NCBI GenBank assembly: GCA_037951105.1
Contig: JBAMJV010002983.1
Span: 1 to 64,000, forward strand
From: Echinarachnius parma
Lineage: Eukaryota > Echinodermata > Echinoidea > Clypeasteroida > Echinarachniidae
DNA length: 64,000 nt
Reading direction: 5' to 3'
In this document: positions 1 to 64,000 of the stretch, one piece after another
How positions within the stretch are numbered: the first letter of the stretch is position 1
Layout of the letters: each line of letters opens with the position of its first letter
Position numbers and translations under genes: made by a program
The notes under the pieces: model-generated
What the model saw: only the letters and a program-made list of their open reading frames with translations
Database searches by the model: none
What the model was told of the DNA's origin: nothing

Positions 1-894
1 GAAGGTAAGTTATACACATATGCCATTACTAGGTAAAACAAATATATGGCAATGTGTACTTTGCCAATAACGCAATGATTTACTACAACATAAAGTATGG
101 AATCTTTTTAGTGTAAAATAACTGGTCCATAGTTTTAGTTACTTCTGTTTGTTCTTCTCATGCAGTATTCATACACCACAGCTTCTTTAACATTATTAAA
201 ATAACGTGTTTTGACAATCATGACAAACACATTTCCCCAAGTTATATGTAAATTATTTTTTTTGAAAAAAAGGTTCAGATACTCGTTCAGGCATACAATC
301 CCAATCTTTATGGTGAAATTTGAACGAACCTGTTCCAATAATCGCAATTTCCCCAAATATATAAATTTATATTTGGAAAGGACACAACAAGTAGTTTACT
401 TGCACCCAACAAATAACTTATTGACCTTTGTGATTAGATATGTAAGCATGGGTTTGAGTGTGATCTCCTTATTGTATGCACTGTTAACAATTCCCATCTG
501 TCACAGAAAACATTCCCAATATCAATTAATAACATGAATTAGTTAAGTCATGACCCATGGAACTTGAAATATGCCAGTACGTAATCATGACTATTTTACG
601 TTAGTCACGAAAGACTTGATGACTATCTCACACTTATTGGCTTTAGATATTGGGTCTTAAATATCATTCACTGCTCAATAAAGAGGAAGGGATTTAACGA
701 CAGACTATTATTGGTAATTAAATTATAAGCATTTAATTATATTAGGAGTCATAACTTGTACGCATATATGTTCGGTTGATATTATTATAGTCACGACGGA
801 CTGCCTTTCTTGATTATAGCGTACACTAATTTGCTTTAGATCTTCAAGATCAGTCACCGCTCAATAAAGAGGTGGAGATTGGTGTATAGCAGGT
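1..894 (-). other. 3' UTR / downstream flank of the SRCR receptor gene
   Basis: No coding region is credible here; small open frames are chance. A segment around 600-695 resembles one around 788-885 (TAGTCACGA near the start, CTCAATAAAGAGG near the end), so the flank holds a tandem duplication with a period of about 187 bp. An ATTAAA polyadenylation-like hexamer on the minus strand lies near 731-736. The true 3' end cannot be fixed. Confidence 0.4.
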
Positions 895-1165
895 CTATAC
901 TTCCGTGGTTTCAATACCTCGGTCTGGCTCTTGATCTTCCGTCATGTCCGTGGTATCTTCCGTTGAACCATATCTACGGCCCATTCGCTCTCCTCTTACC
1001 GGTACCAGCGGAGCGCCGTGATATTCATGCAATAAACCTGGATGATTGGTGTCACGTACGCGATGGCCGATCTCCTCGTAAGCATAGTCATAGTTACCTG
1101 GATTGGGTGCAGCATAGTTTTGCTGATAAGGGTCATCCTGGTCCCTCTCGAAGACCACATTAGAC
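895..1165 (-). CDS. SRCR receptor cytoplasmic tail exon with stop codon
   Basis: The acceptor TTTGGGCAG|G matches the phase 2 donor of the TM exon. The exon encodes 89 residues: acidic and tyrosine-rich near the membrane ([12 protein letters not shown], then [13 protein letters not shown]), then a basic Pro/Gly-rich part, then acidic SerThr-rich sequence ending ETTEV and TAG at 897-895. YEEI (1069-1080) is the optimal Src-family SH2 ligand known from peptide-library work. TEV at the C-terminus fits the class I PDZ ligand pattern (S/T-x-V). No named domain is present. Confidence 0.8.
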
Positions 1166-4100
1166 CTGCCCAAAGCAGAACAATCATATTAATTATTCAT
1201 GTATTTTAGACGATGAAGAAAGTGTGGAAAACGATAAATTAAAAAATGCTCAATAAGAACGCAAATAGAAATGCTCCTCCTAGAAACAATAGCATGTAAT
1301 AATTAAACAGTACAAAATCCCAATGATATCAGTGATACTTCAAATGACTTTTTGTTATTGATATTGGCCCAATTCTTTCATCTCAACTTGATAATACTTA
1401 TTATGTTATTTAAAGAAATATTTAAAGAAACATTATAGTACCGCTTTATTTCATAACATTAAAGATTTTATTCAAAGAAAAAACAATATTAGCCAAATAA
1501 TATCTTTACAGAAAGTTGAAATCATACAGATTATGAAAATATTACTTTCCAAGTACTCGCACATCCAAAAATTGAAGAAAAAAAAATGATCATATTAAAC
1601 ACTGCCTCAAAACCCCCAATCCAGCGACGAGCGGAGTCAGTAGCTGTGTGTGATGTAGTGACGTCACCATAGGGGTTATCCAATAGGAAGGTTCGGTATC
1701 TACCACGTAATATACCGGAATTATACCCCTTTATACCGAGGATTCCGTGGTTGTTTAAAGGGGTAGTTTAGTTTTGGTAGAGAGGGCGCTGCACATCACA
1801 ATTTTTTTGTGAGGTAATGAAAAACTGAGTGTCGAATTTGAGAGAAAATGCAATTTTAATGGCAGAATAAACTGTTTTGGTCAAAATCGACCCCGAAACG
1901 GCTAAAATATCAATAAATATATCTGATCTTATAATTATTTGGGGCCCAAATAATTAGATGATTTTGTCAAAAAATAAAAAAAAATGCTTGCACTTTTTCA
2001 AAAATGTTCAAAAGCGTTTTTAAAATAGTTGTTGATGATATCAATATTTATTCATAATTTCAATACAACATCACATGCATAATTTTGTATGATAAATGCC
2101 TGAAACCGATGCCTTTTTGGAGAGCGCCCTCTTGTGTTTGATGGCTCTTTTTGAATGATAACAGGCTTTTTACTTAGTCGTTTGTAATTTTGTATACCTT
2201 TCGAGCATGGTGGAGTTATAAATATTAGTTTATATTGTTACTGTCCAGGTTTTGGTTACTTAAGTTCAGCCTTACCAAAACTGTACTACCCCTTTAAACT
2301 ATTTTATTTTCTATACAATTTTTGAACTAATAAAATAACAATCTATATTCGTTGTAAAGTTATTCTTTTATTCATTAATGTGTCTGATAAAGTAAAAATA
2401 GGTAAATGAACCACCTAATCTGCGAGTTGAATCATACTCGCGGCTGGCGGCATGCATGATACGTGCAGAGCCTCGACCGTGCGCGATACGGTGGACAATA
2501 TGCATGCAGTATATAGCGGTTAGTGCAGTGTATGTAGCTCGCTTCAATTCAGCTCGCGTTAGTGAGTAAGTGCACTATTATCAGCGCATTTTTTTGCTGT
2601 TTTTGCAGGTAATTGTTCTCGTATTTGTTTTAAAAGCCCTACAAACATGTAAGTAAAATAAGAGATAGTCTAGAATAGGTGTGATCGTAATAATCTTGCA
2701 TTTTCGTTCCTTTTCGGAGCTTTTTAAAAGTGCAATTACTTACAAGGCAATTACTTACAAGTGCAATTACTTACAAGGCAGTTGGCGCGGCAGCTCAGCT
2801 AAGTAGCTAGAGCACAGCCTGTCTCGCGGGACTGGGCCGCTGAAACTCTAGTGCGTGTTTCGTATCATTCAACTGACGGGCATTTGTTTTTCGAGGCACG
2901 TTCAATTTGCGTCTCTCAATTTGTCAAACAAATCTCTAATTATGGGAAAATAACCACTCATACGGTAAAATATGTACTTTTACACTAACATTGGGCAATG
3001 CTGATTTTATTATTGCCTCTTACTCCTATTTTTTAAAAAGTAATGTGTGTATAATCTCTTATTCATGTTATAACACGGAATTAGTATGGTTTTAAAATTG
3101 GGCATTCCACATTTCATGTTTTTCATCAAATTAAGGTTTGTTATAAGAAATAGATATAGATATTTTTTTCGACACTCGCAAAGCATTTGACATGCTATAT
3201 CACTCAAGACTATGGTATAAACTTGTATATTTAATTGTACATATGATTATGGAATATTGCTTTTGATAATTATGATACGAGAAGTTCAACAAAATTATAT
3301 TTACCACAGATGCGAACATCATCGTATAGGATGTTTTTTGTCAAGGTCCAAAACTTTGGAATAGTATGCTTTTATTCGAGAAGCTGCTAGGAATAACCTT
3401 ATATGATTTTAAACTGATATAAACGTTTATTGCAATCTTCAGTTATATGAACTTCATTATTTTACATTTTGCTTCTCATAATGAGCACGTTATGTGTATG
3501 TGTTTGTATGTGCTTTATTCTTCGAAATACATGGATGTTGTATAACGGATATTTAAACGAATCCCATCAAGAAAAGTGGGTTTAATATAGCGCTAGCTAC
3601 GTGACTCGCGCACAAATAAAAATAGCATGACCGCACACTAGGCAAAATACTGAACCAAACCTCGCTTAATCTGACTACATGTAATTACATATTCTTCATT
3701 TTTTGATTTTTTCCGTGAGATACCTTTACAAATGTCGGCTTCACAATACCTTAACAAGAATAAGTACAATATATAGTTGTAATAATATGCTAAATCAGTA
3801 AACGTCTTTTATTGACCGACATATAGTCTGATGGAGGGACGCATTCGTTTTTCATTCGTAGAATCCAAATTATAGGGCGGTTCGATCTGATTTTTGTTTG
3901 TGTGTGTTTCATTCATCGATATCCCCATCCTTCAACTGGAAAATGTTCAGACGTTTTGTAAAAGAGGGAGTGTCCCTTTAAGGCATAAATGTCTGTTTGA
4001 TGTGTCCCCTGCAATTATAACCACTTTTACCTAGATAAATGTCATGTAAGAGACTGCCGAAATTGTTCGCCAAGAGTGACATCAGGTTTTGAAGATGTGT

Positions 4101-7100
4101 GGACTACAGTATAATTTTTAAGAAGTCTGTGGCCGAGAGCACGATCATGACCCAGGACCAGCCCTAGTTCCACTGATCTCTAGATATGCTTGAGTAATCA
4201 TTTACGGTTTAATTAGTAAGGTCGATATGTGCTCTGTTACGTTCTGTCGATGTGTATGTGTTACTCTAGCATATTGACATCGATGAGTTAGAGCCAATGA
4301 TGCTAATTACCATGGTAAATGTCGCTGGTCCTTAATCGGGCCCCTGCCCACCGTATACCAAAATGTCATGCTGAAAAAAGTGCAAAAACTGTGGTTTCGA
4401 CGAATAACCTTTGGCATGACATTCCCCATTTGTTTACATTTGGATAAAAATAAAACTTTTAACCTTAAACATTTGTCTTAATTTATACTTTTTGTATTAA
4501 GACGAACAAATATATCACATTTTTAATAAAAGATAGTGACATGTAATGTATATAGCGTTTTAGATTGTGCTTATCAACATTTATATGGTTGAATGGATGT
4601 TCCATTTTTGCTATTTTTGAAAAACAGACCTTGCGGTGGTCAACTGACCGTGACAAGTCATGCATTAATAGCTGCATCCGAATTGTATTCCTATTTTGAG
4701 ATGTTCATTTCATATTTAATTTTAAATACAATAGCATTTATGTTATCATAAGTATATATGAGACATTTTGTCTAAACTTAGTGTCCCGTTTGTTAGTTTG
4801 CGTTTATCATTTTAAATATATTTATATCCCCATTTGCATTTCCGCGATTTGTTGTTTTGTTTTGCGATTACGTGCATGCGTACTTTTTTTAGCGACATTA
4901 TGAACAATCAAATTTACACGATGTACACAAAGCCAATGTAAAATGGCAGCACCGGGTGCTCCCGGTTTCTTAACGACTCATGATTGAGTTTGGTGTTGGT
5001 TGTAATGAACAGTTATCCACTGACCTCTTGCAAACGCGAACGATGACCACAACCACCAGGATAAGCAGAATCAGGCCTGCCACGGATGCCGCAGTTGGGA
5101 TGATCACCGATTGACCTATCATATTAATATATGACATTGTCATTAAAAGGGATAGTTGAGTATTGGTCAAACTTAACTTAATAACTAAAACCTGCACCAT
5201 TACGGTACAAAGTAATACATGTACATGTATTTATAACTTCACCATACTCGAACAGTATACACAATTACAAAAAACTACGTATGTGCATTCAATTTCGTCA
5301 AATTGCCGTGGAGGAGTCGCTTTGGTCATTCAAATTCATATTCCGAGCATGCATATTCGCATTTGGACACCCAAATGTCAAATCGCGAACTTCAAATTCG
5401 CAAATGGACATTCGATTTCATCATTGGGCGCTATTTTCAACAAATGGGCATTCAATTTAATACGGCAAGCTTGACAATCGCTCGTTTGTGCATTCAATTT
5501 CGTCAATGGGTGACCAATTTCCAGACATGCTCATTCAATTTAAGTTACACAAAAAATATCCATATACGTATTCACAAATTAACATACTGTATATACATTT
5601 ATTTATACAACCACATACATAGTTACGCACATAGGCGTACCCAGGGAGAGGGTTGGGGGTTCAACCCCCCGGTCTCGACCGTCATTATCGCTGGTCTCGG
5701 GCCTCGAAAATGCGCATAGCCCTGGTCTCGGCCTCAAAAATGTCGAAAATTTCCGGCCTCGGCTTTGAAAATTTCCTACGACTACCCCCACCCCCCCCCC
5801 CCCCACACACACACACGCACACACCCCTCACAGGATTCTCAAGCACTGGGTCTTGGTCTCGACCTCGAAAATTGTGGACCGGACCTGGTCTCGGTCTTGA
5901 AAATGTCGTAAATGTGCGGTGTCGGCTTCGGAAATCTTCACGACTACCCCCACCCCGCTGGCAGAACATTTTTTCTGAAGAAATACCCCCCACCCCCCCC
6001 CCCCCCCCCCCCCCTTTGAAAAAATCCTGGGTACGCAACTGGTTACGCTCACATAAACACACGCACACACATTCACTTTTTTTCTTCTTACATAATCTCA
6101 ACCATTATTTCATCGGGCTATATATTTCATTTTTTAGATAATATACTTTTAAACATTGAATCTTCACTTTTCGATATTCCTCGGTCACATTTGTCTATTT
6201 TTGTTATCTGTTTGATGTTCAATTTGGTATACAATCTGTATTTTCTTATTTATACATTCATTCGTTCATCATTTTGTCTTAACTTTATCATCATGCGAGT
6301 TCATAATGTCATTTCATCACATGATGTTATTTGTCATGTGATCGTTATTGTCTCATAATTTTTGTTCACCATTTTGTATATTTATTTACATAATGTTTTC
6401 TATATCATACATGTACCACGATGTTACATAACATGTCCACTGCACATTTTTAATTTGAATGCCAATGTAATGAACTTGTTTGCCAATGCGCGAATTTGAA
6501 TGACCGAAATGAGACCCGAGACTGCTAGAGATGAAATTGAATGCCCATTGACGAAAATCAGTGCCTATCGCTTACAATAGAATGGCGCAAGTGTGAAATT
6601 GGTCGCTCTTTTACTCAATATGAATGACCAAAAACGATTTTGGATTACGATATGTCGATCCAAGCGTGGATTAGACGAAATTGAATACTGCTTATATGAA
6701 ATTGCATGAGAAAATAGCGAAATTGACCGGGAAAACCTATATTAAAAAAGAGCCGTTACGACTTGAAAGGGTGCTATTTTTCAAAATCATTGGTTTGAGC
6801 CCTTTTCATACAAAAGAGTGCATCTAATGTTTGTTTAAATAATGATTCAATAGAGATATCATGAACGACTTTTTAAAAACCTTTTCTGATTTTTTTTCAA
6901 AGTAGTCTTCGAGCATTTGTTTTAACTTTTTCTAAAAAGTCTAAATATCGCCCGGTGATTGCCGGTGAAGAACATCTTGAATAAAAATATATTCAGGGAT
7001 ATTTCAGCCGTTTCTGAACCAATTTTGATCAAATAAAGTTTATTCTGTCATTAAAATTGTATCTTCTCTCGAATTCGACAGTCAGTTTGTCATTATCTCA

Positions 7101-10100
7101 CAACAAAATATCGGGGGCACTTCGGGAAATACCAATACTCAACACTACCTTTAAAATAAAAACACCTCAAACTTTAAACAATTAAATACATTATCGTAAT
7201 GGTATTCTGATTTCGAAAACATGATTATTCATGTCTGCAAATAGGTTTAAATAAATCACATTCAGAAGTTTTTCCGTATGAACTCACTTAAGAAATATAA
7301 CAAAATCATAACAAGAATTTGTTTTTGTTACCGTACTATCATAATGTATGTGATAAACGTGCCATTCATGGATATTGAAGATGATAATATTGATTTTACC
7401 AGTCGAAAATATGTTTAATCAATTTTTACACATTTACCTGAATGTAAACATCTGACCCCTGCAACGTCCTGATGACCGCAGTTATGGCTCCTCATACCAC
7501 TGTGTGGACAATCGAAGATGGCCGACTCTGTCCCGGTACAATTAACACCATCCAGTATAATGTTTCCGGTGCCCTGACCAAATGCAGCTGCGGCACTCAT
7601 CAGTGCCGCCTTGGCAGATTGTAAACCGAGACTTCTGCAGACAACGTTCGCATCCTCCATGTCCCAATCATCACCACAGACAGTTCCCCAGGTTTTGTTG
7701 TAATAAACCTCTACTCTACCCTCTTTGTAACTCTTTCCATCTGCAAGTCGAACTGTGGAATGGTATAAAAATCAAAATAGTTGAACGAAATAAAGTCAAG
7801 TTTAGCCAGTTAAGAATTCATATTAACGTTATTTTATAATTTCCATGTGTTTGCCCGACAACTCGATGGTTACACATATTTTTCAATGTACATTAAATTC
7901 AAACTCTCAAGGGGGCTACATTAAAATGGCACTAGAATGAATGGCCTACATGAAACATTGCTGCTTTCAATTTGCACAAGTGCGTTTACACCATGCGCAG
8001 TCTCTTGTAAAGATACACAGACCATATAGCTAGCTATGATAGCATGAATAGGCCACAACCAGCACAAACATTAAAGAGGCAAACATTATAATATCTTACA
8101 TTACAATGTGAACTATTTTAATTCTCAATATTCGTTTTCGCTGTGAGAATTAAATACATGAATATAGTTGCAATGTACACAGTCCTGTAATAAGATGTTT
8201 TAACATGTTATGAATCACCATGGTCAGGTTAACTCTTCTACTTGAATATAGATGACGGAACATGTATAGATCAATTGGATTAGTTTCTTGTTCATCCTAC
8301 CTGAATGAACACATCTGACACCTGCGTCAAGCTCATGGCCACAGTTTTTGATGTCAGGACCCCCTCTTGGACATCCAAAGATGCACGACTCTGTCCCGGC
8401 ACAATGAACCTCATCCAGAAGAATGTCTCCGGTGCCTGGGCCGAATGCTGCGCTATGGACGGGTTCCTCGGCATCTGGGAAACCAAGACTTTTGCAGACA
8501 ACCTTCGCATCCTGCATACTCCAGTTATCATGACAGACAGTTCCCCAGGCTCCATTGTAATAAACCGCTACTCGGCCCTCGTTGATACTATCACCATCTT
8601 CAAGGCGAACTGTGTAATGATATAATTAGCAAGTTATAAAAAGCAGGTTTTGTCAGGTGAGATCAACATCTTCCCCAGAAAGGGGGGGGGGGGGGGATGG
8701 GGGGAGGGGGGTAATCGAATAATTATCCTGTTCGTTTTTCTCCTGAAAAGCAAAAATAGAAAAAATAATCCTAACGTCTCCGCTAATATCTTGCCGGAAG
8801 TGTATTCTTTTAATAAGGGGGGGGGGGGGGGGGAAGTGGCGCCGATTCCATCCGAAAACACAATGCATTGGGGGGGGGGGGGGGGGCGAGCATTGTTTGT
8901 GAACAATGCTCTGCCCCCCCCCCCCCCCCAATGCATTGTGTTTTCGGTGGAATCGGCGCGCCTGGGGGGGGGGGGGGGGGCTGAGGTCATTTGCCCAAAT
9001 AATACTTTTCCTGCCCGCCTTCACAGGACAACAGAGAAAAAAAACTATCTTAATGTTTCGGCCATTTTTCTGCCCGAAGTGAATCTTTTGATGCTTTTGT
9101 CCGAAAATCAAATTTGATCGAATCGATTAGTTTTTGACGTTCTATTTCCCATAAATTACATAAATTTGCCTGAAAGTAAAAACGAGCTATTCCGAGTTTT
9201 GCAGGAATTTTACTGTAGTTTATAAGCTATACAAGGAACCCCTTGTTAATATTTCTATCTTGAAGTATCTTGAAGTATCCAATTAGTTGAATAAAATGAA
9301 GTCAAGTTTAGCCTCTTAAGAATCCATATTTACGTTCTTATAATAATTTATATGTGTTCACTCGACAACATGATGATTATATAAATTTCCATACGAAATT
9401 AAAACTCTCAAGAGGATTACATAAATATTGCACCAGAATTAATGGCCTACATGAAACATAGCTGTTTTTGAATTTGCACAAGTGCGTTTACACCATGCGC
9501 AGTCTCTTGTAAAGATACGCAGACCATATAGAGTACCTATAAAATGGTACAACCAGAACAAGTCAGCCTTACGGTCTGATGCGGTAATTGCCCGAAAAAC
9601 AAAATATGCCCAAGATCTCTCAACGCGCCAACAGGACTCCTGGTCCCATATTTCACGCCTGCTTGAGTCAATTCATGGCTGTTTATCTGCTTATGAGTTT
9701 GAACTAGTGGATATTCACCATGTGCAGCAAATTGTGATGACATATACTTCTTTACCAGGCAGGTATGGTGGAGATATCCCATACAATACTAGATGATTTT
9801 TGTAATATATAATTTAATTTGATGGTGGGACGATTCAAAGGACTTGTATTTCATTGTAAATCACACCTGTATTTTGATACATTTACATGTTATGAAGCAC
9901 TAATTAGAAAATACAGTATTCCATATGCATAATCCGGGTAAGGGGCTTTCACGCATTCACGATCTGAATACCGAACACCATGGATCATAATTCCGGGGTT
10001 AATCTTGTAATCTGAGTAATTTCCTGCTTCATGGTGTATACACCGTGGTCATATATCTGTGGAATAATCATCAGTGCACAGGCATGGTAACAAAAACAAT

Positions 10101-13100
10101 AACAATTATCATGATTATATATGATTATATATGCCAACAATATCGCCCCGAAGAACACGGATTAAAATAATCCGTGTTATGAATTAGTTCCGCATAGTAA
10201 TCAGACCACCCCTGAGATCTTTGTTCAGCCAGGAGCGCCAAGTACCACGCCGGGGGTCCTAACCGGAGTGTGCACGAAGAGGCAGGACACAACACGGATT
10301 CCGTAGTGTCAATCATGGTTGGTCCGTTTTGTGATCCTTGGACATGTTGGATGCGATGTGTCATGGAAAACACGGTGTCGCATATGTCATGGACAATTTT
10401 TACATTCAGTTTTTTATTTATATTCTTTTCATTGTTGAGGACAACAATGTTTAAACTAGTGGTGAATGTTGTGGTAATTTTGTACCGTAATATATATTTA
10501 TAGGATTGTACACTTAAATATATATTTCTGTAATGATTTATCATTTTAGTTCTGTACTCAGTATAACGTTGGTAGACAGGATGGAAGAAAGCCAAGTTGG
10601 TCAGTTTATGAGTCTACCCTTTTCATTCATACCCACCCCTCTATTGATCCTCCCTGCATCGCCCCTATTCATGTCCCCCATAAAACCCGCCTTGTATTAA
10701 GCTGCTGGGCAGCCCTATTCAAACACTCCCCCAGCCCCAAGCCCAACTCAGGACAAGTTCAATGCCCTCTTTGTTCTGCGTTATATCCTCTTCTTTTATG
10801 TCATCTTTCTTAGTTACATCAAGTTTGTTTGGTGTTTACTAACAACTTGAATCTTGCTTTTAGAGAAAAGGTATAAATATGAGGTGTTAGAAAGCTAATA
10901 TCATTCCTCGTAAAAGTAACCGTGTTGTGAAGTTGGATCCTGGACCAGTGGACCTGAAAGCCATTTTGTTAGTGTAGTGCTGGTGGAAGCTTTCCTTGCA
11001 TTGCTGATTATAAGGTGAATACTATATATTTTATATAAGTTTGTATTTGATTATGTACATTGGTTGTAAGAGAGTGTGAGCTTCTTATTTAATATATGTT
11101 GGAGTCGATATCGAATGTATAGTTGGTGTTCAATTCACTTATCAGTGATAGGTGGTCATGTTCAGCGAGACTGAAAAAAAAAAAAACACTGTTGTAAATT
11201 GTAACAATAACTCGCCAAATTGGGATAACTTGAACAAATTGAATAGGCCAAAAAGGGAATATTTTTAATATGATAAGCCTGACACAGCATAGCAAGGTTA
11301 CAGGAATCAACATGGAGACGCCCATCCCACTGAACTTGTCAACTCCCATCGGAGGTGAGACGTGCTCACCGCTGAGAGCAGGAACGACAACCATCGGGTG
11401 GGATCGGTTCATGGCAGCTACCACCAGGTGAAGCCAGTGTCCACATTCAGCGGCAAGGGAGGACTTAAGGTGGAGGATTGGGTCAGGGACATGAACTATG
11501 TCCTTGAGTCAAAATGTCCAATGCCTCCACATGTACAGTTCAACGAGGTCGTTCGACATAGTGGAGGACGGGCTCGGGACCTCATCCTGTACTTGGAGCT
11601 GGATAGTGACCGATGCCTTACGCCGGCTGCAGCCTTTCGTGAACTGTTGGAGGAGTATGGCGACGCAGACTACACTACATCACCGATGGCAAGTTTCTAC
11701 GCACGGGTCCAGCACTCCAACGAGACAGCAACCGAGTACGCTGTCGCTCTTGAGGCAAAGCTGCGGGTCGCAAAGGACAGAGGAGAGAGAGCAGCGATGG
11801 TCGAGCAAGCGGCACGTGACAGCATGCTGTGCATCCAGTTCATGCACGGTCTACGGGATCTAGGAGTGAAGGCTCGACTTGCACCGATGCGGCCTCGGGA
11901 AATGACGTTCCGCGACTTGAGGAGAGAGCTGCGCATCATCGAGGAGGAGGAACGTCAGAACTCAGCCCAGGTCTACGGACAGGAGGTGCGACAGGCAGAG
12001 CTGAAACAAGCAGAACAGAGGCATACCGCCCCACCCGAGAACCGAGCCATCGATGAGCTGACACGAGCTATGCATCAGCTGGTTACGACCCAGCAACAGC
12101 AGATGGAGTCGGTGAACATGGTCATGGATTCAGTGAACAGGGCCATGGAGGAGAATCGCCAGAGGATAGCTGCCTTCGAGAGCCAGCTTCAGCGACCCAG
12201 AGGCCCCTTCGAGAGCCCGCTTCAGCAACCCAGAGGCCCCCATGATGACAGAGGGATAGGCGCCGGACGAGGAGGAAGGCGACCGCAGGTTAGTGTCTGC
12301 TACACATGTGGACAGCCGGGCCACTTTTCAAGATCTTGCCCTAATCATCGGCAGATGCAAGGTGCCCCATCACAGCAGGCGTTAAACTAGAACGACCCAC
12401 AGATGGAGGGCATTCTGTGGGTTCCCTCAACCAATCCTGCCCTAAGGAAGCTGAGCTGAGCGAGAGCCAAGTAGAGGAGGACCAGTCCAGAGGTGGAGAG
12501 TTGGTGGGTCCAGTAAATAGCGTGACTATCACTATATGTAATCAGCAGTGCCACGCGATATTAGATACAGGCTCACAGGTAACCACCATCACCGCAGACT
12601 ACGTGAGACATCACCCCGTGCTTCGAAAGAGAGAGATTAAGCAGACCAGTATTCAGCTGGAAGGTGCTGGTGGCCAGGCCGTCCCGTATGAAGGTGTCAT
12701 CCTACTAGACATCGAGTTCCTGGGGACGAGACTGAAGTCGGTTCCTGCCTTGGTCGTCCCAGCTATTCAGAATACGGGGAAGATCTCTTGCCTGCTTGGG
12801 ACTAACGCTCTCCGCGCCTCTCGGGACCAGCTTCACAGCAAGCACGGGCGGAAGTTCATGCACTTCGTGAAGGCTTCTTCGATGCCCTGCTTCGTAGCAT
12901 TCGAGGCTATGAAAGGCGACGGGCTCGACCTGGCAGATCGCTCGGGTCACGTAGGAGTTGTGCGCTATGAAGGGAGGAAACCACTAGTGCTACGCCCCGG
13001 TCAGCAGGTTGACGTTGATGCATGTGCCCCAAATTTCACCCGTGGAAGGATCTTCACGGCCCTGGTCGAAGAGAACGACGAACTGGTGGGCATCAAGACA

Positions 13101-16100
13101 GAATCAATGCTCACAGAAGTCAACGATGGCCGAGTCAAGATAACGCTAACCAACCTTTCCAGCGACGAAGTGTTTCTGAGAAGACACAGGCCGCTGGGTA
13201 GGATAGAAGTCGCGAACCCTCTGTACCCCGCCAGCGGACAACTCACCTCTACGACTCACGGTGAGAACAATACAGGTCTTGGTGATTCTGCTACACGTGT
13301 GAACGTTTTGCGACAGGACGTTGCTGAGCCTGTGGCTGGACTGGAACTGCCAACCGAAGGCCTCTCATCGGCAGAGTCCAAGTTGCTACGCGAGGTACTT
13401 CAACGAAATGCAGATGTTTTCTCCAAGGGACCAGAAGATTTTGGCTGCACAGAGTTGACAGTGAATACGAGTAGATATTTGTTCTGAACCATCTTAGTTA
13501 TCACGGTTATAAAGTGTTTGTAATTAAAGTTTACTTAGTTATTTGGTAATTGTTTCATATTGCACAGGTATGTAGTTGCGGGATGCAATTGACACTTTGA
13601 TTTAGTTAAATGTGTTGATTCATTATATGTTTTTGTTCTTTTGTTTAACAGGTGTTGATGGTTACGCTGTAATCTGTATAAAACTGTGTTGTGTCAGGTT
13701 TTCGGTTTTAAGATAAAGTTTTAGCTTTAGTGTTAGTTTTAGTTTTTACTGCTAGGTTTTCAGCTTTCAGGTTTCCGTTTTATAGGTCTTAGTCTTTATG
13801 TTTTGGTGTTTTATATTTGGAATTTAATAAAGAGTTTAAATTTAAGTTATTGTCTTCAGTGTCTTCCTTTCCATAGTCTTCTAGTAAATGAACCAGGGAT
13901 AGATTTGTTAGGTTTCGATATGATTTATTGTTTAATTTATTTTAATACCTGCGGACCAGTTTCGCAGGTCACACATACACCACGGATGTCGACCCATGTT
14001 GATACCTTGGATGTATTAAAGGGGTATTCCGGGCCTGATAAAACCATTTGTTATTTGAAAAAGCAGAATGAGAGGCATAATTGGTGAAAGTTTGATCAAA
14101 ATGGGACAAGAAACGCGAGAGTTATACCTATTTGAACATCATGTGGTAATGAGCGATCGTTTCAAAATTGCCGCTATATACGAGCAACTCGCCATGGAAT
14201 TTAGTACATGAAAATACACTTATTTCTCATTTTTCGTTGCTAAAAATTTATTTTTCTCTGCTTGTTTTCACGAATTCATAGAAGAATATCGATGGGCCAA
14301 CCTCTCTAGAATTTGTAAGCTCATAAATTTGCTTTGTTTTTAAGAAAATTTAAGTTTTGTAAAAGTTCCATGTAGAAGTCAAAACGGATGCAGCTCGCAA
14401 GTGACGGTCACGATCGATAGTAATTTCGAACGATACTAAAAATCACAGCAAAGTTCATCCCGTCATTACTTTTTTATTGCTCTACCGTTTTGGCTCAGAT
14501 TTTCGATCATGATTCTTCATATTCACTTCATATTATAGCAAACATCACATTTCTGGGGTGGAATTCCCCTTTAAAGGAATGTAAAGGAACTCCAGTTATG
14601 GTTGAATAGGGAAATTGAAACATGTACTATGTACTACATGGTCTATTGACTGCATACATGTATACTCTATTGCGTTTGACTACGTACATGTATACTGTAT
14701 TGCGTTTTGGTATATATCTTTACCTGAAGTTAGACATCTAACACCTGCATCATCCTTATGCCCACAGTTATGGACACCATGACCCCCGTTGGCACACTCA
14801 AAGATGGACAACTCTGTTCCGGTACAACGAACATCATCCAGAAGAATTTTTCCGGTGCCTTCACCGAATGCTGCGTTTTTCAGAGCAGCCTCGGCAGCTG
14901 GGAAACCAAGACTTTTGCAGACAACCGTCGCATCCTGCATACTCCAGTCATCATGACAGACGGTTCCCCAGGTTCCTTTGTGAAAAACTTCTACTCGACC
15001 CTCGTTGAAACTATTCCCACCTTGAAGGCGAACTGTGTATTAGTTTAAATATAAAATTAGTGGAGAATTATAATATAGCATCAATTATATGCATTCTCAG
15101 CAGCTGTATAGCCCAACACCACAGAAACAAAAACATTCAACACTATGTGCACAGTACAAAATGTAGCACACGTCATTATACAATTGTATCAGTAGCTCTG
15201 GGTAAATTAAAAAGTCTTCACATGCTTATGGAATGTTTCCAAGCACCGAACATTACGAATATCACTTGGTAACTTCTTCCAAAGGACATAGGCAACATGT
15301 GCGAATTGAAATACATGTATCATGCATAGATTGGTGAACAAACCGAGCAGATCGTCTATTGGGAAGACTTTTATGGTGAAAAGTTATTTTAGGGACTTGT
15401 GTGAAATATTGTAGTGTGCATTTTATTTAATCCCTTTCTGGACTGGGAGTCAGTAGTGACCAAACTTCTGCGGCGTTGTGAAGAACTCATTGCGATCCGA
15501 TTGCCGCTTTTAATGGTCTTATCTTTTTAAAAAGTCGTTCTATAGACATAGTCGATCTATAGACTATGAGTTAAATAAATGGGTGCGCTTCGTTATTCCG
15601 AAGGTTCGTTATTCCGAGGGTTCGTTATTCCGAGGGTTCGTTGTTCCGAAGGTTCGCTATTCCTAAAATAAAATCAGGTTCGTTATTCCGAAGGTTCGTT
15701 AGTCCGAAAATAAAATCGGGTTCGTTATTCCGAAGGTTCGTTATTCGGAAGGTCCGACTCAAATAAATTTTTTTGACAGGGGTGTGCCGCACATAACTCT
15801 GAAATTGGGATCTTAAGAGACAAACACAAACTATAGGGTCTTTGAAGCTACTCAACTACCAAGCCAAGTCATTCCGGGGGTCTATGTAGCAGCAATTTTT
15901 CATAATCAGGCATCTTAAGAGCGGAAATCGGTCGTGAACACGGGGTTCTTTTAATATGCGGCACATATCCGTCCTACATTATCCATGATTGGCCACACCC
16001 CCCCCCCCCCCCCCCCGGGCCTACACCTGCGCATGCCTCTCTTCAACTTGTACTGCTTCAACTTCCAATTGATTGTTGGTAGTAATAACGAACATGAGCA

Positions 16101-19100
16101 AGAAGTCTCGAACAAAGGTACAATACACCTGACCTAACCTTGCACCACTGACGATTAGGTTAACAAATTTCCCGTTTCTCCAAGGTCGGGCTATGACGTT
16201 TTTGAACACCCCTCGTACACATAATCATGATAGAATCTTGGATAGGCAAATTTCACAAGAACAGACTAAAACGAAGAAAGCTAATAATTCCCCGTGATCC
16301 TGGAAAACAAGGACTATATGCACATTTTATCGAAAGATCGCTTAGGCATGTTAAGAAAGACCTCTAGCAAATGTTGATGAGTTTTAAACCCTCCTTTTGA
16401 CAGACTCCTTTAAGAAGCAGGATGAACAGTTTTGTTTACAATATTAAGACATATCTTTGTTGGCAAGAGGAAAGCAGTTATAATAATTACCTCTGTTCAC
16501 TAAACAACACCGTCAATATTGTCTGTTTCATAGAAATCAATTCGTTACAATTTCTATGAACAGACAATATTGACGGTGTTATTAATATTTCCATTTGACG
16601 AATATATGTTGCATGGAATACTAGTCTACTTTAAAAAATAAATTGAGCCTTTCTAATCTGTACCATGATTATCCACTGTCTAACACATGGCTCCTCTACG
16701 TATGAGGTTTTTTTATACGGCATTGCCAAAAGAAGATACTTAGTTACCTATTAATCATATCTATAAGTAATATAAATAGCATGCATACAGTTAGAATAAA
16801 GTAATATTTATTTTACCATTAGTCTGTCGACAACGAACACCTGCATCATTTTTATGACTGCAGTTATGGCGCCTTATTCCACTGTGTACACAATCAAAGA
16901 GGGTTGACTCGGTCCCGTTACAGGCAACATCATCTAGTAGAATGTCTCCGGTGCCTTGACCAAATTCTGCGTTTTTCGGTGCAGCCTCGGCAACTGGGAA
17001 ACCAAGACCTCTGCAGACAACGTTCGCATTGTTGATATCCCAGTTATCATCACAGACAGTTCCCCATGTTCTGTTGTAATAAACCTCTACTCGACCCTCA
17101 TTGTCTTTAGTATCTCCATCTTGAAGGCGAACTGTGTACATACCAAACGGTTGCACATGATAAGGCCATGGTTTACCAATTATTTATTGAAAACACAATA
17201 TAAAGATAATTGCCAAACTAAACTTTAAACTTATATTAAAGGACCCCCAAAAGCGAGATGGACTTTTCTGTCTATAAAGGGGCTGCTAAGATATAGCCCC
17301 ATAACCAAGCGATTGCATGTTTCAGTATAATGGCTGCTTTTTAAATTAGCACAAGTGGGTTTAAACCATGTGCAATCTGTTTGGTATACATACCGTACTA
17401 GACAATATAAGTTACAGAAAGAAAAAACATTTAAGAGGTCCAATATATGATATCATATAATACAAGGTAAAATACACCAGGCCTGTAATTAAATGCATTA
17501 ATATGTTATGCATACTTTTCTACATGTATATGGGAGACAGAACATATATTTGGTACATCCTTCAGTTTTCTTTTACTTTATACCTGAATGTAAACATCTG
17601 ACACTTGCGTCATCCTCATGCCCACATTTACTAACACCAAGACCCCTGTTGGGGCAATCAAAGATGGAGGACTCTGTCCCGGAACACTCAACCCCATTTA
17701 GTAGAATGTCTCCAGTGCCTGGTCCAAATTCTGCGCTACTTAGTGCGGCCTTAGCAGCTGGGAAGCCAAGACTTCTGCAGAAAACGTTGGCATCCTGGAT
17801 ATGCCAGAAATCATGACATACAGTTCCCCAGACACCGTTGTAATATACTTCTACTCGGCCCTCGTTGATACTCTCCCCATCCTGAAGGCGAACTGTGTAG
17901 TGATATAATCAGACAAATATCCATGAATTCGTCACTTAGAGGAATTAGATGATGGGTACTGCACATTTTCTGTGTTCTTAGAAGTCAATGATCCCAGTCC
18001 AGATTTCAATGTGAAATTTTGCTCATACTGATCATTAATTATAATTATTCATAAATATTTGATACGTTATGGCTAAAAACAAGCAGAAAACACACGATGA
18101 AACAATGCAGATATTCGAACCCATGTTTGTAAGATCGGGAGTCAGAATGGAAAACATTATGCCAGTGTTAATGTTTGCAATATTGCTTACATCATGTGAC
18201 ATAAGTTAAGTTCCTCTGTTACGGTTAAAGAACTTTGAACTGCATTGTGCAATATCATAACGTTATTAATCATGGTGATGTATGATATTATTGATAAACC
18301 TCGTGTCCTTGCTGAATATGAATCATTATTCGGGGATTTCCATGCGTTTAAAGCAGTTATGACATTTTTGAAAACCGGCGTCCTCCGGTCCATAAACTAT
18401 GTAATATTATTCGGGTTCTTGTTTTGTATCTCTTTCTACATATTTACCAGAATGTAAACATCTGACACTTGCATCATGGTTATGGCTGCAGTTATGGACA
18501 CCAATACCCCCGTTGGCACAATCAAAGATGTCCGACTCAGTCCCGGTACAATTAACATCATCCAGAATAATGTCTCCGAAACCTTGACCAAACATTGTAA
18601 TATCCAGTAGGGCCTCGGCAGATGGGAAACCAAGACTTCTGCAGACAACGTTCGCATCCTGCATATCCCAATCATCATTACATACAGTTCCCCAGGCCCC
18701 GTTGTAATAAACTTCTACTCGACCTTCATTGATACTATTCCCACCTTGAAGGCGAACTGTGTAATGGTTAAAATATAAATGATAACACATAATTAAATTT
18801 CATTTGATGTGTCACGGTGTGTTTGCACGGTTGATGAGGTAATTTCTTAAATAAAATATACGTCAACATTATCAAGGGTGCTTCAGAATTTATATTCCAA
18901 AGCGCTCTGGTTTGCCCTTTCATTATGTTGCGCATTATTATCTTGTGAATATATTTTTTCTTGAAAGAGACATGTATTTTTTATGTCAATCAATGCTACG
19001 TAACGTAATTGGATATAAACTTATTTCAATGATTGGAATGCTGGGAGTTAAATTAATTAAGCCATCGATCCGGTTATGGGATATTTTCTAGTAAAATACA

Positions 19101-22100
19101 GGAAACGGAAATGTAGCCTATATACAATATGTATCCCCTCCATATTTACCTAAGCCTAAGCATCTGATACTTGCATCATTCTCATGCCCACAATTGTGAA
19201 CACCAGGACCCCCGTGTATGCAATCAAAGATGGCTGACTCAGTTCCTGTGCATCGAACAGCATCCAGCAGAATGTCTCCGGCGCCCTGGCCAAATGCTGC
19301 GCCACTTAGTACAGCCATGGCAGCTGGGAAACCAAGACTTCTGCAGACAACGTTCGCATTCTGGATATCCCACTCATCATCACAAACAGTTCCCCAGACC
19401 CCGTTGTCATAATTGTTATAATAAACCTCTACTCGACCCTCATTGGTAGTATTCCCATCTTGAAGACGAACTGTGTAACGATATAAATAGACCAATTTGA
19501 AAAGCAGGTGAGATTGTGCGTCCTTGTCCACATATAATCGGTGTGTTTCCTTGACAATCAGCCCACCCATCTGTCTGATCAGGTAATTGGCATCATACTT
19601 TACAATATCATCACATATTCTGGTCTAAACCTGTTCGCCTGCATGAATCAACAACATACCGATTTTGAGTTATGGATTCGAAAGTGGATTCGAATCAAGG
19701 GCAGTCACTTTTGTGAATATGCAAACAAAAGGTAATACAAATGGGTCAGATATTGATATAGCCTATAGTAATAATTTACATATTTGTTTAAATTTATAAT
19801 GATCAATAAAAGTTTGAAAGTACATATTAGTTAAATAAATGTTACATTATACATATTTCATAACATAGCATTAGAATGTTATGTCCTTAAATAAATAATC
19901 CAGCATTATAATAATCTGTGTTATTCCGGCTTTATTGTGAAAATGCCACTGAAGTATAGTCCTTGGTGCACTTGCATGGAAAAGACGATCTGGGAAACAG
20001 TTGAAATGCACATAACATATTATTATCCTAGGATGAAACGAATTATAACGATCTATGGTGACCAGGCAACCTCGGGACTCTCGGTTTAGCCACCGAGAGG
20101 TCCGTGGTAAGACCGGCTTCTTCAGGGGACAAGAGTTCATAATGCCGGTGAGTCAAGGATCACGCTTGAGGCCTGTCAAGATCTGTGTACAGGAAACAAC
20201 ACGGACTAAGATGGATAATCCCTGAGCGTCGACCTGTGTATAGTCAGTGTTGTGATAATTGGATCCGATGTGTGAACGGCGTCGTGACGGAATATGACCC
20301 TATAGTCCCGGGTGTCGGTCTGTGTTGGTTTGTGTTGAATGCTTGAACGATATGAAATTGATGGGGCTTTAAATGAACCACTGTGGTGGGAAATGGAAAA
20401 TTAAAAATGTTCATAGTCCACATCGTCTTCAAGTATTCCTATTTACCTGAGTGTGAACATCGGACACTTGCATCATCTTCATGTCCGCAGTTATGGTTAT
20501 GGACACCAAGACCCCCGTTGGGACAATCGAAGATGTTCGACTCTTTTCCGGTACAACGCACATCATCAAGCAGAATCCTTCCAGAGCCCTTGCCAAATGT
20601 TGCGTTATGTGGTGCGGACATGGCTGAGGGGAAACCAAGACTTCTGCAGACAACGTTCGCATCATGGATATCCCACTCGTCGTCACACACAGTTCCCCAG
20701 ACTCCGTTGTGATAAACCTCTACTCGACCTTCATTGACAGTACTCCCACCTTGCAGGCGAACTGTTTAATGGTTTAGATATGAAATTATAAAAGTGTTGT
20801 CAGTTCTTGTCCGCGTATTTTGTATGTGTTCACTCGACTGATAATGTATTTGCCCGAAAACTGACCTTTATCTAAACATGTATGTATATTACATTTTCAA
20901 CTCGACTTCAGCAACATAGCCACTTTAAAGTTTTCACAAGCATGACAAGTGGGTTAGAACCATGTGCAGTTACTTGTAAATATATGCGACCAGACTAGGA
21001 CATATGCAATAAGAGATATCCTACTAATCAATGTGACAGTCACATACGTACATTTTATGTATAATTCACATTTACCAAAGAGCTATTTTCAAAGAATATG
21101 ATAATTATTGTAAACCACACAGTCTATACATGTTCATACATGATAACGTTAAGACAAACCTAAATTTATTGGTCAAAACTTTAGCCAGTTTTCAGGACCT
21201 CTTGTATAATTGATATGGGTTTTTATGAATATTGGCATGTATACTTTTAGTTCATTTTCTTGTATAACTTTACCTGAATGTAAACATCTGACACCTCCAG
21301 CGTGTTCCTGGCCACATGTTATGTATGTATGAAGAGCACGAGCGCAAATAAAGATGGAAACTTCTGCCCCACCACAAGCAAGAAAATCCATTTGAGTGTT
21401 TCCAGTGCCTTGGCCAAATGCTGCTTGTCCCACTACAAACTCGGCAGCTGGGAAACCGATACTTTTGCAGACAACGGTCGCATCCCTAAGATCCCATGCA
21501 TCATCACAGATAGTTCCCCAGTCATCGTTGAACGGGTATTCTACTCGACCCTCATTAATACTCCATCCGTCTTGAAGGCGAACTGTGTAATGGTATACAA
21601 AATAAGGCGAGGTTGTTCATGGTGATAAATTATGATTTAATCTTGTCCATGCACATACAACTTTGTATGTCGTGCTCTATATAACAAATCCACATCATCC
21701 TGCTTTTGGATGAAAGCATTTCCCGACTAAACATAACCTTCCCAAACCTTGAGGGGCTTGAAGGAACTACAGATAGTCCGTGGGCCAGAGGGGTCTACCG
21801 GTGACCCCCCCCCCCCCCCCCCCCCTATGATCCTCCGACTTGTGTGTCATTTTGTCCATTGATATGTCTAATGTGAGAATGTAAAGTGAATACATATTGC
21901 TTCCTCTTTTATTTCTTTATTTGAGAACCAATCACTCTCATATTTGGCGCATATGTAAAACTAGTAGGGTTCCTTAGTTTGCAATGAGTAGAATTTCAAA
22001 AGGTCATCATATGAGGGCGCTATTTACTAAATTTTGATACAAACATACAAAATCCTATAAATTATGATTAAAAACATTTCTTCTCGATCTGACTGTTTTG

Positions 22101-25100
22101 TATAGACAGCTTGATATTTTGCTTGCATTATTATGCACATTTTCTATTCCTAGAATGAAATTTAAGACTGTTATGTTCTATATTATATGTTTGAGGCCCT
22201 AAATTAGGCATTTTTAAGTCCGTCTGAATTTCACCTTAAAAGTGGAATAGGGATTGCATTGCGCTACATACAAACAATTTCAGATTATTCATTTCATAGT
22301 AAGCCTATGTATGTAGTCCTGAGTGTGATTTGTGATAGCATTGTTACTCCAATATCAAGTTAAGATAAAATGTTTGGGAAAAATTCTAGTCAGAAACTTG
22401 TTTTTTAATATTTGTATTATTCTTCTGTTTGGCATGACATTTCTTTTCAGAGAAGAGAAAAAATTAACACCTCTTGTCTGCAGTTCATTATTTGATACCT
22501 ACCCTACACAAGTGACAAAAACATCATGTGATAACTAAATGAGTGCACACACATGCATGCCTTTATGATTACCATGGCGAGAGAAATGGCGAATTAATTA
22601 AATAAAATTAAAGTCCACATTAAAAATGTTTTAGATCATGAAAAGTTGTCTAGAATTTAGAGGCACATGCATGGGAACGTATGTGTGTGTAGAACTGTTA
22701 ACTCCTTTTGCAACATTTGCGCTCTTATTTTGTTACCAAAATCAACGTACTATGCCAATATTCATAATAAACGGGATACTAAGAACATTCCATTAATCAC
22801 TGACACCTCACATATGATATGCTAGCATGACGGCATGTGAAAGCATGGCTGTGGCATTAGCTAATGTCAGTTAGATTCAATCTTTCATGATTGTTTTTCT
22901 TAACTATGAATAAAATTGACAAATAATGTATATACATCAAATTTCATCATGGAACTTAAGCATTACACCGTCTGTCTCATATACTAGGAGGCATGCAAGT
23001 GTTGATGAGCGCATGTTGCAGCTCTCTCTTCATGCTCCACATTTTTAGCAATTTTCATGCCTTTACTGAATCTTGCAAGATCTGATACTCACACTAACTG
23101 AGAGAGTTTATTACATAGACTCTGAAGGATTACTCTTGCGACAAATTTTGAGCTAGTTTGAGAGATTTTTGAAAAAGAAAATCTTGGTTATTGACTTCAT
23201 GTTATACCTGAATCAAACTCCATGTTACCCATGCATATACATGTATGTACTGTATAACCATGCTAAATACAGTGCTGGATTGTGTTCCCTTCATTTAAGC
23301 AGCAAGTTTGAATCGGAACTCTGTTAATCTCTTCACAATGGCTCCTATTCACCTCTTGATAATACTAGCAGTTGGCTTTGAGACCTGCCTGAATGGACCT
23401 GATGTACGCCTGAAAAGACGTGATGCCTTTATCTGCTCATCAGCCTTTCACTCTATTTTGAGGCAACCATTCATGAGGAAGCACTTTCTTCAAAGGAGGA
23501 CAGCTTACTACAATAACTGCCTAGCTACTTTCCAGTGTGAACTTCTCAGGGGTGGCGATGTACAATCTAACCCAGGGCCTGATCAGCATGATCAGCATGG
23601 TGTATATAGAAAATATGATTGCATTGTTCCTTTAAACAAACAGACGTTATCATACAGCAATCAGTATGTACTAGCACTGCGACACAGTTGCAACCAGCGT
23701 CTTCCCAAGCAGCTGTACACTACAATTCAGTCCCTCGGTCTGAATAGTCGGAAACCTACACGCAGAGGAACTCGAGGGGGAGTCAAGACCAAAGCGTGGA
23801 TCTCGTCATTCGATGCATCGGTGTCATTTCCTGATCCAGGACGAGGTCGGAATCCAGAGAATCTCATCACGATACCTCTGGTTCATGACTCTTCCGCGCA
23901 AGTCAGTTCTACCATATCATCCAAACATAAAGATAACGCTGTTCAGCGTCTTCGTTTTGCCTTTTGGAATGCGCATTCCATCAACTCCAAAGATAAATCT
24001 ACTGCTTTGAGCGACTTTGTAATCAGCCACCAATTAGACGTAATGGCTCTGACTGAAACATGGTTGACCGGTACTGATCGTGATTCCCGCACCATCGCCG
24101 ATATGAAAAACACCTTACCGAATTATGTAATTCACCATTGCCCACGTCTTCATTCCAGAGCTGGGGGTGTCGGAATACTGATTCGAGATGGATTAAATAT
24201 CAATATCCATGAACGACTGGCCTATAAGTCGTTTGAACATATTGACATTACTCTTTCATCAATGTCTTCATCGTTTCGCCTACTGATCATCTATCGACCT
24301 CCACCATCCAAAAAGAATAAGCTCACCAGTGCCATGTTCATTGATGAGTTTGGCAGTCTCGTCGAAACATTAAATTCTCATCCTTGTCAATTTATTCTCG
24401 CCGGTGATTTTAATGTTCACTTTGATTCCGTTGATAATCGCGAAGCCGTTTCTTTCCGGGACATGCTAGTTGCATCGGACTTCAAGTAACACGTGACTGT
24501 TCCAACACACAATGCCGGTCACATTCTAGATCTCCTAATCTCAAATAATGCTGATGATTTCATTACATCTGTGTCGGTCAACGAAGATCTACCATCCGAT
24601 CACCTTGCCGTCAAGTGCCTCATCAACGTCGCTCGACCACCTGCGCCAAGAAAAATATTTCGGTCTAGGAAATTTCGCTCCATTGATATGCTTGCATTTA
24701 AATCAGATGTCCTGGACTCTCCTCTTCTTACAAACGACTTGGACTCGCTTGTTCTTCAGTATGACCGCGTCCTTCTGGCTTTACTTGATGATCACGCTCC
24801 TGAAATCGAGAGATCTGTTGTTCTGCGACCACACTCTCCATGGTTCAACGAATCACTTCGTGAAGCGAAGCAGAAGAAACGTCGTTTGGAGCGCAAATGG
24901 CGAAAATCGGAACTTACACACAATGTAGATACTTTCAAATCAAGATTAAAAACTCATTTGTTTAAGTTAGCCTTTCCTGATGGTTAATTTTGTTTATATA
25001 TATATATATGTATGTTTATACTCTAAAGATTTAGTTTTTGTTAATTGTGTTAATTTGTATGTAAATATGTTAAGCGCTTAGAGGCTCTTTGCAATATGCG

Positions 25101-28072
25101 CTATATAAATGTCTATTATTATTATTATTAGTGATGAGATATAATGCCAACATGTATCACTATCTTTACGCCAGGAAATTATGATTAAGAATTATACCAA
25201 AATTAAGCAACTACCATCTGGCTGCGCTACATCTTTAAGCTTTTGAAGCGCTTGATCCTAAACCAGCACCACGCAATCACCAAAGAGCACCCCAAATTTG
25301 GGCAGGCTGAATCCTGACATGTTATTAATCACGAGCTAAGTAATTAATTTGCCACCGTCCATAGAAGATATATTAAAACCAACAGCAAGTGCTACCTATG
25401 CATATGAAACCGTAAGCCACTGGCTCATCATTAACACAGTAAATGAGGTTACAATTGATTTAACTTAACCAAACTGCTGAAACAATTCTATTTTATGCTG
25501 AGGACCTTTGAATTGTAGTCAAGAGCACAAGAACACAACACAGTAATGATCTTTCACATTAATTTCACACTCAGTACAATCCTAAATGTAAATCTTACCA
25601 CGACAAAATTTACATGTGTGGACCATTCTGTTGGGAGGACACTTTCCCTGTCGCGGAACGGCATCCATCAGAACATGCAAGCTCCAGAAAAAACCTATCA
25701 GCAACAAAGCGTTAAACAGACCACTTCTTTGCCACACCTTCAAGCTGTTCAAGCGACTAGTTCTGACCCGTCTGGGAAATTTTGCACAATACAACTGCTT
25801 AACCTTACCCAACATAATAGAAAATGGTTTCCAGTAAGTGTCTCAACTGGAGTTGTGTTTGTAGACCTCTCAACAGCTTATGCTACTGTTAACCACCACA
25901 GGCTCTACACAAACTACTGATTGTGAACAACATGCACCTGACCAAAATGGTCAAGACCCTGATTGAAAAAGTTGGTTGAGCTGTTTGGAAAGAAGAGTCG
26001 TTGGAGCAGGCAGAAGAATGGCCTCCCCAAGGAAGCATTCTGGCCCAACTCTGTTCAACATTCATGGGCGTAGATCTGTCATTGATACTTATTCATCGAG
26101 GGGGGGGGGGGGGTGATCTATTAATTCATTTCTCCCTGATGAATACGATATTACGTAAGTATCTACGCCCATGTTAACATTTATGTAAACGATCAACCTA
26201 TATCTACCCTCAGACAAGAAGTTTCATCTGTGCAGACGACCTGTGTATCCCCACCAAAAGTGATGACTTACCTAAGGCAGAAGCCATTTTGTATGAGGGA
26301 CTTACCAACCTATCCTTGTACTACAAAGAGAATCATCTGAAGTCTAATTCAACTAAATATGCGCCTTTCATCTAAATAACATGCATGCAAACCTAGAAAC
26401 TGAAGATCACTTGGAATGGAACTAGACTAAGACACTGTGATAGTCCTCTCTACATATATAGGGGTGACCTTAGATAGATCTTTCAAAAGTACAAGGTCTA
26501 TATCACCAAGCTCGAGGGAAATTAGATCAACAATAAGATCTACCGCTCTGGCTCTCACTTATACTATGTTGCAGAGTATGCCTGTACGGATGTGGGACAG
26601 CTCAGCACATGCAACGAAGAACACAAGCTTCTGTTATATCACATGATGTATGTGACGAACGAGGACTGATAACATATATCTGATATCTGGCATCGCACCC
26701 CCTGAAAAAAAAAGGCTGCTGATAGCCAGAAGGAACGACTGAGACAAACAGAGGACGAAGGATACCCACTGCATCCTTGGCCCACTAAGTCACGGGAAGC
26801 TTCCTTTCACGCGTGTCTTCAAGAGGCTCCGCTGTAAAACAGGGGTCTTTAAAGCAACACATGCCCGTTATGCAAATACTGTATACACGAGTACCCCTCC
26901 CCCCGTCCCCATGGGGTCATTGATGACGATGGTTGACCATGGTTTATTGCCGTTTGTTGTCGACATGTCCACATTGATCTTCGTACCTTATTTATGCCAT
27001 GGATATCTCCTGAGGAATATACATTTAAAAGGAAAAAAGTTCAACAGATATGTGTCGTCCATCCTTTGTTGTTAGTTAAAACAGCGAATCGATATCAACA
27101 ATGTTGCCATAGTGGCTTTTCAGGCCGTGATCCTTCCAGATCATTTAGGGTTCTCAGGAAGGCCAAATTATATTGAACGGTTAGAGCTTTATCTTTACCA
27201 TTTCTATGTGTCAATGACTAATGGAATGTCTCCACTTAATTGCTCTAGATAAACTATGATGTAAAATCATGTTTGATGAATATGAATATGAATAGTATGC
27301 TTCATCTTTATTAAAGAACAAGAATTGCAGAAAATAATGCTGTACACACAGACTTCCCCTGTGCATATATGTTTTGTAAACTCTCTGTTACCCTGGTAAC
27401 CTCAAACTTATAATGTTCATCCTTGTTAATGAGACGTTCTATGCTCTTCCCTTTTCTAAAAATGGTGGTCCAAGCAAAAAAATATTATAATCAATGTTTT
27501 TTCTGTTTAAATCTGACTAGATGTATAATAGCTATTTTGTGTTTGTTATGTATATTTGATATTCGTAAATGTATTCAGATAGAAACAACTTACTCAATGC
27601 TAGATTATCAGGGCTGAACAAATCGTACATAAATGCATATCTATCGCAAAGTATTTCTTATTTCATTTTCAAGTTCACATTCAGACAATTATAAACTATT
27701 ATACATACATATCCTTGGAAGTATGAACTTGTATACTGTACTAATGAAACAAAATCGAATTGTCAACACAAAATCATCAGTTTAAGACAAAAACTCATAC
27801 TTGAGGAGGGATCAAATAATGAACTGTCAACGAGACGTTTTTATTTCTTCTCTTCTCTGAAAAAAGTAATGCCAAAAAGAATAATACAAAATATTGAAAA
27901 ACAAATTTATGGCAAGATGTCCCAAAACATTTTGCCTTAATTTGATATCGCAATAGATATGCTATCGAAAATCTCACTCAGGACTAGATTAATAGAGTTA
28001 GGAAATCGATATAGTGTGTATGTAGCGCACTGTATTCCCTATTCCACTTTTAAAGTAACATTTAGACGTACT

Positions 28073-28103
<31 letters not shown>

Positions 28104-31100
28104 TTAGGCATTTAGCTACGCTATTCATAGTAAACTATATCACAGCGCTTACAATATTATTACCCCGGTCAACGGATACACACTGCAATCAATCCTGCAC
28201 ATTAAGTGCACATTTTCCACTCCCTGGGGAGTATGCCTGATTTATGCCTTAAAACAAAGAAGATACAACAAAACAGTCTTTAATTCATTTTAGGAAAAGT
28301 AAATTTACATAATAATGCGAACTAAGAATCAAGTTGTCTATACAAATCAGACAAATAGAGAAAACAGCCTCATTATATCTGTATCTATGGGATCGTGTAG
28401 GCTTTTATCAAATTTTAGTAAATAGCGCCCTCATATGATGACCTTTTGAAATTCTAACTATTGCAAACTAAAGAGCCCTACTAGTTTTACTTATGTGCCA
28501 AATATCAGAGTGATTGGTCCTCAAATAAAGAAATAAAAGAGGAAGCAATATGTACCGATTTGGGCCCTACTCTACATGGCCATCATATGCCTTAAAACTG
28601 CATATGACGCATGGTGATTACGTAATAAAAAACGTAATTTGTGTACATTATATTAAAAGGATAAGATCATTTCTGATCTAAGTATACGATTAGAAATATA
28701 CAACATAAGTTTCAGTTCATTAACATAATTTTCACGGTGAAAAAAATAAACTGTTAACATGAACATTGTTTTTTTGACCGTTTTGTTAAAGGAAATTCCC
28801 ATGAATTTTCATATGCAAATTTGATGACGTCATAATTATATGAAGCTAATCAACTATGACCATGAAAGTTTATTCGTGTCTTATGCATATGTAAACATAT
28901 ATATCAGCAAAGTTTAGTTGATACAGACCAAGCCATTCTGAAATGAGAGCATTTAGTGCAATCTCAATTTTCACCAACCCTAAAAAATGCAGCAAAAAAA
29001 TGAAAAAGTGCTATTTTTACATACCTCCAAAAAAGTAGGAAAAAACATAGTGCAAAAAACATTTTGTTTCTAACATTAGACATATCAATGGTCAAAATGA
29101 CACCCAAGTCGGAGGATCATAGGTGTGGGGGGTGGGTGGGGGGGGGGGGGGGGGGGGGGGTTACCGGTAGACCCCTCTGGCCCGCGGACTAAGAGTCTAG
29201 ATGGCCTAATTTTCACATATTCGGTTCTCATTATGTTATTTTTCCGGAAAAAAAAGAATTTGGCAGTCTTTTTCCATAAAATCAATCAATTTTGGGGTAA
29301 TTAGTAAATATATAGCTGTCCTGGGAATGCCCCTTTTACATCGCCAACATGTGACGTCATCTAAAGAACGGACTAATGAACTAAATTCTGTAGATGACGC
29401 GTCATGACGTAAGCCAATGAATTGTTAATCACATGTTGATCACACTGCCGATTCCGGACCCTAAATGTGGGTGGGGCGTAAACTGGGTGCTTAGTGAAAT
29501 TTGCCATCAGAAAAATAGTCTTAAATCACTACTGTGTTTATTTTCATGGATTTTTTTCGGCAGACCTATGTTTCGACTATGGAATAGGTGTCAAAGTACG
29601 ATATATTTTTTTAGGTCTTTTAAGTCCTTGTAGTCTGGAAGGATCTCAAAGAGAATGTTAACCCAAATAGCAAGGTTTTGGGGGCCCATCACGGGTTTTG
29701 TTTGGGCTGACTGGGGCCCATATGGCTGACATGAAAACTGAGATTTTGTCCAGATAGGCAATCCCATCGAGCCTACCAGCACCAGCACACATGGTCCTAT
29801 ATAACTCCCAGATGGGTTTTGGGGGGTGAAAATCGCGCATCAATTCGTTGAATTGCACATGGGTTACAAGCACAATTGTATGTCAATGCCCGTATATCCC
29901 CCATATAAAAACCCATACGAATTCCAGATGAGTTTTCCCACCCAGAACCCACATGGGATTGGGACGGGGCCATGTGTGTTGGTACTGGTGCCTAGCACGG
30001 AGAGGAGTGTGGTACCCATTTGGGTTTGTATCTGATTTTAACTGGGCTGGTTTATTGAAAAGAAAACAAAAACAATTGGTTCTATTTCAAATTCTATTTG
30101 ATTTTTCTGCATATTTTTAAAATAAAACATTTTCTAGGGTATATTTGTTTAGGGATAAATACCTCTGGACAAACTGTAACGCGAGTTACCGTAACGCGAG
30201 TTACCGATGGCTCTGCATCCTACAATTTACTCCCAAATTGTTTGGACATTTTTTCAATACTAACTCATAGGACACATACAGATAAAATATTTCACTAGGA
30301 TTAATATCTAGATAGCGCTTTTTATGTTTTAATGGTTACTGAATTGTGTCCATGTCCTTTTTTTGTAATGCAAGTTACCGAACAGGATTCTTCCGCAAAG
30401 GTTCCTAAAGGTAGCTTTGTCAGTATTTTTGTCTAGTTAGTAAACATCTACTTAATCGTTGGTGATAAAGTCAGCCTACTTTTCTATACAATAATGGAGT
30501 TATACAGCACATTGCAGTAGTCAATGTACCATACAGTGTAACGCGAATTATCGTGGAAATGGCCATAATATCAATCTAATATAACAAAAAGAATAAAGTT
30601 ATAAACTATAACATGTGTATTTTGGGGAGCAGCCATCTTGTATTGGAGTTAGTTGCCATGGTGATACAATGAAATACGTATTAAAAATGGATCTGTTGCC
30701 CCCCCCCCCCCCCCCCCCCCCCCCCAGAACCTTTGAAAAGTGGTATTACATTTTTACTTCCGGGTTCCCAATATACTCGATTGGGGGGAATATGCAAATA
30801 AGGTAAAATACTTAATAATGCAACTAATTTGCAATGCTAGTGGTTGCCACGATGGCAACTAATCTTTGATATCTTAAATACATACTTTGAACATAACTGA
30901 CAAATAGTAATCTGGAATCATTGCTTATTAGAGGCTGTAGCCCCTGAAAATCAATAATATTCATAAATATCCAAATTAGGGCAGCCATCTTGGATTTCAG
31001 GGTGTTGCCTATCTGGCACTTACAAACGAGCACCGGAAATCCTTGCCCCGACATACACTAGAATACTTGTTTTTATCAATATTGTACTATTCCTAGCTAG

Positions 31101-34100
31101 AAAATGACCCCTGAACTTATTTCACAAATATGCAAATAAGCTAATTAACTGTATAATGCTTAAAAGAAATGCATGTGGTGAAATTTATTCTTAACTCTTC
31201 TAGAATATGACCCAATACAAAAACATTGGACTAAAGAACGTCTTCAAGGTCTAATACACAACATATAGGACCGGATACAGGACGAATACGGGTAACAAGA
31301 AAAATGACCACTGTAAACAGATGGCCACTAGGTAAAAAAGGTTTTCTCGGACTGATTTCTCTATATCACTTCTTATAAGGCAGTTCGTAGTTACAATCTG
31401 CGCATGAGCGTAATTAATAATCTAGACTTCCGGGTTCCATCGATCGTGAGAATTGATGGAGCCACACGTGCAACTAAATGCAACTTGTTTGTTTACGTTT
31501 TTAAGAATCTGGATCTGGATCAAAATCAGCCCATCGTTTTTGTATTCACCACATCAAAGGTTAATAGCATAATATGTACTATTTCATAGAACAAGAACCG
31601 GTTTGATAGACTGTGTCATTCATGTGTAATAATGATATTTATTGATCAGTAATTTCACCGAGCCTTGCTTGGCCTGGCTAGCACGCACTGAGTATGTACA
31701 CACCTAGGTGTATAAAGCATTGTGCGGAGATTATCGTCTTCCGCTTGCTGCACTATCCAACGCAAAAACAGTTTTTGCCGGCTGGTTTCTTTCTCCATTT
31801 ATTAGCAAACGCAAAAAAAAAAATCGTTTATGTGATCCACAATTTATATAAATTGATAACGATTACCGACTCTCTTGTTTTGAAGACCGCAACATTATAG
31901 ACACAATTATTATATCCCGTCTGTTTTTCTTGCCGATGGCGTCCTAAAACATAGCGTTCAATTATTAACGGTACAGTGTACGAATGGGCGGTATGCTTAT
32001 CTCCAGCCTTGTAGCATTATTGCGATATTTGATTTGGAGAAAATCGGTAAACTCTTTAAGATATTTTACATCAAATGTGTTCTTTATGAGTTTATGCAGC
32101 TGCTCGTATAATGTCTACTTGATTTTATACATCTAATGTTTGTTTTATGGTGTCAAACTAAAATTATCCGGTTATAGGAAATGATACCACACGCAATAGT
32201 TGTCATGGTTGTACGTTGATGAAGTATCGGACTTTGACCTGTGACGTCACCCAAGCTCCATGGTCTAATTACGAACTAGCTTATTGGCCTCTACATGCAG
32301 TTTGGGTGCCAATACACAAATAAAGCTCCCCTTTAAGTCATATGTTGTGCAGTCGTTTCCCCATATATGGGTTAATGTACAACATTTACGTACGGAAATC
32401 CAATTTCTGAGGGTGGAAGCTCCATTTCTTAAAGATCAATTTGGTGAGTCGATTTTCAACAATTAGATGTATATGTATAAGGTAATTTAACGGCTGGCAT
32501 TTGTATTCAATAGGTATTCTGTAATCTGTAAGACATATTTGTTAAGTTGCAAGAGGTTTGGGGTGGTATCTTGAATGCGTTAAACGTGTATTTCGTCTTT
32601 CAAAATAGCCAAAATAACATTTTCTGAAGAACGCCAGATGCACGTGACCTTTCCCATTGTTTGCGACTCGCTGACCCCGCAGTGAGCGATGATTAACACG
32701 ATGCATTCGCACGAAATAGAATCATCGGGTAATTCCCAGGGGCCATATTTTGGACACGTAAAGGAGCCTTTAGTCCCCGAGGAGTCCCCGGCAGAATCAT
32801 ACATTTGGATATTTATTACATTCTCCTCTAAATGTTCATAATTAGGTTCAGAAATCGGTACGCTTTAGGATGCACCAAACCCTCTGGGATGACGATCTAG
32901 CTGTACGATAAGCGACTGAGCGACGCCTGTTCATGTGAGGACAAACCTATTTATAAAACAAAAATCACAATGATACGAGCACTTGGAGGAGAGTCAAGTG
33001 CTCTGTTTCATATTATTATACAACTAACGAATGGGCTTCTTGTGATAGTCAAATCTATTACCGAGGTGGGCTCAAAATGATTATTACCCGAAGCGTAGCT
33101 GAGGGTAATAGTCATTTTGAGCCCACCGAGGTAATAGATTGCCTATCACAATCAAGCACATTCGTTAGTTGTTTTATATCACTCATCAATATCAGTGATT
33201 GTGTTCAGCTTATAGCAAAATAAGTGAAAATCTCTTGAATATTTCATTAAATCGCTTGTAAATTTTGATATAAAAATCAATCGACATTAATGAAGCCAGA
33301 TGAGCCTCCAGAACCTGGGCGCATCTAATACGCTTAAAGTCATTGTTATTTTGCGCATACAATCACAAAGACGCAAAACCGAGTGCGCACCAACGCGCTG
33401 GCAGTTGCGCACATACGCAATGAATGCGTGCTAACGCTCCCACGGATGTGCTTATTGGCTGTCTTGGCGTTCTTCTTCCTAGGGTGTTAGTTTTTACCAG
33501 CAATGGCAATCACGTGACTAGAACGTGTGCGCCATAGAGCACTGCACAAATTTGATCGCGTGTGCATTTTGCTTAAACACATGATCTATGGGACGAACGC
33601 GTAACGAACTTTTAGTGTTAATTTTTTGCTAACAGCCCGGTCAAGTGATTGCGCGGGGATTGCGCGTGTTGTCCAAAACTATCATTTGTCAAATACAATG
33701 GTAAAACGATCTTATGAGGGATATAAATGACCATAATACGATTACACTTACGTGGATTAAAACAAAACAAGTGAAAACCTTCTAACAAAGATCTTTAGAC
33801 AGAATCATTACCGAAGTTTAACCTAACCTAAGATTCTCAATTTTTTAAATCCATGTATCCATGTCATGGGGCTTTAAATTGCAGACATTTCGGTGAAATA
33901 AACACAGCTCAAAGTTTAATATCAAACAAAATATTGGCAGTTGGACAATCATACATATTTATATAAGATTATATACAATATTAAAATGATCCAGGTAAAG
34001 TGTCTAACTCCACGAAAAATACTTGGATCTTCATCGTTTCTCTTCTGCCGTCATGGCAGTGTTGTTAAGCTTATAGTAAGAGAAGAATAAAATAGGGTTA

Positions 34101-37100
34101 GATTTGTTCAATGAAGGTAATTATCATCGAAAATCATTATTTGAAAAGCGTTGCCAACGTTTTTGATAAAAAGTACAATAACAGTAGCTGAACACGTCCG
34201 GTCAGCGCGCAGGGGAAACATTCCCAACCCTACTGAAATTGGAGCCGAGTGTGCGGTCTGTAAACATACACGGGTGCGGATATCGTCAACGGATGATTAT
34301 TACTGCGACAAATCTACGACAGGCCATCAGTATTCGGTGATAAAATATGAACTCAATATTCGTTGTTTTTTTAATTTTTTTTACTAAGTAACAGTTACCA
34401 ATAAGTAACACTATTCGTTTTCTTTCAAACTTTGACAAATGTTTCAATTGCATTTTACAACGATATTGATATAGGATTGAAGTTTGCAATGTTATTTTGT
34501 GCAATATCTGACACTTTACTTTACTTTAATTAGGACATTTTGTTATAAATCATATCATAGTCATGGAGTTTAAAGTTAATAAAACTTAGTTTACCCTGCA
34601 TGCAGTGAACATGTGCAACTCCATATTGACCACCGCAGCTATGGATTCCTAGACCACTGTGTCCACAATTCAAGATGGCTGACTCGGTCCCGGTACAAGT
34701 GACATTATTTAGTAGAATGTTTCCAGTGCCTGGCCCGAATGATGCCCCAACTATGTGTTTCTTGCCTTGTTCTTGGAAGCCAAGACTTTTGCACACAACG
34801 ATGGCATCCAAATAATCCCACTTATTGCCACAGATAGTTCCCCAGGTTCCGTTGTAATACACCTCTACTCGGCCTTCATAGGTATTGTTTCCATCTCGAA
34901 GGCGAACTGTGTAATGATAATAAAAGGCAAATTATGAAACCAAGAAAATTGACCGGGAAATAGGGCATGTTTGCGTGTATAATTGGTTGCATTCATTTCC
35001 TCAATCGACAACTCTAAAACACCAACCTAATGCATGACCAAGCTGCTACTTTCTATATAATGTGATAATTTACAAATTACAGCAACAGTCATGTATAGAG
35101 TGGGCTGCAGAATTCCGAGCAGCCGCTTTCCGTTTGATCTGAAATTGGTATTGTGTAAGTTCATCTTAAACTATATATTTTGTCTAAATGTTCACGTCTT
35201 ACAAACATATAGGGCCGCATGGACGAATATGAACCGAGAAATGTAATAATTCAAAGTTCAACAAGATTGATTCTGCACCTTATACATAACTAGACTAAAG
35301 CTATCGTCCTTTGGAACTGATGATCGATTTGAGATTTCAGGAATCAGGACTATCTCACAGGAAACAGAGATCGGCATCCTACAATGACATGCTTCAGGCC
35401 CTTTCTTGTTATTTATTATGTTTGTGAACGACAGGGTCTGCCAGATACTACTTCAATCCAAATTCAGTCACAATGCAGATGATGACAATATATACACCTA
35501 TGCAAAATTTCGCTTCATATTATGTTGTTTATATTAAGATTGTAATTGCTCTTGTCTTTAAATTTAGTGGAAACTAAATTTATCTAATCATTTTCAATAG
35601 TGTTAATTACTCTATTTCAGGACCCAATCGTACGAATCTTCTGATATTACACACGACTAAGTTCAGTAAAATAAATACCATATCGCGAGTCATTACCTAA
35701 CGAAAGATACTTTATCCTCGTGTCCAAGAAATTTTCAGGCCGGGGTTTCTCTTTAAGCAATCGTGATGAAATAATTAAATCATCAACAAATTTTGTTATT
35801 ATTCCATGTGAGTTTGGGGTTCGAATGTTGAAGTCACCATGATATGATTATTAAAAAAAATCTTAAAATCCTAACTACTGTTAATAAACAATGTTTCATG
35901 TTAATTTGTCAAAGCCAATTTTTGGTTCAATTCTTTAGTATAAACCGTATATGATGACACATTGGTAATAATTTGATGATCAAGGAATTCAATTTAATTT
36001 AAGGTTCCTGGAAATTTGAGAATCGTGGAAATTAAATGTAATTTGAGGATTATTGAAATTCGATGAAAACATATGCTCACTGGGTCATTAGTTTAGATGT
36101 GAAATATTTATGATGAACATGAAACAAGTTACGCTAATAATCGACATGATCTCGACTTTAAGTTGCCATTCTGTGCAGGCTGCATATTTCTTAATAATGA
36201 TGTGGTCACGTGTTAAATAACTTCTGCGATAACAGTTATAGAAATAACCTAACTTCATAAATAGTGAATGCATTACACATAATCGGTGAAACCTCACTTT
36301 GAGGGCCTGAACTGCGGTGCGATTTCTGAACTCTAGCTCAAGCCTGCATCCAGTAGGATTTTATCAGGGTCGGCACTTCCTTATCACTAGCCCCTTTATC
36401 TGTGATAACACTGGGCCTTGGGGGCAGTTAACACACCTGGGATTGTTGACAGTAGTGATAAAACTGTCAGAAACGGATAAGAATGTGACTGAGTTGATTA
36501 CCACTATGGTGGAAATCATACTAACGACAGAATCACCTAATGATTGTAAAGAAAATACTTTATTTGTTTATTCTTGAGGGATTGCTTTCCGCACTTTTAC
36601 AACTACTAAACGTAATTATTGTAACGTATATCATAGCCTTTGAAAACAGATTTCTTCATACCGTGACTAATCGTCTATTATTAAAAATGGCGTAACTTGA
36701 AGGGGCACGGCCCCAACCACAATATATTGCATAAAATAAAATAAAATTAAATTAGTTAAAGAAATATAAAAACGATGCCACAAGGAATGTGCATACCCAG
36801 CCCCCATCCCAATCACTACAACAAAGATACGTCATTGAATACTATGACCAAACATGATCGCAACATGTGCATACTTTAGTATTTTGCATCTAAATTTATT
36901 TGGTTTCCGAAATCAACATGGACAAATACAGAGAACATCAAATGAGTAACGACGCCTGAACATAACGATGTGTTGTAACAAATACAATTAAAGACGAAGG
37001 AATTTTCCATACAGCACCATCTTTGTTGACAATACTAGTCTTCCATAAAGTTCATTTTCATAATGTATAATGCACCAAATTCAATACGTATCATTTTGAC

Positions 37101-40100
37101 CTTTGTACTTTATTCTGGTTAAATGAAAATAATTTGTATGATTTGTATAATATTGAACATTATGTTTTTATTGGTAATGGACGTAAATATAAGAGAGGCG
37201 GTGATGTGGGTTTGTATATAAAAGAAAATATTTCATTTCAACGTCGAACGGATTTAGATGTAAATAATGATGCCGTTGAGAGTTTTTTTTATTGAGATGA
37301 GTGTTAATAATAATAATGTTTTAGTTGGTACAATATATAGGCCTCCAAATCAATCGATTGAAGAGTTTTTACGTTTTATGAATAATTTGTTATATATTGT
37401 ACAAACTGAAAATAAAAAAAATATATTTAATGGGTGATTTTAATATTAACCTTTTAAACATTGGAAATGTGCAATATGTGAATGAATTTTTAGATAATTT
37501 ATTTTCTTATAATATGTTCCCATTAATACAAAATCCTACACGCGTTTCTCCTAATACTGCAACTTTAATTGATAATATATATACAAATGATTTGTGTGAT
37601 TTTTCATCAGGAATTATATTCAATGATATTAGTGATCACTTTCCAATATTTTGTATTCTAAGTCAAGAAGAAAATTGTACTAAAGATAAAAGCTTTAAAG
37701 TACATCGTGAAATTACTGATGATAGAATACAGGATTTGATACAGGTTATACAAGGGATTGATTGGGATGTTTTGAAACAAAACCCTGATGAAAGTTTTAA
37801 TAAGTTTTTGTATATTATTAGTAATGCCTATAGAAGATGCTTCCCAATCAAGAATTTTACTCCAAAAAATAAACGTAGAAATAAACCTTGGTTTAATAAT
37901 GAAATTAAAAAACTCATTAAAAAGAAGTCACGATTATATAAATTATATTTAAAGAATCCTACTGACTATAGAAAAAATGTTTATAAGACGATAAGGAATA
38001 TGGTAACAAATAAAATAAAGAGTGCTAAAAGGGAATATTATGGGAATCAATTTAAAAACGCTCAAGGAGATATCAAAAAAACATGGCAAGTTATAAATAA
38101 TACAATGGGTAAAGCTACTAAATTAAATAATATAAATAAGATTGTTAAGGAGAATATCTCGTAGAAAAAAATAGGATTGCAAATGCATTCAATGAATATT
38201 TTTGTAATGTTGGTTTTAACTTAAATAGGCAATTTGATCAATGTAGTAATAACGATATTGGAAGATTTATTGAATGTAATGGTCAATCTGCCTTTTTTGA
38301 TGTTATTTTACCCAATGAATTGATAGAAATTGTGAAAAATATGAAGAATAACACAAGTCCAGGGTATGATGAAATAGATATACGAGTTATAAAAAAGGTG
38401 ATTTATTATATATGTGAACCATTATGTGCAATATTTAATCAATGTATTCAAATGGGTATTTTCCCTGAAAAAATGAAAATAGCAAGAGTTAGTCCTATTT
38501 TTAAAAATGGTGCTTCTGAAATATTATCCAACTATCGTCCAATCTCTGTCTTGCCTGTTTTTTCTAAAATATTTGAAAAGTGTATTTATAATCGTTTATT
38601 TAAATTTGTATCTACGTGCAATATATTATCACCGAATCAGTATGGTTTTAGAGAGGGGCACTCTACTTCATTAGCATTGGTTAATTTTGTAAATATAGTG
38701 CACTAGAAAATACAAGCGCACTAGATAATGAACAAATTTTAATTGGATTGTTTTTGGATTTAAGTAAAGTCTTTGATACGCTCGATCATAAGATTTTACT
38801 GTATAAATTGAATATGTATGGAATTCGAGGAGTGATATATGATCTTTTTAAGAGTTATTTATCAGATCGTTCGCAATATGTAGTAATTGATGGGGATAAA
38901 TCTGAAACAAGGACTTTTAATTGTGGAGTGCCCCAAGGATCCATCCTTCGACCTCTTTTATTTCCTATTTATATAAATGATTTGTGCAATACATCCTCAC
39001 TACTTAGGTATATTTTATTTGCTGATGACACGAGTGTATATATGACTCATAATGATATTGGCATTTTAGAAATACTTTTTAATGAAGAAATAGACAAGAT
39101 GACCAATTGGTTAAAATGCAATAAATTATTCGTTAATATAAGTAAAACAAATTATATGATTTTTACTAATAAATGTTTGAATAATACGCATATTTCTATT
39201 AAATAAGCAGGTTGTCAAATTGTTTGTGAATCTTCTTTTAAAGTTCTTGGGAATAATTATTGATAATAAATTGACATGGAAAAATCATATAAATGTTATT
39301 TGTAATAAAATATCCAAAGGTATAGGTGTTATGTATAAGCTCCATATGCTACCTATACACATACTGAAAATGATTTATAATGCAATTGTGGTACCATATT
39401 TAAACTATGCCAACATTGCTTGGGGAAATGCAGCTGATGTATATTTGAGTAGATTGTTGAAATTACAGAAACGTGCAATTAGAATTGTAAATCATGATTT
39501 ATTTTTAGCACATACAATGCCAATATTTTATTCTCTTAAGCTCTTAACTTTTTATGATATATATAAATACCAACTTGGAGTGTTTATGTTTTAATGCTAT
39601 AATAAGATTTTACCCTCTTGCATTTTAAATTATTTCACTCTCAATTTAACTATACATTCATATGTCACAAGAAATGCCCAAATGCACAAATCCTTCTTTT
39701 TCAAGGACCTCTACTTTGGAATTCTCTACCGGATGACATTCGTGAATCCAAATCAGTAAATGTTTTTAAAATGAAATATAAACAATATCTAATTAATACG
39801 TACACTTGCGAGTAACTAAATGCCAACCCTTAGATCTAGTAGTAAGTAGTTTTTAGTAATAATTGTTGTTGTTTTCCTTTGTCTGTTTGTTAGGTGTTTC
39901 GTTATATTGTACTGTTTTTGGATAATTATGTTTGAATTTTGAAATTGAACTATGACTTTCATTATATTTATATAAATTTTAATTTTATGTACAATGTTTT
40001 GTTTTAAATCTATGGGTCGACCACACGATAAGGTCTTGACACCTTTTTAGTTTGTTACCCCTCAAAAAATTATTAATTTTAACTTGTACATGCAATCTGC

Positions 40101-41056
40101 ATTTTTAAACTTTAAATGAAATCTACTTTTATATTGTTATCAATTTGTATGTATTTTATATTGTTGCTTTTATATTGAGAAAATAAACTGAACTGAACTG
40201 AACTGAACTGATTTGTTATAATAATATCACATTCGCAGCTACATGCTGAATTGCAGTGGTGTGTTTGGTAACATGCAGATGTATTTTCAAACATGAACAC
40301 AGCTATGAGAAAAACACAATAATTATATAAAGACAAATAAATCTCGCCGATATACCATATTTTGTGAAAGAGACTATAACAACACATGAATAATATAAAC
40401 ATTTTTGGTAAATTAAATATTGTTTAAACGTAATTTTTGGAAGTGTATATATATGCAATATGAAAGTGATTGCACTAATTTGTTAAGTTTATTTACTTTA
40501 TTAACCTTATATCACCTTATATGGGAGGGGGCGTCCCCCTCCCTCACCAAGGATCTTTGGCAAATGTTAAACTGAAATTAAGCTATCTGGTGTATATCGG
40601 AAATGAAATTTTCAAATTTTGAAAGGATAGAAAAAGTGAATAGTCTTTAATAATGGTAAAGTAATTGTTAGGGATGCCTAATTCATATCAGTAATTAAAC
40701 AAGTATATGCTTAGTTTTCATTTGGAGGTTCAGATCCCCCCCCCCCCCCCAACTCCCTCCCCCCCAAAAAAATCATCCGGGGGTAATTGTCCAAGGGTAA
40801 AGTCGTAAAACCAATAACTTGATTTCTACATTGTATGATGTTTAATATTTTAACTGCATCAAATAAACAATGTTCATTTTCATATTATCATATCAAATTG
40901 TGTTGAACTGCTCTATGTAACTATGATATTAGGTCAACAGTTTGATGATGGTGAAATATTAAAACATGGATAATGCTTACCTTGGCCATCGGTTTGGCTG
41001 GTAACATGTCCGATGAACAGGAACAGAACGACGATAATCAGCTGAATCGACACCAT
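895..41056 (-). CDS. Multi-SRCR type I transmembrane receptor, whole gene (13 coding exons)
   Basis: This is the assembled minus-strand gene. In transcription order its coding exons are 41056-40981 (signal), 34906-34595, 21582-21274, 20761-20447, 19470-19150, 18756-18448, 17892-17584, 17131-16817, 15032-14724, 8609-8301, 7752-7438 (ten SRCR domains), 5115-5025 (TM) and 1165-895 (tail, stop). All acceptors are AG and all donors GT. The signal and SRCR exons end in phase 1 and the TM exon in phase 2, matching the next exon each time. The lengths sum to 3561 bp: 1186 residues plus stop. Predicted order is signal peptide 1-20, ten SRCR domains about 26-1066, TM about 1072-1092 and tail to 1186. 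Family knowledge suggests a cell-surface pattern-recognition or adhesion receptor; the ligand is unknown. The assembly rests on phase and order only. An unseen exon or an alternative first exon is possible. Confidence 0.82.
1166..5024 (-). other. Intron between tail and TM exons
   Basis: This 3.9-kb intron has no open coding signal. It contains a TTAA-flanked MITE (1755-2297), a CpG-rich patch with a TATA-like stretch (about 2430-2560), three direct repeats of a 15-17-bp unit with core GCAATTACTTACAAG (2731-2778), and a dispersed repeat at about 4120-4355 whose inverted copy lies at 48655-48890. Around 1655-1700 lie a perfect TGACGTCA and an inverted CCAAT-like sequence; their significance is unknown. 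Confidence 0.6.
1755..2297 (+). mobile_element. TTAA-flanked MITE (piggyBac-like ends), 543 bp
   Basis: Both ends read TTAAAGGGGTAGTTT and its imperfect inverse (TGTACTACCCCTTTAA), about 26 bp of terminal inverted repeat, with TTAA at each boundary. There is no transposase frame. The interior (GGTAATGAAAAACTG, then TCAATAAATATATC) recurs in decayed copies at about 6755-7154 (minus), 45735-46110 (plus) and 62280-62450 (plus), so this is a repeat family. TTAA targets are typical of piggyBac; family assignment is inferred from that alone. Confidence 0.7.
5025..5115 (-). CDS. SRCR receptor transmembrane exon
   Basis: The 91-bp exon follows ATATGATAG and starts in phase 1. It reads [20 protein letters not shown] then [11 protein letters not shown]. 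About 21 uninterrupted hydrophobic residues are followed at once by basic residues, the stop-transfer pattern of a type I membrane protein. The donor AAGAG|GTCAGT leaves phase 2, which only the tail exon at 1165 completes (AG|G, Arg). A cysteine next to the membrane (VCKR) could be palmitoylated; this is inferred. Confidence 0.85.
5631..6042. mobile_element. Small hAT-like nonautonomous element with poly-C tracts
   Basis: The ends are inverted (GGCGTACCCAGG at the left, CCTGGGTACGC at the right). They are flanked by TTACGCAC and TTACGCTC, an 8-bp direct repeat with one mismatch that fits a hAT-type target duplication. Inside are repeated GGTCTCG-x-CCTCGAAAAT units and C runs of roughly 17 and 26 bases. 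No transposase frame. Confidence 0.55.
6755..7154 (-). mobile_element. Decayed copy of the TTAA-MITE family
   Basis: On the minus strand this matches the 1755-2297 element from its start (TTTAAAGGTAGTGTTGAG) through GATAATGACAAACTG, the TCGAATT stretch and the AAATATC-rich centre. The far end is eroded, so the left boundary is approximate. Confidence 0.55.
7438..7752 (-). CDS. SRCR domain 10 exon, membrane-proximal (residues ~962-1066)
   Basis: The 315-bp phase 1-1 exon encodes [97 protein letters not shown] and AGVRCLHSG. Two extra residues lie before the FGQGTG motif. Its donor (CAG|GTAAAT) joins the TM exon in phase 1, giving a direct SRCR-to-membrane linker (SG-QSVIIP) with no stalk. Confidence 0.9.
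8301..8609 (-). CDS. SRCR domain 9 exon (residues ~859-961)
   Basis: The 309-bp exon encodes [85 protein letters not shown]. It has seven cysteines. The additional one in TESC-IFGC sits three residues before the conserved fourth, so one cysteine may be unpaired or form an interchain bond. Its upstream intron (9290-9530) is a clear paralogue of the one upstream of domain 10. Confidence 0.9.
8839..8959. repeat. Near-perfect 121-bp palindrome with poly-G/poly-C arms
   Basis: The left arm runs GCGCCGATTCCA, then ACACAATGCATTG, a G run and CGAGCATTGTT. The right arm is its reverse complement, meeting near 8899. The inner part (CACAATGCATTGGGG, GTTTGTGAACAAT) is the same as in the 44622-44746 palindrome, so the two belong to one hairpin family with different outer ends. 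Flanking G runs lie at about 8683, 8818 and 8965. The similar blocks at 8720-8815 and 8999-9090 suggest the palindrome split an older duplicated sequence. Confidence 0.8.
9290..9530. repeat. Duplicated SRCR intron segment
   Basis: This aligns by eye with 7795-8035, from AAGTCAAGTTTAGCC through AATGGCCTACATGAAACAT to GCAGTCTCTTGTAAAGATAC. Each copy lies upstream (in gene orientation) of an SRCR exon, domain 9 here and domain 10 for the other. Shorter matches lie upstream of domain 7 (17340-17410) and domain 3 (20930-21010). The SRCR array therefore grew by copying exon plus intron as a unit. Confidence 0.75.
11362..13487 (+). mobile_element. Ty3/gypsy-type LTR retroelement fossil, gag and protease parts
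   Basis: Two adjacent reading frames are recognisable. The first is gag-like, basic and helical, with a CCHC zinc knuckle ([14 protein letters not shown]) at its end. The second carries a retropepsin-like active-site motif (LDTGSQ). The region is clearly richer in G+C than its surroundings. It lies antisense in an SRCR intron. Only these parts were recognised and no flanking LTR pair was identified, so it is treated as an incomplete, broken fossil. The still readable frames suggest moderate age. Family assignment is by motif only. Confidence 0.7.
14016..14574. mobile_element. TTAA-flanked MITE, 559 bp
   Basis: The ends read TTAAAGGGGTATTCC and GGAATTCCCCTTTAA, a 15-bp inverted repeat with one mismatch, with TTAA at both outer edges. 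No transposase frame. The terminal TTAAAGGGG matches the 1755-2297 element, but the interior does not, so it is a related but distinct family. Confidence 0.65.
14724..15032 (-). CDS. SRCR domain 8 exon (residues ~756-858)
   Basis: The 309-bp phase 1-1 exon encodes [79 protein letters not shown] and [18 protein letters not shown]. It resembles domain 9 (8301-8609) in the [15 protein letters not shown] stretch, which suggests the two came from one duplication. Six cysteines, clean splice sites. Confidence 0.9.
15586..15757. repeat. GGTTCGTTATTCCGAA minisatellite
   Basis: About nine units of a roughly 16-bp sequence (TTCGTTATTCCGAAGG) occur here, two of them separated by a short AAAATAAAATC spacer. 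TTCGTTATTCCGAA is itself a near inverted repeat. No gene overlaps. Confidence 0.85.
16506..16580. repeat. Short hairpin (snap-back) element
   Basis: Arms of about 31 bp (AACACCGTCAATATTGTCTG onward and its reverse complement) differ by one base insertion and enclose an 11-base loop. It may be a tiny foldback MITE; no other copy was seen. Confidence 0.75.
16817..17131 (-). CDS. SRCR domain 7 exon (residues ~651-755)
   Basis: The 315-bp phase 1-1 exon has a slightly longer N-terminal strand ([20 protein letters not shown]) and a C-terminal RCRQTNG in place of RCLHSG. Core motifs [47 protein letters not shown] and [13 protein letters not shown] are intact with six cysteines. Donor is AATG|GTAAAA. 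Confidence 0.9.
17584..17892 (-). CDS. SRCR domain 6 exon (residues ~548-650)
   Basis: The 309-bp exon has no internal Met, so it is invisible to Met-initiated ORF calling. It is fully open: [104 protein letters not shown]. Six cysteines; acceptor ACACAG|TT and donor CAG|GTATAAA. It sits 452 bp from the domain 7 exon. Confidence 0.9.
18448..18756 (-). CDS. SRCR domain 5 exon (residues ~445-547)
   Basis: The 309-bp phase 1-1 exon is a canonical SRCR domain: [83 protein letters not shown]. It has six cysteines. A possible N-glycosylation sequon is visible at N-C-S before the H-rich loop. Splice junctions match the other SRCR exons. Confidence 0.9.
19150..19470 (-). CDS. SRCR domain 4 exon (residues ~338-444)
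   Basis: At 321 bp this is the longest SRCR exon of the gene. It has a four-residue insertion after the VEVYYN motif ([14 protein letters not shown]) where other domains read [10 protein letters not shown]. Otherwise it is canonical: [56 protein letters not shown]. Six cysteines, acceptor ACACAG|TT, donor TTAG|GTAAAT. Confidence 0.9.
20447..20761 (-). CDS. SRCR domain 3 exon (residues ~233-337)
   Basis: The 315-bp phase 1-1 exon has the motifs [43 protein letters not shown] and VRCSHSG. Compared with its neighbours it carries two extra residues in the loop before the fifth cysteine (VHNHNCGH). The intron just upstream (20930-21010) holds the sequence motif also found upstream of domains 6, 9 and 10 (ACAAGTG-GTTxxAACCATGTGCAG), a relic of exon-plus-intron duplication. 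Confidence 0.9.
21274..21582 (-). CDS. SRCR domain 2 exon (residues ~130-232)
   Basis: The 309-bp phase 1-1 exon reads [49 protein letters not shown], then a divergent C-terminal half ([22 protein letters not shown]) before GGVRCLHSG. The six cysteines are kept, but the usual CTGTES and NCGH motifs are changed. This is the most diverged domain of the ten and a candidate for changed ligand specificity or relaxed selection. Splice sites are intact and the frame is open. Confidence 0.88.
21772..22540 (+). repeat. Left arm of a long inverted repeat pair
   Basis: It runs from the GGGCCAGAGGGGTCTACCGG end and a C tract, through GATCCTCCGACTT, TTTCTTTATTTGAG and ATCATATGAGGGCGC, to TTTGATACC. In reverse complement it matches 29195-27785. 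No transposase frame is seen, so the family is unknown. Confidence 0.65.
23308..25131 (+). mobile_element. CR1/L2-type LINE with 2A-like motif, internally deleted
   Basis: The frame starting at 23308 has GDVQSNPGP (23554-23580), matching the 2A consensus D-V/I-E-x-N-P-G-P, followed by an apurinic endonuclease domain: [36 protein letters not shown]. After an in-frame stop near 24487 it continues with LDLLISN and SDHLAVKC. The reverse transcriptase is missing: sequence goes from [10 protein letters not shown] directly to the LINE C-terminal motif [14 protein letters not shown]. The 3' end has GCGCTATATAAATG followed by (ATT)n, a common LINE tail. It is dead and sits in sense opposite to the host gene. 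Confidence 0.85.
25690..26850 (+). mobile_element. Decayed LINE reverse transcriptase fragment
   Basis: Pieces of a reverse transcriptase appear in shifting frames: [61 protein letters not shown] and, near 26690, [10 protein letters not shown]. The order is that of a LINE RT, with several frameshifts. It is a different lineage from the 23308 element. A ~95-bp hairpin insertion splits it at 26069-26173. Confidence 0.75.
26069..26173. mobile_element. Tiny hairpin MITE with poly-G inside a LINE
   Basis: The ends CATGGGCGTAGAT and ATCTACGCCCATG are a perfect 13-bp inverted repeat around a G run. The LINE's RT sequence resumes on either side (TGTTCAACATT and TTAACATTTATG), giving an AACATT-like target duplication. 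It is one of the cleanest nested insertions here. Confidence 0.7.
27785..29195 (-). repeat. Right arm of the long inverted repeat pair
   Basis: The inverted counterpart of 21772-22540. It contains about 500 bp (28560-29060) with no counterpart in the left arm, so one arm gained or lost that block. A G tract of about 30 bases sits where the left arm has its C tract. An (AAT)n microsatellite lies at 28073-28102. Confidence 0.6.
29680..30030. repeat. CCCATATGG-rich degenerate repeat patch
   Basis: Short words such as GGGGCCCATAT, CAGATGGGTTTTGGGG, CCCATATAAAAACCCAT and CCCACATGGGATTGGGAC recur in both orientations. The patch looks like a degraded minisatellite or subterminal-repeat element. Small frames here are composition artefacts. 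Confidence 0.4.
30173..30555. repeat. Interspersed GTAACGCGAGTTAC motifs
   Basis: The palindrome-like motif GTAACGCGAGTTACCG occurs twice in tandem near 30175-30205 and in variant form near 30367 (GTAATGCAAGTTACCG) and 30538 (GTAACGCGAATTATCG). Spacing is about 170-190 bp. It resembles the subterminal-motif layout of the 57720-59519 element but with a different motif. Confidence 0.5.
31381..32279. mobile_element. Candidate nonautonomous DNA element (~0.9 kb)
   Basis: Inverted ends are suggested by GCAGTTCGTAGTTAC at 31381 and CTAATTACGAACTAGC near 32279. The interior is AT-rich with no transposase. The right end carries GTGACGTCACCC. Boundaries rest on ~12 matching bases, so this is tentative. 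Confidence 0.35.
33021..33171. repeat. 151-bp palindrome (foldback element)
   Basis: The left arm runs CAACTAACGAATG, ATCTATTACCGAGGTGGGC, TCAAAATGATTATTACCC. The right arm is the reverse complement with a few mismatches; the loop is GAAGCGTAGC. No second copy was found in the window. Confidence 0.85.
34595..34906 (-). CDS. SRCR domain 1 exon (residues ~26-129)
   Basis: The 312-bp exon runs from acceptor ACACAG|TT to donor CAGG|GTAAAC. It reads [20 protein letters not shown], then [32 protein letters not shown] and ends at HCMQG. Six cysteines are present. Its closest relative in the window is the plus-strand exon at 62803-63114, with which it shares both the protein and the first ~60 bases of the downstream intron. 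That marks it as the first domain of this gene type. It lies 6.1 kb from the signal exon and 13 kb from the next SRCR exon. Confidence 0.9.
35340..35515 (+). mobile_element. LINE reverse transcriptase fragment
   Basis: One short open stretch reads [20 protein letters not shown] followed by [13 protein letters not shown]. This matches the RT pattern PQG-x-LGPLLFIxFVND ... ADD. Flanking sequence is too eroded to extend it. Confidence 0.6.
36895..37075 (-). repeat. Dispersed 180-bp block, copy 1
   Basis: Reverse complement of this block matches 48176-48345 and 60190-60370 (ATTATG-AAGGAATTT, GGAAGACTAG, GGAAAATTCCTCCGTCTT, CCATGTTGATTT). In the two plus-strand copies it lies just upstream of a promoter module, which ties it to the duplicated SRCR 5' unit. 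Confidence 0.65.
37080..40210 (+). mobile_element. 5'-truncated LINE (CR1/L2/jockey group) with RT
   Basis: The element begins within the endonuclease (VGTIYRPPN, then [27 protein letters not shown]). It continues through a linker ([20 protein letters not shown]) into the [67 protein letters not shown]. The C-terminal part is [10 protein letters not shown] and [20 protein letters not shown]. Stops and frameshifts interrupt it at about 37290, 37420, 38161, 38703, 39205 and 39592. The 3' end is a (TGAAC)n tail at 40186-40210. It is AT-rich and inactive, inserted antisense in intron 1. Confidence 0.88.
40981..41056 (-). CDS. SRCR receptor exon 1: start codon and signal peptide
   Basis: The exon encodes 25 residues plus one base of the next codon: Met-Val-Ser, a hydrophobic core ([11 protein letters not shown]), then HVTSQTDGQ. 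It looks like a cleavable signal peptide with a likely cut after VTS. The donor is AAG|GTAAGC in phase 1, which fits the TT-starting SRCR exons (G+TT gives Val). The start is chosen because 5' UTR-like sequence upstream is shared with four other copies, while the downstream intron is shared only with the plus-strand gene at 43546. No other hydrophobic start exon lies between here and the first SRCR exon. Confidence 0.85.
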
Positions 41057-41430
41057 CTTGGGCCACGTAGCAAGATACTTTTAGCTCTAGAAATGTAAGA
41101 TGCTTTCCATGTTCCGTGGTCACAGCTGGATAAAAACCTTACTTCCTCAATGGTGCTCTAGTCAGAAATAACTAGCTCTGGAAGCGGGCGTCTTTTTTTT
41201 TCTAAAATATTTGTTAAATAGTTTGACAAGGTAACTGTAATTGCGCAATAATCATTGCAATATTAAATTTCGTACAATCCCCTCGGACGACGTCATGATT
41301 ACCGAAGCGTGAAAAGTCTTTGGAAACGTTTCATCATACCCTGGATGATTATGTGAAAGCCAGGTTCAAATTAACAAAGGTATGTGTGACTGTAGTATAG
41401 ATTTATATAGCTTCTCCCAGGGATTACTTC
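41057..41430 (-). promoter_or_regulatory. Promoter / 5' UTR of the minus-strand SRCR gene
   Basis: Read on the minus strand: TATATAAAT at 41409-41401, CCAGGGTATGATGAAACG, CRE-like TGACGTCG at 41295-41288, then sequence conserved down to the ATG (CTGTGACCACGGAACATGG, CATCTTACATTTCTAGAG). It is shared almost base for base with copies ending at 42136, 49258 and 56382. Whether TATATAAAT or a more downstream site sets the start is unknown. Confidence 0.55.
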
Positions 41431-41436
41431 AACCAA

Positions 41437-41851
41437 TAGAGTACAGAAGTGTGATGTCATAAATGATGTCATAAACATTTTTTTAGAATTTTAAAATTTG
41501 GGCTTCATTTTCAGAAAGAACATAACAAATAGTGTCCAAATATCGAAAATCAAAGGAATAGGTTACGTATTGGCTAAGATATGCCCATCGGAATGATTTT
41601 TTGGTCAATGGGCAATCAGTGTTATAGTGCACTGGTTCATAAACTTAGGAACCAGTGCACTGTAACACTGATGGCCCATTGTAGTCAAATTCATTCGGCA
41701 CAATTCGGATGGGCATATCTCAGCCAATACGTAACCTATTCCTTTGATTTTCGGTATTTGGACATTATTTGTTATGCTCTTTCTAAAAAGGAAGTCCAAA
41801 TTTGACAATTCTAAAAAAGTGTTTTTATGACATCAAGGCTTCTGTACTCTA
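41437..41851. mobile_element. 415-bp palindromic foldback element inserted in the promoter
   Basis: The ends are TAGAGTACAGAAG and CTTCTGTACTCTA, and the arms (about 205 bp each) are reverse complements with scattered mismatches, meeting near 41645. The paralogous promoters at 42513-42524 and 55995-56007 read straight through (CCAATAGACCGC on the plus strand, or its complement), so they preserve the empty site. Here CCAA and TAGACCGC flank the element. It carries no gene; apparent frames on both strands are products of the palindrome. Confidence 0.88.
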
Positions 41852-41864
41852 TAGACCGCTTATG

Positions 41865-41941
41865 TAATGTATGCAAATATTATGCGCATGACGTCAGACG
41901 TCAGACTGCCCGTCGTCAAGCTATATTATTTGCATACATTA
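41865..41941. promoter_or_regulatory. Octamer/CRE palindrome, copy 1
   Basis: Inverted arms TAATGTATGCAAATA surround ATGACGTCAGACGTCAGAC. ATGCAAAT is the POU/octamer consensus and TGACGTCA the CREB/ATF consensus. The block recurs at about 42530-42606 and 55913-55990, always the same distance from the TATA-like box, so it is part of the duplicated 5' unit. Confidence 0.6.
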
Positions 41942-41999
41942 CCGAAACCGTCTATTACTGAGCTAATTTGTGGAGATCTTACTTTAGGTAGGTAACCCC

Positions 42000-42620
42000 T
42001 ACTAGTATCCCTCCCAGTGTCCGGTGCTTTTGCAAAATATTGGCTTTAAATTGTGCGAATTATGTGCCCACCGTGCCCCTCCCCCCCCCCCCCCCCCCCC
42101 GTAGCTACATCTGATTAACAAGTCAATCAAAATCATCTTGAGATATCTTAGCAAGATACCTGACATCTCTAGAAATGTAAGATGCTTTCCATGTTCCGTG
42201 GTCACAGCTGAATAAAAACCTTACTTCCTCAATGGTGCTCTAGTCAGAAATAACTAGCTCTGGAAGCGGTTGTCTTTTTTTCTAATATATTTGTTAAACA
42301 GTTTGACAAGGTAACTGTAATTGCGCAATAATCATTGCAAGATTAAATTTCGTACAATCCCCTCGGACGACGTCATGATTACCGAAGCGTGAAAAAGTCT
42401 TTGGAAACGTTTCATCATACCCTGGATGATTATGTGAAAGCCAGGTGCAAATTATAAAGGTATTTGTGACTGTAGTATAGATTTATATAGCTTCTCCTCC
42501 GGATTACTTCAACCAATAGACCGCTTATGTAATGTATGCAAATAATATGCGCGTGACGTCAGACGTCAGACTGCCCGTCGTCAAGCTATATTATTTGCAT
42601 ACATTACCGAAACGGTTTAT
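42000..42620 (-). pseudogene. Truncated SRCR 5' end, copy P2 (promoter plus cut signal exon)
   Basis: On the minus strand this has the octamer/CRE palindrome, TATA-like box (42489-42481), CRE module and 5' UTR, then ATG at 42136 encoding MILIDLLIR before the sequence switches to GTAGCTAC plus a G run and hAT-like repeat sequence (42000-42107). The signal core and donor are lost. It is almost identical to 55870-56520 in inverted orientation, including the breakpoint, so the damaged unit was itself copied. Confidence 0.8.
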
Positions 42621-42635
42621 TACTGAGCTAATTTG

Positions 42636-43000
42636 TGGAAATCTTACTTTAGGTAGGTAACCTCTGACTAGTTAGAGAAGAGAATGGGTGGAGCTTCCAT
42701 TGTTGCTAGGTGACCTCCAATCAATCAGTGAGGTTTCGGGTAGAGATCTTACTTTAGGTAGGTGACCTCTGACTATTTACAGAAGAAAATGGGTGGAGCT
42801 TACATTGTTGCTAGGTGACATCCAACCAATCAGTGAGGACTTGGGTGGAGATCTTACTGTAGATGGAAGACCTCTCACCAATTAGTGAGGGGATGAGTGG
42901 AGATCTTACTGAAGGTAGGTAAAATCCAACCAATCAGTGAGGGAATGGGTGGTGATCACGCCTTAGGTGGGTGACATCCAACCAATTAATGAGGGGATGA
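42636..43000. repeat. Degenerate tandem repeat with CCAAT motifs
   Basis: About five to six units of roughly 60 bp read GGTGGAGATCTTACTTTAGG, then TAGGTGAC-TCCAACCAATCA, then GTGAGG. CCAATCAG is a CCAAT-box sequence. Single or paired units recur near 44243-44325, 48388-48515 and 49323-49527, each next to an SRCR 5' copy. Confidence 0.7.
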
Positions 43001-43004
43001 ATAT

Positions 43005-43545
43005 AATATTAGTGATCCGCCGCGAGGGTCGAAAGGCGCCCACGTGCGCTATATAAGTAGCCACTATTATTATTTTCATTATCATATTATCCAGGGTATG
43101 ATACAAAAATAAGTTTCCCATGATTTTTCACCCTTTGATAATTGTGACGTCGTGCGAAGAACGGAATATAATTTTGCAGTGATTATAGCACAATAGTACA
43201 GTAATCTTGTCGAATTCAAAGGCGCCGATTGTGCTCTATATAAGAAAGCTATCATTATTACTACTATTATATTATCCAATGACTAATAATGAAATAATAA
43301 GTTTACAAAGACTTCTCACGCTTCGGTAAGTGTGACGTCGCGCGAGGGGATTGTACGAAATATAATTTTGCAATGATTATTGCGCAATACAGTCACCTTT
43401 TAAAACTCTTTGAAAACTTAATTAGAAAAAGACGACCGCTTTCAGAGCTAGTTATTTCTGACTAGAGCACCATTGCATAAGTATGGTTATTATTCACCTT
43501 ACCTGTGATCACGAGTTGTCAAGCATCTTGCAAAGTTATCTCAAG
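43005..43545 (+). promoter_or_regulatory. Promoter / 5' UTR of the plus-strand SRCR gene
   Basis: The core occurs twice in tandem here. Each begins with CTATATAAG (about 43040 and 43231) and a TTATTATT stretch. CCAGGGTATGATA (first) or TATCCAATGACTAATAATG (second) follows, then TTCACxCTTxGxTAA-TGTGACGTCG (43147 and 43333). The second continues through AGAGCTAGTTATTTCTGACT into the 5' UTR. Compared with the other copies, the UTR just before the ATG is more diverged (CAAAGTTATCTCAAG). Confidence 0.55.
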
Positions 43546-43621
43546 ATGATGTTGATTAGGCTGATTGTCGCCGTTCTGTTCCTGTTCATCGGACATGTTA
43601 CCAGCCAAACCGATGGCCAAG
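43546..43621 (+). CDS. Plus-strand SRCR gene exon 1: signal peptide
   Basis: The 76-bp exon encodes [20 protein letters not shown] then QTDGQ, ending CAAG|GTGAGC in phase 1. It has the same length and phase as the minus-strand exon at 41056-40981 and differs at a few residues near the N-terminus. Two ATGs are adjacent; the first was chosen because it gives equal length. The next recognised exon on this strand is the SRCR exon at 62803, 19 kb away. The large intron is filled with repeats and broken 5' copies. Confidence 0.75.
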
Positions 43622-43814
43622 GTGAGCATTATTCATATTTTAATATTTCATAATCCTCAAATTATTGGCCTTATGTCAACATTACATTATAGAGCAGTTC
43701 AACCAAATTCGGCATGATTATTAAAAAATGAACATTGTTGAGTATATATATTGTTAAAATATAAAACGTAATACAATGTAGAAATCATTATAAGTTATTT
43801 GTTCTACTACTAAT

Positions 43815-43980
43815 ACCCTTGTACAATTACCCCCCGACGATTTCCCCCAAGGAAAATTACCCCCGTACGATTAACCACCTAGACAACTACCCCCGGATAA
43901 TTACCCCAAAGACAATAACCCCCAAGAATATACTCTACCCCGACGACCTCCCTCTCGATCCCCAGACGAGTACCCCCAAT
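43815..43980. repeat. ATTACCCCC minisatellite
   Basis: About ten degenerate ~15-bp units (GACAATTACCCCCNGACG) occur. The paralogous position in the minus-strand gene (about 40770-40800) has one to two units, so the array expanded after the gene duplication. Confidence 0.75.
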
Positions 43981-44621
43981 TTAGCAATGTGAGTCTCTGT
44001 GGTAGTTGTAGTAGTATTTAGGTTGTCTTTGACGCAAGGTATTTAGGTTGTATTTGAATCAGAATATGTTCTTGTTGTCTTTCTGGTGACTAGTGGGCTC
44101 TGACGAGCCCACCCGACCAACTGAAGAATTAATAGGGCTCAAACATCGCCTCATAAGGGGCAGTTGGGGGTGGGGGCGGGGGGGGGGGGGGGGGGTGGGC
44201 AGCGTTACTTATACAGAGTTCTACGGGCACCTGAAGTTGAGGTCATCTACCAAAGATCGCATTCTCTTCTCTAATTGGTCAGAAGTCACATACCTAAAGA
44301 AAGATCTCCATCCATCCACTCACGGCCTTATGCTGAATAGTTTCAAGTTCAAACACTTGCTACACAGAATGTATGGAAACTCAATACAGTTCGATACATA
44401 CAATTAACACTTCAACTATCAAGTATATGAACTTAACACTTAACGAATTCATGATCCTTGCTTACACTATTATATTATCAGCATTGAGTGCCGAAATACG
44501 ATATGGGGTTATAATAAAGGGAAACGTGGGAATACCCAACTTATTCAATTAATAAACCAAAATATAACGTTTTGAAATTTCGCTTTACTGAATTTTTTTC
44601 GATATGTGTTGTTGTTGTTTC

Positions 44622-44746
44622 CACTGGCGTAAATCTGTTCGGAAAGCACAATGCATTGGGGGGTCGAGCAATTGTTCACAAACCGTTTGTGAACAATTGC
44701 TCGACCCCCCAATGCATTGTGTTTTCCGGACAGATTTACGCCAGTG
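44622..44746. mobile_element. 125-bp palindromic MITE with 8-bp target duplication
   Basis: The ends CACTGGCGTAAATCTGT and ACAGATTTACGCCAGTG are perfect inverses, and the whole element is an almost perfect hairpin (ACAATGCATTGGGGGGTC, GAGCAATTGTTC, AAACCGTTT, and back). GTTGTTTC flanks both sides (44614-44621 and 44747-44754), an exact 8-bp duplication typical of hAT-type integration. The inner arms match the palindrome at 8839-8959. Confidence 0.88.
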
Positions 44747-45734
44747 GTTGTTTCAGTACAAAATTGTATTCATGATACCAATATACGATATTCAGCATGA
44801 ACATTAAAAACATTGCAAATGTTTTGTTAAGAAGATTATGATTTACTTAATTTACTTAACAAATGTGAATTAGTAATTACTAGAAACAAAAATAATTCGA
44901 TACATGACAAGACATAGGTACGAATAAAGTTTACATTATAAAATACAGCCTTTGAAAACAAAACAATTATGGTCTTACTCTAAACATGGTTATTTTTAAA
45001 TCGACTTTCGTTTACAAATTTGTATGAAGTACATGGAAGTCAAAACCACCATGATGTTAATAAACGCCTCCGACCATTTTAATTGTATCAAATAATTGAT
45101 TTGGACAACTACAACTTTTTAAACTAGATAGTCATTGAATACGTTTGACCTAAATATTGATTATTCTAAGCTAATGGGATTAACAGTACAATTTTATTTT
45201 GCTTATAGTACCTACACACTTTTATTTAATCCATTTGAACGTTTATTTTGTGTATTTTTAAAGGGACTTAGCAACATTGTCAAAATCGTCAAAATCAAAT
45301 TCTTGCGGTTCCCTCATACCTTGTTGTATTCGTGTTAACAATAAAATCATGGGACATGTTTCATTTTTTAACATTTCCCTTCTATTACAAAGATATGTAA
45401 GATTGAAGTTTTCAGATAATAAATTATCCGTTGGATTTTCGAAACCGTGTACAAAGTGAGTGCAGTGAGTTAGTGAATATCACTTTACATTTGTACTCAT
45501 TACTCGGCCATATAACATCCATTTAACTTGAAATTTTCACACAATTACACCCAGTGGACATATCAGATACCAACAATATATATTGTATCAACCAATCATT
45601 ACTTTTGCACATGTCAACAAAGCTACTAGATCCCTTTAATATGTCAAATAACTTAAATCCGATTAATTTTAGTATACTCATGTACGTATGTGATTAAATA
45701 AAGTTAATGTAAAATATGATATATATTTTTTGTA

Positions 45735-46110
45735 AGGTAATGAAAAACTGCGTGTCGAATTTGAAAGAACATACTATTTTTATGGCATAATAAACTTTAC
45801 TTGGTCAAAATGGCTGAAATATCAATAAATATATCCAATCGTAATAAATGTGTGCCCCAATTTTATTCGATGTGCTTACACATTTTCAACAATTTTCAAA
45901 AGCAGTTTTTAAAAAGTTGTTAATGATCTCTGTATTTAACCATTATTTCAACAAAACATCACATGCATACTTAAAAATTAAATAAAATAAAAAAAAACAT
46001 AAAAAATGGTTGAAACCAATACATTTTAGAAAGCGGCCTATTCTGTTTTAATGGCTCTTTTGAATGATGACAGGCTTTTCACTTTGTCGTTTAGGTTTTC
46101 TTATCTATGT
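45735..46110 (+). mobile_element. Decayed TTAA-MITE family copy
   Basis: The matching words GGTAATGAAAAACTG, GTGTCGAATTTGA, TCAATAAATATATC, CATCACATGCATA and AATGGCTCTTTTGAATGAT keep the same order as in 1755-2297. The terminal repeats are lost or eroded. Confidence 0.65.
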
Positions 46111-46159
46111 TAAAACTTTTGTCATTCAATTTCATTAATTGGAATTTTATAACAACAAC

Positions 46160-48098
46160 CAGTGGCGTAGCTACGGGGGGGCACGGGGGGGGGGGGGGGG
46201 GGGGGCACGTGCCCCCCCAAATCGTTTGGCAAAAAAAAAAAAAAAAAAAAAATGACGACCCGAATTAGCCAAATGTGTCTATATCATTCATTATTATCAT
46301 GTTTTATTAAATGTGTGATGATAATGATGCTATCAACGATAATAAAGAAGAACATAACGGTCGTTCCCTAGTACTAGCAATAGTGCACCTATATCAGTTT
46401 GAAGAATCCTTCCAATATAGCGCCTTATACAAATTTTCAGTCTCGTGCGCGAGGATCGACGCTCACCGCTTCAGAAGACATAGAGCGCGTATAGGCCTAA
46501 CACATAGCACATGGTAAATCGTCCATCATACCAAGGGCCTTTTCAGGATCTAGAATCTGCCTCCCGCTTTTATAGATAATTTTGACCATTTGATGGGTCT
46601 AGTCACACGACAACAGGCAGGGGACGGGGAGGGGGGACATGCCCCTCCCCATACATTTGAAAGTGGAGGTGATTTTGATTTTATAGCTTGAACTACGAAT
46701 CATTTATTTTGGTCTCGGGTATGCGCCAAATCGCACAATTTAAAGCCCAAAATTTGCAAAAGCTCCCTACAGTGGGAGGGGTACACCCCCTCCCATGGCG
46801 TAGATCCTGGGGGGCAGGGGTGCGGTCGCCCCCCAATGAAAATATTGGGGGCGAGCATATCATTTCGCCCCCCCCCCAAATAATTCTGAAAATAAGGAAG
46901 AAAAAATCGAGTGATATAATGCCAAAGAGGGGAAAGACACATTTATCAATAATTAATCTTCAAAATAGCTGTGTTTTTTTAGTTTGAAAAGGACTGTAAA
47001 TCTCTTTTTGCCGCGCGCTTCGCGCGCATACTGTTTCTCATATTGCAAGTTTAATTTCGGTTTGCTTGAACTCACTTTTCGAACTGTGTTGAGCAGTGTA
47101 ATTTCTCAAACGCACACCTCAAACGAAGTTTATTAAACCCTCATCTATAGCACACCGTCACAGAAAATAAAATAATCTGAAATAATATATCTTTCAGTAA
47201 ATTCGGTCCATATAAGCTGAACGCAAATCATATTGGAATATCATGTCACCCCACATTTGAAAGTGGAGGAGATTGTCCCCCTCCCTTTGTCATTATGTAT
47301 GTTTGGTTCCATACTTATTTACTTCATATTACGTGAAATTTCTTAGGTGTGCACCAAATCGCACAATTTCACGCCCCAAAATACAAAAGCTCCCTACTGT
47401 GGGAGGGGGACACCCCCTCCCACACCCTCCCCCACTCGGTCGCTTCGCTTCCTCGCAATGTCTCCCCTCCACTTTTGAGAAGTTGTTGACGCCCTTGCTT
47501 AGTTTCACTATATATCACTATCACTATATCGATGGCTCTATAGTATACAGGATCACGTGGATCAATCTCATGCAAGGCTCAATCTTTCCGCGCTATTCCC
47601 GTTTAAAAATACGTTACGAGTAGATTCACTATTATAATACAATGACAAATAAAAAGACAATAATGACCATACTTCTACAGTGATATTTTAAACACCAATT
47701 AAAAAAAATTCTCCATGTGGGAGGGGGTAAACCCCCTCCCACACCCTCCCCCCAATAAGTATAGACAAGCACGGATAAATACGTGAGCGTATAGGAGTCT
47801 GGTGTGTGTGCATGTACACGTAGGTTCGATTGTGTTTGTATACTTTATCATGAGGGAGATGATTTAAGTCCTGATTTCTTTAATTCAGTATTATCAAATT
47901 TCCTTCCAAGGTATGCACCAGATTGCATTATTTCAAGTGAAAATTTGCAAAAGCTCCTTACCGTGGGAGGGGGGACACCCCCCTCCCACACCCTCCCCCC
48001 CCCCCCCTCGGGCGCTACCCGGCCTCGGGCTTGGTCGCTCCGCTCCCTCGCAGTTGTGCCCCCCCCCCCCCAATCCGTTGACCCTCGCTACGCCACTG
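46160..48098. mobile_element. hAT-like nonautonomous element A (1.94 kb)
   Basis: Starts CAGTGGCGTAGCTACGGG and ends CTCGCTACGCCACTG, with ACAACAAC duplicated exactly on both sides (46152-46159, 48099-48106). An 8-bp duplication and CAGTGGCG ends are typical of hAT transposons. Inside are a ~25-base G run, an A run, a GCCGCGCGCTTCGCGCGC palindrome near 47010, and three or four repeats of a block with CACCAAATCGCACAATTT, AAAAGCTCCCTAC and GGGAGGGGGACACC. No transposase frame. Confidence 0.85.
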
Positions 48099-48654
48099 AC
48101 AACAACAACAACAAAATGCACACGCAATGCAGGTATATTGAATATAAAGGTTAACATAGCCCACATGTGCATTATACATTATGAAAAGGAATTTTATGGA
48201 AGACTAGTAATGTCATCAGAGATGGTGCTGTATGGAAAATTCCTCCGTCTTTGATTGTACTTGTTACAACAATGCTTTATGTTCAGACGCCTATCATTTA
48301 TCTGTACTTTTCCATGTTGATTTTGGAAACCAAATCAATACCCAAAATACATCATGCACCTATAATGATTTTGGAGGCCACCTTAATTTAAAGTAAAATC
48401 TCCACCCATCTCCTCACTAATTGGTTGGGGGTCACCTATATAAATAACGATCTCCACCCATCCCCTCACTGATTTTTGTCAGTGGTCACCTACCTAAAGT
48501 TAGATCTCCATTGAGCTAAAATATAGATTCGCGACGCCGTTTTCTATCCCAAATTGTCCCTTACCATCTTACGATCGCTCTCATCTCTAGGCCAAAGTCC
48601 GCACAAGGCCGCCTGCGCGTCCACGGTATATTTGCCATTCGATACAGCAAGGAT

Positions 48655-48890
48655 CTGGGAGCAGGGGCCCGATTACGGACCAGCGACATTTACCATAGTA
48701 ATTAGCATCATTGGCTCTAACTCATTGATGTCAATATGCTAGAATTACGTACAAATCAATAGAACGTAGCAGAGCACACATACCGCCCTTATATACTCAT
48801 TCAACCGTAAAGCATATCTTGAGATCAGTGGAACTAGGTCTGCTCCTGGGTCATGATCGTGGTCTCGGCCACTGGCTGAAGTTCTCACTC
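48655..48890 (-). repeat. Dispersed repeat, inverted copy of 4120-4355
   Basis: Shared words in reverse complement are ACGATCATGACCCAGGA, TAGTTCCACTGATCT, GAGTTAGAGCCAATGATG, GGTAAATGTCGCTGG and CGGGCCCCTGC. The partner lies in the last intron of the minus-strand gene. Function and family unknown. Confidence 0.7.
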
Positions 48891-49014
48891 AGTTTTCTCA
48901 GCTTGACACCTCCCAAAACCCAAGTACCTTGATATTTTATGTAGTAGCCTAATTCCTGGGTTCGTGACAAGTACCTTTTGTTAATTTGCACCTGTGAGTG
49001 AACATACTATACGA

Positions 49015-49335
49015 TCCAGGGTATGATGAATAGTTTATTTTCACGCTTCGGTAATGGTGACGTCATGCGGGGCGATTTTAACTGTGAATCACCAAGTCAA
49101 AGTGTATAAAATGTAAAAAAGACAACCGCTTTCAGAGCTAGTTATACCTGACTAGAGCACCATTGAGGAAGTAAGGTTTTTATTCAGCTGTGACCACGGA
49201 ACATGGAAAGCATCTTACATTTCTAGAGCTAAAAGTATCTTGCTACGATATCCCAAGATGATGTCGATTCAGCTGATTATCGTCGTTCTGTTCATGTTCA
49301 TCGGACATGTTACCAGCCAAACCTACCTAAAGTAA
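49015..49335 (+). pseudogene. Truncated SRCR 5' end, copy P4
   Basis: CCAGGGTATGATGAATAG, a TGACGTCA module, and a 5' UTR close to the 41056 copy lead into ATG at 49258 and [20 protein letters not shown] then QT. Homology stops after QT at about 49322 and the CCAAT-repeat sequence (ACCTACCTAAAGTAAG) follows, giving a stop at 49333. No donor remains, so it can encode only a secreted or degraded 25-residue peptide if transcribed. Confidence 0.8.
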
Positions 49336-49529
49336 GATCTCCACCCAAGTCCTCACTGATTGGTTGGATGTCACCTAGCAACAATGTAAGCTCCACCCAT
49401 TTTCTTCTGTAAATAGTCAGAGGTCACCTACCTAAAGTAAGATCTCTACCCGAAACCTCACTATTTGGTTGGAGGTCACCTAGCAACAATGGAAGCTTCA
49501 CCCATTCTCTTCTCTAACTAGTCAGATAG

Positions 49530-51060
49530 TGGGGGCTCTTAAGTCAATATATGGGACCAAGTGTGCACTTCTGGATAAAAGCATGAATTTTGGCAGACAG
49601 ATAGTTAAGACCTTCTTCTTCAAGAAATTTGATGGAAGCAAGTTTGCACGGCCCATTCTTGGCCGCCATCTTGGATTTCAAAATGGCCGCCATCTGGCAC
49701 CTGTTTTCATCAATATCTCAGCAACTAAAACAGCTAGAGAGTTATTTTCAGTGGCTATACCCACATTATGGAGGCCAACGAATCACCTGAATCGAATATC
49801 AAAACTTCAAATGGCAGCCATCTTGAATTTCAAAATGGCCGCCATCTGGCACCTGTTTTCATCAATATCTCAGGAACTAAAATAGCTAGAGAGTTATTTT
49901 TAGTGGCTATACCCACATAATGGGGGCCAACGAATCACCTGAATCGAATATCAAGACTTCAAATGGCAGCCATCTTGAATTTCAAGATGGCCCCCATGGG
50001 AAGCTTATAGATATTTAACTCCATCTTAGAAACTAAAGCAATTACGGAGTTCATTTCAACTGATATGCCTATCTGTTTGTGGTCACCTTGTAACAATTTA
50101 CCAATGGATGGTGGGAAGCAATTACAGTATGCACCTCCCATTTATCTCCTTTATCTCAGAAACTAAAACAGCTAATGCATTAATTTAGGCGGCTATACCC
50201 ACTTATTTGGGTCCAACGAATCACATGAATTCACCTCAAAGGCGTCAATTGGCAGCCATCTTGAATTTCAAGATGGCTGTCACGGGGATTAGCATATTTA
50301 ACTGTTTATATCAGAAACTAAAAACGGCACAAAGTTCTTATCAGTTGCTATGCCTTTTTGCTGTGGCCAACGACTTGTCTGTCTTTGAAAGAAACATGAG
50401 GTTGAAAGCAAATAAGCAAGACCCATTTTGGCCGCCATCTTGAATTTCATAATGGCTGACATATGGAACCTATTTTGCATGTATTTCAGAAACTAAAAAG
50501 GATGGAGAGTTCCTTTTAGTGTCTTTAAACACATTTTCGGGGTCAACAGATCACCTGGATTGACTTAAAATTTTAAAAATAGTTGGGCCATCTTGAAGTT
50601 CGATAATCGATATGGCTGCCATGATAAGTCGATATAGATTTGATTCAAATATGCGAGACTAAAAAAGAAACAGAGTAGGTTACTGTGGGTATTCAGTCTG
50701 GTGTTCGCAATAAATAACATGGAGTACATTAATTTTGAAAGACCTAAGTCAGAAGCACCCACAGTGGTTGGAAGCAATTTAGTCTTCAATTTCAAAATGG
50801 TCACCACCTGACAAATTTGTTTGCTTCAAAATGTTGACATTCCCATATATTTTGTACATATATCACACTCAGTTCCTGTATTTAAGCAAGGGGTTAATAT
50901 TTCGTCATTGTCGGCGTCAATTAATGACCTAGATCGACTTTATAGATCTTGTCTTCAAATGACATTCATCATAAATTTCAAGATGGCCACCCTGGGAACT
51001 GTATTCGGCTCTAGCTCTTTATTACAGATCACACTGCAACACAGTTAATTTGAGTGGTTA
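49530..51060 (+). repeat. CCATCTTGAATTTCAAGATGG repeat array
   Basis: Units of about 165 bp begin with CCATCTTGAATTTCAAAATGG and continue with GCCGCCATCTGGCACC, ATCAATATCTCAG-AACTAAA, AGAGAGTTATTTT and CCAACGAATCACCTGAAT. The first three units are well kept, later ones decay. An inverted array at 55190-55860 includes the same start (GTGCACTTCTGGATAAAAGC). The core contains AAGATGGC, the YY1-type motif, on both strands. Confidence 0.8.
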
Positions 51061-51807
51061 TACTTAATGTTGATGTCACTGAATTACCTGGATTGCTTTT
51101 AAATTGTCAGGTGGTAGCCATCATGTGAATCATTGTATTAATTGAATTCTTGCTTCAGTGTTCCACGAATATGGTTTTGAGAGACAGCTCCGTATCTCTG
51201 TTATGTGATTCCTTGCAAACATCCTTTTGTAGTTTGTCCATGCTAAGGCATGCTCCTTTTCTCAGTCGTGTCGTTATGAGCTGCTAAGCTTTGGTGTAAT
51301 GTTCTTGACGGCTTGTAATACACGTTAATGCCAAATTCCTTCAAAGAGCTTTTGAGGCACCCTTGATGTAGGGTAGAACGATATGTCCTTTTAAGTGTGG
51401 GTTTATCTAGTTGGCTTTGGCCCATTTTGAAGCCCAATTATATTAGACACAAGTGGAGAGAGTCAAGGGTTGATATGGATCGGTATGAACTAAGTATTGA
51501 TCACTCCAACGTTCACAGGGGTGACTGGAGGTGAAAATATTATATGAACCAACTGTGTGAATTTATCTCCGATAAATCTTCCAAGCTACCAAGCTTCCAA
51601 GCTAACATTTAAGTGCCCACATGCCCTCCTTCTCCTCGATAGGGAACGCTAAGTCCGGATAAATGGAGTTCAAGTGATTAATTAACTCCTGCACGAATTA
51701 TTTCTTGAATTTGGTGTTGAGTGTCATGCTGCTATATGAATCTGCTCGCTAAAAGTGTCACTGTATAGTCAAAGTATCGGTTTGCGCAGCGTAGACATTC
51801 TTCCAGG

Positions 51808-53532
51808 CAGTGGCGTAGCTACGGGGGGGCACGGGGGGGGGGGGGGGGCACGTGCCCCCCCAATCGTTTGGCAAAAAAAAAAAAAAAAAAAAAAATGCCG
51901 ACCCGACATGAAGCCAAATGTGTCTACAATGTATATCATTCATTATTATCACGTTTTATTTAATGTGTGATAATAATCATTATCAACGATAATAACCAAG
52001 AACATAACAGTCGTTCCCTAGTACTAGCAATAGCGCACCTATATCAGTTTGAAGAATCCTTCCAATATAGCGCCTTATGCAAATTTTCAGTCCCGTGCGC
52101 GAGGATCGACGCTCACCGCATTTCAGAAGACATAGAGCGCGTATAGGCCTAACAAACTTCCTAGCATGGTAAATCGTTTATCATACCAAGGGCTCTTTTA
52201 GGATCTTGAATCTGCCTCTCGCTTTTATAGATAATTTTGACGCCTTCATGCAGGCTATAAAGGCGCATAGCTGCACTACGTAGTCCTAAATGTCTAGGTA
52301 AAGACAAACTTCTTTTACTAATTTCTTCACTCCAAATGCACCCGTTTCATTAATTCATGATGCATAATCTAGGCATATTGTTGATGATCATGATTGAAGG
52401 AGCACCAGTCATCTTCTCCAGAGTCGATATCTGCATTAGTTGAGGATATAGGCCTACTGAAACTAATTCAAGGGACCCGAGCATAGCTGGGTTTTTTTTG
52501 TTTTGAAAAGGACTGTAAATCTTAATTTTTGCCGCGCGCTTCGCGCGCATATTCTGAAATACTGATATATACGAAATGTATTAGACCCTCATCTATCATG
52601 TCTATAGCACACTATCATCGGAAAATAAAATAATTTGAAATAATATATCTGTTAGTAAATTCGTTCTATATGCGCTGAATGCAAATAAAATTAAAAAATG
52701 TTATGTCCCCCACATTAGAAAGGGGAGGAGATTGTCCCCCTCCTTTGTCTTTGTCATTAAGTATGTTTGGTTCCATACTTATATACTTTATATTAAGTGA
52801 CATTTCTGTCTTAGGTGTGCACCAAATCGCACAATTTCAGGCCCCAAAATACGAAAGCTCCCTACTGTGGGAGGGGGACACCCCCTCCCACACCCTCCCC
52901 CAATCGGTCGCTTCGCTTCCTCGCAATGTCTCCCCTCCACTTTTGCTTAGTTCCATTGGAGCTCAATGCCCTAGACTATATCGATGGCTCTATAGTATAC
53001 ATGATCACGTGGATCCATCTCACGGGCTTAATCTTTCCTCGCTATTACCGTTTTAAAATACGTAACGAGTAGATTCACTATTATATACCATTTTAACACC
53101 CATGATTAAGACAATGATAAAGACAATAATGACCATACTTCTACAGTGATATTTTAAACACCAATTTCAAAAATTTCAAAAAAATTGGGAAGGGGTGAAC
53201 CCCCTCCCACACCCTCCCCCAAATAAATGTAGACAAGCATACGGCGTGAGAGTATTTGAGTCTGGTGTTTGTGTACACGTAGGTTTGATTGTGTGTGTAT
53301 ACTTTATCATGAGGGAAATGATTTCTTTAATTCAGTATTATCAAATTTCCCTCCAAGGTATGCACCAAATTGCATTATTTCAAGTAAAAATTTGCAAAAG
53401 CTCCCTACCGTGGGAGGGGGGACACCCCCCTCCCACACCCTCCCCTCCTCGGGCGCTACGCGCCCTCGGGCTTGGTCGTTCCGCTCCCTCGCAGCTGTGC
53501 CCCCCAATCACTTGACCCTCGCTACGCCACTG
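51808..53532. mobile_element. hAT-like nonautonomous element B (1.73 kb)
   Basis: Same family as 46160-48098: CAGTGGCGTAGCTACGGG start and GCTACGCCACTG end, here with an exact CTTCCAGG duplication (51800-51807, 53533-53540). The G run, A run, GCCGCGCGCTTCGCGCGC palindrome (near 52530) and GGGAGGGGGACACC blocks are all present in the same order. No transposase frame. Confidence 0.87.
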
Positions 53533-53849
53533 CTTCCAGGAGTTGGACAATATATAAATTCAGACATGCTGGTTCTATATAATATACTCTAGATAATTGT
53601 GTCCTCAAGTGTTGATTGGTCTATGGGAACTAAAGTAGATAATGTACGTAAAGTCACGTTAGCTGCTACGCTTAATCGAGAGTTAGCTACGTGGTGAAAT
53701 GTCTGTTACACAAGAGGAAATATAATAGGATACATGTAGGTCTGGACCAGTTTGTCTGTGTCTCTGTGAGCCAGGTTTCTAACCCCTGAAAGAACATGAA
53801 CACATACAGGGTCCACATACATTGGCTACAATTGATCTTTTCCCAACAA

Positions 53850-54900
53850 ATCCATGAAGCAGCAATAATATTCCCTCTCACTACCATCCTATGAAATGTG
53901 TAAATGAAACACTTGAAAAAATAGACATTGACAATGCACCGAAACCACACGTTTGGTGGTATTGTTATATGGATGACACTCATCCGAAACTCAAGAAAGA
54001 ATTTGTGAAGGAGTACACTTTTAGTTCCCTAACGAAGGGAAGGATAAGTCGTTAGTGTTCCTTGACACTTTTATATAGTCAATCCATGATAGTGATCAAA
54101 CTTGATTGTAGCCTGAACGTTAAGATTTATCGGAAAGCAACTCACACTGTCCAATGTCTCATTTCATCTTTTACCAATTTGAACAAACATTAGGAGTGAC
54201 TGTTACTTTGTTCCATTATCGTAATTATTCACCAATCTTTTTGCTGTCAAGATGATAACATATTACTAGTCTCTCTTATGTGTGTTGCAACTAATGTATA
54301 TTTGGGCTTAAAAAGCTACAGAAGGATCACCCCACTGAGAGGAACACGCAATGCTCAAAATGACACTCATCCGACCTGATATTAGGAGTCTACTGAATTT
54401 CAATTTAATCGGGCATTAGGGTGTATCTAAAGCCGACAAGAACAAAACACCAAATCTTTGTATTGCCTAAAGACAACATACAAAATAATTGTGGGGCGTA
54501 GTATTGTAATTCCATGCAAAGGGTGGACTACTAGCCATTTGGCTGCAAGGAATCAAACAAAAGTCCTATGCAAGGAATCATAAGTGAAAGAAATGTAGCA
54601 ATCTCCCAAGACCAGATATTTGGAACACCGACACCCAATTCTGTCCTCTGGAGTGTCTCAAAACAGGCCACATTGAGTCTCCTGACCATCAAGTCTGACT
54701 GACAAAAGGTCTACATTTCGGAAATGTGGCACAATACAAAAAGGGTGAAGAAAGATATATGCATGTAATTGTATACATCCTGGAATTTCAACCCACACTG
54801 AACAGAGACAGTGTGCGAAACAAACTATACTTGATGACGTCTACAATCAGAAAATTGGTCGTTTCATAAGAAAGATTAACAGTCAGGTAATATAAGGAAG
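53850..54900 (+). mobile_element. Decayed Penelope-like retroelement fragment
   Basis: Recognisable pieces in changing frames are YMDDTHPKLKKEFVKEYT, KDKSLVFLDTF, KATHTVQ-like and, near 54790, FQPTLNRDSVRNK. The DDTH-K...E spacing followed by FLDT and a YRK(P/A)THT-like stretch is characteristic of Penelope-like RTs rather than LINEs. It is heavily eroded; only the C-terminal half of the RT and downstream part can be followed. Confidence 0.6.
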
Positions 54901-55189
54901 TGAACATTTGTATGGTCAACAAAACGCTCAAACTTTTTCCATTTAGTTAGTTTTCATTAGTGGGGACTGAAACATTTGCAAATAATGCTCGAATGAATGT
55001 TATTGCTTTTCAAAAGGCAGGTTTGTACACTCATTGGATTCTCTTTTGAACTACCTCCTACCCGATAACTTTGTTTAATCAATCGAATCATGATCAAGTA
55101 GACTTCTATTTTGTTCAGAGTATCTTTATATCATTATATATCAGCAACATTGCTCAATTGCTTCCAACCTAGGATGGGCATACCCATCA

Positions 55190-55860
55190 AAGTGCACTTA
55201 CTGATTTTTATTCTGAGATACATAATTGAATAGGCTACCCGTGGCAGCCATCTTGAAATTCAAGATAGCTACTTATTAAGACGATCCAGGTGATGTGAGT
55301 GTACCCGGCTGAAATAAACTCTCCAGCTGTTTTAGTTTTTGTAATATTGGAGAAAATAGGGTTTCAGATGGCAGCCATTTTGAAATTCAAGATGGCGGTT
55401 AAAATGGGAAGTGCATAATTGCTTCCATCAATCTATTGGTAAATTGTTACAAGTTGACCACAAACAGATACTAGTAGGCATATCAGTTTAAATGAACTCT
55501 GTAATTGCTTTACTTTCTGAGATGGAGTAAAATATAGGCTTCCCATGGCGGCCATCTTGAAATTCAAGATGGATGCCATTTGAAGTGTAGATATTCGATT
55601 AAGGTGATTCGTTGGCCCCCAGTATGTGGGTATAGCCACTGAAAATAACTCTCTAGCTGTTTTAGTTGCTGAGATATTGATGAAAACAGGTGCCAGATTG
55701 CGGCCATTTTGAAATCCAAGATGGCGGTCAGGAATGGGCCGTGCAAAATTGCTTCCATCAAATTTCTTGAAGAGGAAGGTCTGAACTATCTGTGTGCCAA
55801 AATTCATGCTTTTATCCAGAAGTGCACACCCCATGACCTAAGAGCCCCCACTAAGAGGTT
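55190..55860 (-). repeat. Inverted copy of the CCATCTTGAATTTC array
   Basis: On the minus strand it reads GGGGGCTCTTAGGTCAT, GTGCACTTCTGGATAAAAGC, then ATCTTGGATTTCAAAATGGC units, matching 49520-50150. It abuts the truncated SRCR copy P5, as the plus-strand array abuts copy P4, so the array and promoter copy probably moved together. Confidence 0.8.
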
Positions 55861-55869
55861 ACTTACCTA

Positions 55870-56520
55870 AAGTAAGATTTCCACAAATTAGCTCAGTAAT
55901 AAACCGTTTCGGTAATGTATGCAAATAATATAGCTTGACGACGGGCAGTCTGACGTCTGACGTCATGCGCATATTATTTGCATACATTACATAAGCGGTC
56001 TATTGGTTGAAGTAATCCGTAGGAGAAGCTATATAAATCTATACTACAGTCACAAATACCTTTGTTAATTTGAACCGGGCTTTCACATAATCATCCAGGG
56101 TATGATGAAACGTTTCCAGACTTTTTCACGCTTCAGTAATCATGACGTCGTCCGAGGGGATTGTACGAAATTTAATCTTGCAATGATTATTGCGCAATTA
56201 CAGTTACCTTGTCAAACTATTTAACAAAAATATTAGAAAAAAAGACAACCGCTTCCAGAGCTAGTTATTTCTGACTAGAGCACCATTGAGGAAGTAAGGT
56301 TTTTATTCAGCTGTGACCACGGAACATGGAAAGCATCTTACATTTCTAGAGATGTCAGGTATCTTGCTAAGATATCTCAAGATGATTTTGATTGACTTGT
56401 TAATCAGATGTAGTTACGGGGGGGGGGGGGGGGCACGGTGGGCACATAATTCGCACAATTTAAAGCCAATATTTTGCAAAAGCACCAGACACTGGGAGGG
56501 ATACCCCCCCCCCCCCCCCC
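55870..56520 (+). pseudogene. Truncated SRCR 5' end, copy P5
   Basis: The copy has the octamer/CRE palindrome (about 55913-55990), empty site of the 415-bp element (55995-56007), TATATAAAT (56030-56038), CRE module (ATGACGTCG near 56142), 5' UTR, and ATG at 56382 encoding MILIDLLIR before the switch to GTAGTTACGGG and hAT-like sequence. It is the inverted twin of 42000-42620. Confidence 0.82.
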
Positions 56521-57395
56521 ATTCCCTCCCCCGCTTGGTCGCTTTGCTCCCTCGCAATGCCCCTCCCACTTTAGAGAACCCTTTCCCCCTTCTTGAAATG
56601 CGCACCAGTTCCAGATCCACCTTGCCAAACAATGTACGCCAGAAAAAAACATAGATACTCATGGGATCAACAACGTGATTTTGAGTGAGTCCACGAGCGT
56701 TTGATCCCGGTGGACAGGGAATATATCCCTCACTTTTTGGTGGGGGGGGGGGGGGGGGGGGGTGGTGGGGGGAGGGGAGCCTGTACAAGTACAAACAATC
56801 TTATACAAATATGCATAATACACAATAATAATGATAAGGACATTAATAACCATACTTCTAAGTTATATTTAAACACAAATTGCGGAAATTCATCCACGTG
56901 TAAACCCCTTCCCACATCTTCCCCAAAATAATTCAGTATAGACATGCACGGACGATGTGAGCATATTTGAGTCTGGGGTTTGTGTTGGTTCGATTGTGTT
57001 TGTATACTATACAGGGTGGCCCAGAAATAACGGAACGGGGTGCTTGCTATAATGAAGGCACATGATACCCGTCATAGCAACTACTAACGTTCAATGCGTG
57101 CGCCATTGTTAGTACCCTTTCTTCTCTATACACAGCTGAACGCACACTCACAATGGCGCACGGTTGACCGTTACTCGATGCAGTATGGCGGGCATCATGA
57201 GTCTTTAGTATGGCAAGTACCCCGTTCCGTTATTTGTGGGCCACCCTGTATAGCGGTGTAATCATGAGAGAGATGATGTAAGTCATGATCTCTTTAATTT
57301 AGTACATGTATTATCAAATTTCCTCCCCAGGTATGCACCAGATTGCATTATTTCGAGTGAAAATTTGCAAAAGCTCTCATCCCTCAGACAGCCTT
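56408..57395. repeat. Fragments of the hAT-like family with a nested mariner-type MITE
   Basis: Blocks with CGCACAATTTAAAGCC, TTTGCAAAAGC-CC, GGGAGGGATACCCCC and ATGCACCAGATTGCATTATTTC match the interiors of 46160-48098 and 51808-53532, without clear ends. G runs lie near 56417 and 56742. The mariner-type element at 57012-57248 is inserted in it. Confidence 0.6.
57012..57248. mobile_element. Mariner-type MITE, 237 bp
   Basis: CAGGGTGGCCCA-GAAATAACGG and CCGTTATTTGTGGGCCACCCTG form ~29-bp inverted ends, with TA on both sides (57010-57011, 57249-57250). TA targets and CAGGGTGGCC ends are typical of Tc1/mariner elements. No transposase. Confidence 0.85.
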
Positions 57396-57719
57396 AACAA
57401 ATAAATAATGGTTTACTAGTATTGTTACTTTTAAAATTGACTTTCAATTTGTATATTAAAAGTAAATGTTCAAATTCACTATGATGGTAATATGCACTCG
57501 ATCATTTGTATTGAATTGGCTTGTTCATATTGGATAGTTATTGAATACGTTTGACCTAAATGTTGATTATTCCAAGCTAATGCAATTTACACTTCACGTT
57601 GTTATTGCTTACGTTATTTAAACACTTGTATTACAATTTTAACATTTATTTTGTGTATGTTAAATACATGTATGTTGAATTTATTTATTATACTCATGTA
57701 CGTATGTGATTAGATAAAG

Positions 57720-59519
57720 GGCAATTCCACGATAACACCGGGACACTTCAGAACACATTTTCACTTTCCAAATGTAAATAACAAACTAAGTGTAAAGAAT
57801 GAGAACAATCTTTTATTGTATATCTTTGACTGTTATCACAAGCAACTTTGAAAAAAAAAAATTAATACAAAATTTTCATTTATTAATGAGTTACGCATCA
57901 TTAATTACTACTGTAACACCGGGACGCAAAAAGGACATGCTTTTTTTAACACTTTACATACTGGCAAAACTCTGTGAAGTTAATGAACATTTTGAAACCT
58001 GGCTATATTTATTTGGTTTAGTAGAGACTCAATAATAATAATTAGGTGTTATTTGGAAAAAAATCTATCATGAAGATAATTATGAACTAGCATATAAAAA
58101 ATTGTACCGTAACACCGGGACCGTAACACCGGGACCTCTGAAAGGGCATGTACAAAGTCTATGGAAAATTAGGTTGTCTTACTATACTGGCAAAACTCTG
58201 TGAAGTTAGTGAATATTCTGAAAAGTGGCTATATTGATTTGGTTAAGTAGAGACTCAATAATAATAATTGGGTGTTATTTGTAAAAAAAAACTATTATCA
58301 AGATAACTATGAACTAGAGTATACAAAATTGTACCGTAACACCGGGACTGTAATGTACAAAGTCTATGGAAAATCAGGTTGTCTTACTTTACTGGCAAAA
58401 CTCTGTGAAGTTAGTGAACATTTTGAAAAGTGGCTATGTTGATTTGGTGTACTAGAGACTCAATAATAATAATTGGGTTTTATTTGTAAAAAAAATCTAT
58501 TATCAAGATAATTATGAACTAGAGTATACAAAATTGCACTGTAACACCGGGACTGTAATGTACAAAATCTATGGAAAATCAGGTTGTCTTACTTTACTGG
58601 CAAAACTCTGTGAAGTTAGTGAACATTTTGAAAAGTGGCTATGTTGATTTGGTGTAGTAGAGACTCAATAATAATAATTGGGTGTTATTCATAAAAAAAA
58701 ACTATTATCAAGATAATTATGAACTAGAGTATACAAAATTGCACTGTAACACCGGGACTGTAATGTACAAAGTCTATGGAAAATTGGGTTGTCTTACTAA
58801 AAACTCAAACCATTTTTACTTTAGGTAGTAGATCAAGCAACAATTTAGTATTATACATCAAGCTACCACCCAAACATGACAGAAACTAGCTGGTCACTTT
58901 AGTATGCAGTGATTCTCTATGCTCCCTGTACTATTGCAATGTAAGTCCTGGTGTTACAGTCCCGGTGTTACAGTGACCGTAACACCGGGACCACTATTCA
59001 ACCATTTTAAATTAATTAATGAAATGTCCAATCATCATTTTGATACTTGTTTATGGTAGATATGTGTGGTCAAGATTTGGGCAATTTAGGTTTTTTTGTT
59101 TGTGTTCGTAATTTTCTTACAATGCTAAAAATATCAGTTTTTACCGTAACACCGGGACAATATTCTTTATCATAAATGAATTGTTCATTGAAGCGTATCA
59201 AAATGACAAAAATGAACTTCAATGATTTTTTTTATTACATTCAACCCTAAACCTCTGAGAAAATATAATAAGTGTTTACCTCCTGTCTTACTTGCTCTTG
59301 CTACATTGATTTATTTTCAACACGTTTTCCAGACATTTGGATGAAAATTAATTATTCATATTTTATGCGCATATTTTAATATGTTCCTGATGTATATATC
59401 TATTTTAAAGGTCAGACTTTAAAAATTCAGTTCTTAAGCTTTATTTTGATACCAAAATTGAAACTATCTGACCATTTTGAAAATTTGGTGGTCATGTCCA
59501 CTTTATCGTGGAATTGCCC
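57720..59519. mobile_element. 1.8-kb nonautonomous element with GTAACACCGGGAC motif array
   Basis: Inverted ends GGGCAATTCCACGATAA and TTATCGTGGAATTGCCC are flanked by TAAA on both sides (57716-57719, 59520-59523). Inside, GTAACACCGGGAC (or a one-base variant) occurs at 57733, 57913, 58109, 58123, 58336, 58541, 58746, 58979 and 59156, and inverted at 58945 and 58959. From 58109 to 58790 a ~205-bp unit is tandemly repeated about three times. The motif probably binds a transposase; no transposase frame is present. Confidence 0.8.
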
Positions 59520-60189
59520 TAAAGCTAATGTAGCATATGAGTGCAATACGATTTATTTAGTTGTTACAACCTCCACACTTAATTCCTACTCATGTTCCCT
59601 CCTTAATTGTTTATGCATTAGTCATTTGTTTAATTTTAGAACTAGGAAACACCAATTGATGCTACCCCAAAATATGTTATTGACTTTATATATTAATTAA
59701 TCTATGTATCGAGAAAAAACATTAACAAAACCTTCTGATGATCATTAGTATTCATGGCAAATTCGTTTTTTTATTATTTATGCGTATCCTTTTCTCTCAC
59801 TATATTTGATGTATATTAAACAAGAGATATCTTTACATTTCGTGATTTCATCTCAGCTGTTTTGATGTTTGAGAATACTCCTGCATTTTATCGAACATGC
59901 CACTGTAATTAAGCGCCAAGAAAATCCAACTTGTTCTGGAGAGGGGTAATTTAGTATTATGACGTGACGTTTTATTATACTATCCCCTCAGATAGTGTAA
60001 AATGATAATGAAACAAGGCGCAGTCTAAGTAGAGCAAACCCTCGGAAAATAGATAAATTTTCGGTCTACATCATTATTAGTATTATTATTATTATTTTGT
60101 TTAAAGTATATAATTATGAAGTTAGGTAAAACAAAAACATTGCACACGCAATCTAAGTCCTGATTATGAAGTTGAAATAGCACGTTTGT

Positions 60190-60560
60190 GCATTAAACAT
60201 TATGAATAGGAATTTCATGGAAGACTAGCAATGACAACAGAGAGGGTGGTGAATGGAAAATTCCTCCGTCTTAAATTGTATTTGTTACAGCTCAGCGTTA
60301 TGTACAGGCGTCGTTTCTCATTCGATGTTCTCTGTATTTTCCCATGTTGATTTCAGAAACCAAATGAATACATCATAATACAACAATACTCAGTGCGCCG
60401 CGAAATTGGAAAAGCCCAGAACGTGGGCTATATAGGTAGCCATCATTGTCATTATTGTTATTATACTATCCAGGGTATGATGAACGAACAATTTTCAAAG
60501 GATATTTCACGCTCCGCTAAATGTGACGTCTCGCGATGTTTTGCTCTGAATAGTATGTAT
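60190..60560 (+). promoter_or_regulatory. SRCR promoter module copy P6 without signal exon
   Basis: The dispersed 180-bp block (60190-60370) is followed by GGGCTATATAGGTAGCC, an ATT-rich stretch, CCAGGGTATGATGAACG and TTCACGCTCCGCTAAATGTG-ACGTC (to about 60535). The rest of the 5' unit is absent. It supports repeated copying of this unit along the plus strand. Confidence 0.6.
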
Positions 60561-60803
60561 AATAATAATAAGATTGACTGGCTTGTTCTTTCGTGATATA
60601 TCAGAAGTATTCCATTCGCTAGGATCATATTGCACTCGTTTCGACTCGTACAATATGATCCTACCGAATGCAATAAATTATTTCTGATATACCACTCAAG
60701 GGAAGTCAATATTATATAAATGTAATGTGTTGAACTTCCCCTTCACCCCAGTTCTTGTTATTAACATTGTTGATGCTACAGAACACAATTCGATTCCATT
60801 ATA

Positions 60804-61807
60804 CAGAGTGAGTCAGAAAAAAATGTCCCATCTTTAAAAAGTTGTTTTGTTTGAAGTATGAATATTTAATAATGAATTTTATGATATGTCTTGGTATAGT
60901 TATCCTTCCAGCATATCTCGGTACCCTTTTCATTTAAATCTCTGCACGCATGACTGAACATCAGCTTATCTTTACAAGACTGCAAAATTACAATTGCGCA
61001 AAGTGGCTCGGTGAGGAATAAAACAAATTGTGAAAGAATGTATAACTTTTACTGCTGGGACATCAAACATAGGGACAACAGCAGCATAACCCTTGCAAAA
61101 CTAATGTTACACTCCAAGTTCTTGCATTCTTGGTGACCAAAATTATCTCTGTTGCGGGGTGAACTGAGGACGAACCATAATTCCAGTACTTGTCCTACTC
61201 AATCAGGTCTCAACATAATTAACTGCTGCCAAATCAGGCAAGCCCTTTTGCAAGTACAGCACATGCACAGATATCCATTGTAAATTGCCATGTTAGTCAA
61301 CAAAAGACATAAACGAGATTCATTTGTTGTTGTTATTGTACCAACATAATTATTGAGAGAGCACATTGGATTTATGTGCACTTACTGACGACGGTGGTGG
61401 TGAAGGAGAAATATTTTCATGGAATTGCCGCTTAAATATTCAGCGATCTTAAAACTCAATGCTTGATCAGAAAAGGGGATATGTTTACATTGCATTATGA
61501 AACAATTTGTTACCGTGCATGTGTGTGTGTGGGTGTGTGTGTGAGTGTGTGTTTGTCTGTCTGTCTGACTGTCTGACTGTCTTTGTTCAAAACAGTTTAT
61601 TCCTCACCCAACCTCTTGGCGCAGATGAGATTTTGCAGTCTTTTCCAGATTGTCTTTTGTTCAGTCATGCGTGCAGATATTTAAATGAAAAGGGAACCGA
61701 AAAATGCTGGAAGGATAAATTTACCAAAATATATCATAAAAACCATGATCAAATGTTCATACTTCAAACAAGACAACTTTTAAACGATTTTTTTCTGACT
61801 CACTCTG
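60804..61807. mobile_element. DNA transposon relic with ~220-bp terminal inverted repeats
   Basis: CAGAGTGAGTCAGAAAAAAA at the left and its inverse at the right begin inverted repeats that can be followed to about 61022 and from about 61587 (TTTCATTTAAATxTCTGCAC, GCATGACTGAAC, GTGAGGAATAAA). TA precedes the left end. The ~560-bp middle has a TG/TGTC microsatellite (61519-61581) and no transposase. A mariner-type affinity is suggested by the ends only. Confidence 0.75.
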
Positions 61808-62279
61808 AATGAGAACTAGAAAATGCATGTTCTTTTTGTAAGACTGATATAGTCTTACAATTATTATTATTTTGTTTAATTGACTTGTATAAATTTGATA
61901 AATTTGTATGAAGTTATTGTAAGTCTATTTAACTGTGATGGTAATATGCACTAATCCCTATATTAATCAATTTGGACAATCATAAGTAATTGTCAGCTTT
62001 TACAAATTATATTATCAAAGAATACTTCGGATTTCAATGTTGAATATTCCAAGCTAATGCAATTTATACTTTAATTGTACATTGCTCACAGTATTGAGAC
62101 ACTTTAATTGAAATCCATTTGAACATATCTTGTGTTTATTTTGTATATGTAATGATTGTATTATATCCATGTACGTATGCAATTTGATAAAGGTAATGAA
62201 GCGAGTGAGTGCAAAACGAATCATACAGCATACACCTTCGACACTTAATTCTTACTCATTTACGCAGTAACTGATTGTC

Positions 62280-62450
62280 GAAATTGCGCCCCAATAATTT
62301 AGCAGCAAGCACTTTGAAACACATATTGAAACAAAATAACCAATATTATGATCTCGAATTGAAACGGGTTTGTTTGGAGGGTGCCCTGTCATGTGTTAAT
62401 GGCTGTTTTTTTTTTTTAAATGAGAACAGCCCTGTAACATAACCATTTTG
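62280..62450 (+). mobile_element. Remnant of the TTAA-MITE family
   Basis: GCCCCAATAATTT, the AATTGAAACGGG-TTT stretch, GGAGGGTGCCCT and GTTAATGGCTGTTTTT-TAAATGA follow the order seen near the right half of 1755-2297. No ends are visible. Confidence 0.45.
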
Positions 62451-62802
62451 TTTTTACTACCATTCAAATATCATAATTATAACTGTATTAAAGTTTGTAT
62501 GGAAGCGAAATTATTTTCAGTTAATAAAACTATGTTTGACCCAATCTGAACTATCATGTACTTAACAAAAAACTTACACGGCATCAACCAGACCGCGGCT
62601 GCGCGGAATACTGCATCACCTATAAGGTTGCCCCCCGGTTGCCCGCCGCTAGTATGCTTCCCGCAGAGTTGAGAATGTGTACAAGATAATTGGGCGGGTC
62701 TGAAACTTATTATGTGGCCATACATGCAAACACGTGATATCCTATCTGACAAAGCATACCGTATATTTGTTTTAATAATTTGCTCTTTATATTGTTACAC
62801 AG

Positions 62803-63114
62803 TTCGCCTTCAAGATGGAGACAATGTCTATGAAGGTCGAGTAGAGGTTTATTACAACGGAACCTGGGGAACTATTTGTGATAGTGGGTGGGATTCCTTG
62901 GATGCCCAAGTTGTCTGCCTAAGTCTTGGCTTCCAACCAGCAGACAATGACGCACTACTTGGAATACAATTTGGGCCAGGCACCGGAAACATTCTACTAG
63001 ATAATGTTGAGTGTACTGGGACCGAGTCAGCCATCTTGAATTGTACACACAGCGGTCTAGGAATCCATAACTGCGATGCTCAGCATTCAGGCGCAGGTGT
63101 TCGCTGCCAGCAAG
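62803..63114 (+). CDS. Plus-strand SRCR gene: SRCR domain 1 exon
   Basis: The 312-bp phase 1-1 exon runs from TTACACAG|TT to CAAG|GTAAAT and encodes [100 protein letters not shown]. Six cysteines. It is the paralogue of 34595-34906, and intron sequence continues to match just downstream. It fits the phase of the signal exon at 43621. The gene continues beyond the window, so the number of further domains is unknown. Confidence 0.9.
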
Positions 63115-64000
63115 GTAAATTAAGATTTATTAACTTCAAACTCCATGTTTATGGTATGATTGATGACAAAATTTCCTATAGGATCGTTTAGATTAATCTT
63201 TGATTAGACATCGATATAATGTGTGATTATTTAAATCATGTTACTAACCGTATAATGCATATTCGCATTAATTCAACGTATATGGAACAGCAAGTCAGTT
63301 ACAGCACAGACTTTGATAACATAATTCATTTCAAACCAGGGGAACTGACTAGAAGTACATTATAGTCAGGTTCAATATGTAAAGTTGTAAACTTTTTGGA
63401 GGGCTTTGTAAACCTATACATTTTTGGAATCTGTATAGTATAAGAAGTCAGAAAACCAATGTTTACAATTTGCCGGAAGCATTTATTGCGGCCATCTTGG
63501 ATTTTCAAAATGGCCGCCATTGCAATAGGTGTATCTCAATATCTCAGCTTCCAGGTGGCTTAGAGTAATGATTTGAACGGCTAAACATACGTTTTAAGGG
63601 ATGGGGAAGACAATGGTACAATGAAAAATAATATCAACATAACCGCAAAGCGGCCATCTTGGATTTTCAAAATGGCCGACTTGAAAATCAGTGTTTTTCC
63701 ATATTTCAGCATTCAAGTGGCTTAGAGTAATGAATTGAACGGCTAAACACATGTTTTCAGGGATGGGGAAGACAATGGTACAATGCAAAATAAGTCAAAC
63801 ATAACCAAAATGCGGCCATCTTGGATTTTCAAAATGGCCGACTTGAAAATCAGTGTTTTTCATATCTCATCACTCATCATCTAAGTGCCCTAGAGTAATG
63901 ATTTCAATGGCTAAACATACATTTTCAGGGATGGGGAAGACAATGGTACAATGTAAAATAAGTCAATCATAACCAAAAAGCGGCCATCTTGGATTTTCAA
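63115..64000 (+). repeat. Intron with ~163-bp GGCCATCTTGGATTTTC tandem repeat at the window edge
   Basis: The first 60 bp are paralogous to the intron after 34595 (minus strand). From about 63484, four units begin with GCGGCCATCTTGGATTTTCA at 63487, 63651, 63812 and 63981 and continue with TGGCTTAGAGTAATGA, ACGGCTAAACA and GGGATGGGGAAGACAATGG. The array runs off the right end. It shares the GGCCATCTTGGATTT core with the 49.5-kb array, but the spacers differ. Confidence 0.85.

Follow-up and report, generated by a model that had tools for sequence, protein, structure and literature searches.

Background

The 64-kb stretch of Echinarachnius parma DNA analysed here, referred to as the window, contains two SRCR genes in head-to-head orientation, A on the minus strand and B on the plus strand, with starts at 41056 and 43546 respectively. 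It raises the question of why the 5' module of these genes, which joins a putative promoter and leader to a signal-peptide exon, recurs around them in both orientations. A first-pass annotation recognised six copies and proposed that they could supply alternative first exons or new promoters to a receptor family, or just reflect unstable repeat-rich DNA. Arrays of the former kind exist in the clustered protocadherins and in UGT1A, where several units of promoter and first exon lie on one strand upstream of common exons. Our literature searches returned no SRCR genes with alternative first exons and promoters, no head-to-head SRCR clusters with pseudogenes and, in a narrow combined search, no tandem alternative first exons or promoters generated by exon duplication.

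Two SRCR genes with one intact start each

Eleven SRCR ORFs were seen in the window, and the five that were scanned all matched Pfam PF00530 (SRCR) with 72.9-112.1 bits, the curated cut-off being 26.1 bits. The 11 SRCR exons examined invariably open after ACAG/TTCG, in phase 1. Gene A has further SRCR exons reaching down to about 7.4 kb, and the SRCR exons of each strand presumably form a single gene. The first SRCR exons of B and A (Table 1) are 81% identical over 414 bp, flanks included, and the first introns of both genes display the same order of blocks: exon 1 region, a 158-column block, the block termed UP, and the SRCR exon. As part of the reading favoured below, A and B are probably divergent paralogous SRCR receptor genes with a common 5' region. 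Neither Rfam at gathering thresholds nor a tRNA scan gave any hit, a possible tail ORF (895-1188) had no Pfam match, and the leader sequence had no exact match in viral contigs or in genome contigs, the latter set comprising prokaryotes only.

The signal exons of 41056 and 43546, when joined in silico to the SRCR exons, continue in frame from phase 1 to phase 1. A start codon is present in five copies, and only these two of them possess a strong donor in frame with an SRCR exon (AAG/GTAAGC, 11.1 bits, in A; 10.6 bits in B), as scored with an approximate donor table drawn from general knowledge and not trained on this species; 42136, 49258 and 56382 have none that is usable. Nucleotides 31-75 of the two intact exons are identical (45/45), whereas identity is 80-89% in those leader and intron segments that have few gaps.

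Table 1. Position of the genes, module copies, repeats and insertions in the window
Feature	Position	Strand	Description
Gene A first downstream SRCR-domain exon	34595..34906	-	312 nt, phase 1 to phase 1
Decayed eighth copy (36146)	35867..36146	-	Signal-exon relic and intron start, within gene A intron 1
Possible decayed promoter core of 36146 relic	36610..36703	-	Weak
UP block	36894..37078; 48167-48339; 60185-60369	-; +; +	3 copies in window
Gene A exon 1 coding part	40981..41056	-	Start codon, signal peptide, phase-1 donor; intact
Gene A promoter/5' leader module	41057..41436	-	TATATAA and TGACGTC; putative promoter
Palindromic MITE-like insertion	41437..41851	.	In gene A promoter; ends ambiguous by 2 bp
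Gene A upstream promoter part	41852..42004	-	Double TGACGTC, ATTTGCAT; second copy at 42516-42672
Copy 42136 duplicon	42005..42862	-	Minisatellite, full promoter, start codon, cut exon
Partial promoter copy (43046)	43046..43217	+	TATA to just past TGACGTC; adjoins 43546 module; new relative to the first-pass annotation
Gene B promoter/5' leader module	43225..43545	+	Putative promoter
Gene B exon 1 coding part	43546..43621	+	Intact; phase-1 donor AAG/GTGAGC, 10.6 bits
Copy 49258	48964..49326	+	Leader and signal exon without TATA side
Minisatellite, ~52 bp	49321..49526	+	49327-49526 97.5% identical to 42663-42862 (minus)
6.3-kb insertion	49527..55853	.	Inverted terminal repeats, ends TAGTGGGGGCTCTTA; splits 49258/56382 pair
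Copy 56382	55854..56504	+	Full promoter, cut exon; second copy of 42-kb duplicon
Copy 60475	60426..60538	+	TATA to TGACGTC core only; E 4.6e-13
Gene B first downstream SRCR-domain exon	62803..63114	+	312 nt

Eight copies of the module

Profile searches matched all six places listed by the first-pass annotation to one module and raised the total to eight with the addition of 43046-43217 (+) and of a decayed copy at about 36146-35867 (-). A promoter profile built from 41056, 42136, 43546, 49258 and 56382 necessarily recovered these five (E 7e-82 or better) and, outside its build, retrieved 43079-43216 at E 8.1e-20 and 60458-60536 at E 1.2e-9. A core profile whose build included 43046-43217 and left out 60475 retrieved the latter. 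Twenty Markov-shuffled windows gave at best 6.7 bits with the promoter profile and 8.0 bits with the core profile. The pattern TATATA-N80-110-TGACGTC, picked post hoc on this same window, occurs six times, always within modules, for 0.08 occurrences expected. We take its elements to be a TATA box and a CRE-like TGACGTC, and ATTTGCAT to be octamer-like. In a MAFFT alignment of the copies the TATA boxes do not all share one column; TGACGTC is invariant across the seven aligned copies. A weak exon-like stretch at 39991 (-) was dropped as a further copy, its score of 58.6 lying inside the shuffle range (maximum 62.2).

The losses complement each other, 49258 lacking the TATA side and both 42136 and 56382 lacking the exon, and none of these three unites a full promoter with the signal core. 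Both 43046 and 60475 are without late leader and exon, and 60475, listed at first pass as a module only, is smaller than that, consisting of the core alone (about 113 bp).

Junctions, duplicon and insertions

Several of the breaks are related. The same poly-G repeat truncates the exons of 42136 and 56382 at the same point, about 30 nt in, and 42005-42862 aligns with 49327-49526 joined to 55854-56504 as an 860-bp duplicon, with 831/862 positions identical when the neighbouring repeat is counted. Both copies retain the whole promoter, with a 5' block identical at 226/233 positions, and 42136 keeps the double TGACGTC, ATTTGCAT, TATATAA and the leader. The exon of 49258 passes into the minisatellite after ACC and has lost its in-phase donor; its homology to the module begins only at 48964, and a separate TATAAA is present at -153. 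Joining the flanks of 49527-55853 restores the sequence found at 42 kb except for 3 bp; therefore, 49258 and 56382 were once neighbours. The six copies first listed are thus ruled out as independent units, since 42136 and 56382 belong to one duplicon and 49258 and 56382 are former neighbours. The first-pass annotation had rightly seen 42136 and 56382 as cut, but its two separate cuts reduce to one event within a single duplicon of about 96% identity; the cut of 49258 after the signal core holds, with the TATA side lost as well; and the intactness ascribed to 41056 applies to its exon, whereas upstream of its TATA box a palindromic insertion of about 413 bp (at about 41437-41851) parts the promoter from its upstream part.

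The 6.3-kb insertion is flanked by a 3-bp AGA target duplication and has its empty site at 42 kb. Its terminal repeats, in inverted orientation, are identical at 327/374 and 295/333 positions and contain tandem repeats of about 152 bp, with a 152-bp tandem repeat at 49660-49997; long terminal inverted repeats with internal repetition, target-site duplication and empty site together make it a probable foldback transposon. None of the six internal ORFs scanned, out of 29 listed for the region, matched Pfam. The smaller insertion is a near-complete palindrome (352/438 self-complementary) with TA at both sides, and its terminal inverted repeats and target duplication are MITE-like. Its uninterrupted site is kept in copies 42136 and 56382, and exact matching of two element motifs revealed no second copy within the window.

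Mosaic structure and conservation

Copy 41056 is a mosaic, resembling 42136 at 39/40 informative sites left of -28 and 49258 at 21/21 sites to the right, a switch equalled in strength by 0/5000 permutations. No such switch between 41056 and 43546 was detected in 49258 (3029/5000 permutations as strong). Runs of invariant columns over five copies are clustered (sum of squares, 9/10000 permutations; longest run, 197/10000), more than expected by chance, and this, together with the invariant TGACGTC, might point to a function kept even by cut copies. Taken alone, the three old copies show no significant clustering (2246/10000), nor do the two most decayed ones (2504/10000).

The 36146 relic and the UP block

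The relic at 36146 carries an in-frame stop before its former donor. Its two hits reach 8.9 and 9.5 bits, and singly neither leaves the range seen in shuffled windows (bests of 10.4 and 9.0). They are colinear, and the stretch as a whole, a relic likewise picked post hoc on the window, scores 77.4, the highest of 750 window stretches (next 58.6); the top two of these stretches overlap the relic and 0/2000 shuffles scored as high. Upstream, 36610-36703 is the best match to the 60475 core among 300 stretches (4/2000 shuffles equally high), and may be a decayed promoter core belonging to the relic. The promoters of 43546 and 42136 showed no match to the stretch upstream of the relic, their scores being reached by 65/200 and 28/200 shuffles respectively. 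Each UP block lies upstream of a module of the same orientation, at about 750, 625 and 57 bp in the order of Table 1.

Probable origin of the array

We consider, with a probability of roughly three in four, that this is a divergent pair of SRCR genes around which copies arose by local duplication, exchanged sequence, received transposon insertions and decayed. Each gene would hold one complete start unit, made of a TATA promoter, a TGACGTC leader and a signal-peptide exon with a phase-1 donor, and the other six copies would be incomplete results of local duplications of differing age, with breaks at minisatellite and poly-G repeats, some recombination among themselves and interruptions by transposon-like insertions. 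What the DNA itself documents are the copies, their junctions at 42, 49 and 56 kb, the shared duplicon, the empty sites, the splice phases and a mosaic structure; the promoters are presumably active, the mRNAs would have the structure outlined above, and the cut copies may well be silent or neutral. The six partial copies, devoid of a usable signal exon, most likely make no contribution to protein. Speaking against this reading are the constant TGACGTC and the clustered invariant columns, the whole promoter retained by 42136 and 56382, the separate TATAAA of 49258 and the missing mosaic switch in 49258. The minisatellite and poly-G junctions, the inverted duplicon and the two insertions with empty sites support the proposal of unstable repeat-rich DNA made at first pass.

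Compatible with this explanation is a role of 42136 and 43046 as tandem promoters, starting transcripts that run or are spliced into the intact exon 1 of A and B respectively, which would affect expression and not protein. We regard it as possible, though rather doubtful. The undisturbed promoter of 42136 lies about 1.1 kb upstream of 41056 on the same strand, at a gene whose own upstream part is split from its TATA box, and its leader offers donors of 6.1 and 7.2 bits; 43046 stands directly upstream of 43546, also on the same strand, with TATATAA and TGACGTC within 102 bp (103 bp in 43546). Conversely, the leader contains upstream ATGs and 43046 differs from 43546 at 27% of sites.

A tentative extension, for which we hold comparably modest expectations, is a turnover of first exons. 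The ancestral SRCR gene would have had, before its duplication into A and B, two complete units of promoter and signal exon, an outer and an inner one, and the inner unit would have decayed in both descendants. The outer unit would now be represented by 41056 and 43546, carrying both genes, and the inner one, near the SRCR exons behind UP, by the relics 36146 (gene A) and 60475 (gene B), while broken copies might still serve in exchange and as extra promoters (42136, 43046). If so, such clusters would allow promoter change to be measured while the secreted product stays constant.

That the copies form a set of alternative first exons, each providing the SRCR exons with a promoter and a signal peptide of its own, appears highly improbable. 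The copies 49258, 56382 and 60475 are sense-oriented in the presumed first intron of gene B and the hydrophobic core of 49258 is intact, but the in-phase donors before the stop score only 2.2 bits in 42136 and 56382 and are absent from 49258, whose best pre-stop donor (+74, 7.7 bits) is in phase 2 and shifts the reading frame so that a stop soon follows. On these grounds we rejected a usable splicing of cut exons to the phase-1 SRCR exons, and the supply of alternative first exons proposed at first pass fails for these three copies. Protocadherin and UGT1A arrays have a usable in-frame donor in every unit, whereas the present locus has one per gene.

Even less credible is the module as transposon cargo, with promoters inserted into genes: the copies occur in both orientations beside repeats with transposon-like ends nearby, but the ends of the insertion (49527, 55853) leave the modules outside, on which ground we rejected it, the 42-kb locus has the module without the element, neither inverted repeats nor target duplications are apparent at the 42/56 duplicon borders as read, and UP adds to what was duplicated together, with one orientation kept in 3/3 cases. 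Heterozygosity in marine invertebrates can amount to several percent, and the 42- and 56-kb copies are 3-4% or so apart, but false inverted copies from a haplotype or palindromic mis-join are just as hard to credit, as A and B have diverged by about 20% and have insertions of their own, the flanks of the 860-bp duplicon differ and the 3-bp target duplication is clean.

Comparison with known systems

Two foldback elements, both different in sequence and host, resemble the 6.3-kb insertion. Tetris of Drosophila virilis carries tandem repeats of about 220 bp in its terminal inverted repeats, against about 152 bp here, and is apparently nonautonomous (PMC4079207); Galileo also has internally repeated terminal inverted repeats (PMC3573991). 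No transposase was found in the six ORFs scanned in the present element. Large tandem SRCR expansions are described in sponge and sea urchin; like the present genes they are clustered and grew by local duplication, and those of sea urchin also have one exon per SRCR domain (PMC10855680). The passages on these expansions deal with the duplication of domains and genes and leave 5' modules undiscussed; the word "promoter" does not occur in the main text.

The Sp185/333 (SpTransformer) family of sea urchin offers a further likeness in organisation. A section of the corresponding paper is headed "There are no pseudogenes in the Sp185/333 gene family", and the family differs from SRCR in kind and in its GA/GAT short tandem repeats, the present locus having a minisatellite of about 52 bp and poly-G (PMC5103432). 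In the sections concerned, it is likewise an immune cluster with short repeats edging segmental duplications in both orientations, including a partial segmental duplication without a gene that recalls the partial copies described here (PMC5103432). In E. parma, one locus displays the copying, recombination and breakage that a gene for an immune-type receptor can undergo at its start, and the insertions put these events in order.

Two head-to-head SRCR genes

The window holds animal DNA with multi-exon SRCR genes, LINEs and an LTR element, whose positions are collected in the table. Assuming that the SRCR exons of each strand form one gene, the minus-strand gene A and the plus-strand gene B are inverted paralogues. 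Identity amounts to 81% over 414 bp for the SRCR exon with its flanks and 80% over 323 bp for exon 1 with the early intron. Between these lie two further blocks in conserved order, one of 68% identity over 158 columns, whose score is reached by 0/2000 shuffles, and UP, a block found upstream of three of the modules described below (84% over 207). Further rows of this comparison come from a dispersed poly-C/G repeat, and just one row, within poly-G, has the opposite orientation. The first coding exons of both genes comprise 25 codons plus one base, encode a hydrophobic signal and end at strong phase-1 donors of 11.1 bits (gene A, 41056, minus) and 10.6 bits (gene B, 43546, plus). ACAG|TTCG precedes 11/11 SRCR exons examined, all of phase 1, and each exon 1 joins its own SRCR exon in frame in silico.

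Downstream of the gene A SRCR exons, a tyrosine-rich ORF (NYDYAYEEI...) without match in a Pfam scan could be a cytoplasmic tail. Gene A also harbours an LTR-element gag/protease (zinc knuckle, aspartyl protease) and a reverse-transcriptase-bearing LINE, the latter within what is presumed to be intron 1. Another LINE ORF, an endonuclease (Pfam Exo_endo_phos), has an N-terminal 2A-like stretch of 10 residues; 2A-like sequences occur in such elements of sea urchin.

Coordinates of the main features of the SRCR locus
Feature	Position	Strand
SRCR-domain exons, gene A	~34.9 kb down to 7.4 kb	-
SRCR-domain exons, gene B	62.8 kb onward	+
Additional promoter copy	43046-43217	+
Decayed exon/intron copy	~36146-35867	-
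Weak promoter-core relic	36703-36610	-
UP blocks	36.9, 48.2, 60.2 kb	
Insertion, 6327 bp	49527-55853	
Poly-C/poly-G type dispersed repeats	40522-40632, 46708-46796, 47336-47422, 47884-47988, 52779-52890, 53331-53435, 57316-57376	
Tandem array, 205-bp unit	58148-58798	
Tandem array, 162-bp unit	63488-64000	
Tyrosine-rich ORF	895-1188	-
LTR-element gag/protease	11359-13487	+
LINE endonuclease ORF	23299-24489	+
LINE with reverse transcriptase	37382-39594	+

Copies of the 5' module

Five copies of the SRCR 5' module (putative promoter, leader and signal-peptide exon) were used to build a promoter profile, which matched seven places in the window, shuffled windows scoring far lower. The copies listed by the first-pass annotation were recovered in this way, but its list lacked two: that at 43046 (E 8.1e-20 with a profile built without it) and the decayed one at 36146. 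The latter gives two weak colinear matches of 8.9 and 9.5 bits, each inside the shuffled range (up to 10.4 bits) when taken singly; scored whole, the stretch ranks top of 750 window stretches and beats 2000/2000 shuffles of itself. Its reading frame runs for 19 residues to a stop ahead of the former donor. TATATA followed by TGACGTC within 80-110 bases, a pattern formulated after the copies had been seen, occurs six times in the window, always inside a module (0.08 expected).

Copy 49258 keeps leader and signal core, its exon passing into a ~52-bp minisatellite after the common letters ACC; its TATA side is missing, homology starting only from 48964, and a TATAAA stands at -153. Copies 42136 and 56382 retain the entire promoter, their exon being broken off after ~30 nt by a poly-G repeat, while the exon-less 60475, like 43046, retains the TATA-to-TGACGTC part. 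The repeat cutting the 42136/56382 exon is similar in wording to the dispersed poly-C/poly-G family.

Mosaic structure, insertions and ancestry

In the 5' block, copies 41056, 42136 and 56382 differ mutually by 3-4%, and 43546, 43046, 49258 and 60475 are 25-39% away from them; nearer the start codon, the distance from 41056 falls to only 3% for 49258 and rises to 25% for 42136. This change of closest partner indicates that the copies are mosaic. Left of -28, 41056 agrees with 42136 at 39/40 informative sites, and right of it with 49258 at 21/21 (0/5000 permutations). Copy 42136 switches toward 43546 near -11 (6/8 sites, 0/5000 permutations), and no switch of 49258 between 41056 and 43546 was seen (permutations as strong: 3029/5000).

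Taken together with its minisatellite, the 42-kb copy (minus strand, 42862 to 42005) agrees at 831/862 positions with 49327-49526 joined to 55854-56504, the sole difference at the junction being three extra bases, AGA. Since the joined flanks thus restore the 42-kb copy, the 49-kb and 56-kb copies were once neighbours, parted by the 6327-bp insertion. Its inverted ends contain ~152-bp tandem repeats, and a scan of six ORFs inside the insertion revealed no transposase. Within the 41056 promoter, the TATA part and the double-TGACGTC part upstream of it are separated by a palindrome of ~413 bp with TA on both sides; the site without palindrome is intact in 42136 and 56382. Most simply, both insertions are younger than the duplications. 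A common GGCCATCTTG...TTCAAAATGGCC theme is found in the 162-bp array unit and the 6.3-kb element ends.

All three UP blocks lie upstream of a same-orientation module, which indicates that older duplications spanned more than the promoter. The core relic between UP and the 36146 exon is the best match to the 60475 core among 300 stretches, yet 4/2000 shuffles equal it, and neither the 43546 nor the 42136 promoter matches this region. If this core is real, the order UP, core, (exon), SRCR exon is common to genes A and B, suggesting, as the boldest reading that we retain and a rather doubtful one, that the ancestral gene already carried an inner start.

Possible function of the copies

Exon nucleotides 31-75 of the two working exons (40981-41056 vs 43546-43621) are identical at 45/45 positions, synonymous sites included; where gaps are few, leader and intron segments show 80-89% identity, and adjoining intron segments 80-86%. 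Such identity fits nucleotide-level constraint or a recent short conversion tract. The six exon differences all change the amino acid and fall within the first nine codons.

Copies 42136, upstream of gene A, and 43046, upstream of gene B, might be active as promoters only. None of the seven aligned copies deviates from TGACGTC, and a comparison of five of them shows clustering of invariant columns (sum of squares 9/10000 permutations, longest run 197/10000). This clustering is not significant in the old copies alone, so that it does not demonstrate constraint on the cut copies. Their use as alternative first exons, one of the readings first offered, is unlikely, because among the three cut copies that retain a start codon the only in-phase donors listed ahead of the stop score 2.2 bits, and the strong donor of 49258, in phase 2, results in a frameshift.

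Comparison with known systems

Among the matches listed in searches of open-licence PMC literature, no paper dealt with duplicated SRCR 5' modules. The 6327-bp insertion, with its internally repeated inverted ends, resembles foldback elements such as Tetris, as described in PMC4079207. According to PMC10855680, SRCR genes underwent massive tandem expansion in sponge and sea urchin, the latter having one exon per SRCR domain. In the Sp185/333 family of sea urchin, segmental and partial duplications edged by repeats have been described (PMC5103432). The present locus fits best among the invertebrate immune-type gene clusters shaped by duplication and decay, the events in it being unusually well resolved.
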